From positions 1,268,501 through 1,332,500 of the forward strand of contig OY282361.1 of assembly GCA_958295645.1 (NCBI GenBank): a stretch of DNA of 64,000 bases, in the 5' to 3' direction. The stretch's first letter is position 1. Each line of letters starts with the position of its first letter. This document shows positions 1 through 64,000 of the stretch, piece after piece. The translations under genes and the position numbers were made by a program. Origin of the DNA: Longimicrobiales bacterium (GTDB lineage Bacteria > Gemmatimonadota > Gemmatimonadetes > Longimicrobiales > Gaopeijiaceae). The notes below the pieces were generated by a model. It saw only the letters and a list, made by a program, of their open reading frames with translations. It was not told the origin of the DNA and did not search any database.

Positions 1-1
1 G

Positions 2-214
2 ATTGCCGCGCTCGAGGCCTACGGCTCGCAGTTCGAAGGCGTCGCGGGCATGGGCGAGGCCCTGCCGGCGGGCGACCGACCCCTGATGGACCAAGTTCGG
101 TGCGTCCACGCCAAGTACGGAGCGCTGATCCGCCGCCGGTACGGCGAGCCCTACTGGGTGGAAGAGACCATGCGTGTGGAGACGCTGGGCTCCGCCGTGG
201 TCCCGAGCTTCTGA
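2..214 (+). CDS. PIG-L family deacetylase, C-terminal end (partial)
   Basis: This is the last 70 residues of a protein whose start lies before the window; it ends in TGA. The tail runs MDQVRCVHAKYGALIRRRYG followed by EPYWVEE, which resembles the C-terminal signature of the LmbE/PIG-L zinc deacetylases of the BshB type (bacillithiol pathway and relatives), where a helix with a YG-LI-YGEPF pattern closes the domain. The metal-binding AHPDD motif would be upstream and cannot be checked, so substrate is unknown. The next gene is on the opposite strand, converging 48 bases away. Confidence 0.55.
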   Translation: MAALEAYGSQFEGVAGMGEALPAGDRPLMDQVRCVHAKYGALIRRRYGEPYWVEETMRVETLGSAVVPSF

Positions 215-262
215 CCCGGTCTTGGCATAGGCCCCCTTGTTGGCCCCGGTCCGAGCGGCGCG

Positions 263-1849
263 TCAGACCTCCACGCCCTGGTTGCGCAGCCAGTCCTCCA
301 TGACCCCGCGGATGTCCGCCAGCTGGGCCTTCGTGCCGGCTTCGTAGCGCGCCACGATCACGGGCTGCGTGTTGGAGGCGCGGATCAGCCCCCATCCGTC
401 GTCGAAAACGACGCGCACGCCGTCCAGCGCAACCACTTCGTGGGTCGCTGAAAAGCGTTCGCGGGCTCTCTCCACGATCTCGAACTTCTCGTCCTCCGGC
501 ACTTCAATGCGCAGTTCCGGCGTGGAGGCCGAAACGGGCAGGGCGGCCGTCATCGCCGAGAGCGGCCGATCCGACGAGCGCAACATCCGCACGAGACGAC
601 AGGCCGCGTACAGGGCGTCGTCGAAGCCCAGGTACTCGTCGGCGAAGCAGATGTGGCCCGACAGCTCGCCGGCCAGCAATGCGCCCGTCTCTCTCATCTT
701 CTCCTTGATCAAGGAGTGGCCCGTCTTCCACATGACCGGCACGCCCCCGGCCTTCGCAAACTCGTCGGCCAGGATCTGCGAGCACTTGATGTCGAACACC
801 AGGCGGCCCCCCGGACCCCGGAGGCGTAGCAGCTCCAGCCCGAACAGGAGCAGCAACATGTCGCCCCGGACCATCTCGCCCCGGTCGTCCACCACGCCGA
901 TGCGGTCCGCGTCCCCGTCGAACCCGATGCCCGCGCTCGCGCGATGCTCCAGAACCTTGTCCGCGAGGTCTCGCACGTTCTCGGCCACCGTGGGATCCGG
1001 ATGGTGGTTGGGAAAGGTGCCGTCCGACTCGCAGTAGAGCGGAACGACCTCGGCCCCGACCGCTTCCAGCAGCTCGACCGCCACCACCGCGGCCGCCCCG
1101 TTGCCGCAGTCGACCACGATCTTCGGGCCCAGGTGCAGCCCAGCGCCCGAGCCTGGCGCGCCACCCGGCCCCTTGGACGGGACGCGAAAACGCGCCGCCA
1201 AGTCCGCCACGTAGGCCGGCAACGGATCGACCTGCGCGTAGGCGCCCCCGGCCCCGCTTCCCGGCCAAGTCCCTGGAGGCTGGCACTCCCCAGGCGCTGC
1301 GTCTCCCGGCGGCCTAGCCCCAGGCGCTACGTCTTGCTGCGGCTTGGCCGCAGACGCCGCCATGTCTCCCGGCGGTCCCGCCGCGGCCGCAACCCTCGCG
1401 CCTTCGCTGGCCGCGGGGCGGTAGTCCGCCTCGCGGATCCGCCGCAGGAGGGCTTGCACGGCGGGGCCATGAACCGACCGAGCGCCCATCGTCATCTTGA
1501 TGCCGTTGTATTCCGGCGGATTGTGCGACCCGGTGATCTGAATGGAGCCGTCGGCTGCGAATTCGCGTTCGCTGAAGTAGGCGACCGGCGTCGGCACGGT
1601 GCCCAGGTCCGTCACGGCGCATCCGGCCGACCGGAGTCCGTCCACCAACGCCGCCGCCAGTTCGGGGGACGAAGGACGGTTGTCCCGGCCCACCACGACC
1701 TTGGCGGCGCTGCCGTCGATGCGCCCTCGGAGTTCGGCCCCGTAGGCTCGGCCGACCGACCGGGCGACGCCGGCGTCGAGATCGACGCCCACGACGCCGC
1801 GAATGTCGTACTGCCGAAAGATGCGCGGGTCGGGATGCGGTGGCGTCAT
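263..1849 (-). CDS. Phosphomannomutase/phosphoglucomutase
   Basis: Alpha-D-phosphohexomutase of about 528 residues, interconverting hexose 1- and 6-phosphates for nucleotide-sugar and envelope synthesis in the cytoplasm. The order of motifs is typical: an N-terminal FRQYDIRGVVG, the phosphoserine loop QITGSHNPPEYNG, the metal loop GFDGDADRIGVVD, the sugar-binding GELSGHICF, and the C-terminal phosphate loop RASNTQP. I place the start at the ATG at 1849 because homology begins there and it overlaps the upstream stop by ATGA; the frame is open further upstream, but that stretch is Arg/Gly-rich and belongs to the preceding gene. Domains 1 and 2 are separated by an unusual Pro/Gly/Ala-rich insert coded by about 1233-1430 with imperfect PPGD repeats. 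Confidence 0.93.
   Translation of the reverse strand: MTPPHPDPRIFRQYDIRGVVGVDLDAGVARSVGRAYGAELRGRIDGSAAKVVVGRDNRPSSPELAAALVDGLRSAGCAVTDLGTVPTPVAYFSEREFAADGSIQITGSHNPPEYNGIKMTMGARSVHGPAVQALLRRIREADYRPAASEGARVAAAAGPPGDMAASAAKPQQDVAPGARPPGDAAPGECQPPGTWPGSGAGGAYAQVDPLPAYVADLAARFRVPSKGPGGAPGSGAGLHLGPKIVVDCGNGAAAVVAVELLEAVGAEVVPLYCESDGTFPNHHPDPTVAENVRDLADKVLEHRASAGIGFDGDADRIGVVDDRGEMVRGDMLLLLFGLELLRLRGPGGRLVFDIKCSQILADEFAKAGGVPVMWKTGHSLIKEKMRETGALLAGELSGHICFADEYLGFDDALYAACRLVRMLRSSDRPLSAMTAALPVSASTPELRIEVPEDEKFEIVERARERFSATHEVVALDGVRVVFDDGWGLIRASNTQPVIVARYEAGTKAQLADIRGVMEDWLRNQGVEV
1235..1425 (-). repeat. Degenerate short repeats coding a low-complexity insert in the phosphohexomutase
   Basis: Within the phosphohexomutase gene, roughly 30-33 base units of the form CCCAGGCGCT-CGTCT-CGG recur imperfectly (for example around 1288 and 1319, with a weaker copy near 1350). 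They code the alternation GPPGD, ARPPGD, QPPGT between the first and second domains. Homologous enzymes have a short linker here, so the repeat looks like a lineage-specific expansion that keeps the frame. Confidence 0.5.
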
Positions 1850-2067
1850 TCCGGTCGCCTCTTCGTCTCGCTCGAGCCGGCCCCTTGCGGCTCCGGGGAC
1901 GTCGGATGCCGGGGTCGCGCCTTCCATCGTCCTGCGAAGCGCAACCCCATGCCGACGAAGAGCACGGCGATCGCGCTCCACAGCAACCACTCGTTCTGCG
2001 TCGTCAGCCCGGCCACTGCCAAGCCCGAACCCGCCACGAACGCCCAAACCTTCCAGCGCAAGAACAT
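1846..2067 (-). CDS. Small two-helix membrane protein
   Basis: A 73-residue protein I do not recognise. It starts MFLRWKVWAFVAG, has two hydrophobic segments (about residues 6-22 and 27-46) joined by a short polar turn TTQNEW, and ends in a basic, Pro-rich tail likely facing the cytoplasm. A good ribosome-binding site (GGAG, seven bases before the ATG) supports the start, and its stop overlaps the phosphohexomutase start as ATGA, so the two are probably translationally coupled. It sits 47 bases after the enoyl-CoA hydratase gene in the same operon. No function can be given. Confidence 0.7.
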   Translation of the reverse strand: MFLRWKVWAFVAGSGLAVAGLTTQNEWLLWSAIAVLFVGMGLRFAGRWKARPRHPTSPEPQGAGSSETKRRPE

Positions 2068-2114
2068 GTCGTCTCCATCGGCCGCCGTCGTTCGGGATGC
2101 GCGAAACATGCCTG

Positions 2115-2960
2115 CTAGTCCCCTTTCTTGGCTGCCAGAAACGCAGCCACGCCCTCTCTGCACTCGCTGGTGAGCCGGGCGAGCGCGTTCACTTCCGCGC
2201 CGCGCGCGATCGCCTCCTCGAGCGCGACCCCGTCGAGGCCGTAGAACAGCCGCTTGGCCAGTCCGGCCACGACCGGAGGCCGCGTCGCCAACTCCTCCAG
2301 ATAGCCCCGCACCCCGTCCTCGAAGCCCTCGCGGGGCAACACCTCGTTGACCAAGCCGACCGCCGCCGCCCGGCCCGCGTCCAGGATCTTTCCGCGAACC
2401 GCCAGGTCGAAGGCCGCCGACTCGCCGACCTTGCGCCGCAGCAACGCCATCGCCATCGCAGGCACAAACCCGAGGCGCACCTCGGGGTACCCGAACTGCG
2501 CGTCCTCCCGGGCCAGCACGAGGTCGCAGGCCGTGGCCAGCCCGCAACCGCCCGCCAGCGCCCGCCCGGTCACCACCGCCACGACGGGCTTCGGCATGCG
2601 CCGCATCCGCATGAACACGTCCCCCAGCTCCTGCGCCGCCGCCAAGCCGGCTTCGGGCCCTTCGCGCTGGGAGGCGGCGATTTCGTGAAGATCGGCGCCC
2701 GCGCAGAAGTCGGGCCCGGCCCCGCGAATCGCGACGACATGCGCGGCCGGATCCTTCGCGGCCTCGTCGAGCACCTCCGCCAGAGCGGCGACCATCGCAC
2801 GGCCGAGCGCATTGCGCCGCTCGGGGCGAGCGAGCTCGAGGGTCGTCACGCCCCGGCCAGCCACGACCCGCACGTGCCTCGCTGGAGCCCCGCGTCCACC
2901 GCCTGCCGACGTCTCCTGGGCGCCGCCTCGCTCGGCTGCTTCCCGAAGGCGTTCGGTCAC
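2115..2960 (-). CDS. Enoyl-CoA hydratase/isomerase family protein
   Basis: Crotonase-fold protein of 281 residues, probably hydrating a branched enoyl-CoA made by the neighbouring carboxylase pathway. The two oxyanion-hole loops are visible, AIRGAGPDFCAGADL and GRALAGGCGLATACDL, followed by FGYPEVRLGF with the glutamate used as general acid/base in hydratases. The first 28 or so residues are a variable, Gly/Ala/Arg-rich extension. Its ATG overlaps the stop of the AtuA-like small gene by four bases (ATGA). It could equally be an isomerase or a methylglutaconyl-CoA hydratase; sequence alone does not decide. Confidence 0.88.
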   Translation of the reverse strand: MTERLREAAERGGAQETSAGGGRGAPARHVRVVAGRGVTTLELARPERRNALGRAMVAALAEVLDEAAKDPAAHVVAIRGAGPDFCAGADLHEIAASQREGPEAGLAAAQELGDVFMRMRRMPKPVVAVVTGRALAGGCGLATACDLVLAREDAQFGYPEVRLGFVPAMAMALLRRKVGESAAFDLAVRGKILDAGRAAAVGLVNEVLPREGFEDGVRGYLEELATRPPVVAGLAKRLFYGLDGVALEEAIARGAEVNALARLTSECREGVAAFLAAKKGD

Positions 2961-3343
2961 CTGCCCGCTTTCGCCGTCGCCAGCCCGGGCGGGCGTCCCC
3001 GCCCCCGCACACGCTCGGCCATCTCGGCCGGCACGTCGATCTCCATCCGCAACAGGGCAGTGCTCAGCACCTTGCCCTGCGCGTCCGTCATGAGCGACAC
3101 CGTCCCGCCGCCGTCCAACGCGCCATGCAGGAGGAAGTTCAGCGCGAGCAGGTTGGGCAGCTCGAAGCGCTCCACGCCGCCTTGCACCATCTCTCCGAAG
3201 TGATGCTTCACATTTCCAGTCGTAACTTGTTGTACCAGAACGTGATAAGCTTCTTCATCCCAAGCGATCAAGCCGACGTTGGCGGTGTCTCCCTTGTCCC
3301 CCGACCGGGCATGAGCCAACTCCAGCAACCTGACCTTGGCCAT
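2957..3343 (-). CDS. AtuA-related small protein (ferredoxin-fold domain)
   Basis: A 128-residue protein matching the small domain that is the C-terminal half of longer AtuA proteins or a separate gene next to them. The signature is LLELAHARSGDKGDTANVGL near the N-terminus and the segment RFELPNLLALNFLLHGALDG. Known relatives occur in acyclic terpene and leucine/isovalerate type catabolic clusters, with no firmly assigned reaction. It follows atuA by 27 bases and overlaps the hydratase gene, so it should work with the AtuA protein, probably as a complex. Confidence 0.85.
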   Translation of the reverse strand: MAKVRLLELAHARSGDKGDTANVGLIAWDEEAYHVLVQQVTTGNVKHHFGEMVQGGVERFELPNLLALNFLLHGALDGGGTVSLMTDAQGKVLSTALLRMEIDVPAEMAERVRGRGRPPGLATAKAGR

Positions 3344-3370
3344 CAGCCGCTCACGCTTGCCATAGCCCGC

Positions 3371-4753
3371 TCACGCCTCGAAGAAGTCCACCGCGAATCC
3401 CGGCTCCACGGCGCCCCGGTCGATCAGCGCCGGCCAGTACGCCATCACCTCCTGCACCGCCGGCCTGCCGCCGGCAAACCCGGTCACCGACGGCGGACCC
3501 GCCAGCACCAACGGCGCAATCTCGCGCGAGAAACGCTCCACCGCGCCGCGGTCGTCGCTCCGCACGCCCACGCGCAACTGCACTTCCGGCAAGTCCGGCG
3601 GAGGTTCGCCCGCCAACTGGCCGTGCGTGGAGTCCCAGCCCACAAGTTCGACCCGAACCGCGTCGAAGGCCAGCCCCAGACGGTCGAGCCTCCTGCGCAG
3701 AACGCAGGCCGCCGCCCGCGCCTTCGCCGCCGCGTCGGGCCAGGCGTAGACCAGCGTGCCCACCGCCTTGTAGCCGTGCGAGTAGGCAACCGACACCTTG
3801 AGAAACGGCGTGGGCGGGCCGCCCCGCACCCCGCCCACGCGAACGCGGTTCGGGCCGTCCTCGGAGAGGCGCACCGTCGTGAAGTCGGCGGTGGCGTCCG
3901 GCGTCACGTACGCGGTCGGGTCGCCCATCTCGTACAGCAGCTGCTCCTTGACCGTGCGCAGCGTCACGAGGCCCCCCGACCCCTCGTGCTTGGTCACGAC
4001 GAAGTCGCCCGCCGCCCGCGCCTCGACGATCGGAAAGCCCACTTCGGCCAGCCCGGGAATCGTCCACCACTCGGCGAGGCAGTTGCCGCCCGTGACTTGG
4101 GCGCCGCACTCGTTGACGTGGCCCGCCACCACGCCGGCCGCGAGCAGGTCGTAGGCGTCCCAGCGCCAGCCGAACTCGTGGATCATGGGCGCGTACGTGA
4201 GCGCGGTGTCGGTGGACCGTCCGGTGACGACGACCTGCGCGCCGCCCTGCAGGGCTTCGACGATCGGCCGGGCGCCCATGTACACGTTGGCGCTGCGCAC
4301 GCGGTCCCGTATCGAGGCCAGGGGCGCCCCGGTGTCCATGTTCTTCATCGGGTGGCCCGCGGCCAGCAACGCGTCCAAGCGGTCCATGAGGTCGTCGCCG
4401 GCGACGACGGCGGTCCGTAGGCCAGCCACGTCCACTCGCTCGGCCGCTTCGCCCACGGCGCGGGCGCAGGCGGGAGGGTTCACGCCCCCGGCGTTGGTCA
4501 CCACCTTGACGCCCTGCTCCACGCAGGCCGGCAAAATGCGCTCCATGAGCGGCACGAAGTCGCGGGCGTACCCGGCCGCCGGGTCGCGGGACCGCTGCTT
4601 CTGCATGATCGACATCGTGACCTCGGCCAAGTAGTCCAGCATGAGGTAGTCGATCCGGCCGCCTTCGACCTGGCGCACGGGGGCCTCTTGGTCGTCTCCC
4701 CAGAAGCCCTGCCCCCCTGCGACGCGAACGCAGTCCGCGCTCACGGGCCGCAT
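3371..4753 (-). CDS. atuA: Acyclic terpene utilization AtuA family protein
   Basis: A 460-residue member of the AtuA/DUF1446 family. Diagnostic motifs are GQGFWGDDQEAPVRQVE, DYLMLDYLAEVTMSIM, KVVTNAGGVNP, the segment GRSTDTALTYAPMIHEFGW, and VNECGAQVTGGN. AtuA is required for citronellol/geraniol degradation in Pseudomonas, but its chemistry is not established; related genes also sit in other acyl-CoA clusters. The start ATG gives exact alignment with the family N-terminus. The 154 bases before it hold a tandem repeat that includes the carboxyltransferase stop codon. Downstream are the AtuA-related small protein and an enoyl-CoA hydratase. Confidence 0.88.
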   Translation of the reverse strand: MRPVSADCVRVAGGQGFWGDDQEAPVRQVEGGRIDYLMLDYLAEVTMSIMQKQRSRDPAAGYARDFVPLMERILPACVEQGVKVVTNAGGVNPPACARAVGEAAERVDVAGLRTAVVAGDDLMDRLDALLAAGHPMKNMDTGAPLASIRDRVRSANVYMGARPIVEALQGGAQVVVTGRSTDTALTYAPMIHEFGWRWDAYDLLAAGVVAGHVNECGAQVTGGNCLAEWWTIPGLAEVGFPIVEARAAGDFVVTKHEGSGGLVTLRTVKEQLLYEMGDPTAYVTPDATADFTTVRLSEDGPNRVRVGGVRGGPPTPFLKVSVAYSHGYKAVGTLVYAWPDAAAKARAAACVLRRRLDRLGLAFDAVRVELVGWDSTHGQLAGEPPPDLPEVQLRVGVRSDDRGAVERFSREIAPLVLAGPPSVTGFAGGRPAVQEVMAYWPALIDRGAVEPGFAVDFFEA

Positions 4754-4833
4754 CCAACGCGCCGACGGGCCACCGCCGGCTCTCCATGCGCAGGCCGAAC
4801 CGCTCGTCGGCGTCCCCCTCCCGCACTTCGGCA

Positions 4834-4927
4834 GCGCCTTTCACGCGGTCCCGTCCTGGAGACGGCGGCGCCTTTCACGCGGTCCCGTCCTGGAGACGGC
4901 GGCGCCTTCACGCGGTCCCGTCCTGGA
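4834..4927 (-). repeat. 34-bp tandem repeat spanning the carboxyltransferase stop codon
   Basis: Two perfect 34-base units (4834-4867 and 4868-4901) and a third, partial copy with one base deleted (4902-4927). On the minus strand each unit carries GGACGGGACCGCGTGA, that is the last codons and stop of the acyl-CoA carboxyltransferase gene, so the stop region is present three times between that gene and atuA. The unit also has short inverted parts (CGTCTCCAGGACGGGACC). It may be replication slippage, or it may affect translation or RNA stability between the two genes. Confidence 0.85.
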
Positions 4928-6542
4928 CACCGCCCAGGCCTTGCGGCAGAACGAACGGCCCCAAGTGCGGCCCGGGATTTCGGGTCGCCGTCCGCAAGAG
5001 GAGGACGAGCGCGCCGCGCAGCTCTTCGGGGAGGACCACGGCGTCCACGAAGCCCCGCGCCGCGGCGTACGTCGCCTTCAGCTGGCCGTCGTACTCCGCC
5101 CGCACCGCGTCCATCCGCGCAACCAGCTCGGCCTCCGGATCGCGGCCCTCCTCCTTCAGGCCCTCCAGCTTCGCGCCGAAGAGAGCCTTCACGGCGCTCT
5201 CGCCCTCCATGACCCCCATCCGGCCCGTCGGCAACGTGAGGACGAACCCGGGATCGAACCCCTGCCCCGCCATGGCGTAGTAGCCCGCTCCCGAGGCGTG
5301 GTTCAGCGTGAGGACGAGCTTGGGGACGGTGGCGGTGGCCATCGCCTCCACGAAGCGGGCGCCGGCGCGGATGATGCCGCCGTGCTCGGCCGCCGGCCCC
5401 ACCATGAAGCCGGAAACGTCCTGTACGAAGAGGAGCGGAATCCGCCGGCGGTCCATGGCGTCCAGGAAGTACGCGGCCTTCTCCGCCGACTCCTTGTAGA
5501 GGATTCCGCCGAAGCGGGGGCGGCCGCCGTCCGCGGGCTTCACGACGCCGCGGCGGTTGGCCAGCACTCCCACGGTCGTACCGCCGATCGCAGCGGTGCC
5601 GCAGATCAGTTCCGCCGCGTGGCCGGGCTGGAACTCCGCCAGACCCCGCCCGTCCAGGAGGACGTCCAGAACCGCGCGGACGTCGTAGGACTCGCGGTGG
5701 TCGTCGGGCAGCAGGTCGTACAGGTCTTCCGGGGGACGTGCGGGGGGATCGGCGGACGCCCCGGGAGCTCGGCGGCGGGGTTCCGGGGACAGCTGCACCA
5801 CGAGATCCCTGATCTTGTCGATGCAGGCGTCGTCGTCCGGCACGCTGTAGTGCGCGACTCCGCTGATCTCCGTGTGCACGCCGGCGCCGCCCAAGGATTC
5901 GCGGTCGACGGTCTGCCCGGTCGCCCCCTTCACGAGATTCGGGCCTCCCAGCCCCATGAAGCTGGTGCCCTCGACCATCAGGATGGCGTCCGAGAGCGCC
6001 GGGAGGTACGCCCCGCCCGCGATGCACGGCCCCATCACGGCCGCAATCTGCGCGACGCGCAAGTAGCGGCGCATGACGGAGTTGTAGAAGAAGATGCGCG
6101 CCGCCCCGTACTGCCCCGGAAACACGCCCCCCTGGTACGGCAGGTTGACGCCCGCCGAATCGACCAGGTAGACGATCGGAATGCGGCAGCGCATGGCGAT
6201 CTCCTGCGCGCGCAGGATCTTCTTGATCGTCTCGGGCCACCAAGAACCCGCCTTCACCGTCGCGTCGTTGGCCACCACCACGACCTCGCGCCCCGACACC
6301 ATCCCCAGTCCCGTGACCACGCCCGCGGCAGGCGCCTGGCCGTCGTACAGGTCGTGGGCGACCAGCATTCCCACCTCGAACCAAGCCGAGCCGGGATCGA
6401 AGAGGCGCTCGACGCGTTCGCGAACTGGAAGCTTGCCGCGCTCGCGCTGCCGCTCGATGCGCTCCGCCCCCCCGCCCAAGGAGATGCGGCGCCGGAGTTC
6501 GACCAGTTCGCGGCTCAGGCCGGCGAGACGCGCTTGCCCCAC
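4908..6542 (-). CDS. Acyl-CoA carboxylase, carboxyltransferase (beta) subunit
   Basis: A 544-residue biotin-dependent carboxyltransferase, moving CO2 from carboxybiotin to an acyl-CoA. It resembles methylcrotonyl-/geranyl-/propionyl-CoA carboxylase beta chains: ERGKLPVRERVERLFDPGS at the N-terminus, MGPCIAGGAYLPALSD (first oxyanion region), the ESLGGAGVHTEISGVAHY block, GILYKESAEKAAYF, and QDVSGFMVGPAAEHGGIIR in the C-terminal half. No biotin carboxylase/biotin carrier subunit is in the window. It begins directly after the B12-binding gene (their codons abut) and ends within a tandem repeat. The AtuA neighbours favour a branched, methyl-enoyl substrate, but propionyl-CoA is also possible. Confidence 0.92.
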   Translation of the reverse strand: MGQARLAGLSRELVELRRRISLGGGAERIERQRERGKLPVRERVERLFDPGSAWFEVGMLVAHDLYDGQAPAAGVVTGLGMVSGREVVVVANDATVKAGSWWPETIKKILRAQEIAMRCRIPIVYLVDSAGVNLPYQGGVFPGQYGAARIFFYNSVMRRYLRVAQIAAVMGPCIAGGAYLPALSDAILMVEGTSFMGLGGPNLVKGATGQTVDRESLGGAGVHTEISGVAHYSVPDDDACIDKIRDLVVQLSPEPRRRAPGASADPPARPPEDLYDLLPDDHRESYDVRAVLDVLLDGRGLAEFQPGHAAELICGTAAIGGTTVGVLANRRGVVKPADGGRPRFGGILYKESAEKAAYFLDAMDRRRIPLLFVQDVSGFMVGPAAEHGGIIRAGARFVEAMATATVPKLVLTLNHASGAGYYAMAGQGFDPGFVLTLPTGRMGVMEGESAVKALFGAKLEGLKEEGRDPEAELVARMDAVRAEYDGQLKATYAAARGFVDAVVLPEELRGALVLLLRTATRNPGPHLGPFVLPQGLGGVQDGTA

Positions 6543-6962
6543 CTAGTACGGGTCCTCCCGCTGCGCGAACCACGTCTGGACGTAGTCGACGGCCTCGCCC
6601 GTGGTGGAGCCGGGGCCGAACAGCCGTCCGACCCCTTCCCTGGCCAGCGCGTCTCCGTCCGCCTTCGGGATGATCCCGCCGCCCGTGAGCAGGACGTGAT
6701 CCATTCCTTCCCGGTGCAGGAGTTCGCGCACCCGCCGAAAGAGCGTCATGTGCGCGCCCGACAAGACCGAGAGCGCCACCACGTCCACGTCCTCTTGAAC
6801 CGCGGCGGCGACGATCATCTCGGGGGTTTGATGAAGGCCGGTGTAGATCACCTCGAACCCGGCGTCCCGGAAGGCGGCGGCGACCACTTTGGCTCCGCGG
6901 TCGTGTCCGTCGAGCCCCGGCTTGGCCACCAAGACCCGTATCCTCCGATCCGTTTCGGACAT
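6543..6962 (-). CDS. Cobalamin-binding domain protein, methylmalonyl-CoA mutase C-terminal type
   Basis: A stand-alone 139-residue B12-binding domain. It has the base-off/His-on signature [18 protein letters not shown] with the axial histidine in DGHDRG, followed by SVLSGAH and [13 protein letters not shown], which are the cobalamin-tail loops. Such subunits pair with a separate catalytic TIM-barrel subunit of methylmalonyl-CoA mutase or another acyl-CoA mutase, not encoded here. The reading frame is open far upstream, but homology starts at the ATG at 6962, which follows an AGGA motif. As first gene of the minus-strand operon it links carboxylation of an acyl-CoA to a B12-dependent rearrangement. 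Confidence 0.9.
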
Positions 6963-7545
6963 CCCAAGAATCCTGGAGACGTGGACATCGGGAGCGACGG
7001 GGCCAGACCGGCGAGGCGCCTCCTGGAGCCGCAAATCCCGTCGGCTCGGCCAACCGGGTCCGGCCGGCCGCCCACCAAAGCTAATGACGACAGGCAACCG
7101 CCGTGCCGACGGCCGGGGGGGGGGGGGGTCCGACCGGAACCGCGCTTCCACACCACCACCACCCCACCCCAAGCGCAGAACCGGCCGGAACCCGTCGCGT
7201 CGCGGAGCCGAAGGCAAGCCATGGGCGGCCGTCCGCCAACCGCCCCCGAGCCCTCCGCCAACACCCGCACCGGATAAAGGAACACGCGCGCAACCCTGCG
7301 CCACAGGCAGGCGAGCGGCGAGCCGGAATCCCAACTCATTACGAAGAAACTCTTGACGAGGTTTTGCGCGTAGCCCGTCGCGCGGGACGCCCCTCCCCTG
7401 TCCGACGGGCCCGGGCGACTCCATCTTCGTAGGGCGGGGGTTCGGCCGGAGGCCTTGCGACCAGCCGGCTCCCGAGAAAGCGCGTGCCGCTCGCCGAGCG
7501 TCGCCGGGCCGGCGCGACCGACACACTGCCAAGGAGGAGGCTGAA
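6963..7545. other. Divergent intergenic region with a 14-base G run
   Basis: No credible gene lies in these 583 bases between the minus-strand acyl-CoA operon and doxX. It contains an uninterrupted run of 14 G at 7115-7128, followed at about 7151-7170 by a C-rich CACC-repeat tract; the two could pair or form a G-quadruplex. The only less GC-rich patch is about 7325-7367 and includes TTGACG at 7353, but no matching -10 element is present at normal spacing. Promoters for both directions are expected here; I cannot place them. Confidence 0.5.
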
Positions 7546-7977
7546 ATGAAACGCATCGGACTCTGCGCGTTGCGGGTCGCCACGGGGTGGCTCCTGGTGC
7601 TCTGGGGACTGGACAAGATCGTCGACGTGTCGCACGGCCTTCGAGTCACGGAGGCCTTCTACGGCGGCATTCTGGGCGGCAGCGCCTCGGTTCATCACGT
7701 GCTGGGCGTCCTCCAGGCCCTGCTGGGCCTCCTGGTGGTCCTCGGCCTGTGGCGGAGGTTCGCCTACCCCGTGATGTTCGTGGTGCTGGCGGTCACGGCC
7801 GTCGGCGTCTGGAAATCGATCCTGGACCCGTGGGGATGGGTCCTGGACGGCGCCAGCGTGCTGTTCTACCCGTCCGCGATCATTCTGGCGGGCGCGACGA
7901 CGCTATGGGGCGCCATGGACGACGACGAACTCGTCCTGGACCGCGTGCTTCGCAAGCCCCAAGCGCCGCCGGACTGA
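7546..7977 (+). CDS. DoxX family membrane protein
   Basis: A 143-residue integral membrane protein with four predicted helices (about residues 5-21, 47-66, 73-90, 99-121) and the DoxX-type opening [18 protein letters not shown] strong ribosome-binding site AAGGAGG stands 8-9 bases before the ATG. DoxX/DoxD proteins are quinone-linked or redox partner membrane proteins in several systems, but most bacterial members have no known role. MurB follows after about 40 bases on the same strand. Confidence 0.82.
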
Positions 7978-8016
7978 CCAGCGCGGCGTCCGGATGCCCG
8001 CCCCCGGGAGAGTCCC

Positions 8017-8949
8017 CTGGACCTAGACGGCTACGTTCGCGCGGCCGGCCTGCAGAACGCGCGCCGGAGCGTCCCGCTGGCACCGCTGACCACCTTCAAG
8101 ATCGGCGGTCCGGCCGACCTGTTCGTGCATGCGCGCACGACCGACGAATTCTGCCGCGCAGTCCTGGGCGCGCGCGAGTTCGGCATACCCCTGTTCGTGC
8201 TGGGCCGGGGCGCCAACATCCTGGTCGGGGACGGGGGCTTTCGCGGCGTCGTCGTGCGTTGCGGCATGTCGGAACTGGAGTTCCTGCCCGGCGGACTCGT
8301 TCGGGCGGGCGCGGGACTGGACACGTTTCCGGACTTGATCCTGGCCTCGGTGGAGCGCGGCCTGGGCGGCATCCACCATTTCGTGGGGATTCCGAGCACG
8401 GTCGGCGGCGCAGTTTGGCAGAACCTGCACTTCCTGGCGCCGGCTCCCGGACGAGAGCGCACCGTCTTCTGGGAGGAGGCGATGGTGGGCGCCACGATCC
8501 TCGACGCTCGAGGCCGCCTGCGAGACGTCGACACCGAATACTTCCGCTTCGGCTACGACTACAGCATCATCCACGACACGGGCGACCTCGTGCTCGACGT
8601 CTCGTTGCAGCTGACTCCCGTTCCGGTGCCCGAACTGCGGCGCGTGATCCGCGAGAATCTTGCCTGGCGGGACGAGAGACACCCCGACCTTTGGCTCTAT
8701 CCGTGCGCCGGGTCCATCTTCAAGAAGATCGAGGGAATCGGAGCCGGTCGGCTCGTGGACGAGTGCGGACTGAAGGGGCACGTCCACGGCGCCGCCCAGA
8801 TCTTTCGCAAGCACGCGAACATCATCGTGAACCTGGGCGGGGCGACCGCGTCCGACGTGCGCGCCCTCGTCGACCTCGCGCAGTCCACGGTGCACCGCAA
8901 GCTGGGGTACGCGCTGGAGCCCGAGATCGCCTTCGTGGGAGAATTCTGA
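8017..8949 (+). CDS. murB: UDP-N-acetylenolpyruvoylglucosamine reductase MurB, probable CTG start
   Basis: FAD-dependent enzyme that makes UDP-N-acetylmuramate for peptidoglycan. Motifs in order: TTFKIGGPADLFV (FAD domain start), GRGANILVGDGGFRG, GIPSTVGGAVWQN, the tyrosine loop FRFGYDYSII, the catalytic serine in CAGSIFKKIEG, AGRLVDECGLKG, and a C-terminal LEPEIAFVGEF. About 310 residues, normal for the family. The odd point is the start: between the preceding in-frame stop (7975) and the essential TTFKIGG motif there is no ATG, GTG or TTG. CTG at 8017, preceded by GGGAGAG with four bases between, is the best candidate. The first GTG, 8125, would remove the FAD-binding motif. Confidence 0.85.
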   Translation: MDLDGYVRAAGLQNARRSVPLAPLTTFKIGGPADLFVHARTTDEFCRAVLGAREFGIPLFVLGRGANILVGDGGFRGVVVRCGMSELEFLPGGLVRAGAGLDTFPDLILASVERGLGGIHHFVGIPSTVGGAVWQNLHFLAPAPGRERTVFWEEAMVGATILDARGRLRDVDTEYFRFGYDYSIIHDTGDLVLDVSLQLTPVPVPELRRVIRENLAWRDERHPDLWLYPCAGSIFKKIEGIGAGRLVDECGLKGHVHGAAQIFRKHANIIVNLGGATASDVRALVDLAQSTVHRKLGYALEPEIAFVGEF

Positions 8950-8965
8950 CAGTACCGCGCTAGAC

Positions 8966-9028
8966 GTCGCCGCTCGCATTCGGCGAGGCGACTCGGTCGC
9001 TGGAGAGGCCGGCGCCTCTTGCCGGCTT
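8966..9028. terminator. Two GC-rich hairpins between convergent genes
   Basis: The 102 bases between the ends of murB and the minus-strand hydrolase hold two inverted repeats: 8966-8992 (GTCGCC..TCGC paired with GCGA..GGCGAC, loop ATTCG, two-base bulge) and 9006-9028 (AGGCCGGC with GCCGGCTT, seven-base loop). Neither has a U tract. Position suggests bidirectional termination, possibly Rho-assisted. Confidence 0.4.
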
Positions 9029-9051
9029 GCGTGCCGAATCGCCGGCCAGGA

Positions 9052-9870
9052 CTAGTCGTGCGGCGCCGCCCTGGGACGGGGAGACCGCGGCGCTCCCGCA
9101 AACGCGCGAGCCAGCCTGCGCACGACCCCGTCGTCGATCTGGTGGCCCCCTCGAAACGAGCGCCGCACCGGCGCAATGCCGGCCGCCGCAAGACGCCGGC
9201 CGTCCTGCTCCTCCTCCGTCGCGCTCGCCTCCGGATCCTGGTCTCCGAAGACGGTCGTGACGCCCACGCCCGCCAAGCGCGCGGCGATTCCCCGCTCCGG
9301 CGGCAGATGCGAGCCCCACAGCACCAGTTCGTCGACCGCCGTGCTCCCATGGGCGGCCCAGCGCGCCGCCGTGTGCCCGCCCTGCGAGAATCCCAGGGCC
9401 ACGACCTGCGGCCGTTTCGCTCCGCTCCCTCCGCCTGCCGCCTCCGGCGCCCGCCCGCGAACTCGCGGAGCCGCGCCGACCGCGCCAGCCCGCGCGCCCG
9501 CGCCAGCCAAGACTTGGCCCGCCAGAACCCGGCTGGCCAAGGCGTCCAGGTACGCCACGTAGTCGCGGATTTCGGCCTCGCGGTCCGAGCGCGTCATCCA
9601 GCTCGCACCGACGCGGGAGGCCGTGCCGTGCGCGCCCGGAGCCGGATCGACGTAGAACCGGCTGAGGGCCTCGGGCGCCACCACGACCGCTCCCTTCGCG
9701 CAGGCCGCCGCGAAACGCCGGACGAAGCGGCCGGCCAGCTGCCGGTACCCGTGGCAGACGAACCAGACCTGGGAGGTCTCCGCCGAGAGGGCGCCCAACT
9801 GGAAGAAGCGAGCCGTGCGCAGGACCTCGATTCGGCCCTCCGACACCGGCGGCGCGGCGCCAGCGCCCAT
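9052..9870 (-). CDS. Alpha/beta hydrolase, phospholipase/carboxylesterase type
   Basis: A 272-residue serine hydrolase. The nucleophile elbow is ALGFSQGGHTAARW, the acid is in TVFGDQDPEA, and the base histidine in FRGGHQIDDG, giving an ordered Ser-Asp-His triad. An early VWFVCHGYRQLAGRF strand-turn supplies the oxyanion region. A Gly/Ala/Arg-rich insert lies just before the nucleophile (residues about 122-150). Closest in style to the small phospholipase/carboxylesterase (YpfH/Lpl) group; the substrate is unknown. It begins 29 bases after the MATE transporter stop and is the last gene of that run. Confidence 0.82.
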   Translation of the reverse strand: MGAGAAPPVSEGRIEVLRTARFFQLGALSAETSQVWFVCHGYRQLAGRFVRRFAAACAKGAVVVAPEALSRFYVDPAPGAHGTASRVGASWMTRSDREAEIRDYVAYLDALASRVLAGQVLAGAGARAGAVGAAPRVRGRAPEAAGGGSGAKRPQVVALGFSQGGHTAARWAAHGSTAVDELVLWGSHLPPERGIAARLAGVGVTTVFGDQDPEASATEEEQDGRRLAAAGIAPVRRSFRGGHQIDDGVVRRLARAFAGAPRSPRPRAAPHD

Positions 9871-9899
9871 CTTCGCGCCCCCCGTCGCGCCCAGGCGCT

Positions 9900-11234
9900 T
9901 CACGACCGCGGGCGCGAAAGCGAAAACCGCTCCATCGGCCGCCGAAACCGCTTCCAGGTCCGGCCCAGCGAGAGCACGGCCGCGACCCCGAGGCCGACGG
10001 CCAACCCCACCCACAGCCCCACGGGTCCGATGCCCATCCTGAACCCGCACCACAGGCTGACCGGCATCCCCAACAACCAGAAGCCGAGGATGTTGTAGAG
10101 CAGCGGTCTCACCGTGTCCGCGACGCCGCGCAGGAGGCCCGCGCAAACGACCAGCAGTCCGTCGAACATCTGAAAGCAGGCCGCCACCGGCAACAGCGCC
10201 GCGGCCACGGCCACCACCCCGCCGGCGTCGCTGAACTGGGAGGCGATCGCGCCCGGGAACCCCGCGAACACGGCGGCCGTGACCGCCATGGCCACGCAGC
10301 AAACCAGCAACGACGACCCGGCAAAGCGCCGCGCCCGGGGCGGGTCCCCCTCTCCCACGGACTTGCCGACCAGCGCGGTCGCGGCCTGGGCGATTCCCAC
10401 GGGAACCATGAACGCGAAGGCGGCCAAGTTGAGCGCGACCTGGTGCCCGGCCATCGCCTCCGCCCCGAGCCACCCCATGAAGACGCCGATCGCACCGAAG
10501 GCGCCGAACTCCATCGCCATGTAGCCGCCGATGGGCGCGCCCAGCCGCAGCATGCCCGCCAGCGGACGCCAGGACACCGCCCCGCCCCGCCACCGGCGCA
10601 GCCGCTGCGCCAGCACGGCCCGTCCCAGCACGAGGACGCCCAAGCACATGAACCACCGGGAGATGCTGGTGGCCCACCCCGAGCCCACCGCACCCAACGC
10701 CGGCAGGCCCCAGTTGCCGAAGACCAGCAGCCAGTTGGCCAGAACGTTCAGCCCGTTGGCCGAGATCACCGTCCACACGATGGGCGCCACGCGCCCCAAG
10801 GCCTGCATGCTCTGCCGAAAGACCAGGAAGCCGTAGAACGGCAGCATCCCCGCAATCAGCGACCGCGCGTACGCGGCCGCCACGGGAACCACCTCCGGCG
10901 GCTGCCGCAGCGCAGTCAGCACGGGCCCGGCCAATGCGAGCAGCGCCGAGGCCACGACCGCGAGGCCCGCGCTCAAGACCAGCCCGCGCTGGACCGCGAG
11001 ATCGACGCCCTCGTCGTCGCCCGCGCCGAACGCCTGCGAGACCAGCGGATCCAGCCCCAGGAGGACGCCCATCCCGAACACCGCGACGCCGAAGAAGTAC
11101 AGGTTCCCCATGGCGACCGCGGCCAGGTGCTCGGCCGACACGCGGCCCACCATGGCGGTGTCCACCAGTCCCTGGGACACGATCCCCAACTGGACCACGA
11201 TCACGGGCAGGGCGAGCGCCAGCAGGCGGCGCAA
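9900..11234 (-). CDS. MATE family efflux transporter
   Basis: A 444-residue, twelve-helix multidrug/toxin extrusion protein of the NorM/DinF type, exporting cationic or planar compounds with Na+ or H+ exchange across the inner membrane. It opens LALALPVIVVQLGIVSQGLVDT and carries GLDPLVSQAFGAGD after helix 2 and MVPVGIAQAATALVGKSVGEGD in the second half, both standard repeats of the family. The only initiator consistent with the N-terminus is TTG at 11234; the next upstream in-frame codons are GTC/ATT-like. It follows the histidine kinase by 58 bases. Confidence 0.9.
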   Translation of the reverse strand: MRRLLALALPVIVVQLGIVSQGLVDTAMVGRVSAEHLAAVAMGNLYFFGVAVFGMGVLLGLDPLVSQAFGAGDDEGVDLAVQRGLVLSAGLAVVASALLALAGPVLTALRQPPEVVPVAAAYARSLIAGMLPFYGFLVFRQSMQALGRVAPIVWTVISANGLNVLANWLLVFGNWGLPALGAVGSGWATSISRWFMCLGVLVLGRAVLAQRLRRWRGGAVSWRPLAGMLRLGAPIGGYMAMEFGAFGAIGVFMGWLGAEAMAGHQVALNLAAFAFMVPVGIAQAATALVGKSVGEGDPPRARRFAGSSLLVCCVAMAVTAAVFAGFPGAIASQFSDAGGVVAVAAALLPVAACFQMFDGLLVVCAGLLRGVADTVRPLLYNILGFWLLGMPVSLWCGFRMGIGPVGLWVGLAVGLGVAAVLSLGRTWKRFRRPMERFSLSRPRS

Positions 11235-11292
11235 CTCGGTCCGGCCCGGAACGAAGGCCGCGAGCGTGGGCTGGCCGGGGGCGACGCCCCCG

Positions 11293-13581
11293 CTAATCGC
11301 TCTGTGCTTCCACGGAACCCGGCGTCAGGCCGGCGCGAGGCAGCGTGATCCGAAACTCCGTGAACTCGCCCTCTTCCGTCTCGACGTGGAGCTCGCCCCC
11401 GTGCTCCAGAATGATCTCGTGGGATATGGAGAGGCCGAGCCCGGTGCCCTGCGTACCCGTCTTGGTCGTGAAGAAGGGGTCGAAGATCTTCTCGACCAAG
11501 CTCGCGGGAATGCCCGTGCCGTTGTCGCGGATGGAAATCTGCACGGACTCGCCCAAGTCCTTGGTCGCGAGCCGCACGGCCGGAGCATAGCCGGGCTCCT
11601 CCGTCTCCTTGCGCCGCATGTCCGTCGCCTGGCAGGCGTTGGTGATGATGTTGAGAAACACGCGGCTCAGGTCGCGGGCGATTGCCGTCACCTCGCCGGC
11701 CGCCTCGTCGAACTCCCGCTGGATGGCCAGATTGAACGTCGAATCGGCCGCCCGAAGTCCGTGGTAGGCGAGCTTGCCGTACTCGTCGAGCATCAGGTTC
11801 ACGTCCACGCTCTCCGCGACTCCAGCCTCGTCGCGCGAGTGCGCCAGCATCCCCTCGACGATTCGATTCGCACGCACGCCGTGCTCCCGCACCTTCTGCA
11901 CGTTGAGCGTCAGGTCGCCCAGGACCTCGCCGAGGAATTCGCGGTCCGGACCGTCCGCGCCGTCCTCCCCGCCGTCCCCTTCGCCGCCTTCCGCCGCCTC
12001 GCCGGCCGCCGTCTGCTCGCCAGCGGCCTCTTGTCCGCCGTTGATCCCCAGCTCCTCGCGGATCTCGTCGATCAGCTCCACCGAGAGCGCGGCGAAGTTG
12101 TTGACGAAGTTCAGCGGATTGCGGATCTCGTGCGCGATTCCAGCGGTCAGCGTACCGAGCGAGGCCAGCTTCTCCTGGCTGATCACCTGCTGCTGCGTCC
12201 GCTTGAGGTCCTCCAGCGTCGTCTCGAGCTCCGCGTTCTTCTCCTGCACCTCCGCATGCAGCTTCTCCACCAAGTTGAGGCGCTGAACCTCGACGGCATG
12301 CTGGCGAAAGACTTCAAGCGCCCCCGCCATGTCCGTCACTTCGTCGTTGCCGGCGATCTTGACCTCGACCTCCAGGTCCCCCTTGGACATCTCCCGCATG
12401 GCCTCCGACAAGTGGCGCACGCGGGCCAGCAACCGCTCGCCGAAGAACTTCCAGCCGATCGCGAAGGCGGCGACCAACGCGAGGACGCTCACGCCCAGCA
12501 CCAGCCATGTGCCGAGCGCCGTGAGCGCGCTCGAATCGTCGGCGGCCGTGCGCGCCTGCAACGAGGTCTCGTCGACCAGCTCCTTCACCATGACGCCGAG
12601 TTCCGCCGCCGTGCGCGTGTTGCGCGCCACGAACTCCTCGGACTGGTCGAGCTCGTCCAGCTCGAGGCCCCGCGTCTCGAACACTTCGTCGTAGAGCGTG
12701 CGAACACGCGCCACCGACGGCCTCAGGCTGTCGGCAACCGCCGGACGCATGGCTCCCAGCGCCTGCTCCACCCGCGTGAACTCCGTGTTGACGCGCTCCT
12801 GGTTGGAGGCCAGCAGGTCGCGGTCGTCCTCGGCGATCGCCTGGAAGGTGAGCGTCCGAATGGCGCTCTGCGAAGCGCGGAAGCCGAGAAGCCCGCGGTG
12901 GTGGTCGAGTTCGGCCTGCGCGGTCCTCAGGAAGGCGGGCACGGGTCGTTCGTCGTCCAGATTCCGCAGTCCGGTGTCGATGAAGAACTCCTGGTCGTCG
13001 AGCTCCTGAACCAAGAAGCGCTCCGCGTTCGGTCCCACCCGTCCCAGCTCGACCTCGAGTTCGTTCAGGCGGTTGCGATACTCGATGCGGTTCTTCACCA
13101 GAACGAGAATCTGGTTGATGTTCTCGACCAAGCTGCTGGACAGCGGCACCACTGACATCCCTGCCGGTCCCGTGACCTCCGCGAGCGTGATATCCGAAAT
13201 CGCGGCCTGCAGCAGGCGCTCTTCGCGCTCCACGTCGCGCTGCACGGCGTCGAGTTCCTCTTGGGTGACCGCGGCGAGCAGGCGGGGCGAGGCGCCGACG
13301 AGTTCCGAACTCGTGCGTTCGACCTCGAAGGCGGCCACGAGCGCGGGGATGTGGCGGTCGGTGATTTCGCCTTGCCGCGCGTTCAGGTAGGCCATGATCC
13401 CAAGGGCCAGCAGGCTGCCGCCGAGCGTGAGAAAGACGCCCCCGCCGAGTCCCACGGCAACTTGGCTGCCGATCCCGAAGCGCCCTCCGGTAGCCTTCTC
13501 GACGCGCCGCTTCAGGCCGCCCGGCAGATTCCGCAACGTCCACTCGAAGGCCGAGTGGACGCGGGTCTCCAGGGTCTTCAC
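11293..13581 (-). CDS. Sensor histidine kinase with periplasmic helical sensor and HAMP
   Basis: A 762-residue membrane kinase. Transmembrane segments at about 40-66 and 358-378 enclose a roughly 290-residue, mainly helical extracytoplasmic domain. Then come HAMP (380-430), a coiled coil, the dimerisation helix with phospho-acceptor H484 in GIAHEIRNPLNFVNN, and an ATPase domain with N648, DNGTGIP (686-692) and GTGLGLS (712-718). The two helices of the dimerisation hairpin are separated by a long acidic Gly/Ala insert (about 513-548). It starts with GTG overlapping the binding-protein stop (GTGA), so the two proteins should be made together; the receiver/PP2C protein two genes upstream is the likely partner. 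Confidence 0.92.
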   Translation of the reverse strand: MKTLETRVHSAFEWTLRNLPGGLKRRVEKATGGRFGIGSQVAVGLGGGVFLTLGGSLLALGIMAYLNARQGEITDRHIPALVAAFEVERTSSELVGASPRLLAAVTQEELDAVQRDVEREERLLQAAISDITLAEVTGPAGMSVVPLSSSLVENINQILVLVKNRIEYRNRLNELEVELGRVGPNAERFLVQELDDQEFFIDTGLRNLDDERPVPAFLRTAQAELDHHRGLLGFRASQSAIRTLTFQAIAEDDRDLLASNQERVNTEFTRVEQALGAMRPAVADSLRPSVARVRTLYDEVFETRGLELDELDQSEEFVARNTRTAAELGVMVKELVDETSLQARTAADDSSALTALGTWLVLGVSVLALVAAFAIGWKFFGERLLARVRHLSEAMREMSKGDLEVEVKIAGNDEVTDMAGALEVFRQHAVEVQRLNLVEKLHAEVQEKNAELETTLEDLKRTQQQVISQEKLASLGTLTAGIAHEIRNPLNFVNNFAALSVELIDEIREELGINGGQEAAGEQTAAGEAAEGGEGDGGEDGADGPDREFLGEVLGDLTLNVQKVREHGVRANRIVEGMLAHSRDEAGVAESVDVNLMLDEYGKLAYHGLRAADSTFNLAIQREFDEAAGEVTAIARDLSRVFLNIITNACQATDMRRKETEEPGYAPAVRLATKDLGESVQISIRDNGTGIPASLVEKIFDPFFTTKTGTQGTGLGLSISHEIILEHGGELHVETEEGEFTEFRITLPRAGLTPGSVEAQSD

Positions 13582-14780
13582 CGCGCCAACCGGGTCACGG
13601 ACTCGAACCGGGCGCCGCGAATCTCGGTGAGGAACACCCGGTCGGACCCTTGGTTGTCGCCCTCGCCGTACTCCACGACGAACCCGCCCATGTCGATGGG
13701 GCCGGCCGCCGCGAGCGCCTCCAGGAAGCCGTCCCTCGTGGGGTCGGCCCCCACCCTCTCGAGACCCTCGATCGCGAGCCGCCCGGCCAAGTAGCCCTCC
13801 AAGGAGACGAATCCGGGCGAGACGCCGCGGTCCACCGCCCGCAACGCGTCGTGATAGCGTCTCACGACCGGAACGCTCCTGTCCCGGGGAAACGGCACCA
13901 CCTGCGTCACCACGACGCCGTTGCCCTCCATGCCCAGCTCGTTGAGCAACGCGTTGCTGCCCACGAAGGAAATGTTCACGAACACCGGGGAGAACCCGAT
14001 GCGCCGCGCCCACTTGATGAACTCCGCGGCCGCCTGGTACGCCCCGATGATGATCACCGCGTCCGGGTTCTCCTTGCGCAGACCCAGCAGCGCCCGCTTG
14101 ACGGCGCGCGTGTTGCGCATGTAGGAGTCGGTTCCCGCGAGCGTCATGCCCCGCTGGTCCAGCGCGCGCACCACGCCCGTCAGCCCCGCGTTGCCGTAGC
14201 TGTCGTTCTGGTAGAGGACGGCGATGTTCCTGAATCCCAGGTCGCGCGTCAGCCGTTCCACCATCTCCGCCGTCTCCTGGTAGTAGGAGGCGCGCAGGTT
14301 GACGACGTAGGGACGTTCTTCGGAACGCAGGAACTCCGCGCCCGTGAACGCGCCGATGTAGGGCACGGACTCCGAACTCGCCACCGGCTCTCCGGAGCGG
14401 GAAGTGGGCGTGCCCACCGCTCCGATCAACGCGAAGACGCCCATCTCGATCAGCGCCCGGGTGTTGGTCGCGGCCGTCTCGGGCTCGTAGCCGTCGTCGA
14501 GCGCGACCAGCCGGAGCTGGCGTCCGTGCACGCCCCCGCCGCGGTTGGCCTCCTCGAAGGCGGCGCGGATGCCGAGCCGCATGTTCCGCCCCAGCTCGGC
14601 CGCGGGCCCGGTGAAGGCGGCGGACTGTCCGAACACGATCGAGTCCGCGTGCACGCCCGCGGCGTCGGACTGGGCCCGGGCGCCCCCTGCGCCGGCCAAT
14701 GCCGCCATCGCCGCGGCTGCGCAGAGCCGCGACGGCGACGCCCGCAACCTAGAGACTCCCGGGCGGCCGCCCCCGGTCAC
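13578..14780 (-). CDS. Periplasmic ligand-binding protein (Peripla_BP_6, branched-chain amino acid type)
   Basis: About 400 residues with a signal peptide (basic start, then LCAAAAMAALAGAGGARAQ) and the two-lobe fold of LivJ/UrtA-type receptors: DSIVFGQSAAFTGPAAELG, then VALDDGYEPETAATNTRAL, FALIGAVGTPTS, VPYIGAFTGAEFLR and IAVLYQNDSYGN. No permease or ATPase accompanies it. Its stop overlaps the kinase start, which suggests a sensory receptor that hands ligand information to the kinase. The ligand may be an amino acid, amide or urea, by family only. I use GTG 14780, preceded by GAGAGG; GTG 14801 is an in-frame alternative. Confidence 0.85.
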   Translation of the reverse strand: MTGGGRPGVSRLRASPSRLCAAAAMAALAGAGGARAQSDAAGVHADSIVFGQSAAFTGPAAELGRNMRLGIRAAFEEANRGGGVHGRQLRLVALDDGYEPETAATNTRALIEMGVFALIGAVGTPTSRSGEPVASSESVPYIGAFTGAEFLRSEERPYVVNLRASYYQETAEMVERLTRDLGFRNIAVLYQNDSYGNAGLTGVVRALDQRGMTLAGTDSYMRNTRAVKRALLGLRKENPDAVIIIGAYQAAAEFIKWARRIGFSPVFVNISFVGSNALLNELGMEGNGVVVTQVVPFPRDRSVPVVRRYHDALRAVDRGVSPGFVSLEGYLAGRLAIEGLERVGADPTRDGFLEALAAAGPIDMGGFVVEYGEGDNQGSDRVFLTEIRGARFESVTRLAR

Positions 14781-14803
14781 GTCAGCCTCTCGGCGCGCCA
14801 CCG

Positions 14804-15955
14804 TCAGCCTCCCAAGTAGCGCAGCGCCATGCAGGTGATGTCGTCGGACTGCGGGGCCTCGCCCGCGTGCTCCTGCACCGCCTGCACCACATGCCTGCTC
14901 ACGGCCGCGGCGGGGGAACCCCCGCACTCCGAGAGCACCTCCGCCAACTCCTCCTCCCCAAACTCCTCCTCGTCCGCGTCCATCGCCTCGGTGATGCCGT
15001 CGGTGTAGAGGAAGAAGGTGTCGCCGGGCTCCATCTGCACGCTGCCGCCCGGAAACTCGAAGCCGGGCATGACGCCCAGCACCAGACCCGCCTCGCTCTC
15101 GATCTGCTTGACTTCCCCCGACGCCTTGACGACGAAGGGCAAGTTGTGTCCGCCGTTCGCGTAGTCGAGCCGCCCGGTCGCCGGGTCCAGGCTGGCGTAG
15201 AAGAGCGTGACGAACATCGACTCCTCGTTCGACTCCGACAGCATGTCGTTCACTTCGGCCAGGCACCTCGCGGGATCGCTCTCGCCGATCGCCGTGCCCT
15301 TGACCAGCGTGCGGCTCACCATCATGAAGAGAGCCGCCGGCACGCCTTTGCCCGAGACGTCGGCCACCACCATCCCCAAGCGGTCGTTCTCGAGCCTGAA
15401 GAAGTCGTAGAAGTCGCCGCCGACCTCCCGCGCGGGCGTCATCCAAGCATGGAGTTCGTAGCGCGGGTCGGCCGGGAAGTCGGTGGGCAGGATGGACTCC
15501 TGCATCTTCGCGGCCACGCCCAGTTCCTGGCGAAGCGCGACGAGTTCGTCGCGCGACTCCAAGGCTTCGCGCATCACCTGGAGGTGCGCCAGCGTCTTCG
15601 TGATCGTCGTCTCCAGATCCTCGAAGTCGATGGGCTTGGTGACGAAGTCGAAGGCGCCGCGGTTCATGGCGGTGCGGATGTTCTTCATGTCGCCGTAGGC
15701 CGTCACGATCACCGCGCGCAGGTCGAGGTGGAGCTGGTTGAGCTGTTGCAGCAGGGTGAGGCCGTCCATTTCGGGCATGTTGATGTCCGAGAGGATCATG
15801 TCGATGTCGTTGTGGGCCTCCAGCTTCTCCAGGGCCTCGACGCCGTTTTGGGCGAAGACCAGCGTGATGGCGCCCGAGCGAATCCGCCGCCGGAACTTCT
15901 GCCGAAGCAACAATTCGAGATCGGGCTCGTCGTCGACGACAAGGATCTTCGGCAT
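14804..15955 (-). CDS. Response regulator with SpoIIE/PP2C phosphatase output
   Basis: A 383-residue two-domain regulator. The receiver domain has DDE (residues 8-10), phospho-acceptor D57 in ILSDINMPEMDG, the VTAYGD switch and FVTKPID lysine. After a coiled-coil linker, the PP2C-type phosphatase has VGGDFYDFF, VSGKGVPAALFM, ANGGHNLPFV, YTDGITEA and SDDITCM, supplying the metal-binding aspartates. Members of this class dephosphorylate STAS anti-anti-sigma proteins; a STAS gene lies 5 kb away after glnE. It is the first gene of the minus-strand signalling run and diverges from glnA. Confidence 0.93.
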   Translation of the reverse strand: MPKILVVDDEPDLELLLRQKFRRRIRSGAITLVFAQNGVEALEKLEAHNDIDMILSDINMPEMDGLTLLQQLNQLHLDLRAVIVTAYGDMKNIRTAMNRGAFDFVTKPIDFEDLETTITKTLAHLQVMREALESRDELVALRQELGVAAKMQESILPTDFPADPRYELHAWMTPAREVGGDFYDFFRLENDRLGMVVADVSGKGVPAALFMMVSRTLVKGTAIGESDPARCLAEVNDMLSESNEESMFVTLFYASLDPATGRLDYANGGHNLPFVVKASGEVKQIESEAGLVLGVMPGFEFPGGSVQMEPGDTFFLYTDGITEAMDADEEEFGEEELAEVLSECGGSPAAAVSRHVVQAVQEHAGEAPQSDDITCMALRYLGG

Positions 15956-16246
15956 TAGGCCTCTGCTCCAAAGCGATGTGGCCGGCTCGCGCATGCGCCC
16001 GAACTTGAACGCAGGCCGGCGAACCGGAGTTGGCGGGACGAGAGGCAACCGCACGCAGAGGCACGGTTGTCGCGCCGCCCCGGATTCTGGGCTGGAAACG
16101 CGGCAAAATGTAACACGCGGCGACCGATGCCGCTTGCGAGGGCGTCCGCCACTGGACACGCACAACGCCAACGTTTATCTTGGCGGTCTTGGCATCTTTG
16201 GCCCCGTCGGCGACCAACGCTTCCTCCCAGCCCGGAAACCCGCCCC
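15956..16246. promoter_or_regulatory. Divergent control region between the PP2C regulator and glnA
   Basis: These 291 bases separate oppositely oriented genes and must carry both promoters. A patch that is less GC-rich, GCAAAATGTAACA near 16102-16114, is the only promoter-like composition. A TTGGCGGTCTTGGCA stretch near 16179 resembles part of a sigma-54 element, but the spacing between GG and GC is two bases short, so I do not call one. No clear operator repeat was found. Confidence 0.4.
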
Positions 16247-17656
16247 ATGGCAGACCGAGACTCCGTCCTCAGGACGATCCGCGACGACGACGTGCAATTC
16301 GTCGACCTTCGCTTCACCGACCCCCGCGGCCGCTGGCACCACGTCACGATGTCGCCGGAGGCCTTCGACGAAGACGCCTTCGAAGACGGCGTGATGTTCG
16401 ACGGTTCCTCCATCAACGGCTGGAAGAGCATCGACCAGTCGGACATGGCGCTGCTCCCCGACGCCTCCACGGCGGGGACGGATCCGTTCACGGCCGCGCC
16501 GACGCTGTACCTCGTCTGCGACGTGCACGAGCCCACCACGGGCGAGCGGTACTCCCGCTGCCCGCGCTCGACGGCCAAGGACGCCGAGGAGTATCTGCGC
16601 TTTACCGGCATCGGCGACACCGCATACTTCGGACCCGAACCGGAGTTCTTCCTGTTCGACGACGTCCGGTTCGGCGTGCACGCCAACCACACCTTCTTCC
16701 AGCTGGACGACGGGGAGTCCCCGCACAACACCGGCACGGCCCTGCCGGGCGGCAACAAGGGCCACCGCCCCCGCATCAAGGGCGGCTACTTTCCGCTGCC
16801 CCCGGTGGACTCCGCCCAGGACGTGCGCGGCGACATGCTGACCGCGTTGCGCGATGCCGGCGTGGGCGTGGAGAAGCACCATCACGAAGTCGCGGCCAGC
16901 CAGCACGAACTGGGAATCCGCTTCGAACCGCTGACCGTCATGGGCGACAAGCTTCAGGTCTACCGGTACGTCGTGCTCAACGTGGCCGCGCGCCATGGAA
17001 AGACGGCCACCTTCATGCCCAAGCCGGTCGTGGGAGACAACGGCTCCGGCATGCACACGAACCAGTCGCTGTGGAAGGACGGCGAGGGCATCTTCTCCGG
17101 AGCCGGCTACGCCGACCTTTCCGAGGCCGCGCTCCACTACATCGGCGGCATCATGAAGCACGCGCGGGCGATCAACGCCTTCGCGAATCCGAGCACCAAC
17201 AGCTACAAGCGCCTCGTGCCGGGCTTCGAGGCGCCGGTGCTGCTGGCCTACTCCGCCCGCAACCGGTCCGCCTCCTGCCGCATTCCGCACGTGTCCTCGC
17301 CGAAGGCCAGGCGCGTGGAGATCCGCTTCCCGGACGCCACGGCCAACCCGTACTTGGCCTTCTCCGCGATGCTCATGGCCGGCCTGGACGGAATCGAGAA
17401 CCGCATCGACCCCGGGCCGCCGATGGACAAGGACTTGTACGCGTTGCCGCCGGAGGAGCTGAAGGACATCCCCACGGTGGCCACGACGTTGCGCGAAGCC
17501 CTGGCCGCGCTGGACGCCGACTCCGAGTTCCTGACCCGGGGCGACGTCTTCACCAAGGATCAGATCGACGCGTACATCGAGCTGAAGATGGAGGACGTCG
17601 TGCGCTTCGAGCAGGCGCCGCACCCGGTGGAGTTCGACATGTACTTCTCGCCCTGA
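16247..17656 (+). CDS. glnA: Glutamine synthetase, type I
   Basis: A 469-residue dodecameric GSI enzyme making glutamine from glutamate, ammonia and ATP. Motifs: [19 protein letters not shown] (latch and beta-grasp), [11 protein letters not shown], the metal and glutamate loop [15 protein letters not shown], the ATP loop [27 protein letters not shown], and [16 protein letters not shown]. The adenylylation tyrosine is present in [10 protein letters not shown] (about residue 398), in keeping with glnE immediately downstream. Length matches the enterobacterial enzyme. The start ATG has only a weak GGAA upstream. Confidence 0.97.
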
Positions 17657-17774
17657 TGGGGGCGGAGAACTGAAGACCGCCGGCGAGGGTGCGCAGAGCG
17701 TTCTCGCGCGGGCCGCGGAGGCGCCGGGATTCGGCGAACTCCGGGGACATCGAGAAAACAACGCGGCCGCCGGC

Positions 17775-20678
17775 ATGGAGCGGTTGCGCAGCGCGGCCGC
17801 CCGCGCGGACCGCACGGCGCTCGCCGACGCGCTGGAGTCCGCCGAGGGCCACGCCTTCTTCTCGTTCCTCTGCGGCAACAGCCCCTATCTGAGCCGCCTG
17901 CTCCTGCGCGACCTGGAGTTCACGGAAGCGCTCGTGGTGGACGCCCCCGGCGTCGTGACCTCCCGGATCGAAGCCGAGCTGGCGGCCGCCGACCCCGGCA
18001 TGTCGCGGGACCGGCTCATGACCTTCCTGCGTCGCCAACGCAGCCGCGTGGCGGTCGTGGCGGCGGCCTACGACTGCTTCGGAGTCGCCGGCGTCATGGA
18101 CTGCGCCAAGCTCCTTTCGGACATGGCCGACCACGCGGTTCGCTTGGCCACCTCCCATCTCCTGCGCGACCGCATCGCGCGCGGCGAACTCGCCTCCGTC
18201 GGCGGAACCGGATCTGCCGAAACCGAGGAGGCGAACCATCTCGGCTACTTCGTGCTCGCCATGGGCAAGCACGGATCCGGCGAACTGAACTACTCCTCCG
18301 ACATCGACCTCATCGTCCTCTACGACCCGGAGGCCGCCGGCTACACGGGGCCCAAGTCGCTCAAGGACTGCTTCGTTCGGGTGACCCGCGACCTGTCCCG
18401 CATCCTGCAGGCGCGAACGAGCGACGGCTACGTGTTCCGGACCGACCTCCGCCTGCGCCCGGACGCCTCCTCCACCCCGCCGGCGATCACGGTGGACTTC
18501 GCCGCGGACTACTACGACCGCTTGGGGCGCACATGGGAGCGGGCGGCCATGATCAAGGCGCGCCCGGTGGCCGGCGATCTGGCGGCGGGCGACGCCTTCA
18601 TGCGCCGGTTGTCTCCGTTCATCTGGGAAGAGGGGCTCGACTTCACCTCGGTGGAGGAGATCCGTTCGATGAGCCAGCAGATTCACGACTTCCACGGGCA
18701 CGGAGCCGTGCGCGCCCCCGGCCACGACGTGAAGCTGGGCCGCGGAGGCATCCGCGAGATCGAGTTCTTCGTGCACATGCACCAGCTGGCCTACGGCGGA
18801 CGCAACCGAAAGCTGCGAGCGCCGCAGATCCTGTCGATGCTCGAGGTGCTGGAAGACGAGAACCACGTCATGCCCAGCGAGGCCGCCAGCTTGGGCGAGG
18901 CGTACCTGCTACTGCGGCGCATCGAGCACAGGTTGCAGATGGTCAACGACGACCAGACCCAGAAGCTCCCGGAGACGGACGACGGGATGGAGCACATCGC
19001 GGCCTTCATGGGAATGAAGTCCGCAGCCGAGCTGGCGGCGGTCGTCGAGGAGACGGCCGGCGGGGTGCACGCGGTCTACCGGAGGCGCTTCAACGTGCCC
19101 GAGACCGAGCAGGACATCACCGCCGCCGTTCTGGAAGGCCCGGAGGGCAGCGAGGACGCCGTCGCCAAGCTGCACGAGGCGGGATTCGAGCGCGCGCTGA
19201 CCGCCTGCGAGACCTTCCGCGGATGGGCCGAGGGCTCGCACGCCTCGACGCGCTCCGAGCGCGCCCGCACGATCATCCGCGAGATCCTTCACGAGATCAT
19301 CGACGCGCTGGGCAAGACGCCCGACCCGGACCGGGCGCTCGCGCGCATGAACGGCTTCCTGAAGGCGTTGCCCGAGGACGTCTCGTTCTTCTCGATGCTT
19401 CGGGCCAACACTTGGCTCCTCAACCTCATCGCCGTCGTGATGGGAAGCGCCCCGCGCATCGCGGAGGCCTTGGGCGCGAATCCCAAGCTCCTCCAGGCCG
19501 TGCTGGACCCCGCCTTCTTCCTCACGATGCCCGACCGGGCCGAGCTGGCCGCGGAACTCGAGGAGCGGCTGGAGGAACTGACCGGCGAGCAGGAGCGGCT
19601 GGCCCGCACCGCGGGCTGGGCGAGCGACCGGCGTTTCCAAGCGGGGGTTCAGACGCTCCAGAACCTCGTGACCGTCGACGAAGCCTCCGAAGCTCTGACC
19701 GACATCGCCGACGTCGCGATCTCCAAGCTCCTGCACGACGTGCTGGCTGCGCTGGAACGCGAGCACGGCGCCGTTGCGGGCAAGGGATGCGCGGTGCTGG
19801 GGCTGGGCAAGCTGGGCGCGCGCGAAATGACCTTCGAGTCCGACCTGGACCTCGTCTTCTTCGCGGACGTGCCCGACGAGAACGCAATGTCCTCCGGTCC
19901 GCGCCCGATCGAGGCGAAACGCTACTACGCGCGCGCCGCCCAGCATCTCATCGCCGCCCTTCAGAGCCGCTCTTCCCCGTCGGGCAAGCTGTACGAGGTG
20001 GACATGCGCCTGCGCCCCTCGGGCAAGAGCGGTCCCCTGGTAACGACGTTCGGCGCCTTCCGGACGTACCACCGGGGAGCGGCCGACACGTGGGAGGAGA
20101 TGTCCCTCACGCGCTCCAGAATCGTCTGCGGCGACCCGGCGGCCCGCACCGCCTTGGCGGAGCAGATCGGCGAGGTGCTGTCGCGCTCGAGGGAGCCCGA
20201 AACGCTTCGGCAGGAGGTCGCCTCCATGCGCGAACGCGTCGCGGCCGAGTATCCGTCGGAGGACCCGTTCGAGGTCAAGTACGTGCGAGGCGGGCTGGTG
20301 GACTTGGAATTCATCGCCCAATATCTTCAATTGCTTCATGCCGGCGCGCGGCCGGACGTGCTGGCCGGGGGGACTGCGAAGTGCTTCGAGGCGCTCGCGA
20401 AGGCGGGCGTTCTGCCAAGCGGCGAAGCGGACGGGGGGACGGGGGCGGAATCGGAGGCGGCGTTCCTGGCCGGAGCGGTGCGGATGCAGAGAGCCGTCCA
20501 AGCCTTGCTGCGGCTTGCGTGGAGCGAGCAAGCCCTCGTTCGGGAGGCCCCCGAGACCTTGCGGAGGAAGTTGGCCAATGCGCTGGAGCACGACAGCTTC
20601 GAGGATCTGGAGGCCCGCCTGCGGGAGGTGCAGGCCAAGGCGTTCGAACGGTTTCGCGCTCATGTCGGCGCGGCCTAG
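17775..20678 (+). CDS. glnE: Bifunctional glutamine synthetase adenylyltransferase/deadenylase
   Basis: A 967-residue enzyme that adds AMP to, and removes it from, the glutamine synthetase tyrosine according to nitrogen status. Two nucleotidyltransferase modules are visible: the N-terminal deadenylase GKHGSGELNYSSDIDLIVLY (about 165-183) and the C-terminal adenylylase GLGKLGAREMTFESDLDLVF (about 676-695), each followed by its helical domain (KLGRGGIREIEFFVHMHQL and KYVRGGLVDLEFIAQYLQL). The N-terminus is about 30 residues short of typical members; the frame stays open upstream to a CTG at 17670, but ATG 17775 is the first normal start. It lies 118 bases after glnA. Confidence 0.94.
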   Translation: MERLRSAAARADRTALADALESAEGHAFFSFLCGNSPYLSRLLLRDLEFTEALVVDAPGVVTSRIEAELAAADPGMSRDRLMTFLRRQRSRVAVVAAAYDCFGVAGVMDCAKLLSDMADHAVRLATSHLLRDRIARGELASVGGTGSAETEEANHLGYFVLAMGKHGSGELNYSSDIDLIVLYDPEAAGYTGPKSLKDCFVRVTRDLSRILQARTSDGYVFRTDLRLRPDASSTPPAITVDFAADYYDRLGRTWERAAMIKARPVAGDLAAGDAFMRRLSPFIWEEGLDFTSVEEIRSMSQQIHDFHGHGAVRAPGHDVKLGRGGIREIEFFVHMHQLAYGGRNRKLRAPQILSMLEVLEDENHVMPSEAASLGEAYLLLRRIEHRLQMVNDDQTQKLPETDDGMEHIAAFMGMKSAAELAAVVEETAGGVHAVYRRRFNVPETEQDITAAVLEGPEGSEDAVAKLHEAGFERALTACETFRGWAEGSHASTRSERARTIIREILHEIIDALGKTPDPDRALARMNGFLKALPEDVSFFSMLRANTWLLNLIAVVMGSAPRIAEALGANPKLLQAVLDPAFFLTMPDRAELAAELEERLEELTGEQERLARTAGWASDRRFQAGVQTLQNLVTVDEASEALTDIADVAISKLLHDVLAALEREHGAVAGKGCAVLGLGKLGAREMTFESDLDLVFFADVPDENAMSSGPRPIEAKRYYARAAQHLIAALQSRSSPSGKLYEVDMRLRPSGKSGPLVTTFGAFRTYHRGAADTWEEMSLTRSRIVCGDPAARTALAEQIGEVLSRSREPETLRQEVASMRERVAAEYPSEDPFEVKYVRGGLVDLEFIAQYLQLLHAGARPDVLAGGTAKCFEALAKAGVLPSGEADGGTGAESEAAFLAGAVRMQRAVQALLRLAWSEQALVREAPETLRRKLANALEHDSFEDLEARLREVQAKAFERFRAHVGAA

Positions 20679-20712
20679 TTTCGTGCTCAATCCGGGCTAG
20701 GCGGTCGAGTTC

Positions 20713-21159
20713 GTGGACGCCGCGCTGGAAGTGGGCATGAAGCCCCAGTCTTCCGAGCCGCGCAGGGTGGCGGAGCTCTTCGAGCGCTTCGGCGCCGAGC
20801 ACGACTTGCCGCCCAAGATCGTCATGCGCATGGAGTTGGCGCTTGACGAAGTGCTGACCAACGTGGTCAGTTACGCATTTGGGGAGGACGCCGCCGACGC
20901 GCAGATCACCGTGGGCATGTACATCAGCGGCTCCCTGGTTAGAATAAGCATCGAAGACAACGGACCGCCCTTCAACCCGCTCACGGAAGCGGCCGACCCG
21001 GATGTGGAGCTACCAGCGGAAGAACGGGAGATCGGCGGGTTGGGCATCCACCTCGCCAAGACGTTCGTCCGCACCCTGCGCTACGAGCGCGTGGACGGGC
21101 GCAATCGCCTCACCCTAGAACAGCCCCTGGACGGGCAACCGGAGGAACCATCCGAATGA
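20713..21159 (+). CDS. RsbW-like anti-sigma factor / serine kinase (GHKL ATPase)
   Basis: A 148-residue GHKL ATPase of the RsbW/SpoIIAB family. The N-box is ELALDEVLTNVVSYAF, the G1 box SIEDNGPPFNP, and the G2 loop IGGLGIHLAKTF. Such proteins either bind a sigma factor or phosphorylate a STAS antagonist. The start is GTG 20713, the first initiator after the in-frame stop at 20698. It overlaps the STAS gene by ATGA, the usual arrangement for a kinase and its antagonist, and follows glnE by 34 bases. No sigma factor gene is in the window, so the target is unknown. Confidence 0.9.
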   Translation: MDAALEVGMKPQSSEPRRVAELFERFGAEHDLPPKIVMRMELALDEVLTNVVSYAFGEDAADAQITVGMYISGSLVRISIEDNGPPFNPLTEAADPDVELPAEEREIGGLGIHLAKTFVRTLRYERVDGRNRLTLEQPLDGQPEEPSE

Positions 21160-21491
21160 AAGTCACGACGAGCACGAGCGGCGCCGCCATGGTCGCCGCT
21201 GTGGAAGGTCGCGTCGATTCCGCCAACGCCAAGGACCTCGACCAGGAGCTCGGCGCGGTCATCGATCAAGGCGGCAGCCGCTTGGTGGTGGACTGCAGCG
21301 ATCTCAGGTACATCAGCAGCGCCGGACTCCGCGCGCTCCTCGTCGCCATCAAGAGGACCAACAAGGAGGGCGGCGGGGTGGCCATGTGCCGCGTGCCGGA
21401 TCACATCCGCGAAGTGCTGGAAGTGAGCGGCTTCACCCGGCTGACCAAGGTCTACGCCACGGTCGAAGAGGCCGCCGGCAGCTTCGACTGA
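21156..21491 (+). CDS. STAS-domain anti-anti-sigma factor
   Basis: A 111-residue SpoIIAA/RsbV-type protein. The phosphorylation site is in DLRYISSAGLRALL, where a serine follows the DxxxISS pattern, and the fold markers VEGRVDSANAKDL and LEVSGFTRL are present. It should be phosphorylated by the kinase encoded just upstream, with which it overlaps by four bases, and dephosphorylated by a PP2C phosphatase; the receiver-PP2C protein at 14804-15955 is the obvious candidate. Last gene of the glnA run. Confidence 0.93.
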   Translation: MKVTTSTSGAAMVAAVEGRVDSANAKDLDQELGAVIDQGGSRLVVDCSDLRYISSAGLRALLVAIKRTNKEGGGVAMCRVPDHIREVLEVSGFTRLTKVYATVEEAAGSFD

Positions 21492-21502
21492 CCGGTTTGC
21501 TC

Positions 21503-21529
21503 CGGCGGTCGGCCGCGGGACGGCCGCCG
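21503..21529. terminator. GC hairpin between the STAS gene and the porin gene
   Basis: CGGCGGTCG at 21503-21511 pairs with CGGCCGCCG at 21521-21529 (nine pairs, one U-G) around a nine-base loop, in the 45 bases between two converging stop codons. No U tract, so intrinsic termination is uncertain. Confidence 0.4.
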
Positions 21530-21536
21530 AACTCGA

Positions 21537-22637
21537 CTAGAAGAACATGAACGCCTGGACCTTGAAGGACCACTCCATGTCGTCGTAGTTGGAGTCGGGG
21601 TCGGCGATGGTGCGGTACAGGTCCAAGTTGGCGGCGATCCCGTTCCATCCCGCCAGATAGACCATGAAGCCGGGCGTCAACACCACGCCGCTCACGTCCG
21701 CGCCGCTTGCGTCTTCCGTGCTGGCCCAACTCACGCGGAGCAACGGCTCCACCGCATCCACCGAGCGATCCTCCGCCAGCGGCAGATGCCAGGCGCCCAT
21801 GACCTGGAGAGCCTTGAACTGGGCGTCTTCGCCAACCTTCCAGTTTCGGCCGCGCACGAAGTTGGCAAGCAGGTGCGGGCCTTTGCGCCGCCACGTGCCG
21901 GATTCGAACTCGATCCCGGTTGCGGGCAGCCAGCACGTCTCGTCGTCCTCTTCGCAGACCGTCTCGTCCAAGGCCGCGTAGGCGGACAGGCGGCTGTTCT
22001 CGCCCAGGAACACGGAGAACTGGCCCGAGGCGGACTTCTCGTTGTTGACGTCCTTGGCGTCGATGCCCTCGCCGTTGGTCAGCGTGACCCGGTAGCCCAG
22101 ACGGCCCCCTTCCCCGCCGCCGAACCGGCCCGTGGCCAGCAACCCGGGCTCGTACGTGTCGAGCCCCAGCGAGCCGGTCAACTGGCCGAACGAACACACC
22201 CCGCGGACGCCCGGACACTCTTGCACGCCGGTGACCCGCCCGTCGCGCTCGATGATCGGCAGCTGCGAGTTCGCGGCCAGCCAGAAGTAGGACATGGCCC
22301 GCTTGAACTGCCCGACCTGCAACTGAAACGACCGGGACGGGCTGATGGCCAGATAGGCTTCGAGCACGTTGGAGCCCTTGGCGTCGAACTGGACGCGGCC
22401 GGACACCAAGTCGTTGAGCCGCCCGTCCATCGTGACCCAGGCCCGCCGGATGAAGAACGACGAGGCCACGTCTTCCCGGCCGGAGTACTCGTACTGGACC
22501 TGGACTCGTCCGCCGAGCGTGACGGTCGAACCGTTGCGCGCCGAGATGTCCTGCGCCTCCGCGGAATCGGGGATCCCACCGGCGGCCCAGGCCCCGAGGA
22601 GTCCGAGGGCGAGCCTTCGCGTCCGGCTCGATGTCAT
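21537..22637 (-). CDS. Phosphate-selective porin O/P family outer-membrane protein
   Basis: A 366-residue outer-membrane beta-barrel of the OprO/OprP (Porin_O_P) family. Signal peptide MTSSRTRRLALGLLGAWAAG with likely cleavage after AEA or AQ, then repeating amphipathic strands such as GSTVTLGGRVQVQYEYSG and SSFFIRRAWVTMDGRL, with many Tyr/Phe/Trp, and a C-terminal aromatic residue (FMFF) as in Bam-inserted porins. The start at 22637 has GGAG upstream; an earlier in-frame ATG would add a non-secretory leader. It diverges from the ammonium transporter, 179 bases apart, which hints at shared control rather than phosphate uptake. Confidence 0.82.
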   Translation of the reverse strand: MTSSRTRRLALGLLGAWAAGGIPDSAEAQDISARNGSTVTLGGRVQVQYEYSGREDVASSFFIRRAWVTMDGRLNDLVSGRVQFDAKGSNVLEAYLAISPSRSFQLQVGQFKRAMSYFWLAANSQLPIIERDGRVTGVQECPGVRGVCSFGQLTGSLGLDTYEPGLLATGRFGGGEGGRLGYRVTLTNGEGIDAKDVNNEKSASGQFSVFLGENSRLSAYAALDETVCEEDDETCWLPATGIEFESGTWRRKGPHLLANFVRGRNWKVGEDAQFKALQVMGAWHLPLAEDRSVDAVEPLLRVSWASTEDASGADVSGVVLTPGFMVYLAGWNGIAANLDLYRTIADPDSNYDDMEWSFKVQAFMFF

Positions 22638-22816
22638 GTGTTCGCTCCGTTTCTTTCGAGGCGCGATTGAGGGTGTAAAACCGGCGCTGCCCGCAGGCCG
22701 CCGGCGTTTGCCGCAGGCGACATCTTGCCACAACCCGGCAGACCACTACTTTGTCCTCTGGCGCCGCCCCACCGGCGGCAAGACGACCTGCACAGCGGGA
22801 ACGGGAGACCATCGGA

Positions 22817-24217
22817 ATGATACGCAACCTAGCGAGTGCCGCTATGTCCAGCAAGATCACGGGCCGGAGAATCGCCGCCATCCTCGTCTTGGGAGCCGCA
22901 ATCCTGCTGGTTCCGGCCGCGGCCCAGGCGCAGGACGAGACCGCCTTCGTGCTCAACACGTTCTCGTTCCTCATCTGGGGCGTGCTCGTGATGTGGATGT
23001 GCGCCGGCTTCACCATGCTGGAGTCGGGGTCGGTGCGGTCCAAGAACGCGTCGATGATCTGCTTGAAGAACATCGGACTGTACTCGATCGCGGGCATCGC
23101 CTACTACGTCCTCGGCTACAACTTGATGTACGTGGACGTCTCGGGCTTCATCGGCTCGTTCCAGTTCTTCTACGGACCGTCGGCCGCCGAGACGGCGCTG
23201 ATCGGCGGCGACGCGGCTCAAACCGCGGCGGTGACCGAGAACGGCTACTCGGTGATGTCCGACTGGTTCTTCCAGATGGTGTTCGTGGCCACCACGGCCT
23301 CCATCGTTTCGGGCGCGCTCGCCGAGCGGGTTCGGCTGTGGTCGTTCTTCGCCTTCACCGCCGTGCTGACCGCGGTCATCTACCCCGTCGTCGGAGCCTG
23401 GACCTGGGGCGAAGGCTGGCTGTACGCGCGCGGCTTCTCGGACTTCGCCGGGTCGACCATCGTCCACTCGACGGGAGGATGGGCCGCCCTGGCGGGAATC
23501 CTGGTGGTGGGACCCCGTTGGGGGAAGTTCCAGCGGGACGGAAGCGTGAAGTCGACGCCGCCCTCCAACATTCCGGCCGTCACCTTGGGCGTCTTCATCC
23601 TGTGGATGGGATGGTTCGCCTTCAATGGCGGCTCGGTGCTGGAACTGGCGAGCGCCGGGGCCGCGGTCAACATGAGCAACGTGATCGTGAACACCAACTT
23701 GGCCGCCGCCGCGGGCGTCCTGACCGCCCTGCTGGTCTCGCGTCCGATATTGGGCAGGCTGGATCTCTTCGCCGGCCTGAACGGAGCCATCGCGGGACTG
23801 GTGTCGATCACGGCCGGCCCCGACATCGGTTCCGGCGGGCGGGCCATGCTGGTCGGCGCGGTCGGCGCGGTCATCTGCACGGCCGGGCTCAGGTTCCTGG
23901 AGAGCCGAAGGCTGGACGACGTGGTCGGTGCGGTTCCCGCGCACCTGTTCGCGGGCGCGTGGGGCACCATGGCGGTCTGCTTCGGGGGCGACTACGACTG
24001 GTTCGTGCAACTGACGGGCGTGGCGGCCGTGGGCGCCTTCGCGTTTTCCGTCTCCTGGCTCGTATGGAAGGGGCTGGATCGGCTGATGGGCGTGCGCGTG
24101 GGCCGCAACGTCGAGGAGATCGGCCAGGACGCAACCGAGCTGGGTCTCGACGCTTATCCCGAATTCGTCCTGATGGTGGACCCGGACAGCGGAGACGACT
24201 ACCGCGACGAGGATTGA
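22817..24217 (+). CDS. amtB: Ammonium transporter (Amt family)
   Basis: A 466-residue transporter with a cleaved signal peptide (hydrophobic stretch ending AAAQAQ) and eleven transmembrane helices. The twin pore histidines are H217 in STIVHSTGGWAALAG and H376 in VPAHLFAGAWGTM; the periplasmic recruitment region includes MLESGSVRSKN, and NGAIAGLVSITAGPD is the conserved helix-8 segment. The acidic tail (PDSGDDYRDED) is longer than usual. No glnK/PII gene follows, as it does in many genomes; next is the ATP-grasp cassette. Upstream GGGAGA supports the ATG. Confidence 0.95.
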   Translation: MIRNLASAAMSSKITGRRIAAILVLGAAILLVPAAAQAQDETAFVLNTFSFLIWGVLVMWMCAGFTMLESGSVRSKNASMICLKNIGLYSIAGIAYYVLGYNLMYVDVSGFIGSFQFFYGPSAAETALIGGDAAQTAAVTENGYSVMSDWFFQMVFVATTASIVSGALAERVRLWSFFAFTAVLTAVIYPVVGAWTWGEGWLYARGFSDFAGSTIVHSTGGWAALAGILVVGPRWGKFQRDGSVKSTPPSNIPAVTLGVFILWMGWFAFNGGSVLELASAGAAVNMSNVIVNTNLAAAAGVLTALLVSRPILGRLDLFAGLNGAIAGLVSITAGPDIGSGGRAMLVGAVGAVICTAGLRFLESRRLDDVVGAVPAHLFAGAWGTMAVCFGGDYDWFVQLTGVAAVGAFAFSVSWLVWKGLDRLMGVRVGRNVEEIGQDATELGLDAYPEFVLMVDPDSGDDYRDED

Positions 24218-24254
24218 GCCCGGCTCGCGGGCCGGGAAGAACAAAAAGCGAGGT

Positions 24255-25787
24255 GTGGTGAGCCGAGCCGAACCACTGGGATGTCCGGCGGGGTCGGGGC
24301 CGTTCTCGAGCTACGGTCTGGACGCTGCTTTCTACGACGAGATGTTCTCGCCGGACGGGAGCGTGCGCCCGGCGGCCCGGCGGGTCAACGCGGCCCTGGC
24401 AGTGGCCGAGCCGGCCGAGTTGCGCATGGTGCAGGACTTGGTGAACCGGCGCTTCCTTCACGAAGGCATCACGTTCACGGTGCTGGGGGACGAGGAGGCC
24501 AGCGAACAGATCATTCCCATCGACTGCGTGCCGCGCATCGTCACGCCGGAGGAGTGGGACCACATCGAGTGCGGCCTCAAGCAGCGCCTGCGGGCGCTCA
24601 ACCTGTTCCTTGAAGACATCTACCACCGCGGGCAGTCGATCAGGGACAGGGTGGTGCCCGCCGACTTGGCGCTGGGTTGCCCGCAGTATCGGACGGAGAT
24701 GCGGGGCCTCAAGGTTCCCCACGGCGTCTACGTCGCAGTTTGCGGCACCGACATCGTGCGCACCGCCGACGGATTCGCCGTCCTCGAAGACAACTTGCGG
24801 GTGCCTTCCGGCGTCTCGTACATGCTCGCCTGTCGCACGGCGATGAAGGGCGCCTTCCCCGCCCTGTACCGGGAGCACGGGGTGCGCGAGGTGTCGGAGT
24901 ACCCCGAACGGCTTCACGCCACCTTGGCCTCTCTGGCGCCCTCCGCCGAGGAGCCCCGCGCGGCGCTGCTGACGCCGGGGCGGTACAACTCCGCGTACTA
25001 CGAGCACGCCTTCCTGGCCGGCGAGATGGGAATCGACCTAGTGGAGGGGCGCGACCTCGTGGTGCGCGACGGCTTCTTGTACGCGCGGGCGGTCGGCGGG
25101 CTGCGGCGCATCGACGTCCTCTACCGGCGCATCGACGACGACTTCCTCGACCCCGTGTCCTTCCGCTCCGATTCCGTGCTGGGCGTGGCCGGGCTCTTTC
25201 ACGCCTACAGGGCCGGCAACCTGGTGCTCGCCAACGCTCCCGGCACCGGCGTGGCGGACGACAAGAGCCTCTACGCCTACGTGCCGCGGATCATCCGCTA
25301 CTTCCTGGACGAAGAGCCGATCCTGGCCAACGTGGAGACGCACCTTTGCCGCGAGCCGAAGGCGCTGGCCTACACGCTGGACAACCTGGAGAGCTTGGTC
25401 GTCAAGGAGGTCGGCGGATCGGGAGGATACGGCATGCTGGTCGGGTCTCACGCCTCGGAGCAGGAAAGGTCGGACTACGCGGACAGGGTTCGCGCGGATC
25501 CGGCGAACTTCATCGCGCAGCCGGTGCTGGCGCTTTCGCGGGCGGGTTGCTTCGTGGACGGGCGCATCGAGCCGCGCCATGTGGACTTGCGGCCTTTCGT
25601 GCTGCAGGGACGCCGCGAGCAGCACGTCGTGCCGGGTGGGCTGTGCCGCGTGGCCCTCAGGCGGGGCAGCCTCGTGGTGAATTCGAGCCAGGGAGGCGGG
25701 TGCAAGGACCTCTGGGTGCTGGCCGGGGCGGAGGGCGGCGGCGCGGACAGAGGCGCGACGAAGGACGAATCATGCTCGCCAGCGTAG
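24255..25787 (+). CDS. Circularly permuted ATP-grasp type 2 protein
   Basis: About 510 residues of the circularly permuted ATP-grasp family (COG2308). Motifs are FTVLGDEEASEQIIPIDCVPR, LNLFLEDIYHRGQSI, the loop VLEDNLRVPSGVSYML, LLTPGRYNSAYYEHAFLA and VVKEVGGSGGYGMLVG, the last being the glycine-rich nucleotide loop. The family is predicted to form amide/peptide bonds on an unknown substrate. It starts at GTG 24255 (or GTG 24258) after AGCGAGG and overlaps the alpha-E gene by 16 bases; that gene and the transglutaminase are its constant partners. Confidence 0.92.
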   Translation: MVSRAEPLGCPAGSGPFSSYGLDAAFYDEMFSPDGSVRPAARRVNAALAVAEPAELRMVQDLVNRRFLHEGITFTVLGDEEASEQIIPIDCVPRIVTPEEWDHIECGLKQRLRALNLFLEDIYHRGQSIRDRVVPADLALGCPQYRTEMRGLKVPHGVYVAVCGTDIVRTADGFAVLEDNLRVPSGVSYMLACRTAMKGAFPALYREHGVREVSEYPERLHATLASLAPSAEEPRAALLTPGRYNSAYYEHAFLAGEMGIDLVEGRDLVVRDGFLYARAVGGLRRIDVLYRRIDDDFLDPVSFRSDSVLGVAGLFHAYRAGNLVLANAPGTGVADDKSLYAYVPRIIRYFLDEEPILANVETHLCREPKALAYTLDNLESLVVKEVGGSGGYGMLVGSHASEQERSDYADRVRADPANFIAQPVLALSRAGCFVDGRIEPRHVDLRPFVLQGRREQHVVPGGLCRVALRRGSLVVNSSQGGGCKDLWVLAGAEGGGADRGATKDESCSPA

Positions 25788-26752
25788 CCGCCGACTTCTA
25801 TTGGCTGGGGCGCTACGCGGAGCGCGCGGAACAGACGGCCCGGCTCCTGCGCCACCAGCTGACGCGCCTCCCGGACACGCCGGCGGTGGAGCTGGCCCGC
25901 GGTTGGCGGGCGGTCTACGAGAGCCTCGGCCAGGAGCCGCCCGCTGCGCCGCAGGGGGCCGACGAAGCCGAGGCGTTCCTGCAAGTGGACGCGTACACGC
26001 TTGCCGGTGGGCTGATCGAGGAGGCGGCCAACCCGGGGTCGGTGCTGGCCTGCTGGGGAGCCGCCCGGGAGAACGGCCGCCGGGTTCGCCCGCACCTTCC
26101 GCTGCGCGTGTGGACCAGTCTCAATCAGGGGTTCCTCTGGCTGCGGGACAGCGATTTCGCGGCGGCTTGGGCAGCCGCTCCGGCCGGGCTTGCCAACGAG
26201 GCCATCGACCGGCTGCGGTTCTTCGCGGGCGTGGTCGAAGCCATGATGCCTCGAGACGACGCTTGGCGGTTCCTCGCCCTCGGTCGTTTCGTCGAGCGGT
26301 TGCAGCATCAGGTGGCGCTCCTGGACACGTGGAGGGACGCCGGCGGCCGGCAGGACGGCGGGCCTCGGTTGCGGTGGGCCGACCTGCTGCGCCTCTGCGG
26401 GGCGTACGAGTTCTACTGCCGCACGCATTCGATGAGCGTGGACGGGAACGCCGCGCTCGCCTTCCTCGTCCGCAATCCGGCGTTGCCGCGGTCGCTGCGC
26501 TTCTCGGTTCAGCGCATCGACGCCTTGCTGGTGGGGATCGACCCCGCCGGCGCCCGGTATCCGCTGGCTGCGCCGCACCGGGCGGCATTGCGCATCGGCG
26601 CGGCGCTCGAGGTCGCGACCGCCCGGGGAGAGGACGGGGCGCCGGATTGGGACGCCGTCTTGGAGGCGCTGGCCGGGCAGTGCGGTGCGCTTCACGACTT
26701 GGCCATCGAGACGTACGTGGACTACTCGGCCGCCGGGGGACTCCCGTCGTGA
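25772..26752 (+). CDS. Alpha-E domain protein
   Basis: A 326-residue, all-helical protein of the alpha-E family (COG2307). It opens with the hallmark MLASVAADFYWLGRYAERAE and has the second typical block FLALGRFVERLQHQVALLD plus LRFSVQRIDALL. Its role is unknown; it always accompanies the circularly permuted ATP-grasp enzyme and may hold its substrate or complete the active site. The gene overlaps both neighbours (16 bases upstream, GTGA downstream), which indicates tight stoichiometry. Confidence 0.92.
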   Translation: MLASVAADFYWLGRYAERAEQTARLLRHQLTRLPDTPAVELARGWRAVYESLGQEPPAAPQGADEAEAFLQVDAYTLAGGLIEEAANPGSVLACWGAARENGRRVRPHLPLRVWTSLNQGFLWLRDSDFAAAWAAAPAGLANEAIDRLRFFAGVVEAMMPRDDAWRFLALGRFVERLQHQVALLDTWRDAGGRQDGGPRLRWADLLRLCGAYEFYCRTHSMSVDGNAALAFLVRNPALPRSLRFSVQRIDALLVGIDPAGARYPLAAPHRAALRIGAALEVATARGEDGAPDWDAVLEALAGQCGALHDLAIETYVDYSAAGGLPS

Positions 26753-27648
26753 TCGTCCGCTACGTCATCGAACACGCGATGGAGTTCCGATACAGCCGCC
26801 CCGTGCACCTGTCGGTGATGACGTTGCATCTGCGGCCCGCGCAGCACCGGCGCCAGATCCTGCGCGATTTCTCGATCGACACCGATCCCGCAGGCCCGCT
26901 GTTCAGCTTCTCCGATCCTTTCGGCAACACGGGACACTTCTTGGACCGTCCCGCCCCACACGACATGCTCGTGCTCAAGGCGCGCTCCCGCGTCGAAGCC
27001 GTTTCCGGAGAGCCCGTGCCCGCCCGGCTGGCGCCCGGCTCCTGGCCCCTGCTCCGAAATGCCGCCGGCGACCCGGACTTGTGGCCCATGCTCAACCCGA
27101 GCCGCTTCGTTCGCCCGTCCCCGGCTCTGAAGGCCTTCGTGGAGGTGCGCAACCTCAAGCCGGCCGACGACCCTCTGGCCACCGTGCACGAGTTGTGCGC
27201 GGACTTGCACGCGGCCTTCGAGTACGCGCCGGGCGCCACCGACGCCGGCTCCCCCATAGAGCACATCTTGGAGACGGGCCGCGGCGTCTGCCAGGACTAC
27301 GCCCACGTGATGGCTTCGATCGCGCGCCTCTGGAGAATCCCCTGCCGCTATGTCTCCGGCTACCTGGGTCCGCCGCCCGCGGACGCCAGCCGGCGAGAGG
27401 GGATGGCGAGCAGCCACAGCCACGCTTGGGTCGAGTGCTGGTTCCCGGAGCTGGGATGGACGGCCTTCGACCCCACGAACGACACGGTCGGCGACGAACG
27501 ACACGTGCGCGTGGCCGTCGGCCGCGACTACGCCGACGTCGCGCCCGCCCGGGGCGTGTACCGGGGCGAGGCCGAGTCCACGCTGGAGACCCTGGTTTCC
27601 GTCTCGCGTCGGTTGTGGGACCCCGCCCAAGACCACGGCTGCAGTTGA
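26749..27648 (+). CDS. Transglutaminase-like cysteine protease/amidase family protein
   Basis: A 299-residue transglutaminase-fold protein with the Bact_transglu_N domain (VIEHAMEFRYSRPVHLSVMT, residues 4-23). The catalytic triad is visible: Cys in ETGRGVCQDYAHVM, His in SSHSHAWVECWF and Asp in WTAFDPTND. Members of the ATP-grasp/alpha-E cassette probably cut or transfer the amide bond made by the ATP-grasp partner. It begins with GTG overlapping the alpha-E stop. The Anbu proteasome-like subunit that completes this cassette in some bacteria is not found here. Confidence 0.93.
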   Translation: MIVRYVIEHAMEFRYSRPVHLSVMTLHLRPAQHRRQILRDFSIDTDPAGPLFSFSDPFGNTGHFLDRPAPHDMLVLKARSRVEAVSGEPVPARLAPGSWPLLRNAAGDPDLWPMLNPSRFVRPSPALKAFVEVRNLKPADDPLATVHELCADLHAAFEYAPGATDAGSPIEHILETGRGVCQDYAHVMASIARLWRIPCRYVSGYLGPPPADASRREGMASSHSHAWVECWFPELGWTAFDPTNDTVGDERHVRVAVGRDYADVAPARGVYRGEAESTLETLVSVSRRLWDPAQDHGCS

Positions 27649-27736
27649 TGAGCCTGCCCGAAGGCAACATATTTCGCGTTCTGCCTAGTCTTGGCGCACA
27701 GTCCTCGAGGCCGCCGCCTCCTCCCATGGAGATCCA

Positions 27737-28480
27737 ATGACCACAAGAACGATTCGCAGGCCGTTGCTCCTCGCCCTGGCCTGCCTAGCCTTCGTCGGCG
27801 TGCCCGCCCAAGCCCAGGTCTCGCTGGGCGCGGACATCGTCAGCCGCTACGTGTGGCGCGGCATCGACTTCGGCGATTCCTGGACGATTCAGCCGTCGGT
27901 CAGCTTCGCCGGGCGAGGCTTCGAAGTCGGCGCATGGGCGTCCTACGGCGTGGACGGGATCAACGAGAACGACCTGTACGTGACCTACACCTTCGCCACC
28001 GAGTCGGGAACCACGTTTGCTCTGGGACTGAACGACTACTACTTCCCCGATCCTACCAATCCCGAGGCGCCCGAGTTCTTCTCCACCAACGCGCACGCCA
28101 TCGAGCCTTTCGTCTCCTTCTCAGGCCCGGCGAGCTTTCCGCTGGAGCTGTCTGCGGGAGTCGTCTTCGCCCCGGTGCCGGAGGAGCCCGAGCCCGTGGT
28201 GGGAGGGCGAGAGAAGCTCGACCGGCAATCGACGCTGTACTTCGAGATCGGCGTGCCTTTTTCCAAGGGCGGCGCGGATCTGCGGCTGCACCTCGGCGGC
28301 GTCGGAGGCAAGAGCGTCTTCTACGGCACCAAGGGGGGCGGGATCATCACGACCGGCATCTCGGCTTCGAAAGCGATCGCAGTCGGAGAGTCGTTCGAGA
28401 TTCCGGTCACCCTGAGCTACATCCTCAACCCCGCTTCGGAGCAGTCGTTTCTCGTCTTCGGCCTGACGCTCTCGCCGTAA
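27737..28480 (+). CDS. TorF family putative porin
   Basis: A 247-residue exported beta-barrel. The signal peptide ends VPAQAQ, and the mature part begins VSLGADIVSRYVWRGIDFGD, which is the recognised start of the TorF/Gcw_chp family of putative porins. Alternating amphipathic strands continue to the end (SFLVFGLTLSP). Function in vivo is unknown. It begins 88 bases after the transglutaminase gene and may have its own promoter. Confidence 0.8.
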   Translation: MTTRTIRRPLLLALACLAFVGVPAQAQVSLGADIVSRYVWRGIDFGDSWTIQPSVSFAGRGFEVGAWASYGVDGINENDLYVTYTFATESGTTFALGLNDYYFPDPTNPEAPEFFSTNAHAIEPFVSFSGPASFPLELSAGVVFAPVPEEPEPVVGGREKLDRQSTLYFEIGVPFSKGGADLRLHLGGVGGKSVFYGTKGGGIITTGISASKAIAVGESFEIPVTLSYILNPASEQSFLVFGLTLSP

Positions 28481-28494
28481 GGAGGCGTGGGCGA

Positions 28495-28568
28495 TCGGGG
28501 CGCCCGGATTTGAACCGGGGACCTCCTGCTCCCAAAGCAGGCGCGCTACCGGACTGCGCCACGCCCCG
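28495..28568 (-). tRNA. tRNA-Pro (anticodon TGG)
   Basis: A complete cloverleaf on the minus strand, starting at 28568: acceptor CGGGGCG pairs with CGCCCCG, the D arm is GCGCAGTCCGGTAGCGC, the anticodon arm CCTGC-TTTGGGA-GCAGG reads TGG, and the T arm is CCCGG-TTCAAAT-CCGGG. Discriminator A. CCA is not encoded. It lies between the TorF gene and the DUF4105 gene, opposite to both. Confidence 0.97.
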
Positions 28569-28589
28569 CCCACGGCCGAAGCGTTTCTA

Positions 28590-29981
28590 GTGTCGCGCAT
28601 CGGGGCGGTTCGCGGTAGGTCTGGACGCTCGGTCGCACGGGCCGGGCAAGGCGCCCGGACGGCCTGTTCGGGGCGCCGGCGTCTTCGGGCGACGAGCGTG
28701 GCCTGCGGGGTCGCAGTCGCGGCCGGACTCGCCGCGACCGCGACGCCGGCTGTGGCGAGCAACGCCTTCTCCGGACAGGACGCCGCCGGGCAGGACGCCG
28801 TGGCCGCGCAAGGAAGCTCGCTGACGTTTCATCTTCTTACCGCGGAACCGGGCGACGCGCTCTGGGAGTTGTTCGGCCACAACGCCCTTCTCGTGCGGGA
28901 TTCCGCCACGGGGTACGAGGCGGCGTTCAACTACGGCCTCTTCGACTTTGGCGAACCGGGCTTTGCGGCCCGCTTTGTCCGCGGCCACATGACGTACTGG
29001 GTGGACGCGGTTCCCCTGGCCCCGATGCTCGCCCGCTACCGGGAGCAGAACCGGCGGGTCTGGGCCCAGGAACTCGACTTGGAGCCGAGGCAGAAGGCGG
29101 CGCTCATGTCGGCGCTCCGGCGGGCGGCGCTACCCGAGAACCGCTACTACCGCTACGACTACTTCCGCGACAACTGCTCGACCAAGCTGAGGGACGTTCT
29201 GGACGCCGCGCTGGACGGGCAGATCCGGGCGGCTGCCGACAGCGCCCCCGCTTCGAGCACGTGGAGAACCCATACGCGCCGGCTCACCGCTCGCAACGCC
29301 GTGGGGTACCTGGGGATTCAGATGCTGGCCGGGCCGCGTGCCGACGAGGCGACGACGGCTTGGCAGGACATGTGGGTGCCCATGAAGTTGCGCGACACCT
29401 TGGCCGGCTTGTCGGTGGAGGGAGCGGACGGCCGCCGGAGACCGCTGGTTCGTTCGGAGGAACTCTGGGCGGAGTCGGATCGTGCGCCGGAACCGGCCCA
29501 TCCTCCGTCCTTCACGCTGCCCTTCTTCTTCGCCGGCTTGGCAACGGCTCTTCTCTTCGTCGTCTTCGCGCACTGGGCCGCAACGCCAAGCCGCGCCGGC
29601 GCCTGGGCGTTCGGGACCGCCGGAGTGGCCTGGGGCCTCTTCTGCGGACTCGTCTCCGCGGTCGTCGTCGGAATGCACTGGACCGACCACGAGTTCCTCT
29701 ACATGAACCGGAACGTCCTGGTCTTCAGCCCCGTCGGCTTGGGCTACGCCGTGGTGGCGCCGCTTGCCGCCCGCCGGATGTTCGCGGCCCCCAGGTGGTC
29801 CTGGATAGCGGCGACTTCCGTCCTGCTGTCGGTCTTGGCCCTGGCGCTCTGGGCAATCCCGGGCTCGCGCCAGGAGAACTTGGAATGGATCGCCTTCGGC
29901 CTGCCGATCCATGCCGGACTGTGGTGGTCGATGAACCGGGTGCCGATGTCTCGCTACGTGGATGCAAGCATCCCGCTCTGA
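28590..29981 (+). CDS. DUF4105 (Lnb N-terminal domain) membrane protein
   Basis: About 463 residues. A signal/anchor region (residues 33-57) is followed by a periplasmic DUF4105 domain with a histidine in WELFGHNALLVRD and a cysteine in YDYFRDNCSTKLRD, a Cys/His arrangement like NlpC/P60-type enzymes, then five hydrophobic helices from about residue 305 on. DUF4105 is the N-terminal domain of Lnb, reported as a lipoprotein N-acyltransferase in Bacteroides that lack Lnt; the same activity is a reasonable inference here. GTG 28590 is the first start after tRNA-Pro and has no good ribosome-binding site, so the first 30 residues are uncertain. Confidence 0.75.
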   Translation: MSRIGAVRGRSGRSVARAGQGARTACSGRRRLRATSVACGVAVAAGLAATATPAVASNAFSGQDAAGQDAVAAQGSSLTFHLLTAEPGDALWELFGHNALLVRDSATGYEAAFNYGLFDFGEPGFAARFVRGHMTYWVDAVPLAPMLARYREQNRRVWAQELDLEPRQKAALMSALRRAALPENRYYRYDYFRDNCSTKLRDVLDAALDGQIRAAADSAPASSTWRTHTRRLTARNAVGYLGIQMLAGPRADEATTAWQDMWVPMKLRDTLAGLSVEGADGRRRPLVRSEELWAESDRAPEPAHPPSFTLPFFFAGLATALLFVVFAHWAATPSRAGAWAFGTAGVAWGLFCGLVSAVVVGMHWTDHEFLYMNRNVLVFSPVGLGYAVVAPLAARRMFAAPRWSWIAATSVLLSVLALALWAIPGSRQENLEWIAFGLPIHAGLWWSMNRVPMSRYVDASIPL

Positions 29982-29993
29982 CGGGCGCGGCGA

Positions 29994-30614
29994 CTAGCGG
30001 CCTTCGAGGAACCCCGCCAACGCCCGGAACGCCTTGCCGCGGTGGCTGCGTTCGTTCTTCTCCTCGGGCGCAAGCTCGGCGAACGATCGCTGGGCCTCTT
30101 CGTCCAGGAAGAGGGGGTCGTAGCCAAACCCACCGGAGCCCCGGGGCAGGCGCAGGATTCTTCCGGGGGCCTCTCCTCGAAAGGAGTGGAGGGCGCCGGC
30201 CATGGGATCGAAGAGCGCCGCGACGCACACGTAGCGGGCGCGGCGTCCGGCGGGCGGCACCTCCGCCAGGAGCTTCAGCAAGTGTTGGTTGTTGGCGTCG
30301 TCCCGGCTCAGTCCGGGGTAGTCGGCCAGGGGGGCGAAGCGCTTCGTGCGCACGCCGGGGCGGTCTCCCAAGGCCTGCACCTCGAGCCCGGAGTCGTCGG
30401 CGACCACGAGCCGTCCGGACCGACGCCCGAAGTATCGCGCCTTGGCGGCGGCGTTCTCCTCGAACGTGGCGTAGCGCTCCAGGTCCTCTTCGTCCTTCGA
30501 CCAGGCCACGCCGGCGGCATCGAGAGAAAGGACCCTGGGCGTCGCGGCCGCGAGTATGGCGCGCGCTTCCTTCGCCTTGTGAGCGCTTCTCGTGGCAAGC
30601 AAGAACTCGGTCAC
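29994..30614 (-). CDS. rdgB: XTP/dITP diphosphatase (RdgB/HAM1)
   Basis: A 206-residue house-cleaning pyrophosphatase removing dITP, XTP and related non-standard purine nucleotides. Family motifs: LLATRSAHKAKEARAIL (the usual TxNxxK is TRSAHK), TFEENAAAKARYF, VVADDSGLEV, PGVRTKRFA and GSGGFGYDPLFL, with RSHRGKAFRAL near the end. The start is GTG overlapping the rfaE2 stop (GTGA), making it the last gene of the antiporter operon. Confidence 0.93.
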   Translation of the reverse strand: MTEFLLATRSAHKAKEARAILAAATPRVLSLDAAGVAWSKDEEDLERYATFEENAAAKARYFGRRSGRLVVADDSGLEVQALGDRPGVRTKRFAPLADYPGLSRDDANNQHLLKLLAEVPPAGRRARYVCVAALFDPMAGALHSFRGEAPGRILRLPRGSGGFGYDPLFLDEEAQRSFAELAPEEKNERSHRGKAFRALAGFLEGR

Positions 30615-31129
30615 GCGGGTTCCGTGCCTCCAGCTTGGCGAATGCGATCCGCCAGCGCGGTGGAAGAGTGGCCGGGCACCAACGGCACGGTCGCCACGAC
30701 GCCGCCGCGCCTCTCGACGATCGGGCCGCCCGCCATCGCCTTCGCGTCGTAGTCTCCTCCCTTGACGAGAACGTCGGGCTGCAACGCGGCGATCAGGGAC
30801 TCCGGCGTGTCCTCGTCGAACAAGGTCACGCAGTCCACGGACTCCAACGCGGCGACGACGGCGGCGCGAGCCTCTTCTCCCACGAAGGGGCGTCCCCTGC
30901 CCTTTCCGAGACGGCGGGCCGAGGCGTCGGTGTTGACGCCGACCACCAGCGCGTCGCCCATGCGGCGGGCCCTGTCCAGGTACTCCACGTGGCCAGCGTG
31001 CAGGAGGTCGAAGCATCCGTTGGTGAACACCAGGCGGAACGAACGCCCGGGACCGAAACGCGCTTCAGCTTCGCCGCGGGAAAGCGTCTTGGCGGCCGGA
31101 CTGCGCGGGCCTGCCGGAGCGCCGGCCAC
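30611..31129 (-). CDS. rfaE2: D-glycero-beta-D-manno-heptose 1-phosphate adenylyltransferase
   Basis: A 172-residue cytidylyltransferase-fold enzyme that makes ADP-heptose for the LPS core. It has the HxGH motif in VFTNGCFDLLHAGHVEYLD, VGVNTDASARRLGKG with GRPFVGEEARAAVVAAL, VLVKGGDYD and the nucleotide loop PGHSSTALADRI. It corresponds to the C-terminal half of E. coli HldE; the kinase half is a separate gene at 61766-62797. It starts ten bases after the last antiporter subunit and overlaps rdgB. Confidence 0.93.
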   Translation of the reverse strand: MAGAPAGPRSPAAKTLSRGEAEARFGPGRSFRLVFTNGCFDLLHAGHVEYLDRARRMGDALVVGVNTDASARRLGKGRGRPFVGEEARAAVVAALESVDCVTLFDEDTPESLIAALQPDVLVKGGDYDAKAMAGGPIVERRGGVVATVPLVPGHSSTALADRIRQAGGTEPA

Positions 31130-31138
31130 CGCGAGCCG

Positions 31139-32842
31139 TCAGAGGAACTGAAAGAGGAGAAAGGCCGCCAACATGATCGCGACCCAAAGGACCATGCTTC
31201 CGGCGGGCCAGCTTCGGGCCAGCGGGCCGTGAGGGCCATGCGCGCGGAAGGCGCCTTCGTACATCGGCCGCGCCACCCCGGCCGCCGCGGAGCGCAGTGC
31301 GACGCCGGCCTGCGCCACGGCGTCGCCCGTGCGGCGCACGAGGCGAGCTCCAGCGCGCCGGTAGAACCAGTCCGCGTCCAAGTTGACCGCCCGAATCTCG
31401 GCCGGATAGATCTTGAGCAGCTGGAACACGACGATCGCGCCGATCGCAAACGCGAGCAACTGAATCTGCGTCAGCACGTGGCTCGCGTCGTAGGGGTGGT
31501 AGTCCACCGCGTACGGGAGCAGGCCGTAGAGGAGCCCCGGCCGGACTCCGATGGCCACGCAGGCTATGGCGGCTACGGTCATGGCGGCCAGCATGTTGCG
31601 CGGGGGCTCGCGCGTGCGGATGCCCGAGTCCTGCGCGAAGAACGCGAAGAAGGGGATCTTGATGCCCGCGTGTTCGACGACTCCGGCCGACGCGAAGAGC
31701 ATGACGGGCCATATCCACATGTAGCCCCCGTCGATCAGGGCCGACATGATCATCGACTTGGAGACGAAGCCGTTGAACAAGGGCACGGCTGAAATCGACG
31801 CGGCTCCGATCATGCAAAGGACGGCCGTGAACGGCATGGTCTTGTAGAGTCCGCCCAGGTCGGAGGCCTTCGTCTTTCCGGTCATGTGCATGACGGCGCC
31901 CATGGACATGAACAGCAGTCCCTTGAAGAGGACGTCGTTGAAGGCGTGGGCGACCGCCCCGTTGATGGCCAGCGCGCTCCCCACTCCAATGCCGCAGACC
32001 ATGAAGCCGATCTGGTTGATCATGGAATACGCGAGCGTGCGCCGCAGATCGTTCTCGATGACCGCGTAGAAGATCGGGAAGCAGGCCATGGCCGCCCCGG
32101 CGTAGACGAGGATCTCGGTCTCGGGGAACCCGCGGGCCAGCGCGTAGACCGCCACCTTGGTCGTGAACGCGCTCAGGAAGACGGTGCCGGTCGGCGTTCC
32201 CTCGGGATAGGCGTCGATCAGCCAGCTGTGCAGCAACGGGAACGCCGCCTTCACGCCGATGGCCAGGAAGATCAGCCAACCCGACAGGCCGTCCAGGCCG
32301 ACGAAGCCGAAGGACAGGGTGCCGGTCTCGTGCACGCGCATCAGCGCCCCGGCCAAGAGCGCCACGCCGGACACGACCTGGACGACCAGGTACCTCATGC
32401 CGGCCCGGGCCGATCCGGGCCCGCGGCGCGACCAGATCAGGAACGCCGAACTGACCGCCAGCAGCTCCCAGAACACGAACAGCGAAATGAAGTCGCCCGC
32501 GAAGACGGCCCCGAGGGCGCTTCCAGCGTAAACCAGCGCCGCGACGTGCTGGACCGTGGCGTTCTCGGCCTTCTTGAGATGCAGCGAATAGACGACCGCG
32601 ATGAACGCCGCCAAGTGGAACAGATAGCCGAACAAGAGGCTCAGCCGGTCCGCCCGAACCGGTTCCAGCACGTAGCCCAGGAACTCCAGCTGCCATGCGT
32701 AGCCTTCTTCGACGCCCCACACGTTCAGCGCGCCGGCCACGGGCACGAGGACGAGGAGAACCTTGCGAACCGTCCCCCGCGTCACGGCCGCGAGCAACGC
32801 CCCGACAAAGAAGACCAGGAACGGAGGCAGGCTACTCGTCAT
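31139..32842 (-). CDS. mrpD: Mrp-type cation/proton antiporter subunit D, third copy
   Basis: A 567-residue membrane subunit related to MrpD and NuoN/NuoM. The key charged helices are FVFWELLAVSSAFLIW (Glu), GVKAAFPLLHSWLIDAYP (Lys and His) and AFTTKVAVYALARG, and the discontinuous helix region LAYSMINQIGFMVCG follows. It is longer than the other two D-type subunits because of a C-terminal extension (about residues 440-567) that ends in a further transmembrane helix after a cytoplasmic, Ala/Arg-rich stretch. It is the last antiporter gene, overlapping the small membrane protein by 11 bases. Confidence 0.92.
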   Translation of the reverse strand: MTSSLPPFLVFFVGALLAAVTRGTVRKVLLVLVPVAGALNVWGVEEGYAWQLEFLGYVLEPVRADRLSLLFGYLFHLAAFIAVVYSLHLKKAENATVQHVAALVYAGSALGAVFAGDFISLFVFWELLAVSSAFLIWSRRGPGSARAGMRYLVVQVVSGVALLAGALMRVHETGTLSFGFVGLDGLSGWLIFLAIGVKAAFPLLHSWLIDAYPEGTPTGTVFLSAFTTKVAVYALARGFPETEILVYAGAAMACFPIFYAVIENDLRRTLAYSMINQIGFMVCGIGVGSALAINGAVAHAFNDVLFKGLLFMSMGAVMHMTGKTKASDLGGLYKTMPFTAVLCMIGAASISAVPLFNGFVSKSMIMSALIDGGYMWIWPVMLFASAGVVEHAGIKIPFFAFFAQDSGIRTREPPRNMLAAMTVAAIACVAIGVRPGLLYGLLPYAVDYHPYDASHVLTQIQLLAFAIGAIVVFQLLKIYPAEIRAVNLDADWFYRRAGARLVRRTGDAVAQAGVALRSAAAGVARPMYEGAFRAHGPHGPLARSWPAGSMVLWVAIMLAAFLLFQFL

Positions 32843-33134
32843 CGTAGTAGTCCTCCGGCCGCATCACGAGCCGCCGCAACGCCTTCGAGACCAGGATCAG
32901 ACCGGAAATGCCCAGAAAACCGTACAGCGCATGGAAGAGCGGCACCTCTTCCCACGGATGCTCGCCGTGGATGTCGGCGAGGAAGCCGGCGACGACCGCC
33001 GCAACGCAAAGCCCGAGGAAGCCGAGCAGTATCCGCTTGGACCACCGGGGGGGCACGCTGTTCGGGCCGTGTTGGGCCGGGGGCCTGCCCGCTTCGGGCG
33101 GCTGGAGGGAATCCGGGGAGCGCTTCTCGTTCAT
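32832..33134 (-). CDS. Small two-helix membrane protein of the antiporter operon
   Basis: A 100-residue protein with a polar, Pro-rich first 28 residues, two transmembrane helices (about 33-53 and 68-85) with the loop HGEHPWEEVPLFHALYG between them, and the basic/acidic tail RRLVMRPEDYYDDE. I recognise similar unassigned small proteins between MrpD-like genes in other Mrp/Mbh-type operons, but no function is known. It overlaps the D2 stop by one base and the D3 start by 11 bases, so it is surely translated with them. The HxxxxWE loop facing the periplasm could be structural. Confidence 0.8.
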   Translation of the reverse strand: MNEKRSPDSLQPPEAGRPPAQHGPNSVPPRWSKRILLGFLGLCVAAVVAGFLADIHGEHPWEEVPLFHALYGFLGISGLILVSKALRRLVMRPEDYYDDE

Positions 33135-34606
33135 CACTGTCCCACCACCGCCGCCATCAGCCTGTAGACGGGTTCGGGATAGACGAACAGCGCGACGCAG
33201 GCCACCGCGGTCGCGACGATTGCGACCAGCGAGCAGACCGGCGCCTCTCGAACTTGCGTGGGCGGCTGGGCCGTGGACGCGGCGCCGAAGAATCCCTTCA
33301 GAGGGACCTCCATCAGATAGGCGAGCGACATGAGCGAGCTCAGCATCAGCACCACCAGCAACCCGGCCTGATCCGCTTCGAGCGCGCCCAGCCCCAGGAA
33401 CCACTTGCTCCAGGAACCGCCGGCGGGCGGCAGCCCGGCGATGCAAAGCGCGCCCAGGACGAAGGCGAAGAAGGTGACCGGCATCGCGCGGCCCAGTCCG
33501 TTCAGCTGGCTCACCTTGGTCTTGTGGGCGGCCACCATGATGGCGCCCGCGCAGAAGAACAGAGTGATCTTGCCGAAGGCGTGCATGACGATGTGCATGC
33601 CGCCGCCGACGATCCCCCAGCTGTTGGCCAGCATCGCGCCCAAGACGATGTAGGAGAGCTGACCCACGGTGGAATACGCGAGGCGGGCCTTCAGGTTGTC
33701 CTTGCGCAACGCCACGAACGAGGCCAGCAGGATCGTGGCGGCGGCGGCCCACATCAACCACACCGAGGCGTTCGTGGCCCTCACGAAGTCCAGGCCGAAC
33801 ACGTAGACGGTGATCTTCAGGACCGCGAACACGCCTGCCTTCACCACGGCGACGGCGTGCAGCAAGGCGCTGACCGGCGTGGGCGCCACCATGGCCGCGG
33901 GCAGCCAGCGATGGAAGGGCATGACGGCGGCCTTGCCGATCCCGAACACGAAGAGCGCCAGCAGAAGGGGGACGGCGGCCGTGTTGGTCCAGCGTCCCTC
34001 GAGGATGCCGCCGGGACGAAAGTCCAGCGTGCCGGCGACCGAGTACGTCCAGGCGATGGCCAACAGCTGGAACACGATCGACGTCGAGAAGAGAACGCCC
34101 AGGTAGATGCGGCCCGCGCGCTTGGCCGCCTCCGAGCCCGCGTGAGCCACCAGCGGAAACGTGGTCAGCGACAGCACTTCGTAGAAGACGAAGAGCGTGA
34201 ACAAGTTGCCCGCGAAGGCCACCCCGATGGCCGAGGCGATCGCGTAGGCGAAGAACACGTAGAAGCGGGTTTGGTTGCGTTCTCCGTGGCCGCGCATGTA
34301 CCCGATAGCGTACAGCGTCGTCACGATCCACAAGAAGGACGCGACGAGGGCGAACACCACTCCCAAGGGCTCCGCCGCCAACGACAGCGTGATGCCGGGA
34401 ATCGGCTCGGCGAGCACGACGGCCTCCCCGCCTGGGGCGCCGCTGCTCACCGTGCGGTAGATGCCGCACACGATCAAGAACAGCAGGGTCGCGGAGACCA
34501 GGCTCGCCGCCTCCCGGGCGTTCGGACGCGACCGCAGCAACAGGACGAACACGGTGCCGACCACGGGGACCAGCAGCGCCAGGACCAGCATGGCGGCCGG
34601 CGTCAC
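33134..34606 (-). CDS. mrpD: Mrp-type antiporter subunit D, second copy
   Basis: A 490-residue D-type subunit. Ion-translocation markers are LFVFYEVLSLTTFPLVAH (Glu), GIGKAAVMPFHRWLPAAMV (Lys, His) and ALLHAVAVVKAGVFAVLK, with ARLAYSTVGQLSYIVLGAML and GGMHIVMHAFGKITLFFCAG in the second half. The family is proton-translocating, using a central lysine/glutamate chain. It overlaps the D1 gene by four bases. Closest in feel to the Mbh/NuoL-like paralogue. Confidence 0.93.
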   Translation of the reverse strand: MTPAAMLVLALLVPVVGTVFVLLLRSRPNAREAASLVSATLLFLIVCGIYRTVSSGAPGGEAVVLAEPIPGITLSLAAEPLGVVFALVASFLWIVTTLYAIGYMRGHGERNQTRFYVFFAYAIASAIGVAFAGNLFTLFVFYEVLSLTTFPLVAHAGSEAAKRAGRIYLGVLFSTSIVFQLLAIAWTYSVAGTLDFRPGGILEGRWTNTAAVPLLLALFVFGIGKAAVMPFHRWLPAAMVAPTPVSALLHAVAVVKAGVFAVLKITVYVFGLDFVRATNASVWLMWAAAATILLASFVALRKDNLKARLAYSTVGQLSYIVLGAMLANSWGIVGGGMHIVMHAFGKITLFFCAGAIMVAAHKTKVSQLNGLGRAMPVTFFAFVLGALCIAGLPPAGGSWSKWFLGLGALEADQAGLLVVLMLSSLMSLAYLMEVPLKGFFGAASTAQPPTQVREAPVCSLVAIVATAVACVALFVYPEPVYRLMAAVVGQ

Positions 34607-36078
34607 GGGGCTGCTCCCATGAGGATTTCAGCGGCCCTCTCGGCCACCCCGACGGTGCGCGTCGCGTCGATCCCGAAGTAGACGTTGAGGACGACCAGCG
34701 CCCATGTCGGGACCAGCAGCGCGGCGGGCGCCTCGCGGGTCTCTCGGTCGCCCGGGAACTCGCGGAAGTAGGCGGCCTCGATCACGCGCCAGACGTAAGC
34801 GAGCGCCATCACCGACGTGATCAGGACGATCACCGCGAGCGGCCACCAACCCCGCTCCAGCGCAGCCAGGATCAGGTACCACTTGCTGACGAATCCGACG
34901 GTGAGGGGGACGCCCACCAAGCTGAGCCCCCCCACCACGAAAGCGGCCATCGTGGCCGGCATGCGCTTGCCCAGCCCAGCCATCGCGTCGATGTGCACCG
35001 AACCGATCCGGTAGGCGACGCATCCCAGCGCCATGAACAGCGCGCCCTTCATCAGCGCGTGGTTGAACAGGTGCAGGACGGCGGCGGTCAGCCCCGTGAC
35101 CGAGGCGAACGAGATTCCCAGGATCATGTAGCCGATCTGCGCCACGGAGGAGTACGCCAGCAGGCGCTTCACGTTGGTCTGCAGGATGGCCACGAACGAC
35201 ATGCTGAATATGGCGGCCACGGCGAGCGGCATCAGAACCATGTCGAGGTTCATCACGTCGAAGGAGAAGGCCGCGCCGAAGATCGTGAAGAAGAAGCGCA
35301 ACAACATGTAGACGGCGACCTTGGTGGCGGTCGCGGCCATGAACGCGGTGACGGCGGAGGGCGCGAACGTGTAGGCGTTCGGGAGCCACAAGTGCAACGG
35401 GAACAGGGCCAGCTTCAGGAAGCAGCCCACGGCGAGGAACCCGTAGGCGACCTTGATCGTGCGGACGTGCCAGACGCCGGGCAGACGGTCGGCCAAGTCC
35501 GCCATGTTGAGCGTGCCGGTCGTCGCGTACATCAGGCCAATGCCGATGACGATGAAGGTGGCGCCCACCGATCCCATGATCAGGTAGCGGAAGGCGGCGG
35601 CCAGCGCCCGGCGGTCCTGCCCCAGCGCGATCAGCGCATAGGCCGACAGCGACGATATCTCCAAGAACACGAAGACGTTGAAGACGTCGCCGGTGGCGGC
35701 GATGCCGAGAAGACCCGACAGGCACAGCAGATAGGCCGCGTAGAACAGCGCGACCCGGCTCGCCTCCACTTCGCGCTCGACGCTGGCTCGGGCGAAGAAC
35801 ACGACGGCGGTGGAGACCAGCGACACGATGACGAGAATCCACGCGTTGACGGCGTCGATCCGGTACTCGATCCCCCATGGAGGAGCCCAGTCCCCGACGT
35901 CGTAGGAGAGCGGCCCCGATGCCAGGACGGTGGAGACGATGTCGAGCGCGATGCCGAAGGCGCACAGGCTGCCGAGAGCCGCCAGCGCCCAGGCCGCGCG
36001 GGGGTGGCGCACCAACACGCAGAGCGGGGCCAGGACGAGCGGGATCACGACCTGCAGGACGGGAAGGTGCTGGGTCAC
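34603..36078 (-). CDS. mrpD: Mrp-type antiporter subunit D, first copy
   Basis: A 491-residue D-type subunit with VFVFLEISSLSAYALIALG (Glu), FLKLALFPLHLWLPNAY (Lys and His), FMAATATKVAVYMLLRF and RLLAYSSVAQIGYMILG. I use GTG 36078, which leaves 13 bases after MrpC; the frame is open to 36111 but that extension is RRRTRDQ and would overlap mrpC. Together with the two following D-type subunits it gives three proton-channel modules in one complex, against one A plus one D in classical Mrp. Confidence 0.94.
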   Translation of the reverse strand: MTQHLPVLQVVIPLVLAPLCVLVRHPRAAWALAALGSLCAFGIALDIVSTVLASGPLSYDVGDWAPPWGIEYRIDAVNAWILVIVSLVSTAVVFFARASVEREVEASRVALFYAAYLLCLSGLLGIAATGDVFNVFVFLEISSLSAYALIALGQDRRALAAAFRYLIMGSVGATFIVIGIGLMYATTGTLNMADLADRLPGVWHVRTIKVAYGFLAVGCFLKLALFPLHLWLPNAYTFAPSAVTAFMAATATKVAVYMLLRFFFTIFGAAFSFDVMNLDMVLMPLAVAAIFSMSFVAILQTNVKRLLAYSSVAQIGYMILGISFASVTGLTAAVLHLFNHALMKGALFMALGCVAYRIGSVHIDAMAGLGKRMPATMAAFVVGGLSLVGVPLTVGFVSKWYLILAALERGWWPLAVIVLITSVMALAYVWRVIEAAYFREFPGDRETREAPAALLVPTWALVVLNVYFGIDATRTVGVAERAAEILMGAAP

Positions 36079-36091
36079 GGGTTCGCCCTGG

Positions 36092-36499
36092 TCACGAGTC
36101 CGCCTCCGCATCGAGCGCGTTGATCTCGTCTTCCTCCACGGTGCCGTACGCCTCCTTGATCCTGACCGCCAGCGCCAGCCCGACCGAGGTCGTGGCCACG
36201 CCCACGACGATGGCGGTGAGGATGAGGACGTGCGGGAGCGGGTTCGAGTAGAGGACCCCTGGAACCGGTTCGCCGTGGCTTCCCAGGATGGGCGCGGTGC
36301 CCCCGGTGATCTTCCCCATGGTGATGTACATCAGGAACACCGAGGTCTGAAAGACGTTCAGCCCCACCAGCTTCTTGATCAGGTTGCCGCGCGAGATGAG
36401 CACGTAGAACCCGGTCATCATCAGGACGATGACGATCCAGTAGTTGTAGTTGGCGACGACGTGGCCGATCCACGGGAAAGCGCTCTGCGCCCAGCTCAT
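36092..36499 (-). CDS. mrpC: Mrp-type antiporter subunit C
   Basis: A 135-residue, three-helix NuoK-like subunit. Helices at about 15-35, 45-65 and 88-110; the segment KLVGLNVFQTSVFLMYITMG followed by SNPLPHVLILTAIVVGVATTSVGLAL is typical of MnhC/MrpC, including the PLPHVLILTAIVVG motif. It overlaps the upstream MnhB-type gene by ATGA. Confidence 0.94.
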   Translation of the reverse strand: MSWAQSAFPWIGHVVANYNYWIVIVLMMTGFYVLISRGNLIKKLVGLNVFQTSVFLMYITMGKITGGTAPILGSHGEPVPGVLYSNPLPHVLILTAIVVGVATTSVGLALAVRIKEAYGTVEEDEINALDAEADS

Positions 36500-36921
36500 G
36501 ATTTCCGCCTGCCCCGGTCGGCGAATACGTAGAAGGCGGTCGTCATCACCCCGAAGACGGTGATCACGACGCCGGCCTCCACGAGAAGGATGCCGAGGTG
36601 CTGGCCCTTCTCGGGGTCGGAGGCCAATGCGTCGTATCCCAGGAAGTTGGCCCCGAGCGCCATGGCGGCGAAGCCCACGCCCGCATACACGAGCACGCCC
36701 AGGGCCGCGCAGGACCGCACGAACCAGAGCGGCAACGCGCGCTGCACCGCGTCCAGCCCGAAGACGAGAGACAGCATCACGAAGGCGGCCGCGAGGATCA
36801 CGCCCGCCTGAAACCCGCCGCCCGGGCTGTAGTCCCCGTGAAAGTGGACGTACAGGCCGAACACGAGGATGAACGGAGCCATCATCTTGGCGGCCAGGCG
36901 GAGGACGAGTTCCTCTCTCAC
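36496..36921 (-). CDS. mrpB: Mrp-type antiporter subunit B (MnhB domain)
   Basis: A 141-residue membrane protein with four helices. It carries the MnhB hallmark APFILVFGLYVHFHGDYSPG followed by GGFQAGVILAAAFV, and a C-terminal VEAGVVITVFGVMTTAFYVF. Its ATG overlaps the DUF4040 gene stop by four bases and its stop overlaps mrpC by four bases. Confidence 0.93.
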   Translation of the reverse strand: MREELVLRLAAKMMAPFILVFGLYVHFHGDYSPGGGFQAGVILAAAFVMLSLVFGLDAVQRALPLWFVRSCAALGVLVYAGVGFAAMALGANFLGYDALASDPEKGQHLGILLVEAGVVITVFGVMTTAFYVFADRGRRKS

Positions 36922-37508
36922 GGACCGCCCTCCCCGGCTTCGGGTTCGCTCAGCCCGGTCCCCGCCTCCGGCCCGGTTCGCCGACCCTGCGCTCCGCGCC
37001 CGAGCAGCAGCAGCACGCCCACCACGGCGGTGAACACGACCGTCGCCTCGCCCATGGTGTCGTAGCCGCGATAGGACGCGAGCACCGCCGTCACCACGTT
37101 GGGCACGCCGATCTCGTGGCCGCTCTCCTGCAGGTAGTGGTCGGCCACGTGATGGTGCACCGGGTTGTCGGGGTCGCCGAACGGCGGCAGGTCGATCATG
37201 CCCCAGGCCAACGCCGCCCCGGTGACGATCACGACGACCAACGGCAGGACGGGCGCGCGGACCGGCTTCTTCTCGCGGTGGCCCACGAGGACGAGAGCGG
37301 CCAGGAACAGCACCGTCGATATTCCCGCGCCCACGGCGGCCTCGGTGAAGGCCACGTCCACGGCGTCCATCACGGTGAACAGTCCCGCCGACAGCAAGGA
37401 GTAGACGCCGGCCAGCATCACCACCGTGAACAAGTTGCGGAGCTTGGCGAGACCGATTCCGGCCGCCGCCAACAACGCGAGCAGGACGATATCCGCTACG
37501 GTTTCGAT
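36918..37508 (-). CDS. DUF4040/MbhE-type antiporter subunit (MrpA C-terminal like), probable ATC start
   Basis: About 196 residues matching the C-terminal part of MrpA as a separate protein: a DUF4040 domain (MLAGVYSLLSAGLFTVMDAV then DVAFTEAAVGAGISTVLFL) and an MbhE-like domain (VVTAVLASYRGYDTMGEATV). Homology requires a start near IETVADIVLLALL, yet no ATG, GTG or TTG is in frame there. ATC at 37508 lies six bases after a strong GGAGG and is the best candidate; otherwise a start about 56 codons upstream, inside mrpG, would be needed. It overlaps the end of mrpG by 13 bases. Confidence 0.82.
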   Translation of the reverse strand: METVADIVLLALLAAAGIGLAKLRNLFTVVMLAGVYSLLSAGLFTVMDAVDVAFTEAAVGAGISTVLFLAALVLVGHREKKPVRAPVLPLVVVIVTGAALAWGMIDLPPFGDPDNPVHHHVADHYLQESGHEIGVPNVVTAVLASYRGYDTMGEATVVFTAVVGVLLLLGRGAQGRRTGPEAGTGLSEPEAGEGGP

Positions 37509-37840
37509 GACGTGCCTCCGTTGCGTCCGTCCGGCCCGCTCGCGGAGCCGGCGAGGTCGCGGTCGTGCAGGACGGCCCGCGCCAAGGCGTGCGTCGCCAC
37601 GGGACTGGTGAACCACAGGAACAGGATCACCAGCACGAGCCGCACGGTCACCAGTCCGGCCTCGACCTGGAAGCAAAGCCCCGCCAGGACGAGTCCTGCG
37701 CCCATGGTGTCGGTCATGCCCGCGGCGTGCATGCGGGTGAAGACGTCGGGCAGCCGCAGAATGCCGATGGCCCCAGTCAGCAAGAAAAACGTCCCGACGG
37801 CGATCAGCGCCCAGCTGGCCACGTCCGCGAGCATGTCCAT
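37496..37840 (-). CDS. mrpG: Mrp-type antiporter subunit G
   Basis: A 114-residue, three-helix subunit with the PhaG/MnhG signature: GTFFLLTGAIGILRLPDVFT, RMHAAGMTDTMGAGLVLAGL and FLWFTSPVATHALARAV. ATG 37840 is used; GTG 37843 directly before it is equally possible and would overlap the mrpF stop by GTGA. The last part overlaps the following DUF4040 gene. Confidence 0.94.
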   Translation of the reverse strand: MDMLADVASWALIAVGTFFLLTGAIGILRLPDVFTRMHAAGMTDTMGAGLVLAGLCFQVEAGLVTVRLVLVILFLWFTSPVATHALARAVLHDRDLAGSASGPDGRNGGTSSKP

Positions 37841-38160
37841 CACGGCCCGCCTTCGTGTTCCGAGCCCCGTTCCGGCGGCTCCGGCGGCAGGGCGCGGGGT
37901 TCGGCTCCCAAGCGGCCCTGTTCGAAGTACTTGAGAACGGCGATCGTGCCGATGAAATTGATGAGCGCGTAGATGAGCGAGAGGTCCAGGAAGTCGGGGC
38001 GCCCGGCCAGGAATCCCAAGAGCGCGATGAGCAGCACCGTCTTGGTGCCGAAGTTGTTCAGCGCCAGGACGCGATCGTAGGCGGTGGGTCCCAGGAGCGC
38101 CCGGCACATCACCAACGCCATCGCCACAAGCAGCCCCGCGGTCGCACCGACGAACAGCAC
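37840..38160 (-). CDS. mrpF: Mrp-type antiporter subunit F
   Basis: A 106-residue, three-helix subunit. The conserved stretch CRALLGPTAYDRVLALNN followed by KTVLLIALLGFLAGRPDFLD and SLIYALINFIGTIAVLKYF is diagnostic for MnhF/MrpF, including the helix-2 Asp/Arg. Starts with GTG one base after the mrpE stop and has a Pro/Glu-rich tail. Confidence 0.94.
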   Translation of the reverse strand: MLFVGATAGLLVAMALVMCRALLGPTAYDRVLALNNFGTKTVLLIALLGFLAGRPDFLDLSLIYALINFIGTIAVLKYFEQGRLGAEPRALPPEPPERGSEHEGGP

Positions 38161-38161
38161 G

Positions 38162-38641
38162 CTACCCGGCCTCGCCCTCGAGCGCCGTCACGCGCCTGTT
38201 CATTTCGTTGTTCTCCGAGCCGTCCACGTGGGCGACGTCGAGCGCGTGCACCTCGAAGTCGTCGCCGACGATGCCCGTCGTGAGCGTGCCCGGCGTGAGC
38301 GTGATGGAGTTTGCGTAGATGAAGCGGCCCAGATCGGAGCGCTGCGAGGCGCGGAAGTGCACGATCTGCGGATTGATCCGAAGCTTGGGCGCCAGGATGA
38401 CGCGCGCCACCCGAACGTTCGACTTGAGGATTTCCCAGGCCAGCCACGGCAGGTATCCCAACGCCCGCCCCGCCAAGTGAACCGGCATGGACTGCGCATC
38501 CACGATGCCCATGCGGGCCGTCACGTAGACCGCCGCCGTGCACGTCCCCGCTCCGAAGGTCAAGAAGAGGGGATCGAAATGCCCGGAAAGCAACGCCCAC
38601 AGGCTGTACAAGACGATCCAGAGCCCGGCGATTCGGCTCAA
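38162..38641 (-). CDS. mrpE: Mrp-type antiporter subunit E
   Basis: A 159-residue membrane subunit and first gene of the antiporter operon. Two N-terminal helices are followed by the family block LPWLAWEILKSNVRVARVIL and the cytoplasmic domain NSITLTPGTLTTGIVGDDFE. TTG 38641 is the initiator that matches the family N-terminus (LSRIAGLWIVLYSLWALLSG). The operon order is E, F, G, DUF4040, B, C, D, D, small protein, D, then rfaE2 and rdgB. The 108 bases upstream hold no other gene. Confidence 0.92.
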   Translation of the reverse strand: MSRIAGLWIVLYSLWALLSGHFDPLFLTFGAGTCTAAVYVTARMGIVDAQSMPVHLAGRALGYLPWLAWEILKSNVRVARVILAPKLRINPQIVHFRASQRSDLGRFIYANSITLTPGTLTTGIVGDDFEVHALDVAHVDGSENNEMNRRVTALEGEAG

Positions 38642-38749
38642 GGGCTTCGACCTCCGTGCTGGGTTTGTCCGATCACGGCGTTGCCGGACGTCGCGCCCGC
38701 CGACAACCGGGGCCTCGCGCCAGCCGCGCACACCGCGACGGGGGCCAAT

Positions 38750-39322
38750 CTACCAGTTGGACTGCGCGCCGTCCACAATCTCCTGGACGAGCAACTCGAT
38801 GGCCTCTGTGCGCCCCATCTCCTCCGTCTCGCTCGCCTCCAAGAACTGCCCCCTCACGCGCAACTGCCGCTCCTCCCACAATATCGCGTACTCCTCCCGG
38901 TCCAGAACTTCCACGGCGACGACGATCACCACTTCGCGTTGCAGCACCTGAACCCCGCCCTGCCGGCCGCCCTCGCCCGCCCCGGTCTGCCGGTAGAGCG
39001 GCGCGGTAAGCTCGTAACGGAGAATGCGGCCCGAGAGCACCGCGTCCGCGTCGTACTCGCCCGCCGGATTCAGTCCGAGGGAACGGGGAAGTTGGCGAAG
39101 CAGCGCCTCGTGCACTTCCTGCGTCAGTTCGAACCGGTTGGTCTCGTTCTCGAAGGGCAGAACAGCAATGGTCCGCACGTGCTCCGGGAATCCCGCGCCG
39201 GAACGGAACGAGTAGTTGCAGGCGGCGACGGCGAGGACCGCGGCCACGGCGGCCGGCCGCAGAAAGAGAGCCGCTGCGCGCCGGGCGGTCTCGGGAGCCA
39301 GGAAGAGGGCGCTACGGTTCAT
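38750..39322 (-). CDS. lptE: LPS assembly lipoprotein LptE family
   Basis: A 190-residue lipoprotein. A signal peptide ends with the lipobox VAAC (Cys35), followed by NYSFRSGAGFPEHVRTIAV, LPFENETNRFELTQEVHEAL and a domain typical of the LptE family (PF04390 type), the plug partner of LptD in the outer membrane. The C-terminal half is Glu/Gln-rich strands and helices. Its ATG overlaps the end of the upstream lipoprotein gene by 11 bases, so both are probably one transcript. Confidence 0.8.
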   Translation of the reverse strand: MNRSALFLAPETARRAAALFLRPAAVAAVLAVAACNYSFRSGAGFPEHVRTIAVLPFENETNRFELTQEVHEALLRQLPRSLGLNPAGEYDADAVLSGRILRYELTAPLYRQTGAGEGGRQGGVQVLQREVVIVVAVEVLDREEYAILWEERQLRVRGQFLEASETEEMGRTEAIELLVQEIVDGAQSNW

Positions 39323-40046
39323 GGAACTCCCAAATGTCGGGGGGGAAGGCGTCCACCCACTCCAGCGACTCGAGCCGCAGCCGAAGTTCGCGAAAGTCCG
39401 CAAGATGGCGGTAGGTCGCCTCGCCGGGAAAGACCGCCGAGCCTGCATCCGCAAGCGTCACCTCGACGCGCTCGACGGCCGATCCGTCCACCAGCCGGGT
39501 CGCGGCGACGATCGAGCCGCTGCGCAACTGGTAGCGGAGGCGCCCGCCGCTGGAGAGTTCGTATTCCAGGGTCACATCGCCCTCGGCGCGACGGCCGCCA
39601 ACGTAGGAGGTCTCGTCGCCGGGGCGAAAAACGCCCAGGGCGGCCCAGAACAACGCCGGCGGGGGCACCAGCGCCGTGGGCAGGGCGGCCGGCGTCCGAA
39701 GTTCGTCGCCCACCACGGCGGCGACCGCCGCGGCCTCGCCGTTGTCGAGAAAGAGGTCCAGGCGAGCGCGGTACGGCGGCTCCACGCGCGCGACTCCGCT
39801 TCCCCTGCCGCGGAAGTCGGGCTCCCGGGCCTCCCAACGGAACACGAGGCGGGCCGGGCGTCCCGGCCGGGTGCTGTGCTCCGCGAAGAGTCCGTCCTGG
39901 CGACTGGCGGGAGAGGGGGAATCCGGACCGGGAACGCCGGAGCAGGCGGCGGCCAGCGCGCAACCCGCGGCCGCCACCGCCGTCCGCCCCGCCGTCGCGA
40001 CCCGCCCTACCGCCGCCCGGCGCCGTCGTCTAGGTTGGGCAATCAT
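39312..40046 (-). CDS. Putative outer-membrane lipoprotein (LolB/DUF4292-like)
   Basis: About 244 residues. The N-terminus is strongly basic (PRRRRRAAVGR), then a short hydrophobic stretch and lipobox LAAAC, so a lipoprotein is likely. The mature part is beta-rich (RLVFRWEAREPDFRGRG, YRARLDLFLDNGE, DVTLEYELSSGGRLRYQ), in the manner of LolB/DUF4292 lipid-binding lipoproteins, but I am not sure of the family. ATG 40046 shares the palindrome CATG with the opposite-strand lpxH start; TTG 40052 is an alternative. It is upstream of lptE and overlaps it. Confidence 0.7.
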   Translation of the reverse strand: MIAQPRRRRRAAVGRVATAGRTAVAAAGCALAAACSGVPGPDSPSPASRQDGLFAEHSTRPGRPARLVFRWEAREPDFRGRGSGVARVEPPYRARLDLFLDNGEAAAVAAVVGDELRTPAALPTALVPPPALFWAALGVFRPGDETSYVGGRRAEGDVTLEYELSSGGRLRYQLRSGSIVAATRLVDGSAVERVEVTLADAGSAVFPGEATYRHLADFRELRLRLESLEWVDAFPPDIWEFHEP

Positions 40047-40779
40047 GTCCAAGCCGGTATTCCTCGTGTCCGACGTTCATCTGGGCGCCGTGCCCCCGGA
40101 GACCGAGGCCGCCTTCCGCCGCTGGCTGCTCTACGCGAAGGAGTCGGCGGGCCGGCTCGTCGTCAACGGCGACCTCTTCGACTTCTGGTTCGAATATGGG
40201 CGAGTCGTCCCCGGCGAGCATGTCCGCGTCCTCGCGCTCCTCGCCGACATCGTGGAGTCGGGCGTGCCCGTGCTGCTGATGGGCGGCAATCACGACTGGT
40301 GGGGCGGCGACTTCCTGCGGCGCCGGCTTGGGGTGGACTTTCGCCAAGAGGAAGTGCGGCTGTCGCTCGCGGGGAAGTCGGTCTTGCTGGCGCACGGCGA
40401 CGGTCTGGGCCGGGGCGACTTGGGCTACCGGCTCCTCAAGCTCGTGTTGCGAGGCCGCCTGAGCCGACGTCTGTTCCGCTGGGTCCACCCGGACGTGGGC
40501 GCCTGGGTCGCCGATCGCGTGTCCAGCACGAAGGCGGAGGCGGCGAAGCCCCCCAAGAGCGGCCGCGACAGGGCGGAGTTCCTGATGCGGTGGGCGCGAG
40601 AGCGGCTTCGCCAAGACCCCTCGCTCGACATCGTGGCGCTCGGCCATGTCCACGCCCCGGTCGTGGAGGAGGTCGAGCCGGGTCGGTACTACGTCAATTC
40701 GGGCGACTGGGTCCGCCATCGGTCCTACGTCGTGATCGGCGAGTCCGGCAAGCCCGTGCTGCATGAATGGAAAGGCTGA
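40045..40779 (+). CDS. lpxH: UDP-2,3-diacylglucosamine diphosphatase, LpxH family
   Basis: A 244-residue calcineurin-like phosphoesterase that cleaves UDP-2,3-diacylglucosamine in lipid A synthesis. All metal motifs are present: LVSDVHLGA, VVNGDLFDFWFEYG, LMGGNHDWWGG, LLAHGDGLGRG and IVALGHVHAPV. The start ATG lies within CATG shared with the minus-strand lipoprotein gene; only a weak GGTTGGG is upstream. It ends three bases from the converging DUF5683 gene. Confidence 0.88.
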   Translation: MSKPVFLVSDVHLGAVPPETEAAFRRWLLYAKESAGRLVVNGDLFDFWFEYGRVVPGEHVRVLALLADIVESGVPVLLMGGNHDWWGGDFLRRRLGVDFRQEEVRLSLAGKSVLLAHGDGLGRGDLGYRLLKLVLRGRLSRRLFRWVHPDVGAWVADRVSSTKAEAAKPPKSGRDRAEFLMRWARERLRQDPSLDIVALGHVHAPVVEEVEPGRYYVNSGDWVRHRSYVVIGESGKPVLHEWKG

Positions 40780-40782
40780 CCT

Positions 40783-41391
40783 TCAACCGGCCGGGATCCG
40801 CAGACCGACGGCCAGCCCGTTCCCGCCGGGGCCGACTTCGACGAGCGGTTGCGGAAAACTCTGGAGGTGGGCCGACACGAAGGCGTCCACGCCCGAGATC
40901 AGGAGCGTGAAGATGGCGACGGCCAGCCAGTCCTCGCGCTGCTCTTCCCGGGCCGCGACCAAGCCGCGCGCGCGGGCCACGTCTTCGTGCTCTTCGAGGG
41001 CCGTCGCAAGCTCTTCCGGATCGGAGACGCCCGCCGCCTCGAGCTGCGCGGACACTTCCTTTTCCCACAGCGCCATGGCCTCTCGGGCGGTTCCCAGGCG
41101 GCGAATCGTCTTGAAGAGCATCCAGCTGGCCAGGGACTCCGCGGCAAAGTAGAAGGCGCCGCGGGCGTGCGCTCCCGACACGGTATGTCCCCAACCCGGA
41201 ACGAGCGCACCTCGCAGGAACGCCCCGGCTGGACTCGGCCTCGCCACGGTGGAATCGGCGGCCGGCTGCGGGGCCGAGGCCGAGTCGGCGGCCTCCTGCG
41301 CCAGCCCGGGCTCGGACAGCGCCGAACCCGCCAACGCCAACGCGGCGCAGACGCCGGCGAGCCCTGCGCCTCCGCCGCCCCTTTGCGTCAA
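40783..41391 (-). CDS. DUF5683 domain membrane-associated protein
   Basis: A 202-residue exported protein. After a signal peptide (GLAGVCAALALAGSALS) and an Ala/Ser/Pro-rich stretch comes the DUF5683 core: AFLRGALVPGWGHTVSGAHA followed by GAFYFAAESLASWMLFKT, and a last membrane segment AIFTLLISGVDAFVSAHL. The family has no known role. The start is TTG overlapping the diacylglycerol kinase stop as TTGA, after a very strong GGAGGAGGGAG site. Confidence 0.82.
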   Translation of the reverse strand: MTQRGGGGAGLAGVCAALALAGSALSEPGLAQEAADSASAPQPAADSTVARPSPAGAFLRGALVPGWGHTVSGAHARGAFYFAAESLASWMLFKTIRRLGTAREAMALWEKEVSAQLEAAGVSDPEELATALEEHEDVARARGLVAAREEQREDWLAVAIFTLLISGVDAFVSAHLQSFPQPLVEVGPGGNGLAVGLRIPAG

Positions 41392-42320
41392 CTCCCTCCT
41401 CCTCTCCGCACGAGAACCCGCAGGGCGCCCGGCGCCACGCGGATGCTCAGCTCGCGAGCGGGCTCCGGCAACAGCTCGCCGTCCGCTTCGAACCAGATCG
41501 GCTCGTCGCCGCAGGCCCGAATTCGGGCTCGTTCCAGGCGGCGCATCGTCACGTGCTTCGATTTGCCATGCGTCCCCCGCACCGCCCTCGCCGCCAGCGG
41601 AAGCACTTGAGCGAGCCCCAGGGCCGGGACGTGGCAAAGGTCGAGCAGTCCGTCGGCCGGTTCCGCCTCCGGATTAATCATAAACCCGCCGCCGATCGAC
41701 CGTCCGCAAGTGAACGCCGAAATCGTCACCGGGCCGGACAACTCTTCCCCGCCCAGGTCGATCCGCGCCTGCGGCGCTCGATAGCGGGCCACCGCGCTCA
41801 GGAAGGCCGCCAAGTACTGCGCCAAGCCCCCCATGGCCGAAAAGCGGGCCCGGCGCTGGAGCACCGCCACGTCCACGCCGAAGCCAAGGAGGTTCACGAA
41901 GAACCGCCTGCCGCCGCTCCACCGGACGACCCCCGCGTCAAAGCACTCGACCGCGCCGAACCCCGCCGTCAAGGCGGCTTCGCGCGGGTCTCGCGACGAG
42001 CGGGCCGTGCGCGCGAAGTCGTTGCCGGTGCCCACGGGGTACACCGCCACGGCGGGCGGCGGCCGCTCGTTCGACGCGCTCAGCAGTCCGTTGGCGACTT
42101 CGTGGACCGTACCGTCGCCGCCGACCACCAGAATCCGGGTCGCCGCCGAGCGGGCGAGCGTCGTCGCGATCCCGACGGCGTCGCCCGGCCCCTCCGTCCG
42201 GTGGACTTCCCGCTCGAGGCCTTCTTCCGCCAACGCCGCCAAGACCCCGCTCGCGGCCCGACCTCCCCGGCCGCCCCCCGAGGCCGGGTTGACGACGACG
42301 TGAACTACGGGCGCGGTCAC
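41388..42320 (-). CDS. Diacylglycerol/lipid kinase family protein
   Basis: A 310-residue soluble lipid kinase of the DgkB/YegS type, with VVVNPASGGGRGG (phosphate loop), ILVVGGDGTVHEVANGLL, VAVYPVGTGNDFARTA and a C-terminal beta domain with FEADGELLPEP. It phosphorylates diacylglycerol or a related lipid. The start is GTG. The selenocysteine tRNA ends only 29 bases upstream on the same strand, so the gene may be expressed from the same transcript. Confidence 0.92.
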   Translation of the reverse strand: MTAPVVHVVVNPASGGGRGGRAASGVLAALAEEGLEREVHRTEGPGDAVGIATTLARSAATRILVVGGDGTVHEVANGLLSASNERPPPAVAVYPVGTGNDFARTARSSRDPREAALTAGFGAVECFDAGVVRWSGGRRFFVNLLGFGVDVAVLQRRARFSAMGGLAQYLAAFLSAVARYRAPQARIDLGGEELSGPVTISAFTCGRSIGGGFMINPEAEPADGLLDLCHVPALGLAQVLPLAARAVRGTHGKSKHVTMRRLERARIRACGDEPIWFEADGELLPEPARELSIRVAPGALRVLVRRGGGS

Positions 42321-42349
42321 TCCCCCAGCGCCCGACGAGCGCCCGCGGG

Positions 42350-42446
42350 TGGCGGGAGCGTGTGGGAATCGAACCCACCCGCCCGGGTTTTAGCCAGGCG
42401 CACTGGTTTTGAAGACCAGACGGAACACCAGTTCCGATCCGCCCCC
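42350..42446 (-). tRNA. selC: tRNA-Sec (anticodon TCA)
   Basis: A 97-nt tRNA on the minus strand, 42446 to 42350. The anticodon arm CTGGT-CTTCAAA-ACCAG reads TCA. Features specific to selenocysteine tRNA are all there: long acceptor (GGGGGCG pairing with CGCTCCC, eighth pair mismatched), a D arm with a stem GGAAC/GTTCC closed by a four-base TGGT loop, a long variable arm of seven pairs (CGCCTGG with CCGGGCG), T arm GTGGG-TTCGATT-CCCAC, discriminator G, and an encoded CCA. No selA, selB, selD or selenoprotein gene was seen in the window. Confidence 0.95.
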
Positions 42447-42576
42447 GCATCCCGACAGCCCCGGCGCGCCAGGAGAGCGCACTCCTCGAGCGCATCGCGC
42501 ACGGCTCGCCACCCCGCACCGCAACCGGCCCGCCCCGCGAGGAGAGCGCCTTCGCTCGACACGACCCCGCAGACCC

Positions 42577-44019
42577 TCACAGCCCTCCCCCGGGACGCCC
42601 GTCAACATCACTCTCGTCCGCTGGCCCGACAAGTCCTCCCCACCCGGCCCCGCTAGCCGCCGTCCCCCCCTTCGCAGAGGCTGCGCCGCCCTGCCGCTCC
42701 CCCGCCTCCGCCTCGTGCTGCTCCCATTTCTTCTCCAGCCGGCGGAACGCCGCCGTGATCTCGGAGCGCAACCGCGCGAAGCGCCGCCGGACGTCCGGAC
42801 GACCTTGAAGGCGCACGAACAACACCGCGTCCTCGCGCATCTCCTCCGCCACTTCCAACCATCGCATCGCGACGTAGCCGCAGAGCGGCGCGAGCGCCGC
42901 CACCGCCAGAGCCGCCGCCGCGCCGCCCAAGGCGTATCCCGCAAGCGTCCCCGCCGTCCAGGCCAAGACGGCGCCCAGGAACAGCGCGATCAACTTGCTT
43001 ATGGCCCTCACTTCGAATGCCGGCCGCATCAGCCTAGCCGCCAGCACGGCGACCCCTACGACCGGCCCCCACAGCAACACGCCCATCAGCGCAGCCGGCA
43101 ATCCCAGAACCAGCAGCGACCCCCGCACCGCGATGTAGCGAGCCACGGGCCGCACTCCGTACTTGACCGGCACGTCGCCCGCGCCCGCCTTCACGAAGGA
43201 ATGAAGGGCCGCGTAGTGCCCCACCTTGGCCACCAGCGCCTCGTGCTCCTCGGGAGCGTTGCGCCGCACCCATTCCAGCGCGGCAGCAAACCTCTGCAGG
43301 CGGGGAAACCGCGTCCCCAGCCTCTCGCGGGTGCGCCACGGGACCCAGCGAGACTCCCGCACAAACATTTGTTCCGCCATCTCCACCAAGGCCCGGTCCC
43401 CGGCGTGCACGAAGTTGAGCGTCTGCGCCCGGATGCCGGCCTCGATCCTTCGGGTCAGCATTCGCACGGCCATCGCCGGATCGTGCCCGTAGGCCTGCTC
43501 CAGGTCCGCGCAGGCGAACGCCCGGCCGAAGCGGACCACGACGCCCGTCCGCGCGCTCTCCTTCCTGGAGTACGTGATGCCGACCGGCACGATCGACAGG
43601 TCCAACCGCCAACCCGCCGCCGCCTCGGCCTGAAGAGCGATGCGCGCCGCACCGGTGCGCAGCTCCGCCAACTGCGATTCGGAATGGCTCCGGCCCTCCG
43701 GATAGATCTGAATCGCGCCGCCCTCCAGGAGCACGCCGACGGCCGCGCGAAACGTGTCCTCGTTGCGGTGCATGGCCTCCGGGTCGTCCTGCCGCCGGTG
43801 CACGGGGATTCCGCCGAGGGCCCTCATCACCGCACCGAGAAGCAGCCGGTCGAAGAGGGGAGCGCGGCCCAGCGGACGCGTCGCGCGCTCGCTGCATCGA
43901 AAGATCAGGAGCGGATCCACGAGGCTGTTGGGATGATTCGCGGTGATCATCACCGGACCCGAGGGCACGGGCGGGCCGTGGCGGTCCACCTGGTAGAACA
44001 CCGCCGCCACGGCGCCCAC
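42577..44019 (-). CDS. Lysophospholipid acyltransferase (PlsC-like) with C-terminal membrane domain
   Basis: A 480-residue protein with an N-terminal PlsC/LPLAT domain: catalytic ITANHPNSLVDPLL (NHPNSLVD replaces the common NHxxxxD), LGGIPVHRR, and the substrate motif IQIYPEGRSHSE. Two or three hydrophobic helices follow (about 283-360 and 375-395), then a coiled-coil and a Gly-rich tail. It should acylate lysophosphatidic acid or a related lipid. GTG 44019 is the first normal start, but the amphipathic helix expected before it (RLSKLLARIVGAVAAVFYQV) is encoded upstream in frame, with CTG 44064 after GAAGGA as a possible initiator. Confidence 0.85.
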   Translation of the reverse strand: MGAVAAVFYQVDRHGPPVPSGPVMITANHPNSLVDPLLIFRCSERATRPLGRAPLFDRLLLGAVMRALGGIPVHRRQDDPEAMHRNEDTFRAAVGVLLEGGAIQIYPEGRSHSESQLAELRTGAARIALQAEAAAGWRLDLSIVPVGITYSRKESARTGVVVRFGRAFACADLEQAYGHDPAMAVRMLTRRIEAGIRAQTLNFVHAGDRALVEMAEQMFVRESRWVPWRTRERLGTRFPRLQRFAAALEWVRRNAPEEHEALVAKVGHYAALHSFVKAGAGDVPVKYGVRPVARYIAVRGSLLVLGLPAALMGVLLWGPVVGVAVLAARLMRPAFEVRAISKLIALFLGAVLAWTAGTLAGYALGGAAAALAVAALAPLCGYVAMRWLEVAEEMREDAVLFVRLQGRPDVRRRFARLRSEITAAFRRLEKKWEQHEAEAGERQGGAASAKGGTAASGAGWGGLVGPADESDVDGRPGGGL

Positions 44020-44170
44020 GATGCGGGCGAGCAGCTTCGAGAGTCGGTTGGGCGTCGTGTGCAGGGCTCGGATTCCTTCAGGTGGATGCGGAGCCGACAG
44101 GTTATCTTCGCCAAAGGGTCGGCATCTCCGCTACCTCCCAGCACGTCCGCCGCTTCGAGCAAGGAACCGG

Positions 44171-45175
44171 GTGCTCACGACCTCCTCTATGCCCACAGCC
44201 GGCGCCGCGACCGTCCGCGACGCCTCGGAAGACCGCAATCCCGGCGTCCCGTTGGACTTGGACTGGGTGCGCCGCGTCCGCGTGAACCGGAGCGCCGCCG
44301 AGTTCCGTGCGCATACGCTGGCGCGCCGCCGGTCGGTCAAGGCGGAGTGGCAGGCCGGCTGGCTGCTGCGCGCCGTCACGCTCACGGATCTGACCACGCT
44401 CGCGGGCGACGACACGCCCGGCCGGGTTCGCAGGCTGTGCGGCAAGGCCCGCCGTGCGGTCCGGGCCGACGTCCTGAACGCCCTCGGAGTCCCGCCGGAG
44501 GCCGTCTGCGCGGCGGCCGCCTGCGTGCACCCCGCCATGACGCCCACAGCCCGCGACGCGCTCGAGGGCAGTCCCGTTCGGGTCGCGGCGGTGGCCGCCG
44601 GATTCCCCTCCGGCCTGTCGCCGTTCGGCACTCGTGTCGAGGAGGTGCGCGAGGTCGTGGCCGCCGGCGCCCAGGAAGTGGACATCGTGATCGCGCGCGA
44701 CGCCGTTCTCCTGGGCGACTGGGAGCGGCTCTGGCGCGAGGTGGCCGCGTTTCGCGAAGCGTGCGGGGCCGCGCATCTCAAGGCGATCCTGGCCACCGGC
44801 GAGTTGGGGACCCTGGCCAAGGTGGCGCAGGCCGCGCTGGTGGCCATGATGGCCGGCGCCGACTTCGTGAAGACGTCCACCGGCAAGGAGGCCGTCAACG
44901 CCACCTTGCCCGTGGGGCTGGTCATGGCCCGCACCGTCCGCGAGTACTTTCGCGCGACGGGCCACCGTGTGGGCCTCAAGGCGGCGGGCGGCCTCCGCAC
45001 CAGCCGCGACGCTCTGGCCTGGATGGTGCTGGTGAAGGAGGAGCTCGGCGACGCCTGGCTGGTCCCCGAACTCTTCCGCCTCGGCGCGAGCACCCTGCTG
45101 GCCGACGTGGAGCGCCAGCTCGAGCACCACGCGACAGGACGCTACTCCGCCTTCCACAGGCACGCCCTCGGATAG
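44171..45175 (+). CDS. deoC: Deoxyribose-phosphate aldolase, eukaryote-type
   Basis: About 334 residues, longer than the 250-260 of common bacterial DeoC. It cleaves 2-deoxyribose 5-phosphate to acetaldehyde and glyceraldehyde 3-phosphate. The Schiff-base lysine is K234 in GADFVKTSTGKEAVNAT, with the proton-relay lysine in VGLKAAGGLRTSRDAL. Stretches such as VKAEWQAGWLLRAVTLTDLT, AHLKAILATGELGTL, VKEELGDAWLVPELFRLGAS and HHATGRYSAFH match animal DERA closely. GTG 44171 is preferred because AAGGA lies five bases before it; ATG 44189 is the alternative. ALDH16 follows after 14 bases. Confidence 0.92.
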   Translation: MLTTSSMPTAGAATVRDASEDRNPGVPLDLDWVRRVRVNRSAAEFRAHTLARRRSVKAEWQAGWLLRAVTLTDLTTLAGDDTPGRVRRLCGKARRAVRADVLNALGVPPEAVCAAAACVHPAMTPTARDALEGSPVRVAAVAAGFPSGLSPFGTRVEEVREVVAAGAQEVDIVIARDAVLLGDWERLWREVAAFREACGAAHLKAILATGELGTLAKVAQAALVAMMAGADFVKTSTGKEAVNATLPVGLVMARTVREYFRATGHRVGLKAAGGLRTSRDALAWMVLVKEELGDAWLVPELFRLGASTLLADVERQLEHHATGRYSAFHRHALG

Positions 45176-45189
45176 ACGAGGAGGATTCC

Positions 45190-47658
45190 ATGGCTCAGCT
45201 CAAGACTTCGGTCCGCCGAGCGTTCGAAGAGGTCTCCTACAGTCCGGCCCCCGAGAGCGCCGGCCTCGCCGACCAATGGCTGGACGGCCACGGGCGCGAG
45301 TTCGGCCACTTCATGGGCGGCGACTGGAGAGCGGGCGACGGTCCGCTCGTCGAGACGCGTTGCCCGGCCGACGGCACGCTCCTGGCGCGTTTTCGCAACG
45401 GCGCCGCCAGCGACGTGGACGCCGCAGTCGAAGCGGCCTCCGGGGCCCTGCCCGGCTGGCGCGCGGCCGGTTCCTCGGCTCGGGCGCGCCATCTGTACAG
45501 GCTGGCCCGGCAGATCCAGAAGCGTTCGCGTCACTTCGCGGTGCTGGAGGCGCTCGACAACGGCAAGCCGATCCGCGAGTCGCGGGACATCGACGTGCCG
45601 CTCGCGGCTAGGCACTTCTATCACCACGCCGGCTGGGCGCAACTTCTGGACGCGGAGTTTCGGGGATACGAAGGCGTCGGCGTGGCCGGCCAGATCATCC
45701 CCTGGAACTTCCCGCTGCTGATGCTGGCCTGGAAGGTCGCGCCGGCGCTCGCCGCCGGGTGCACGGTCGTGCTCAAGCCGGCCGAGTACACGCCGCTGAC
45801 CGCGTTGCTCTTCGCGGAGCTGGCCGCCGAGACGGGCCTGCCGCCCGGCGTCTTCAACGTGGTGACGGGCGACGGCGCCGCGGGAGCGGCTCTGGTGCGG
45901 CATCCGGGCGTCCACAAGATCGCCTTCACCGGCTCGACCGAAGTGGGACGCGACATCCGCGCGGCCACGGCCGGCACCGGCAAGAAGGTCTCGCTGGAGC
46001 TGGGCGGCAAGTCGCCTTTCGTGGTCTTCGAGAACGCCGACTTGGACGCGGCGGCCGAAGGCGTCGTGGACTCCGTCTGGTTCAACCAGGGCGAGGTCTG
46101 CTGCGCGGGCACGCGGCTCCTGGTGCAGGAGAGCGTCGAGGAGGACTTCCTGGCCCGCCTCGCCGACAGAATGGAGACAATCCGCGTCGGTCATCCCCTC
46201 GACAAGTCCACCGACATGGGGGCCATCGTGGACGGCGCCCAGGTCGAGCGCATCGAGAGCTTCCTGGAAGCCGGACGGAAGGACGGCGCGGTGATTCGCC
46301 AGCCGTCCTCGCCCGTCCCCGAGCGGGGCTTCTACGTTCCTCCGACGCTGTGCATGGGCGCACCCTCGTCGAGCCCCCTGGTCACGGAGGAGGTCTTCGG
46401 CCCCGTGGTCGCGAGCCTCACCTTCCGCACCCCTGCCGAAGCCGTGCAGCTCGCCAACGACACGCGCTACGGCCTAGCCGCGAGCGTCTGGACCGAAGAC
46501 GTCAACTTGGCGCTCGACATGGCCCCGGCGATCAAGGCTGGAACCGTGTGGATCAACTGCACGAACGTGTTCGACGCCGCCTCCGGTTTCGGCGGCTACC
46601 GCGAGTCGGGTTTCGGACGCGAAGGCGGACGCGAAGGCATGTGGGAGTACTTGGCGCCGGTGGCGCGGGGGGATGCGGGCGCGCCGGGGGATGCGCATTC
46701 GATGCGGGACGCGCCCGACGATGCCGATGCGCCGGGCGGCGTGGGGGCAAGCGAGCGTAGCGGCAAGGCAGGAGATGGACGAGCGGGCGGCGCGAGCGCG
46801 GGCAAGCGCGAACAGATCGACCGCACTCGAAAGCTCTACGTCGGCGGCAAGCAGGCGCGGCCCGACGGCGGCTACTCGCTGGTGATGCTGGACCGGGAGG
46901 GCGAGGCCTATGCGGAGGTCCCGCGCGGCAATCGAAAGGACGTGCGCAACGCGGTCGAAGCGGCGGGACGTGCACGGGCGAGATGGGCCGCGGCAAGCGG
47001 ACACGACCGTGCGCAGATCCTGTATTTCCTCGCGGAGAACCTGGCCGCGCGGGCAGACGAGTTCGCCGGTCGCTTGACGCGGGCGACGGGCGACGCTCCC
47101 GAAGCCGCGGCGGCGGAGACGGAGGCGGCCGTGCAGGCCCTGTTCACCTTCGCCGCCTGGGCCGACAAGTACGATGGGCGCGTGCACTCCACTCCCTTCC
47201 GCAACGTGACGCTGGCCATGAACGAGCCGGTCGGCGCCGTCGGCATCCGATGCGGTGATCGCGCGCCGCTGGCCGGCGCCGTGGCCCCCCTGGCCGCCGC
47301 CTTGTCGCAGGGCAACGTGGCCGTGGCGGTCGTCTCCGCTCGCTTCCCCGTCCCCGCGCTCGACTTCGTGCAGGTGCTCGAGACCTCCGACGTGCCCCCC
47401 GGCGTCGTCAACGTCGTCTCAGGCATCCACGACGAAGTCTTCCCCACCCTCGCCGCGCACGACGACGTGGATCAGCTTTGGGACTTGGTCGGCGACGATC
47501 TCTCCGGCGAGGCCGAGCGTCTCTCCGCCGGCAACCTCAAGCGCGTCTGGGTCGCCCGCACCGGGTTGGACTGGCTGGCGCTGTCCGGGCGCGACTGCGA
47601 GTTCCTGTTGCGCCAAGCCACCCGCGTCAAGAACATCTGGGTGCCGTACGGAGCCTGA
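45190..47658 (+). CDS. ALDH16-type two-module aldehyde dehydrogenase
   Basis: An 822-residue protein. Residues about 20-505 form a complete NAD-dependent aldehyde dehydrogenase: IIPWNFPLLMLAWKVAPAL, IAFTGSTEVGRD, general base in VSLELGGKSPFVV and catalytic C304 in NQGEVCCAGTR. After a low-complexity linker (about 506-552) comes a second, partial ALDH module (LYVGGKQARPDGGYSLVMLD onward) that lacks the Cys and Glu of an active site. This layout is that of ALDH16, in which bacterial members keep the catalytic Cys that vertebrate ones lost. Beside deoC it probably oxidises the acetaldehyde released there. GAGGA precedes the ATG. Confidence 0.9.
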   Translation: MAQLKTSVRRAFEEVSYSPAPESAGLADQWLDGHGREFGHFMGGDWRAGDGPLVETRCPADGTLLARFRNGAASDVDAAVEAASGALPGWRAAGSSARARHLYRLARQIQKRSRHFAVLEALDNGKPIRESRDIDVPLAARHFYHHAGWAQLLDAEFRGYEGVGVAGQIIPWNFPLLMLAWKVAPALAAGCTVVLKPAEYTPLTALLFAELAAETGLPPGVFNVVTGDGAAGAALVRHPGVHKIAFTGSTEVGRDIRAATAGTGKKVSLELGGKSPFVVFENADLDAAAEGVVDSVWFNQGEVCCAGTRLLVQESVEEDFLARLADRMETIRVGHPLDKSTDMGAIVDGAQVERIESFLEAGRKDGAVIRQPSSPVPERGFYVPPTLCMGAPSSSPLVTEEVFGPVVASLTFRTPAEAVQLANDTRYGLAASVWTEDVNLALDMAPAIKAGTVWINCTNVFDAASGFGGYRESGFGREGGREGMWEYLAPVARGDAGAPGDAHSMRDAPDDADAPGGVGASERSGKAGDGRAGGASAGKREQIDRTRKLYVGGKQARPDGGYSLVMLDREGEAYAEVPRGNRKDVRNAVEAAGRARARWAAASGHDRAQILYFLAENLAARADEFAGRLTRATGDAPEAAAAETEAAVQALFTFAAWADKYDGRVHSTPFRNVTLAMNEPVGAVGIRCGDRAPLAGAVAPLAAALSQGNVAVAVVSARFPVPALDFVQVLETSDVPPGVVNVVSGIHDEVFPTLAAHDDVDQLWDLVGDDLSGEAERLSAGNLKRVWVARTGLDWLALSGRDCEFLLRQATRVKNIWVPYGA

Positions 47659-47694
47659 CCGCGTAGAGCCGCCCGCCGCCGAAGAGCGCCGCCG

Positions 47695-49455
47695 ATGCTG
47701 ACCAAGCTGACCATCCGCAACTTCAAGCAGTTCGACGACGTCGAAATCGAACTGGGCAGTCCGGTCGTCTTCGTGGGGCCAAACAACTCGGGCAAGACGA
47801 CCGCCCTGCAGGCCCTGTCTCTGTGGAGCACGGGACTCCGGTTGTGGAACGCCAAGCGCTCCGGCAAGACGGCTCCGGCCAAGCGCCCCGGCGTCACAGT
47901 CAACCGGCGCGACTTGGTGTCGGTTCCGGTGCCCGGAGCGAAGCTGCTTTGGCGCGAACTGCACGTCCGAGAACAGCGGCGCGTCAACGGCCGGCAGGGC
48001 ACGTCGAACGTTCGCGTCGAGATCGTCGTCGAAGGCGCGACGAACGAGGGCGAATGGCGATGCGGCCTCGAGTTCGACTACGCCAACGAAGAGTCCTTCT
48101 ATTGCCGGCCGCTCCGCCTGGGCGACGGCAATGCCTCCAGCCGCATGGAGGTTCCTCCGGCAGCCGGCGAGGTCCGAATCGCATACCTGCCCCCGATGTC
48201 GGGCTTGGCCGCGACGGAACCCCGCTTGGATCCGGGCGCCGTCGACGTCCGCATCGGCGAGGGCCGCACGGCCGAGGTGCTCCGCAACCTTTGCCACCGC
48301 GTGCACGAGGACGACGAGCATCCGGGGCGGTGGGACAAACTCGCCAAGCACATGAGGAGCTTGTTCGGCGTGCAGGTCGACCCGCCGAAGTACAATCCGG
48401 CGCTGGGCGAGATCACGATGACCTACAGCGAGCACGGCGTGCCGCTCGATCTGTCCGCGTCCGGGAGAGGCTTGCAACAGACGTTGCTTCTGCTCGCCTA
48501 CATGTACTCGAATCCAGGCGCGGTTCTGTTGCTCGACGAGCCCGACGCGCACATGGAAATCCTCCGCCAGCGCCAGACCTACGGCCTGCTCACCAACACT
48601 GCAAACGAGACCGGCAGCCAAATCGTCGCCGCGACCCACTCCGAGGTCGTGCTCAACGAAGCCGCCGGACGCGACCTGGTGGTGGCCTTCGTCGGCTCTC
48701 CCCACGTCGTCGGGGGCAGGCGCAGCCAAGTGGCCAAGGCGCTCAAGGAGATCGGATGGGAAGACTACTATCAGGCGAAGCAAACGGGTTGGGTACTCTA
48801 CGTCGAGGGCTCCACGGACTTGGCGATCCTGCGGACGTTCGCCGGACGCCTGCAACACGACGAAGCCAGGAATGCGCTTGAACGCCCCTTCGTGCACTAC
48901 GTGGGAAACCAACCCGGAGTGGCCAAGAGACATTTCCATGGTCTCCGGGAGGCCGTTATCGGGCTACGGGGCGTCGCTCTGTTCGACCAGCTCGACAACC
49001 GTCCCGACATCCACCCCATCAAGTGCTTGATGTGGGACCGCCGCGAGATCGAGAACTATCTGTGCTCGCGGGAAACTCTCCAAGCGTTCGCCCAGGCCGA
49101 GGCTGGCCAGGACGCGCTGCACCCTCTCTCGTCCGCAAGCGAAACCAAACAGACCGAACGCCGGCTACGCGCCATGCGCACGGCCATTAGCGACATGGAG
49201 ACCGCGCTCAAGACGCTGGGCAAGGGCTCCCCGTGGAGCGCCGACATCAAAGCCAGCGACGACTTCCTGATCCCGTTGTTCCAGGCTTACCACGAGAAGC
49301 TGGCTCTGCCCAACCTCATGGCCAAGAGGAACTTCCATGTGCTGGCGGCCCATGTCCCCGAGCAAGAGATCGCGCCGGAAGTCCGGCAGAAGCTCGACGC
49401 CATCGCCCGCGTTGCCGCAGGGGCCTACTCGAGCACCCCCAGCATCTCGTCGTGA
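47695..49455 (+). CDS. OLD-like ATPase with TOPRIM/DUF4435-type C-terminal domain
   Basis: A 586-residue ABC/AAA-class ATPase. It has Walker A GPNNSGKTT (28-36), an ABC signature LSASGRGLQQT (253-263), Walker B AVLLLDEPDAHME (276-288) and the histidine switch ATHS (313-316). The C-terminal half opens with YVEGSTDLAIL (369-379), then ALFDQLDN (428-435) and WDRREIENYL (447-456), the acidic pattern of TOPRIM-type nuclease domains in OLD proteins or the related DUF4435. Such proteins act in phage defence, for example GajA. Its end overlaps the converging mcrC gene by 31 bases. A GAGCGCC stretch precedes the ATG; the site is weak. Confidence 0.82.
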   Translation: MLTKLTIRNFKQFDDVEIELGSPVVFVGPNNSGKTTALQALSLWSTGLRLWNAKRSGKTAPAKRPGVTVNRRDLVSVPVPGAKLLWRELHVREQRRVNGRQGTSNVRVEIVVEGATNEGEWRCGLEFDYANEESFYCRPLRLGDGNASSRMEVPPAAGEVRIAYLPPMSGLAATEPRLDPGAVDVRIGEGRTAEVLRNLCHRVHEDDEHPGRWDKLAKHMRSLFGVQVDPPKYNPALGEITMTYSEHGVPLDLSASGRGLQQTLLLLAYMYSNPGAVLLLDEPDAHMEILRQRQTYGLLTNTANETGSQIVAATHSEVVLNEAAGRDLVVAFVGSPHVVGGRRSQVAKALKEIGWEDYYQAKQTGWVLYVEGSTDLAILRTFAGRLQHDEARNALERPFVHYVGNQPGVAKRHFHGLREAVIGLRGVALFDQLDNRPDIHPIKCLMWDRREIENYLCSRETLQAFAQAEAGQDALHPLSSASETKQTERRLRAMRTAISDMETALKTLGKGSPWSADIKASDDFLIPLFQAYHEKLALPNLMAKRNFHVLAAHVPEQEIAPEVRQKLDAIARVAAGAYSSTPSISS

Positions 49456-50534
49456 ATGCCCCGCCAGTCTTCCTGGTTCAGGTCGACGGTGCGGGCCTGG
49501 ATGCGGAAGCCTTCCAACCGAACGTCGATCCGTAGGGGCTCGTCTCCCTGCGGGTACAGCAAGATCCCCTCGTGCTGGGGGCCAGGCGGCACCGTCGCCT
49601 CGCGGTTGCGGACGTAGGACAGAAGCTGGTAGAGGTTGCCGGAGCGAAGCTTGCCTGCCCCGTGGCGCCCGCCCAAGGCCTCCGCATAGTACTTGGTGTC
49701 CAGCACGATGCGCCGGGCTCTGGATTCCAAGATCAAGTCGGCTTCCATCACGGGTATTCTCGCCTCGTCGGCTTCCGTGGCGGCCCATCTCTCCGACCAC
49801 TTGATCCGGCGACCGCCCCGGTTGACCTCGAAGCTCCTCTGCTCCTTGCGAAAAAACCCCGTCGCGAACGCCTCGAACAACCGCCACATCCTCGCTTCGT
49901 CCCGACGGAAGTCGTGGAACGCAACTCGGTCTCTTTGCCGTTCTCCGACGAGCTGGCATTCGAGGATCAGGCGACACACGTCCAGAAGAAAGCGGTACAG
50001 GCGGCGGTTCTGATCGATCTGGACCAGCCCGAAGCTCCGGCGTCTCAAGGGCACGACCGAGACGCCCGCAAGTCGGTGATAGGCCGAGAGCACTTCCGCG
50101 TGAACATCGGCGGCCAAGCCCGCGTCGCCGAGAGATGTCTCCACGCCGCCGTCCGTGCGCGATCCCTCCTCCGCCACGCCCAGCCTCCGAAGCGAGTCCA
50201 GCGACGAGCGCAAGATGCGGTTCAAGAGGATGTCCGGAGACAACTCTTCGAATTCGCAGGCGGCTCGGCTGCGCGCTCGAAGCGCGCGCTTGGCAGTGTC
50301 GCCCACAACAAGCTTGCCGCGAATGCCGGCCAAGTCGTCGCGCCGCTCCACGTAACCCCGGTCGATTCCCCGGCGGAGCAACCGATTCGTGCCGCTCGCC
50401 AACACCTTGCCCAGCAGATCCTGCACCGACGAAAGCTCTCCGGCCGTCGACAGCGCCTTCGCGTCCCGTTCCTGGGCGTGGTCCCAAGCGTAGCAAAGCA
50501 GATAATAGACGTTGAAGACCGGAACCTGCTTCAA
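49425..50534 (-). CDS. mcrC: McrC-like restriction endonuclease subunit
   Basis: A 369-residue member of the McrC family (COG4268). The N-terminal DUF2357-like part (VFNVYYLLCYAWDHAQ, LLRRGIDRGYVERRDDLAGIRGK) is followed by a PD-(D/E)xK nuclease domain with D266 in PVMEADLILE and D279-T-K281 in IVLDTKYYAEA, then a helix YQLLSYVRNRE. It supplies the cutting activity for the McrB GTPase. The start is TTG, overlapping the mcrB stop by TTGA. Its 3' end overlaps the converging OLD-like gene. Confidence 0.88.
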   Translation of the reverse strand: MKQVPVFNVYYLLCYAWDHAQERDAKALSTAGELSSVQDLLGKVLASGTNRLLRRGIDRGYVERRDDLAGIRGKLVVGDTAKRALRARSRAACEFEELSPDILLNRILRSSLDSLRRLGVAEEGSRTDGGVETSLGDAGLAADVHAEVLSAYHRLAGVSVVPLRRRSFGLVQIDQNRRLYRFLLDVCRLILECQLVGERQRDRVAFHDFRRDEARMWRLFEAFATGFFRKEQRSFEVNRGGRRIKWSERWAATEADEARIPVMEADLILESRARRIVLDTKYYAEALGGRHGAGKLRSGNLYQLLSYVRNREATVPPGPQHEGILLYPQGDEPLRIDVRLEGFRIQARTVDLNQEDWRGIHDEMLGVLE

Positions 50535-51772
50535 GGCGCACGCAGAGCCTTCGCCGCGTTGTCGGCATTTTCGCCCGCGTCGAACCAATACTCGCGCAAC
50601 ATCGGCACGATCTGCGTCCTCACGATGTCCTCGTACCAGTTGTCGGGCACGGGCCCGCCCTCTGCCGGGACGAAGTAGCTGTGTCCGATCTCGAATCCTG
50701 GGCCGAGATCCGAGTCCTCGCGGATCTCCCGGTTGAGCCTCTCCATGCGCCTCTGAATGGTCTGCACGAGGTCCGTGTCGACTCCGCATTTTCTCAAGTA
50801 CGCCCGGAACTGGGCAGTCCCGAAAGCAGGCGACAGACGCTCGAAGGCGAACCTGCGACGCAAGGCGTAGTCCACCACGGCCAGAGAACGGTCGGCGGTG
50901 TTCATCAACCCGAGTATGTGCACGTTCGGCGGCACGAAGAAGCTGTCGCCGGGCTTGCCGTACGTCAGCGACACGGCGTACTCCTCGCTCCGCTTGTCCG
51001 ACTCGACCAACATCAGAAGTTCTCCGAAGATTCTGGACAGATTGCCCCTGTTGATCTCGTCTATGATGAGGACGTGAGGCGTCTCAGGTGCGTCTCGGGC
51101 GCGTTTGCAGAACTCGAAGAAGACGCCGTTTCTAAGTGTGAAGCCGCCACGTGCGGTGGGCCGGTACCCCTGCACGAAGTCCTCGTATGCGTAGGACTGG
51201 TGAAACTGCACCATTTCGATAGGCTTCGAGTCGCGGGTCTCGATCAAGCACCAAGCAAGACGTCGCGCCATGAACGTCTTGCCTGTGCCCGGTGGGCCCT
51301 GGAGAATCAAGTTCTTGCGAGACCGGAGCGCGTCAAGCATCCTTTCGAGGCGCGCCGGTGAGATAAAAAGATCCTCCAATGCATCGGCAGGACCATAGTG
51401 TCGCGACGAAACAGGAGAGGGCTCCGAAGAACTCCGCCTATACGCTCTTTTGGTTCTTTTGTACTTGTCGAGCACTTCTTGCTCTTCATCCACGTCCAGC
51501 CCGGATTCCGTCACCGCCCACAGGCATCGGCCTACGTTCTCGACAAGACCTGCTTGCTTCAGGTTGCTACGCGCCCAGCTCGCATCGTAAGCGAACCTGG
51601 ACTCCTTTCGGTTCGGGGCCACGATGCGGAGCACGGCATCGGACAACCCCAAATCGCTCGCAACTTGGCGTTCGATCTCGTCGTTGCTCATCGACCGCCC
51701 GGAAGCCTGGAGTATCCGTAGCGTCGGCCAGAGGAGTCCCCGGCGCCGCGGAACCGCCTGTTCCGCCCCCAC
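50531..51772 (-). CDS. mcrB: McrB-like AAA+ GTPase with Mrr_N winged-helix domain
   Basis: About 413 residues. Residues 8-100 match the Mrr N-terminal winged-helix domain (LLWPTLRILQASGRSMSNDE, then FAYDASWARSNLKQAGLVEN), in place of the DUF3578 or other readers of classical McrB. The AAA+ module has Walker A LQGPPGTGKTF (157-167), the SYAYEDFVQGYRP block, Walker B LIIDEINRGNLSRIFGELL and the McrB-specific MNTADRSLAVVDYALRRRF (290-308). The start is uncertain: GTG 51772, six bases after the VPS10 gene stop, fits the domain but its AAGGAG is too close. The 5' part (about 51360-51720) is clearly less GC-rich than the neighbourhood. Confidence 0.85.
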   Translation of the reverse strand: MGAEQAVPRRRGLLWPTLRILQASGRSMSNDEIERQVASDLGLSDAVLRIVAPNRKESRFAYDASWARSNLKQAGLVENVGRCLWAVTESGLDVDEEQEVLDKYKRTKRAYRRSSSEPSPVSSRHYGPADALEDLFISPARLERMLDALRSRKNLILQGPPGTGKTFMARRLAWCLIETRDSKPIEMVQFHQSYAYEDFVQGYRPTARGGFTLRNGVFFEFCKRARDAPETPHVLIIDEINRGNLSRIFGELLMLVESDKRSEEYAVSLTYGKPGDSFFVPPNVHILGLMNTADRSLAVVDYALRRRFAFERLSPAFGTAQFRAYLRKCGVDTDLVQTIQRRMERLNREIREDSDLGPGFEIGHSYFVPAEGGPVPDNWYEDIVRTQIVPMLREYWFDAGENADNAAKALRAP

Positions 51773-51777
51773 CTCCT

Positions 51778-54700
51778 TCAGCTCACCAACCGCCGCCCCG
51801 AGATCGGCTCCAAGCGTTCCCGGATCAAGAGTTCGTTGAGCCGTCCCACGTCGCGCTGGATCACGATCTCCAACTCCGACAGCTGCTCCGACAAGAGGTT
51901 CGACAGATGCTCGAACACGTCGTAGGACTGATCGGTCGGCCGGTTCTCGGAGGACTCGACGACGCCCAGCAGCGCGCCGAGCTTGTTGTTGAGCTTGATG
52001 GGGTAGTTCAGCGGGTCTTGGTTGCTTTGGTTCTTGACTTGGTAGATCTCGGCTTCCACCACGTCGAGGTTCTCGGTCGCGACGGCGGCTTGGCCGACGA
52101 CCTCCTCGTGGTCGGTCTGCTCCAGCCGGTCGGCAATCTGGCCCTCGACATCGCGAATCCGGACGACGGCCTCGTTGGCCTCGGACACGCGGTCGCGGAT
52201 GCGGATGGCCAGGTCGAAGCGCTCCTGCAGGTCGGCCACGGTCACGCCGCCCAGATTGGGATTGGCGCGAATCTCGAAGTCGTGCGTCATCGGCTCTTCG
52301 CCGTCCACCGTCATCCGAACCGAATAGGCGCCGGGCACCGCCACGGGACCCATGGGGCGCGCCGCCCACATGATGCGGCCGTCGAAGTCGGTCCAGGCCG
52401 GATAGCGCAGGTTCCAGCGAAACCGGTGAGCGCCGGCCTTCACCGGCGGACTGCCGCCGCCTCCCCCGCCGAAGAAGCGGGCCGCCGGACTCTCGTCCTC
52501 CTCGTCCTCCTCTTCCTCCGTCGCCACGCCCTCGAAGGAGCGAACCACCTCCCCCGCCCCGTCGAACACCTCGATCGTCACGGCCCCGGCGTCTTCGGCC
52601 AAGTAGTAGTCGAACACGGCGCCGCCCAGACCGCGCACGGGATCCTCCGGCGCGAAGAGCCACGCGTCCGCCGCCGCGACCTCGGCGCTCATCTGCCGCA
52701 GCGGCCCGATGCCCTCCAGCACCCAGAACGAGCGGCCGTGCGTCGCGATCACCAAGTCCTGCTCCTCGACGACCAAGTCCGACACCTGCGCCACGGGCAG
52801 GTTGAGCGACAGGGGCTGCCAAAGACCTCCGTCGTCGAAGGACACGTACACGGTTCGCTCGGAGGCGGCGTACAGCAGCCCGGGACGCATCGGATCCTCC
52901 CTCGTGGCCCGAACGAAGTCGTCGCCGGGCAGGCCGTCCACGATCTTGGTCCAGGTCGCGCCGTAGTCCTCCGTCTTCCAGACGTAGGGGGCGCGGTCGT
53001 CGTCCACCAAGTAGCGGATGCCCGAGACGTACGCCTTGCCGCGCGCGTGCTGCGAGGCCTCGATGGTGTTGATCCGCACGAAGTCGGGCGCGTCCGGGGG
53101 CGTGACGTCGGTCCAGCCGGCGCCGCCGTCTCGCGTGAGATGCACCAGCCCGTCGTCGGAGCCGGCCCAAATCGCCTGCGGATCGTGATAGGACGGCGCA
53201 ATGGCGAAGACGGTCGCATAGGTCTCCACTCCGGTCTGGTCCTTGGTGATGGGTCCGCCCGAGGGGCCCATGGTCGCCATGTCGGCGCGGGTCAGGTCTG
53301 GGCTGATCTGCTGCCACGACTGGCCTTCCGTCGTCGTCTTCCAGACCTTCTGCGTCCCGGTGTACAGGATGTTCGTGTCGTGGTGCGAGAAGACGATCGG
53401 GAAGGTCCACTGGACCCGTTCGATCAAGTCCTCCGACGACTGTCCCATGGGATTCTCCGGCCACACGTTTATGGTGCGAGTGGTCCCCGTGGCCATGTCG
53501 AAACGGGACAGGCTGCCGCCGTAGCATCCGGCGTAGAAGACGTTCAGATCGACGGGATTCGGCGCCACGTAGCCGCTCTCGCAACCGCCGACGGCGTAGT
53601 ACCAGGCCCGGTTGCCCGGCCCGCGCGCGGCCATCTGGTTCCACCCGCGCACGGGAATGCAGGCGGTCGAGTTGTCCTGCTGTCCGCCGCAGATGTGGTA
53701 CGGCGTGTGCTCCGTGGTGATCACTCGGTAGAACTGGGCGGTCGAATAGTCCTGGTCGGTCCAGGAGCGGCCCCCGTTGAAGGTGACGTTTGCGCCGCCG
53801 TCGTTTCCGTTGACGATGCGCTCCGAGTCGCTGGGCGCGATCCAGAGGTCGTGGTTGTCGCCGTGGGGCACCGGAATGCCGCGCGGGAACGTCTCGCCGC
53901 CGTCGCGCGAGCGGTACAGGCCCGTGTTCAGCGCGTACACGACGTCCTCGTCGTTGGGATCGGCGTAGACGCGCGTGTAGTAGAAGGCCCGCTGCCGCAA
54001 CTTGCGTTCGTCGTTGACCCGCTCCCAGGTGGCCCCGGCGTCGTCGGAGCGCCAGAGGCCGCCGTCGGGCTCGTGCTCGATCAAGGCCCACACGCGCTCG
54101 GGATTCGCCGGCGACACCGCCACTCCGATCTTGCCGACCGGTCCCTCGCCCAGCCCGATGGCGGCCGTGATCTCCGTCCAGCTCTCGCCCCCGTCGGTGG
54201 ACTTGTAGAGGCCGCTGTCCTCGCCCCCCGACGACATGCCCCAGGAGCGCCGCCAGGCTTCCCAAACGGACGCGTACAGGACGTCGGGATTCGTCGCGTC
54301 CACGCTGATGTCCACGGCCCCGGCCTTGTCGCTCTTGTAGAGGACTCTGCGCCAACTCTCGCCGCCGTCGGTCGTCTTGAAGACGCCGCGCTCGGGGTTC
54401 TCGGCGGAGTGCTTGCCGAAGGCCGCGGCCCAGGCCACGTCGCAGTTCTCGGGATGGATGCGGATGCGGGCGATGTTCTGGGTCTCGCGCAGGCCCGTAT
54501 GGGTCCACGTCGTGCCGCCGTCGGTGGACTTGTAGGCGCCGTCGCCCTGCTGGATGTTCCCGCGAAGCTGCGTCTCGCCCGTGCCCATGTAGACCACGTC
54601 GGGGTCGGCCTCGCACACCTGCACGGCGCCAATCGACGCGCTACCGATCTCGCCGTCCGTGACCACGCTCCAGTTCTGGCCGCCGTCGGTCGTCCTCCAC

Positions 54701-54987
54701 AGGCCGCCGCCGGTGGTTCCCATGTAGTACTCGAAGGGGCGCGCGTTCGAGCCGGCGACCGCGATGGACCGCCCTCCCCGGGGCGGGCCGACGTTGCGCC
54801 AACGCAGCGACTTCCAGAACGCCTCGGGGTAGGTCTCTTGGGCCGAGGCTTCGTCCTGGACCGTGGACGGGACGACGGCTCCGGGCGGGCTGGCGGGCGC
54901 GGCGGCGACGGCCGCGGCCGAGGGGGCGGAGGCTACGGAAACGGCGGCGATCGACGCCGTGAGGACGGCGAGGCGGAGACTAGGCAT
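51778..54987 (-). CDS. Secreted VPS10/sortilin-like BNR-repeat protein
   Basis: A 1069-residue exported protein. A signal peptide (MPSLRLAVLTASIAAVSVAS) precedes a large beta-propeller region with many Asp-box/BNR turns: TTGGGLWRTTDGGQNWS, GAYKSTDGGTTWTH, GVFKTTDGGESWRR, GLYKSTDGGESWTE, VWKTEDYGATWTK. After about residue 700 comes a linker with a run of acidic residues (EEEEDEEDE) and a C-terminal helical domain (residues about 930-1060). The family is abundant in Gemmatimonadota and relatives and is annotated as glycosyl hydrolase, but no hydrolase active site is visible. ATG 54987 is chosen for the signal peptide. Confidence 0.88.
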   Translation of the reverse strand: MPSLRLAVLTASIAAVSVASAPSAAAVAAAPASPPGAVVPSTVQDEASAQETYPEAFWKSLRWRNVGPPRGGRSIAVAGSNARPFEYYMGTTGGGLWRTTDGGQNWSVVTDGEIGSASIGAVQVCEADPDVVYMGTGETQLRGNIQQGDGAYKSTDGGTTWTHTGLRETQNIARIRIHPENCDVAWAAAFGKHSAENPERGVFKTTDGGESWRRVLYKSDKAGAVDISVDATNPDVLYASVWEAWRRSWGMSSGGEDSGLYKSTDGGESWTEITAAIGLGEGPVGKIGVAVSPANPERVWALIEHEPDGGLWRSDDAGATWERVNDERKLRQRAFYYTRVYADPNDEDVVYALNTGLYRSRDGGETFPRGIPVPHGDNHDLWIAPSDSERIVNGNDGGANVTFNGGRSWTDQDYSTAQFYRVITTEHTPYHICGGQQDNSTACIPVRGWNQMAARGPGNRAWYYAVGGCESGYVAPNPVDLNVFYAGCYGGSLSRFDMATGTTRTINVWPENPMGQSSEDLIERVQWTFPIVFSHHDTNILYTGTQKVWKTTTEGQSWQQISPDLTRADMATMGPSGGPITKDQTGVETYATVFAIAPSYHDPQAIWAGSDDGLVHLTRDGGAGWTDVTPPDAPDFVRINTIEASQHARGKAYVSGIRYLVDDDRAPYVWKTEDYGATWTKIVDGLPGDDFVRATREDPMRPGLLYAASERTVYVSFDDGGLWQPLSLNLPVAQVSDLVVEEQDLVIATHGRSFWVLEGIGPLRQMSAEVAAADAWLFAPEDPVRGLGGAVFDYYLAEDAGAVTIEVFDGAGEVVRSFEGVATEEEEDEEDESPAARFFGGGGGGSPPVKAGAHRFRWNLRYPAWTDFDGRIMWAARPMGPVAVPGAYSVRMTVDGEEPMTHDFEIRANPNLGGVTVADLQERFDLAIRIRDRVSEANEAVVRIRDVEGQIADRLEQTDHEEVVGQAAVATENLDVVEAEIYQVKNQSNQDPLNYPIKLNNKLGALLGVVESSENRPTDQSYDVFEHLSNLLSEQLSELEIVIQRDVGRLNELLIRERLEPISGRRLVS

Positions 54988-55290
54988 GTTGTGCAGTGGC
55001 TCCCTGCTGGCATGGTGCGTCCCATTTCGGGAGGCGACCGGTGGAAAGAGGGGATCGACTCGCCAAGATGGGGCAGTCGGCCCAATCTCCGCCAGCCAGC
55101 GGCCCATCGCGCAGGCACGCAAACGGCGCCGGCATCACCCGCCTGCGGCTTTTCCGCCCGCGCTGGTCAACCGGAAGGGCGGTTCGCCAAGTATCGTCGT
55201 CGGCCCCAGCACCGCAACGGACCGGAAGCCGACTTCGCAACCGGCACACAGTGCCGACTCGTCGCTCTCAACACTCGGCCCAACCGCCGG
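54988..55290. other. Intergenic region upstream of the VPS10-like gene
   Basis: These 303 bases lie between two minus-strand genes and should hold the promoter of the VPS10-like gene. I see TTGACC on the minus strand near 55160 without a convincing -10 element, and no gene, repeat or hairpin that stands out. Confidence 0.4.
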
Positions 55291-55791
55291 TCAGCCTCCC
55301 AGCAACCGGCCCAGCAACGAAACGATGCTCCCGGCCGACGCCGTGAAGGTCCTGCCGCCGTCGTCCCCCGAGCCGTCCCCGGCGTCGCCGCCCTCTATGC
55401 CCAGGGCGGCCAGGGCCAGCACCACGACGCCGCCCAAGATGGCGCCGCTCAGCAGAGCGCTCTTGCTCCTCGAGAACTCGCGCACCTCGACGCGGCTGGC
55501 GTCTTGGAGCGCGACGCGAAGCGTGTCGTCCCGCACGACCTCGCGGTAGGCCCCGATTTCGCGCCGAACCTTGGTCGCCAGCACGATGGTGTCGCCGGCG
55601 GCAACCACCGTGCCCTCGACGGAGGCCATCTCCGGCGCCTCGTTGGGATCGGCCACGGCCGACTGCAAGGGCACCTCCACCCTCACGATCGTGCCGGGAG
55701 ACGGGGTCTCCACCGCCCGGTACGTGTAGCAACCGGACAACGCGAGGAACACGAGAGCCGCAACCGCCCGGTACCGCCGAAACAACGCCAT
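55291..55791 (-). CDS. Small lipoprotein with C-terminal glycine-zipper-like segment
   Basis: A 166-residue protein with a lipoprotein signal (VFLALSGC, Cys21), a mature part with alternating strands (TIVRVEVPLQSAVAD, VEGTVVAAGDTIVLAT) and a second hydrophobic segment SALLSGAILGGVVVLALAAL near the end. I do not recognise the family. Its ATG overlaps the stop of the preceding lipoprotein gene by one base, so the two are likely made together. Confidence 0.72.
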   Translation of the reverse strand: MALFRRYRAVAALVFLALSGCYTYRAVETPSPGTIVRVEVPLQSAVADPNEAPEMASVEGTVVAAGDTIVLATKVRREIGAYREVVRDDTLRVALQDASRVEVREFSRSKSALLSGAILGGVVVLALAALGIEGGDAGDGSGDDGGRTFTASAGSIVSLLGRLLGG

Positions 55792-56234
55792 CAGAGCTCT
55801 ACGTCGAGCGAGCGCGAAAAGCGGTGGTTGAACGCGTAGGCGAAGCGCCACGGAATTTCCGGGAACACGCCTCCGGACTCGTTGACCAAGTTGCGGTTGT
55901 CCACGTCCACGACAACGGTGACGTCCAGAGTGTCCATGCCGATCGGCTCGGCTTGAGCAAACCAGCGGCGCTCGACGGAGATGTCGATGACCGTGTCGAA
56001 GGGCAGAGTGTGCACCACGGTGTCCGACCGCACGACCTGCACCTGCGTGACGCCGGTCTCCGTGATGGCGGCGATGAACTGCTTGGAGTAGATCAGACGC
56101 ACCTGCTTGCCGGTCTCGCCCCGCATTTCGAAGATCACGTTCCGGGGCGTGGGATCCCTGAACGCCTCGCAACCGCCGAAAACGGCCCCGAAAGCCAGAA
56201 ATCCGGTAACCAGCCGACAGCCCGGCCGTTTCAT
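55791..56234 (-). CDS. Small putative lipoprotein
   Basis: A 147-residue protein: basic MKRPGCR, a hydrophobic stretch and lipobox VFGGC (Cys22), then a compact beta-rich part (NVIFEMRGETGKQVRLIYSK, VTQVQVVRSDTVVHTLPFDT, VTVVVDVDNRNLVNESG). No family recognised. The alternation of charged and hydrophobic residues suggests an immunoglobulin-like or jelly-roll fold. It follows SusD by 61 bases on the same strand. Confidence 0.7.
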   Translation of the reverse strand: MKRPGCRLVTGFLAFGAVFGGCEAFRDPTPRNVIFEMRGETGKQVRLIYSKQFIAAITETGVTQVQVVRSDTVVHTLPFDTVIDISVERRWFAQAEPIGMDTLDVTVVVDVDNRNLVNESGGVFPEIPWRFAYAFNHRFSRSLDVEL

Positions 56235-56295
56235 CGAACGAAGGAAGTACGGGCGCACCCGCCAACTTCGGCGGCGGGTGCGCCCGCGGATTTCC

Positions 56296-57651
56296 TCAGC
56301 CTCCGCAACCGAGGCCGTTCAGGTGACAGTTCGCCCGCCTCTCGATGATCGAGATCGGAAGCATCTCGCCCGGAGTCGCGATCGTCGGATTGGTCGATTG
56401 CCACTTGGGGTCGGTGATGCCGAAACGGTACATGTCCGCCAAGCGCAGACCCTGAAGCAGCACGTTCACGCGACGCGTGTGCTTCAGCATGTCCATGTCG
56501 GAAATCTGGTCGCTGAACGGGGTCAGGTCGTCCATCGCCCGAATGTGGTTGACATGCGTCTTGAACATGTCGGAGTCGCCGCCCGCCAACGCGTTCTCGG
56601 CCAAGATCAGATGCATCATCCGGGTCGAGGCCACGGTCATCGGCGGGTAGATGCCGCCCTTGTCCAAGTAGTTGCCGCCTTTCCACTGGTTCAGCCACTT
56701 GATGACGGCCGGATCGTCCACGTTGTCGACGGGATCCTGAAGCGCAATCCCGTTGATGTCCTTCGCGGCGTTCACGGTCACGATCGACAAGTCGATCTGG
56801 TTCTCCTTGCGGTCGTTGACCCAGGCGGCCATCGAGTTCGACCGGCTGGACGACGAGTACGTCAGGTCGAACGTCCAGTCGGCGGAGTTCCCTCCGGCCG
56901 CCGCGATGACTGCCGCGGCGTCCGTGCCAGCCGCCGAAGAGTTGACCAAACCGCTTCCGGACGGAGAGGGATTGATCGCGTCCCAAATCGCCCGCGACTG
57001 GCGCGCCCGGGCACGCACCGCCATGGCGTTCATGGCCATGCCGGAGTTGTTGACGGAGTTGAACCCGTCCACGGCGGCGGTCAAGCGCGTGATGGCTCCG
57101 TCCAGCACTTGGTGCATGTTGGCGGGGCCGATCGGCGCACCGCTCTCCTTCTTGTTGGAGAAGGCGAAGTCCTCCTGTATCTCGCCGATCACCATGTACA
57201 TGATGCCCGCGTAGAAATTCGCCCGGGCCAAGTCCGTCTTGATCGCATCGCTCGGATTGTTGCCATGGTGTTCGGTCAGGATTTCAATGGCCTGGTCGGC
57301 CATCCAGCGCCCCTGTCCCATCGCCGGAAACGGCCCGTCGATGAACTCGTTGTACGGATCGCTCACCGCGCCCTGATCCAACGATTGCCATGCGTCGCGC
57401 GACCCGATCCAGTACATCTCGTCCGACGCCATAAGGTAGGGTTGCCACGACTGGGACACCGAGGAGGCGACGAGCGTCAGCGCACCGTTGACCACCGCGT
57501 TGGCGGCGGCTTCCTGTCTGACGTCGGCCTCGACCAAGTCGTTGGGGTTGTTCACGTCCAGCAGGTCGCAGCTCGCGAGCATGGGCACCACGCTCATGCA
57601 GGCGAGGAGGCCCGTCCACTTCTTGAAAGTCGAATTCTTCACAGTTCGCAT
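56296..57651 (-). CDS. susD: SusD/RagB family outer-membrane lipoprotein
   Basis: A 451-residue surface lipoprotein that captures ligand over its SusC partner. Lipobox MLASC (Cys28), then DLLDVNNPNDLVEADVRQEA, the typical N-terminal segment, TPR-like helices, and the family end with an R-x-x-L pattern in RRVNVLLQGLRLADMYRFG. It lies ten bases after susC. No glycan-degrading enzyme or SusE/F is nearby, so the cargo may be a peptide, a nucleotide or another small molecule rather than a polysaccharide. Confidence 0.92.
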   Translation of the reverse strand: MRTVKNSTFKKWTGLLACMSVVPMLASCDLLDVNNPNDLVEADVRQEAAANAVVNGALTLVASSVSQSWQPYLMASDEMYWIGSRDAWQSLDQGAVSDPYNEFIDGPFPAMGQGRWMADQAIEILTEHHGNNPSDAIKTDLARANFYAGIMYMVIGEIQEDFAFSNKKESGAPIGPANMHQVLDGAITRLTAAVDGFNSVNNSGMAMNAMAVRARARQSRAIWDAINPSPSGSGLVNSSAAGTDAAAVIAAAGGNSADWTFDLTYSSSSRSNSMAAWVNDRKENQIDLSIVTVNAAKDINGIALQDPVDNVDDPAVIKWLNQWKGGNYLDKGGIYPPMTVASTRMMHLILAENALAGGDSDMFKTHVNHIRAMDDLTPFSDQISDMDMLKHTRRVNVLLQGLRLADMYRFGITDPKWQSTNPTIATPGEMLPISIIERRANCHLNGLGCGG

Positions 57652-57661
57652 CCCTTTCCGG

Positions 57662-60600
57662 TCAGAACGTGACGCGCGTGGAGAGTGTGAACCGCCGCGG
57701 GATCGGAATCGACCAACCCTCCGTGGAGTCCAGGAAGTTGCAGCTCAGGCCCCCGTTGCAACGGCCCAAGACGTTGGTCTCGGGATCCATGCCCGTGTAG
57801 TCGCCCAGCATGAAGAGATAGAGGTTGCGAGCGCCCAAGTTGATCGTCGCGCTCGAAAGCCCCATGCCTGCCACGGTCTCGGTCGGCACGCGGTACGTGA
57901 GCCCCAGCTCGCGCCAGTTGATCCAGCTGGCGTCGAAGATGCCGTTCATGCCGCTCATCGGCGAGAGTCCTTCGATCTCGTTGGCCCAGGCGAGCGCCGC
58001 GTCGAGGCGTTGCTCGGCCGAAGAGGCCGGATTGAGCATGATCGCGTAGAGTTCCGCGCTCCGAGGCGTGTTGCGGCCGATGAAGTTGTTGGCACGCCGG
58101 AACATGCCCGACAGATCCTGCACCTGATGGCCGATCTTGTACTCCATCAGCGAGCTCAGCTCGAAGTGGCCGCCGAAGGCCATGTTGAACCCGAAGGAGC
58201 CCGAGAAGTCCGGTGTGGGCTTGCCCAAGTGGCTCAGCAGGAGGCCTTCGCCGCAGTTGTTGGACGCCACGCTGCCGTTCGGCGTGCCGAACTTGGCAGT
58301 GGGATCATTGCCGATCGCCAGCGGCTTGAAGCTGTTGGGGTTCACCGGCTTGCTGAAGTACTCCAACGCCTGTTGGCGCGTCGGTATCATGCACGCGCCG
58401 GTGGTGTCGGGCGCCAGGATGTTCAGCGGAATCTCCACGTTGGCGATCTTGACGCCGAAGAACGCGCCTGGGCTGTAGCCCTCCGTAAGGAAGTTGCGGT
58501 AGCGCGGATAGCTGCCGCCGGTCTTGAGCGGCGGCGCGCCGCCCATGTCCGTGATTTCCTGGTTCAAGTAGGCCGTGTTGGCGAAGACGTTGAGCGAGAA
58601 CCCTTCGCGCTGCACCAACGAGCCGTTGACGCCGACCTCGACGCCGAACGCCTTCATCTCGCCGATGTTGTCCAGCTGCGTCTGCGTAAAGCCGCCCGTG
58701 ACCGGGAACTGGCGCGCGACCATGGCGTCGGTCACCGTGCGGTTCCAGTACGTGACGTCTACGGACCACGAGTCTTCGAACAAGCCCAGCTCGACGCCCG
58801 CTTCGATCTCCGTGGAGACCTCGGGCTTGAGCCCGCTGTTTCCAAGGTTCGCAGGCGCGACCCCGGGGCCGGCTTCCGAGCCCTGCGACGTGAACGTCGT
58901 GAACTTGTCGAACGCGCCCGGCTGCAAGCCGGATCGCCCAAAGGCCGAGCGGATGCGGAAGGTCGAGAACGTCTCGTTCGACCAACCCAGACCCTGGCTG
59001 GGAATGATCGAGAAGGTCGCCTTGGGGTAGAACGCCGTGCTGAACTCCGAACCGAAAGCCGAGTTGGCGTCCCAGCGGCCGCCGAGCGTCAGGAACATCC
59101 AGTCGTCGAAGCCGATCTGATCCTGCAGGTACCCGCCGATCTGCGTGACGCGCAACCAATTCTCGTACGAACTCTCCGAGCCGAGCGCCGACAGCGTCTC
59201 CAGTCCCGGACCCGGGAAGTCGCGGCCGCCTCCGCCCGCGGACTGCCGCTGACGAATGAAGCCCTGGCCGCCGAAGAGCAGCGTGTTCTCGATCCTGTCG
59301 GTGGTGTAGATGTAGGAGCCCTTGAGGTCGGCCGTGATCTCGCGACTGCGATCCTCGTTCAGGGTGCGGTTCCCCGTCGGCGTGGACCCCGAGAAGTTGT
59401 CCACGTTCCAGCGGTAGGGACGGAAGGAGACGGCGTCGTCGGAGGTGAAGTCGATGCCGAAGATGCCTTCGAAGTGCAGATCCTCGGTCGGATTGTACTG
59501 AACGTTCGTCGTGCCCGTGAAGTGCTGCGAGTTCACGAAGTTCAGCTGGTACATGTTCTCGCGCAGCGTGGCGAACGCCGGCTGGCCGTACTTGTTGACC
59601 CTGCCGGTTGTGTCCGGCACTTCGTAGGCCAGCCGCAACTGCATCATGAGGGCGGAGGAGAAGACGCCGTAGATGTTGTTCGAGTTGTCCGGCGTGTGGT
59701 GCTCCATGTCGGAGTACAGCGTGCTCACGCCGATCTTCACCTTGTCGTTCGGAACCACGGTGAAGTTGCTCGTGATCGAGGCTCGCCGGTTCGTGTCGGT
59801 CTCGGGCTCGTATCCCTCGACGGGCTCGAAGTTTCTGGCCGCGTCATAGGGACCGTCTTCCGTGACCAGCCGACTCGAAACGAAGTACTGGAACCGATTC
59901 GAACCCCCGGAGACGGAGCCCTGGTAGGACTGGGCGAACCCGGTGGTCAGCATGTCGGGGATCAAGTCGCGCACGACCGGTTCGAAAGGCTGAACGGACT
60001 GGCCCCACCGCTCGGACATCCGGGCGACGGCCGTAGCCAAGGCGGCCGCGTCACCAGCTCCCGTGCATCCAGGGGTACCACACACTCGACCCGCAAAGTC
60101 CGCCACAGGCAGGATGCGGTTCGTCGGCGCCGAAATGGCGGTCCAGTCTCCTTGAAGCGTAAACCGCGGCGCACCGGCCGCCCCCCGCTTGGTGAAGACT
60201 TGGATCACGCCGTTGGAGGCTTCGGTCCCGTAGAGCGTGGCGGCCGCCGCGCCCTTGAGGATCTCGATGCGCTCGATGGAACTCGGCGGAATGTCGTCGA
60301 GCCTGGAGGGGTTGCCCTGGCCGTTGAAGTTCTGGACGGCCGAGCGGTCCACGCGCACGCCGTCGACGTACACGATGGGCTCGTTGAGCTGCGACAGCGA
60401 GGCCGAGCCGCGGATGCGGATGCGCGCACCCTCGCCGGTGTAGCCCGACGACGGCAAAGCCACCACGCCGGCTTCGCGACCCGCGAGCAGCTGGCTGAAG
60501 TCCGAGATCGGCGCGTTCTCCACCGTCGACACGTCGAGCGTGGCGATGGTGTGGCCCAGCTTGCGCTTTTCGGTGGCAACGCCCGCTCCCGTGATCACGA

Positions 60601-60955
60601 TCTCGTTGAGCTCGATCGCCGTCTGCTGGAGCGGCACGTCCATGCGGGTGGTCTGGCCGGCGGTCACGGTGACCGTCTGCCGGGACTCGCTGTACCCGAC
60701 GAACTGCGCGACGAGCGTGTACTCTCCCGGCGGAACCTGGAGCAGCACGTAGCGCCCGGCCGCGTTCGTGAGCGTGCCGAAGCCCGTGCCTTCGAGGGCG
60801 ACGTACACGCCGTCGAGCGGACGTTGCGAGCCCTGATCCTGCACGGTTCCCTGCAACGTGCCGTTGGCCTGAGCCGCAAGGGAAGACGGTGCCCCGCTGG
60901 CGAACACGGCCAGTGCGGCCGCGAGAGCGAGGCGGGCTGACATGCGAGACTTCAT
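57662..60955 (-). CDS. susC: SusC/RagA family TonB-linked outer-membrane receptor
   Basis: A 1097-residue TonB-dependent transporter. After the signal peptide come a carboxypeptidase-like domain (LQGTVQDQGSQRPLDGVYVA, NAAGRYVLLQVPPGEYTL), a plug (APISDFSQLLAGREAGV, YTGEGARIRIRGSASLS, PIVYVDGVRVDRS, IERIEILKGAAAATLYG) and a 22-strand barrel ending RFTLSTRVTF with a terminal Phe. The start ATG at 60955 is seven bases after GGGAGAGA. Works with the SusD-like lipoprotein encoded just downstream. Confidence 0.95.
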   Translation of the reverse strand: MKSRMSARLALAAALAVFASGAPSSLAAQANGTLQGTVQDQGSQRPLDGVYVALEGTGFGTLTNAAGRYVLLQVPPGEYTLVAQFVGYSESRQTVTVTAGQTTRMDVPLQQTAIELNEIVITGAGVATEKRKLGHTIATLDVSTVENAPISDFSQLLAGREAGVVALPSSGYTGEGARIRIRGSASLSQLNEPIVYVDGVRVDRSAVQNFNGQGNPSRLDDIPPSSIERIEILKGAAAATLYGTEASNGVIQVFTKRGAAGAPRFTLQGDWTAISAPTNRILPVADFAGRVCGTPGCTGAGDAAALATAVARMSERWGQSVQPFEPVVRDLIPDMLTTGFAQSYQGSVSGGSNRFQYFVSSRLVTEDGPYDAARNFEPVEGYEPETDTNRRASITSNFTVVPNDKVKIGVSTLYSDMEHHTPDNSNNIYGVFSSALMMQLRLAYEVPDTTGRVNKYGQPAFATLRENMYQLNFVNSQHFTGTTNVQYNPTEDLHFEGIFGIDFTSDDAVSFRPYRWNVDNFSGSTPTGNRTLNEDRSREITADLKGSYIYTTDRIENTLLFGGQGFIRQRQSAGGGGRDFPGPGLETLSALGSESSYENWLRVTQIGGYLQDQIGFDDWMFLTLGGRWDANSAFGSEFSTAFYPKATFSIIPSQGLGWSNETFSTFRIRSAFGRSGLQPGAFDKFTTFTSQGSEAGPGVAPANLGNSGLKPEVSTEIEAGVELGLFEDSWSVDVTYWNRTVTDAMVARQFPVTGGFTQTQLDNIGEMKAFGVEVGVNGSLVQREGFSLNVFANTAYLNQEITDMGGAPPLKTGGSYPRYRNFLTEGYSPGAFFGVKIANVEIPLNILAPDTTGACMIPTRQQALEYFSKPVNPNSFKPLAIGNDPTAKFGTPNGSVASNNCGEGLLLSHLGKPTPDFSGSFGFNMAFGGHFELSSLMEYKIGHQVQDLSGMFRRANNFIGRNTPRSAELYAIMLNPASSAEQRLDAALAWANEIEGLSPMSGMNGIFDASWINWRELGLTYRVPTETVAGMGLSSATINLGARNLYLFMLGDYTGMDPETNVLGRCNGGLSCNFLDSTEGWSIPIPRRFTLSTRVTF

Positions 60956-61065
60956 GGTCTCTCTCCCGTTTGGTGAGATGGGGTTCGAATCACCCTGTCC
61001 TTCGATTCTATCTGGACGCCGGGCCGCTTCCGACCCAGCGAAAGGGTGCTGCCTCGTGGGGAGCT

Positions 61066-61209
61066 TCACCCGTCGGGCTTCGGCTCCACGCCCAATTCTT
61101 CCAGCCGCTTCCAAGCCATCCTCTGGAAGTTAACCAGTCGCCCAATGGGCAACCAGCCGAGCTCCCCGTTCCATGCCGCTGGCCAGAATTCGTCGAGCCC
61201 GCGGATCAT
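61066..61209 (-). CDS. 47-residue ORF coupled to ridA
   Basis: A small ORF, MIRGLDEFWPAAWNGELGWL then PIGRLVNFQRMAWKRLEELG, ending VEPKPDG. Its ATG overlaps the ridA stop by ATGA. The sequence is tryptophan-rich, of balanced charge and unlike the Arg/Gly/Ala translations of non-coding frames in this GC-rich DNA, so I think it is real. No family or function recognised; a partner of RidA or a short regulatory peptide would fit. Confidence 0.55.
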   Translation of the reverse strand: MIRGLDEFWPAAWNGELGWLPIGRLVNFQRMAWKRLEELGVEPKPDG

Positions 61210-61601
61210 CCGGCCTCGGCCACCCTGGCCACGCCGTCCATCGCCACGTCCACGCCCTTGGGCAAGCCCTTGACGGCCACCGTGGAGCGAGCCGGCTTGT
61301 GATCGCCGAAATGGCGCTCGTAAACGGCGTTCATGTCGCCGAAGAAGGCCATGTCGGCAAGGAACACGGTCGTCTTGACGGCGGTCTGGAGGCTTCCGCC
61401 CGCGGCGGCCAGCACGGCGGCCAAGTTCTGAAGGACGCGATCCGTCTGGGCGGCCACGTCGCCCTTCACCAGTGTCCCGGTCTGGGGGTCGAGCGGGATC
61501 TGGCCCGACGCGAATATCCACCCGTCGGTCACGACGGCTTGCGAATAGGGGCCGATCGCGCCGGGGGCTGCGTCGGTCCGGGCTGGCTTGATTTGGGGCA
61601 T
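61206..61601 (-). CDS. ridA: RidA family enamine/imine deaminase
   Basis: A 131-residue trimeric protein that hydrolyses reactive 2-aminoacrylate-type enamines. It has GAIGPYSQAVVTDGWIFASG, QIPLDPQTGTLV, the segment VKTTVFLADMAFFGDMNAVY, and the carboxylate-binding arginine in KPARSTVAVKGLP. The terminal glutamate is in GVARVAEAG. It overlaps a 47-residue ORF downstream by ATGA. Confidence 0.94.
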   Translation of the reverse strand: MPQIKPARTDAAPGAIGPYSQAVVTDGWIFASGQIPLDPQTGTLVKGDVAAQTDRVLQNLAAVLAAAGGSLQTAVKTTVFLADMAFFGDMNAVYERHFGDHKPARSTVAVKGLPKGVDVAMDGVARVAEAG

Positions 61602-61765
61602 CTGGCGATGTCTCGTCGAATGGTCGGCGCTGGGCGAGGCCGTCGAAACGACAGCGTCGCGGACGTAACATGGACACGGATAAGTTGCAGGCCAGCCCCG
61701 CCCGCGTCAAGTCGGGCGTCGGCCTGCGCCGCCATGGCCTTGCATCCCGCGGGCTCGCACCCCCG

Positions 61766-62797
61766 TCAAGCCGGCTCGCCTTGCCGTCCGGCGGCTTCGG
61801 CTTCCAGAGAGGCTCGGATTTGGTCCGCCGTCACCGTGGCCACGCCGGCCGTCGCCAGACCTGCCGCAGCGCCGTGGGCGGACCACCGTACGGCGTCGCC
61901 GATGGCGGCTCCGGCCGCCACCGCAACCGCGACCACCGCCGCAACCGTGTCCCCGGCCCCGGACACGTCGTAGACCGACCGCGGCGTAACCCGCACCCTG
62001 TCCAGGCGCCCGTTCTCGGAGGCCAGGGCCATGCCGCCCGCGCCCAGCGTCAGCAACAGGTGGAGGCATCCGATCCGGCGCCGTGCGCGCTTCATCCAGT
62101 CGGCGTCGCCGGGCCGCGCAGGCTCGCCCAGGGCGCGCTCCATCTCGTTTCGGTTGGGCTTGAAGACGGTCGCGCCCGCATAGGAGAAGAAGTGTCGCCG
62201 CTTCGGGTCCACCACGGTGGGGATGCCTTGCGCGGCGGCGGCGGCCAGCGCCTTGCGAACGACGGCCGGCGACAGCACGCCCTTGTCGTAGTCGGCGAGC
62301 ACGAGCGCGTCGGCGCCGGGCAGGCAGTCGTCCAGCCGGGCCAGGAGCGCCTCCGCGAGGCCGTCGCTGTGGTCGTCGTCGCGCTCCCGGTCCACTCTGA
62401 CGACTTGCTGGCCGCGGGCCAGGACGCGGGTCTTGACGGTCGTGGGCCTGCCGGAATCCGGGACGAAGCGACGGCCGACTCCGATCTCCGCCAGCGCCTT
62501 GTCGACGGCGCGACCCGCGGCGTCGTCGCCCACCACGCCCACCAGATCGCAACCCGCCCCGAGCCCGCGGACGTTGGCGGCGACGTTTCCCGCGCCCCCG
62601 ACGACCTCCCAGTCGTTCTCCACCAGCACCACGGGAACCGGCGCCTCCGGCGACACGCGGTTCGCCGGTCCCTCCAGGTAGCGGTCCAGCATCACGTCCC
62701 CGAGCACGACGACGCGCCGCTCGGAAAACCCTGCGGCGGCCTCGGCGAACCGGCGCGACTCCCCCCCGGCGGCCGGGGCCGCCGCGGGCGGCGTCAC
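61766..62797 (-). CDS. rfaE1: D-glycero-beta-D-manno-heptose-7-phosphate kinase
   Basis: A 343-residue PfkB/ribokinase-fold enzyme. It phosphorylates heptose 7-phosphate at C1, the step before the RfaE2 reaction. Motifs: VVVLGDVMLDRYLEGP, VGGAGNVAANV, VLADYDKGVLS, VFKPNRNEMERAL and the anion-hole DVSGAGDTVAAV with the catalytic Asp. GTG 62797 overlaps the upstream lipoprotein gene stop by GTGA; the first 25 residues are an Ala/Pro-rich tail. A generic sugar kinase is the alternative, but the GPANRVSPEAPVPVV block is specific for RfaE. Confidence 0.9.
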   Translation of the reverse strand: MTPPAAAPAAGGESRRFAEAAAGFSERRVVVLGDVMLDRYLEGPANRVSPEAPVPVVLVENDWEVVGGAGNVAANVRGLGAGCDLVGVVGDDAAGRAVDKALAEIGVGRRFVPDSGRPTTVKTRVLARGQQVVRVDRERDDDHSDGLAEALLARLDDCLPGADALVLADYDKGVLSPAVVRKALAAAAAQGIPTVVDPKRRHFFSYAGATVFKPNRNEMERALGEPARPGDADWMKRARRRIGCLHLLLTLGAGGMALASENGRLDRVRVTPRSVYDVSGAGDTVAAVVAVAVAAGAAIGDAVRWSAHGAAAGLATAGVATVTADQIRASLEAEAAGRQGEPA

Positions 62798-64000
62798 GAC
62801 GGCGGGTCCCAGTCCGCCAGCGAAAACACCGCCGTCCGCACCGCGCCCTCGCCGGCCGGATCGGTCCAAGCGGCCATCAGCCGGTCCTCTCCGAGGCGGA
62901 CGATGCGCGGGAAGCCGGACTGCCGGCCGGCCGAGATGCTGCCCAGCAGGCGCGCCGGGCCCATGGCGCCGCCCGCGGCCACCCGCCGGCCCAAGACCAC
63001 CGCGTCGCCGCCGCCCTCCATCCAAGCGGCCAGCGCCGAGCCGTCGTCCAGGGCCACCACGTCCACCCGCCCCAGCGGGGCACCCTCGTCCAGGCGGAAA
63101 GGCGGCCCGAAGGTGGCGCCGCCGTCGTTGGAGAAAGCCACATTGACCCGAGCGGCGCCCTCCGGCGCGGTGAACCACGCCACCACCACGTTGCGCCCCG
63201 AGGCCGCGACGGCCGGCCCGTTCACCGGACAGCCCGGGAACACCCAGCCGTCTCGGTGCACCGGCGCGCCGACAGTCCACCCATCCGCAGTCCGCCGAGA
63301 CACGTGGACGTCGCGAACCTCGTCGCCGCTGCGGTTCCGAAACGCGACCAACGGCCCGTCGGCCGTCATGGCGCCCGCCGTCTGGCAGCATTCGCAGGTT
63401 CTGGCGTCCACGACTTCCTCGGGTCCCGCCGGGCCGTGCACCGGGAGCCGCCGAGCCCGCAGCGCCATGGCGCCGCCCTCCTCCACCATCGCCCGCCCGT
63501 CCAGCCAAGCGGCCCAGATCTCCTCGCCGGCGCCGAACACCGAGACGAAGCCGTGCTCGGTGGGCGTGTCGTCGCCGTGCGGCGTCCACGGCTCGGACCA
63601 GGAACGGCCGCCGTCCAGCGACCAGGCCATCCGCACGCCGTAGTCGTACGTGCCCGTCCCCTGGCGCTCCAGCCAATGGGCGACCAACGCGCCGCCCACG
63701 GGCTGGACCGAGGGAAAGTCGGCCCAATTGACGAAGAAGGAGTCCGACTCGGCCACGGTTGCGGGCGTGCTCCAGCTGCCGTCGAAGAACGAGACCGCGA
63801 CGCGGCGCCCGTCCCCGTACGGCTCGATCCAGCTCATCCACGCGCCTTCGCCGGCGGAGGCCAGGAACGGCTGGCCGCCGCCGGACGCGGGCGGACCGGG
63901 CAGCGCAGAGGCGGTTCCAGGTCCCCGGCCGACCACGTCGTCGCCGCCCGCACCGCAGGCCGCCAACGCGGCAGCAACCACGACCGCCACAGCCGCCGGA
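62794..64000 (-). CDS. BNR/sialidase-like lipoprotein, 5' end beyond the window
   Basis: At least 398 residues of a six-bladed beta-propeller of the sialidase/BNR class. The hydrophobic start ends in a lipobox ALAAC, but the frame continues to the window edge, so the true start is probably outside; GTG 63990 is only the first codon available. Asp-box turns are visible (SLDGGRSWSEPW, SNDGGATFGPPF). A conserved-looking cysteine cluster CECCQ occurs at about residues 199-203 of the visible part. The active-site Arg triad of true sialidases is not evident. It overlaps the heptose kinase by GTGA. Confidence 0.72.
   Translation of the reverse strand, partial: PAAVAVVVAAALAACGAGGDDVVGRGPGTASALPGPPASGGGQPFLASAGEGAWMSWIEPYGDGRRVAVSFFDGSWSTPATVAESDSFFVNWADFPSVQPVGGALVAHWLERQGTGTYDYGVRMAWSLDGGRSWSEPWTPHGDDTPTEHGFVSVFGAGEEIWAAWLDGRAMVEEGGAMALRARRLPVHGPAGPEEVVDARTCECCQTAGAMTADGPLVAFRNRSGDEVRDVHVSRRTADGWTVGAPVHRDGWVFPGCPVNGPAVAASGRNVVVAWFTAPEGAARVNVAFSNDGGATFGPPFRLDEGAPLGRVDVVALDDGSALAAWMEGGGDAVVLGRRVAAGGAMGPARLLGSISAGRQSGFPRIVRLGEDRLMAAWTDPAGEGAVRTAVFSLADWDPPS

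Follow-up and report, generated by a model that had tools for sequence, protein, structure and literature searches.

A probable pair of independent defence modules, Mrr_N-McrBC and a lone OLD-ABC/Toprim ATPase, at one insertion site in a Longimicrobiales genome

Several defence systems have been described that resemble the genes considered here. In E. coli, McrBC is encoded by a two-gene operon, and McrB carries its own N-terminal domain as the reader. A census of McrBC systems lists Mrr_N among the domains and aliases used for finding McrB homologues and also as a fused domain (PMC11090510), and pairs of NTD-wH-NTPase and McrC are mentioned together with the unsuccessful purification of one of them (PMC11037411). 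ABC ATPases combined with Toprim domains are found in several other systems. Class 1 OLD proteins such as P2 Old and T. scotoductus OLD (TsOLD) are single-gene ABC ATPase and Toprim proteins with no neighbouring UvrD-like helicase. In TsOLD, metal A is bound via E377, D431 and D433 and metal B via D381, S478 and E480, and the second aspartate of the DxD motif belongs to the set that is reported to be conserved across all class 1 homologues (PMC7049728). The class 2 OLD protein GajA of Gabija has the same domains and an adjacent GajB helicase. In PARIS, the ABC ATPase AriA is paired with the Toprim protein AriB; single-gene fusions of this system are known, and Ocr, an anti-restriction protein, elicits a PARIS response (PMC9122126). 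Moreover, Toprim-linked OLD-ABC proteins are recruited as back-up effectors by BREX and BREX-related systems, in a study whose main text contains no occurrence of McrBC (PMC12839542).

The window, i.e. the whole stretch of 64,000 nucleotides that was analysed, belongs to a genome (G000) that consists of a single contig of 2.89 Mb. It contains an McrB-McrC operon (51772-49425, minus strand) that is convergent with the gene of an OLD-like ATPase (47695-49455, plus strand). The 31-base overlap by which the ATPase gene had been said to run into mcrC was found as described, the two frames sharing positions 49425-49455. We consider it probable that the patch consists of two independent defence modules that were inserted at one chromosomal site. 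Its features are the following:

47659-51777, no strand: inserted patch between the aldehyde dehydrogenase (ALDH) gene, which ends at 47658, and the VPS10/sortilin-like gene, which ends at 51778; in genome G069, 115 bp separate the two genes
47695-49455, plus strand: OLD-like ABC-ATPase/Toprim single-chain protein, 586 aa, ATG start (ORF, domain and predicted-fold evidence)
47695-48705, plus strand: ABC-ATPase domain, aa 1-337, with Walker A GPNNSGKTT, Walker B LLLDEPDAH and H-loop THS (AlphaFold match to PtuA, AriA and SMC/Rad50 heads)
48721-49452, plus strand: predicted Toprim-like domain, aa 343-586, with E371, D375, D431, E451, E453, K519 and K544; DxD reads D431-Q-L-D434 (predicted fold)
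49425-49455, no strand: tail-to-tail overlap of the ATPase and McrC reading frames, 31 bp (ORF coordinates)
49425-50534, minus strand: McrC, 369 aa, TTG start, PD-(D/E)xK motif D (49737-49739)...DTK (49692-49700) (PF10117; aligned with D...DAK of E. coli McrC 6hz4_M)
50531-51772, minus strand: McrB, 413 aa, GTG start, Mrr_N plus McrB-type AAA (Pfam and PDB-sequence match)
50849-51313, minus strand: McrB AAA core with GPPGTGKT, LIIDEINRG and MNTADRS (AAA_5, 2.6e-26; E. coli McrB 6ut6, 1.6e-92)
51485-51736, minus strand: Mrr_N domain, McrB aa 13-96, replacing the N-terminal reader of E. coli McrB (PF14338, 1.1e-18)

Like E. coli McrBC, the first module is a two-gene operon, in which the McrB stop and the McrC start share the four bases TTGA. 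Residues 90-399 of McrB align to E. coli McrB (6ut6) with 313 bits and an E-value of 1.6e-92; the alignment displays GPPGTGKT, LIIDEINRGNLS and GLMNTADRSLAVVDYALRRRF, and the AAA core contains Walker A, Walker B and the MNTAD-type motif. The partner McrC matches PF10117 (4e-23) as well as E. coli McrC (6hz4_M; 159 bits, 1.7e-45), and its PD-(D/E)xK residues are kept, the catalytic D...DAK being aligned. The module differs from that of E. coli in its reader. Besides AAA_5, Pfam recognised in McrB the Mrr_N domain that had been described for it (PF14338, 1.1e-18, aa 13-96). Mrr_N is also present in the McrB of genome G160 (3.2e-17, Pfam), and no match at E 0.01 was obtained in six other McrB-like proteins scanned, one of them from the window's genome. 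With McrC as the query, PADLOC returned no family at 0.1. Since Mrr_N appears in the McrBC census (PMC11090510) and NTD-wH-NTPase/McrC pairs have been mentioned (PMC11037411), the pair can be assigned, judging by its sequence, to a type IV restriction module of an already known kind. In such a module, McrB hexamers would read a modified base via Mrr_N, and McrB would translocate on DNA with GTP and bring in the McrC PD-(D/E)xK nuclease for the cleavage of invading modified DNA.

The ATPase groups in sequence searches with OLD/AriA/GajA/PtuA-like ATPases, and no full-length family was found. Pfam matched AAA_21 (2e-18) and AAA_15 (1e-17) but no family in residues 343-586, and a PDB-sequence profile search with this Toprim part gave no match at E 10. 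The full-length AlphaFold model had a mean pLDDT of 85.4 (52 sequences). Its residues 1-337 resemble PtuA-type chains (about 276 aligned at an rmsd of 3.6-4.6, Z about 18) and AriA (Z 16.6), the latter inside an SMC/Rad50-like group of matches. Because the full-length fold search covered mainly residues 1-337, the C-terminal domain (aa 343-586) was folded alone, with a pLDDT of 95.1. The best match was AriB (8ux9_A; Z 10.3, rmsd 5.0, 196 aligned), followed by a second AriB chain (8v46_D; Z 9.2), the C-terminal regions of OLD proteins (6njw, Z 8.1; 6nk8_A, Z 8.0) and, as the last of the five best rows, the retron Eco8 effector (Z 8.0); the Foldseek E-values of this part were weak, the best being 4.4e-3. 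Judging by the predicted folds, the ATPase combines an OLD-ABC part and, at its C-terminus, an AriB/OLD-like Toprim domain in one chain. The part with the TOPRIM-like motifs that the preliminary description had noticed is thus invisible to Pfam and supported by the modelled structure. Taking domain, profile and fold matches together, both modules fall into the classes to which they had been assigned, i.e. those known from phage defence and type IV restriction.

The active site of the Toprim domain is altered. The spacing of E371 and D375 is that of the OLD Glu/Asp pair, which lie four residues apart, and D431 corresponds to the first aspartate of DxD. In near relatives, E371, D431 and E453 were found in 90/90 sequences, E451 in 89/90 and D375 in 88/90. 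Residue 433, however, is leucine in the window and in 63 of the 90 relatives and isoleucine in 17, whereas 13 far relatives have aspartate (7) or asparagine (6). Residue 434, D434 in the window, is Asp in 55/90 and Glu in 14/90. E451/E453 and K519/K544 may belong to the active site as well. Nuclease activity is uncertain because the second Asp of DxD is Leu. This substitution (Leu or Ile in 80/90 near relatives) would fit an OLD-like protein whose nuclease has been weakened or lost and which serves in regulation or housekeeping and not as a defence effector, as would a conserved upstream neighbour that is common to 11 loci, adjacent to the ATPase gene in 10 of them and nearly all from Poribacteria, and a clade of 36-38% identity that shares a single conserved gene order across sister genomes. 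Moreover, an archaeal OLD-class ATPase has been described to act in the cell cycle (PMC12796447). We nevertheless regard such a role as rather unlikely. A dead domain would not need the invariant or nearly invariant E371, D375, D431, E451 and E453, position 434 is acidic in 69/90 relatives, and the patchy spread across phyla and the placement within restriction-modification operons also argue for a defence effector.

How does the ATPase compare with the named systems? With class 1 OLD proteins it shares the N-terminal ABC ATPase and the C-terminal Toprim domain in one chain, as far as the predicted folds show, and a single gene with no UvrD/PcrA/Rep helicase downstream. It also keeps the Glu and Asp four residues apart and the first DxD Asp. 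However, the catalytic set is incomplete, with Leu instead of the second DxD Asp, and the match to the TsOLD sequence is weak (6p74, 1.8e-8). The pairing of OLD-ABC and Toprim is also that of PARIS, and the fold matches are to AriA (Z 16.6) and AriB (Z 10.3 and 9.2). AAA_15 and AAA_21 were detected, whereas DUF4435 (PF14491) gave no Pfam match in the ATPase at E 0.01 in spite of the AriB-like fold. Furthermore, the PADLOC AriAB model matches only residues 276-458, and the DxD motif is altered. Gabija has the ABC ATPase and Toprim architecture in common with the ATPase and gave partial profile matches. An assignment to Gabija was rejected, the neighbours of the ATPase gene being ALDH and McrC and not a GajB helicase.

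The composition of all three genes departs from the surroundings, most strongly in McrB. Of the window's 55 ORFs, none is lower than McrB in GC content (0.607) or GC3 (0.758; z -3.5), McrC ranks third lowest and the ATPase fifth lowest in GC3, and the codon usage of McrB is the most deviant of the 28 long ORFs compared. The low GC content that the preliminary description had ascribed to the 5' part of McrB is real but extends over the whole gene (0.610 in the first 400 bp, 0.606 in the remainder); the foreign look of the patch, consistent with transfer, is supported by GC, GC3 and codon usage within the window. Synteny agrees with the earlier placement of the island between metabolic and secreted-protein genes. 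Upstream lies ALDH, near a gene that is presumably DeoC-like, and downstream lies the sortilin/VPS10-like protein. In G069, a gap of 115 bp that contains neither module separates the two flanking genes; as they nearly adjoin there, the patch is an insertion. The gap is 814 bp in G303 and 549 bp in G397, again without ATPase or McrBC. Both flanks were present in three of the nine regions fetched; the remainder stopped short or showed ALDH with no VPS10-like neighbour. The site carries more cargo in G160, namely a gene of 862 aa, the ATPase, a further two genes (323 and 850 aa), McrC and McrB, and thus looks like a hotspot. Some defence genes have decayed: a McrC 3' remnant of another array lies in the window's genome at C1:945814-946035, about 370 kb from the locus, the ATPase is split in G187, and 13 residues are missing from the G160 McrB. 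It is highly improbable, however, that the patch itself consists of leftover genes without function, as its three genes are full length and the motifs of McrB, McrC and the ATPase are intact.

The preliminary description had also suggested that the OLD-like ATPase and Mrr_N-McrBC form a composite system, in which, for example, the ATPase could guard McrBC and bring about cell death once restriction is blocked by a phage. Both modules lie in one inserted patch, and in G160 they are likewise found between ALDH and VPS10, with an identical orientation and with an Mrr_N-McrB. The window and G160 are sisters in the trees of McrB (99/96), McrC (100/99) and, weakly, the ATPase (87). A third convergent pair exists in G192, and members of the ATPase family also occur within restriction operons of other kinds. 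However, recurrent co-localisation in other genomes was not observed. McrB or McrC was found near the ATPase at none of 80 loci, the best 80 of at least 430 relatives from many phyla (E 1e-6), at two of 27 other fetched loci of the phylum (G192 and G160; E 1e-4) and at none of 20 viral loci (IMG/VR), where absence means absence within the sequence obtained, as many loci stop at contig ends. The window's own family is represented by 121 genomes, of which 12 encode the ATPase (E 1e-100), 28 McrC (E 1e-15) and eight both. McrC occurs in 8/12 genomes with the ATPase and in 20/109 without it (Fisher p=0.0009). This excess is a lineage effect, and co-occurrence is at chance in the two sister genera g2 and g5: in the 34 genomes listed, which by the order of the rows appear to be all of those in g2 and g5, with nine ATPases, 24 McrCs and six genomes with both, McrC occurs in 6/9 with the ATPase and in 18/25 without it (Fisher p=1).

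The individual loci also speak against the composite. The ATPase gene and McrBC are convergent and not operonic. In G192, McrBC belongs to a different clade (36% McrC identity) and lies at another site, and in G160 two unrelated genes separate the ATPase from McrC. The window and G160 ATPases are 65% identical, which is not above some other loci (66% for L096), and the flanks reach 68-84%. The decayed fragment elsewhere in G000 is the nearer relative of the G160 McrC, with 78% identity over 81 aa as against 66% for the window McrC, and an 864-aa protein that accompanies this fragment is about 78% identical to its G160 counterpart. A shared ancestry of the window and G160 patches, by joint vertical inheritance, is possible, with the trees and the common site for it and the ATPase identity and the McrC remnant against it. 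On the basis of locus counts, genome co-occurrence, trees and synteny, the composite was rejected as the main reading and is quite improbable. The earlier text had itself named failure to co-occur elsewhere as the sign of two independent neighbours, and this is mostly what was seen, co-location being rare outside the window. Follow-up work on a false pairing is thereby avoided; a useful side result is an ABC-Toprim family that is widespread, has an altered Toprim site and is found repeatedly within several kinds of restriction operon.

This family is patchily distributed over many phyla. It is present in 19/395 genomes of the phylum, and at least 592 stretches were matched in a scan of genome contigs, at least 430 of which encode ATPase relatives. 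The best 80 of these are 52-66% identical and stem from a dozen or more phyla; among the close relatives are the Gemmatimonadota MAG loci L096, L100, L117 and L122, and at least three of the best 80 (L100, L117, L122) duplicate loci of the phylum set. Carriage on plasmids or phages was considered and rejected: tblastn gave no match at E 1e-20 in 72,556 plasmid records and none at E 1e-10 in 50,697 phage records, and the 20 relatives in IMG/VR, two of them 55-59% identical, include none near McrBC.

The ATPase gene recurs inside other restriction operons. At six loci (L109, L112, L125, L140, L154 and L158), a Res-type helicase and a type III-like methyltransferase flank it, adjoin it or lie at most three genes away, and at several of these the genes overlap or are separated by a few bases. 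At L171, the ATPase gene stands between HmaA and HmaB, which it overlaps by 7 and 4 bases, and at L152 the ATPase precedes HmaB. At L147, it adjoins a DUF499/HmaC-like gene on the opposite strand, and at L130, a BREX locus, it precedes PglX. Homologues thus stand beside Hma/DUF1156-type genes (L171, L152, L147) and BREX genes (L130), as in the BREX back-up effectors, whereas the window ATPase itself has no BREX genes beside it. Because of these placements in type III-like, Hma and BREX operons, a PARIS-like back-up effector appears to be the best reading of the lone ATPase. A PARIS-like mechanism is proposed because of the BREX back-up effectors (PMC12839542) and the response of PARIS to Ocr (PMC9122126). 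The ABC part would most likely sense an infection signal, which in the PARIS precedent is a phage anti-restriction protein, and the Toprim part would then cut host or phage nucleic acid and stop the infected cell. Either module might protect against phages. If the ATPase is a PARIS-like guard, the idea of back-up effectors would no longer be confined to BREX but would take in type III-like and possibly type IV restriction as well. A more far-reaching proposal, which we regard as doubtful, is that this multi-phylum family of single-chain OLD-ABC/Toprim proteins, with no named model in the libraries searched and a rewired metal site D-x-[L/I]-[D/E], plugs into type III-like, Hma, BREX and, here, McrBC operons and serves all of them as a guard that responds to blocked restriction by killing the cell.

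A restriction gene was found within two genes of the ATPase at 17/91 loci, the window and G192 included, a rate that is biased because the neighbours themselves had supplied the restriction queries. The family thus usually stands alone, as 74/91 loci have no such gene within two genes, and a non-defence role would also fit this. Genes at the loci were called with a simple custom script and not with a standard gene finder. A less biased comparison used PADLOC (E 1e-20) after 12 near-duplicate loci had been dropped, with 98/122 adjacent and 100/152 distant proteins included. Counted as families and not as proteins, there were 122 among the 98 adjacent proteins and 35 among the 100 that lie five or six genes away.

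McrBC-type genes, or remnants of them, are also found elsewhere on C1, the single contig of the genome that contains the window (G000):

G000:C1:945814-946035 (= fetched locus L062:9781-10083), 3' remnant of an McrC gene

The remnant is directly followed by a gene for an 864-aa membrane-protein-like product, which by eye we take to be YfhO-like. Each of the two shows about 78% identity to its counterpart in the related genome G160, namely McrC and the next gene, which argues that G000 formerly carried a G160-type McrBC array. The G160 McrB (L035:2953-4218) may itself be inactive because it lacks 13 residues, FHQSYAYEDFVQG, which the window McrB contains and E. coli McrB has almost unchanged. 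Another pair, whose McrB shows 38% identity, is located about 50 kb away from the island in the window:

G000:C1:1369621-1372211 (= L063:9594-12328), second, divergent McrB/McrC-like pair

Among relatives of the window ATPase, seven loci from several phyla (L109, L112, L125, L140, L154, L158 and L058) group genes for a helicase, an OLD-like ATPase and a type III-like methyltransferase, which often abut or overlap. In these loci, the ATPase appears to be a third component alongside the helicase and the methyltransferase. Moreover, an ATPase clade with 36-38% identity (L047-L052) has a gene order conserved across sister genomes, presumably of MoxR/DUF58/VWA-type genes as judged by eye; in some members, the ATPase gene overlaps the upstream gene by 4 bp.

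The window also contains a gene detected by ARAGORN, which suggests selenocysteine use in this lineage:

42350-42446, minus strand, tRNA-SeC gene, anticodon tca

Finally, the composition profile revealed strong AT skew (~0.2 to 0.44) at 9500-11500 and 31000-36500 of the window.
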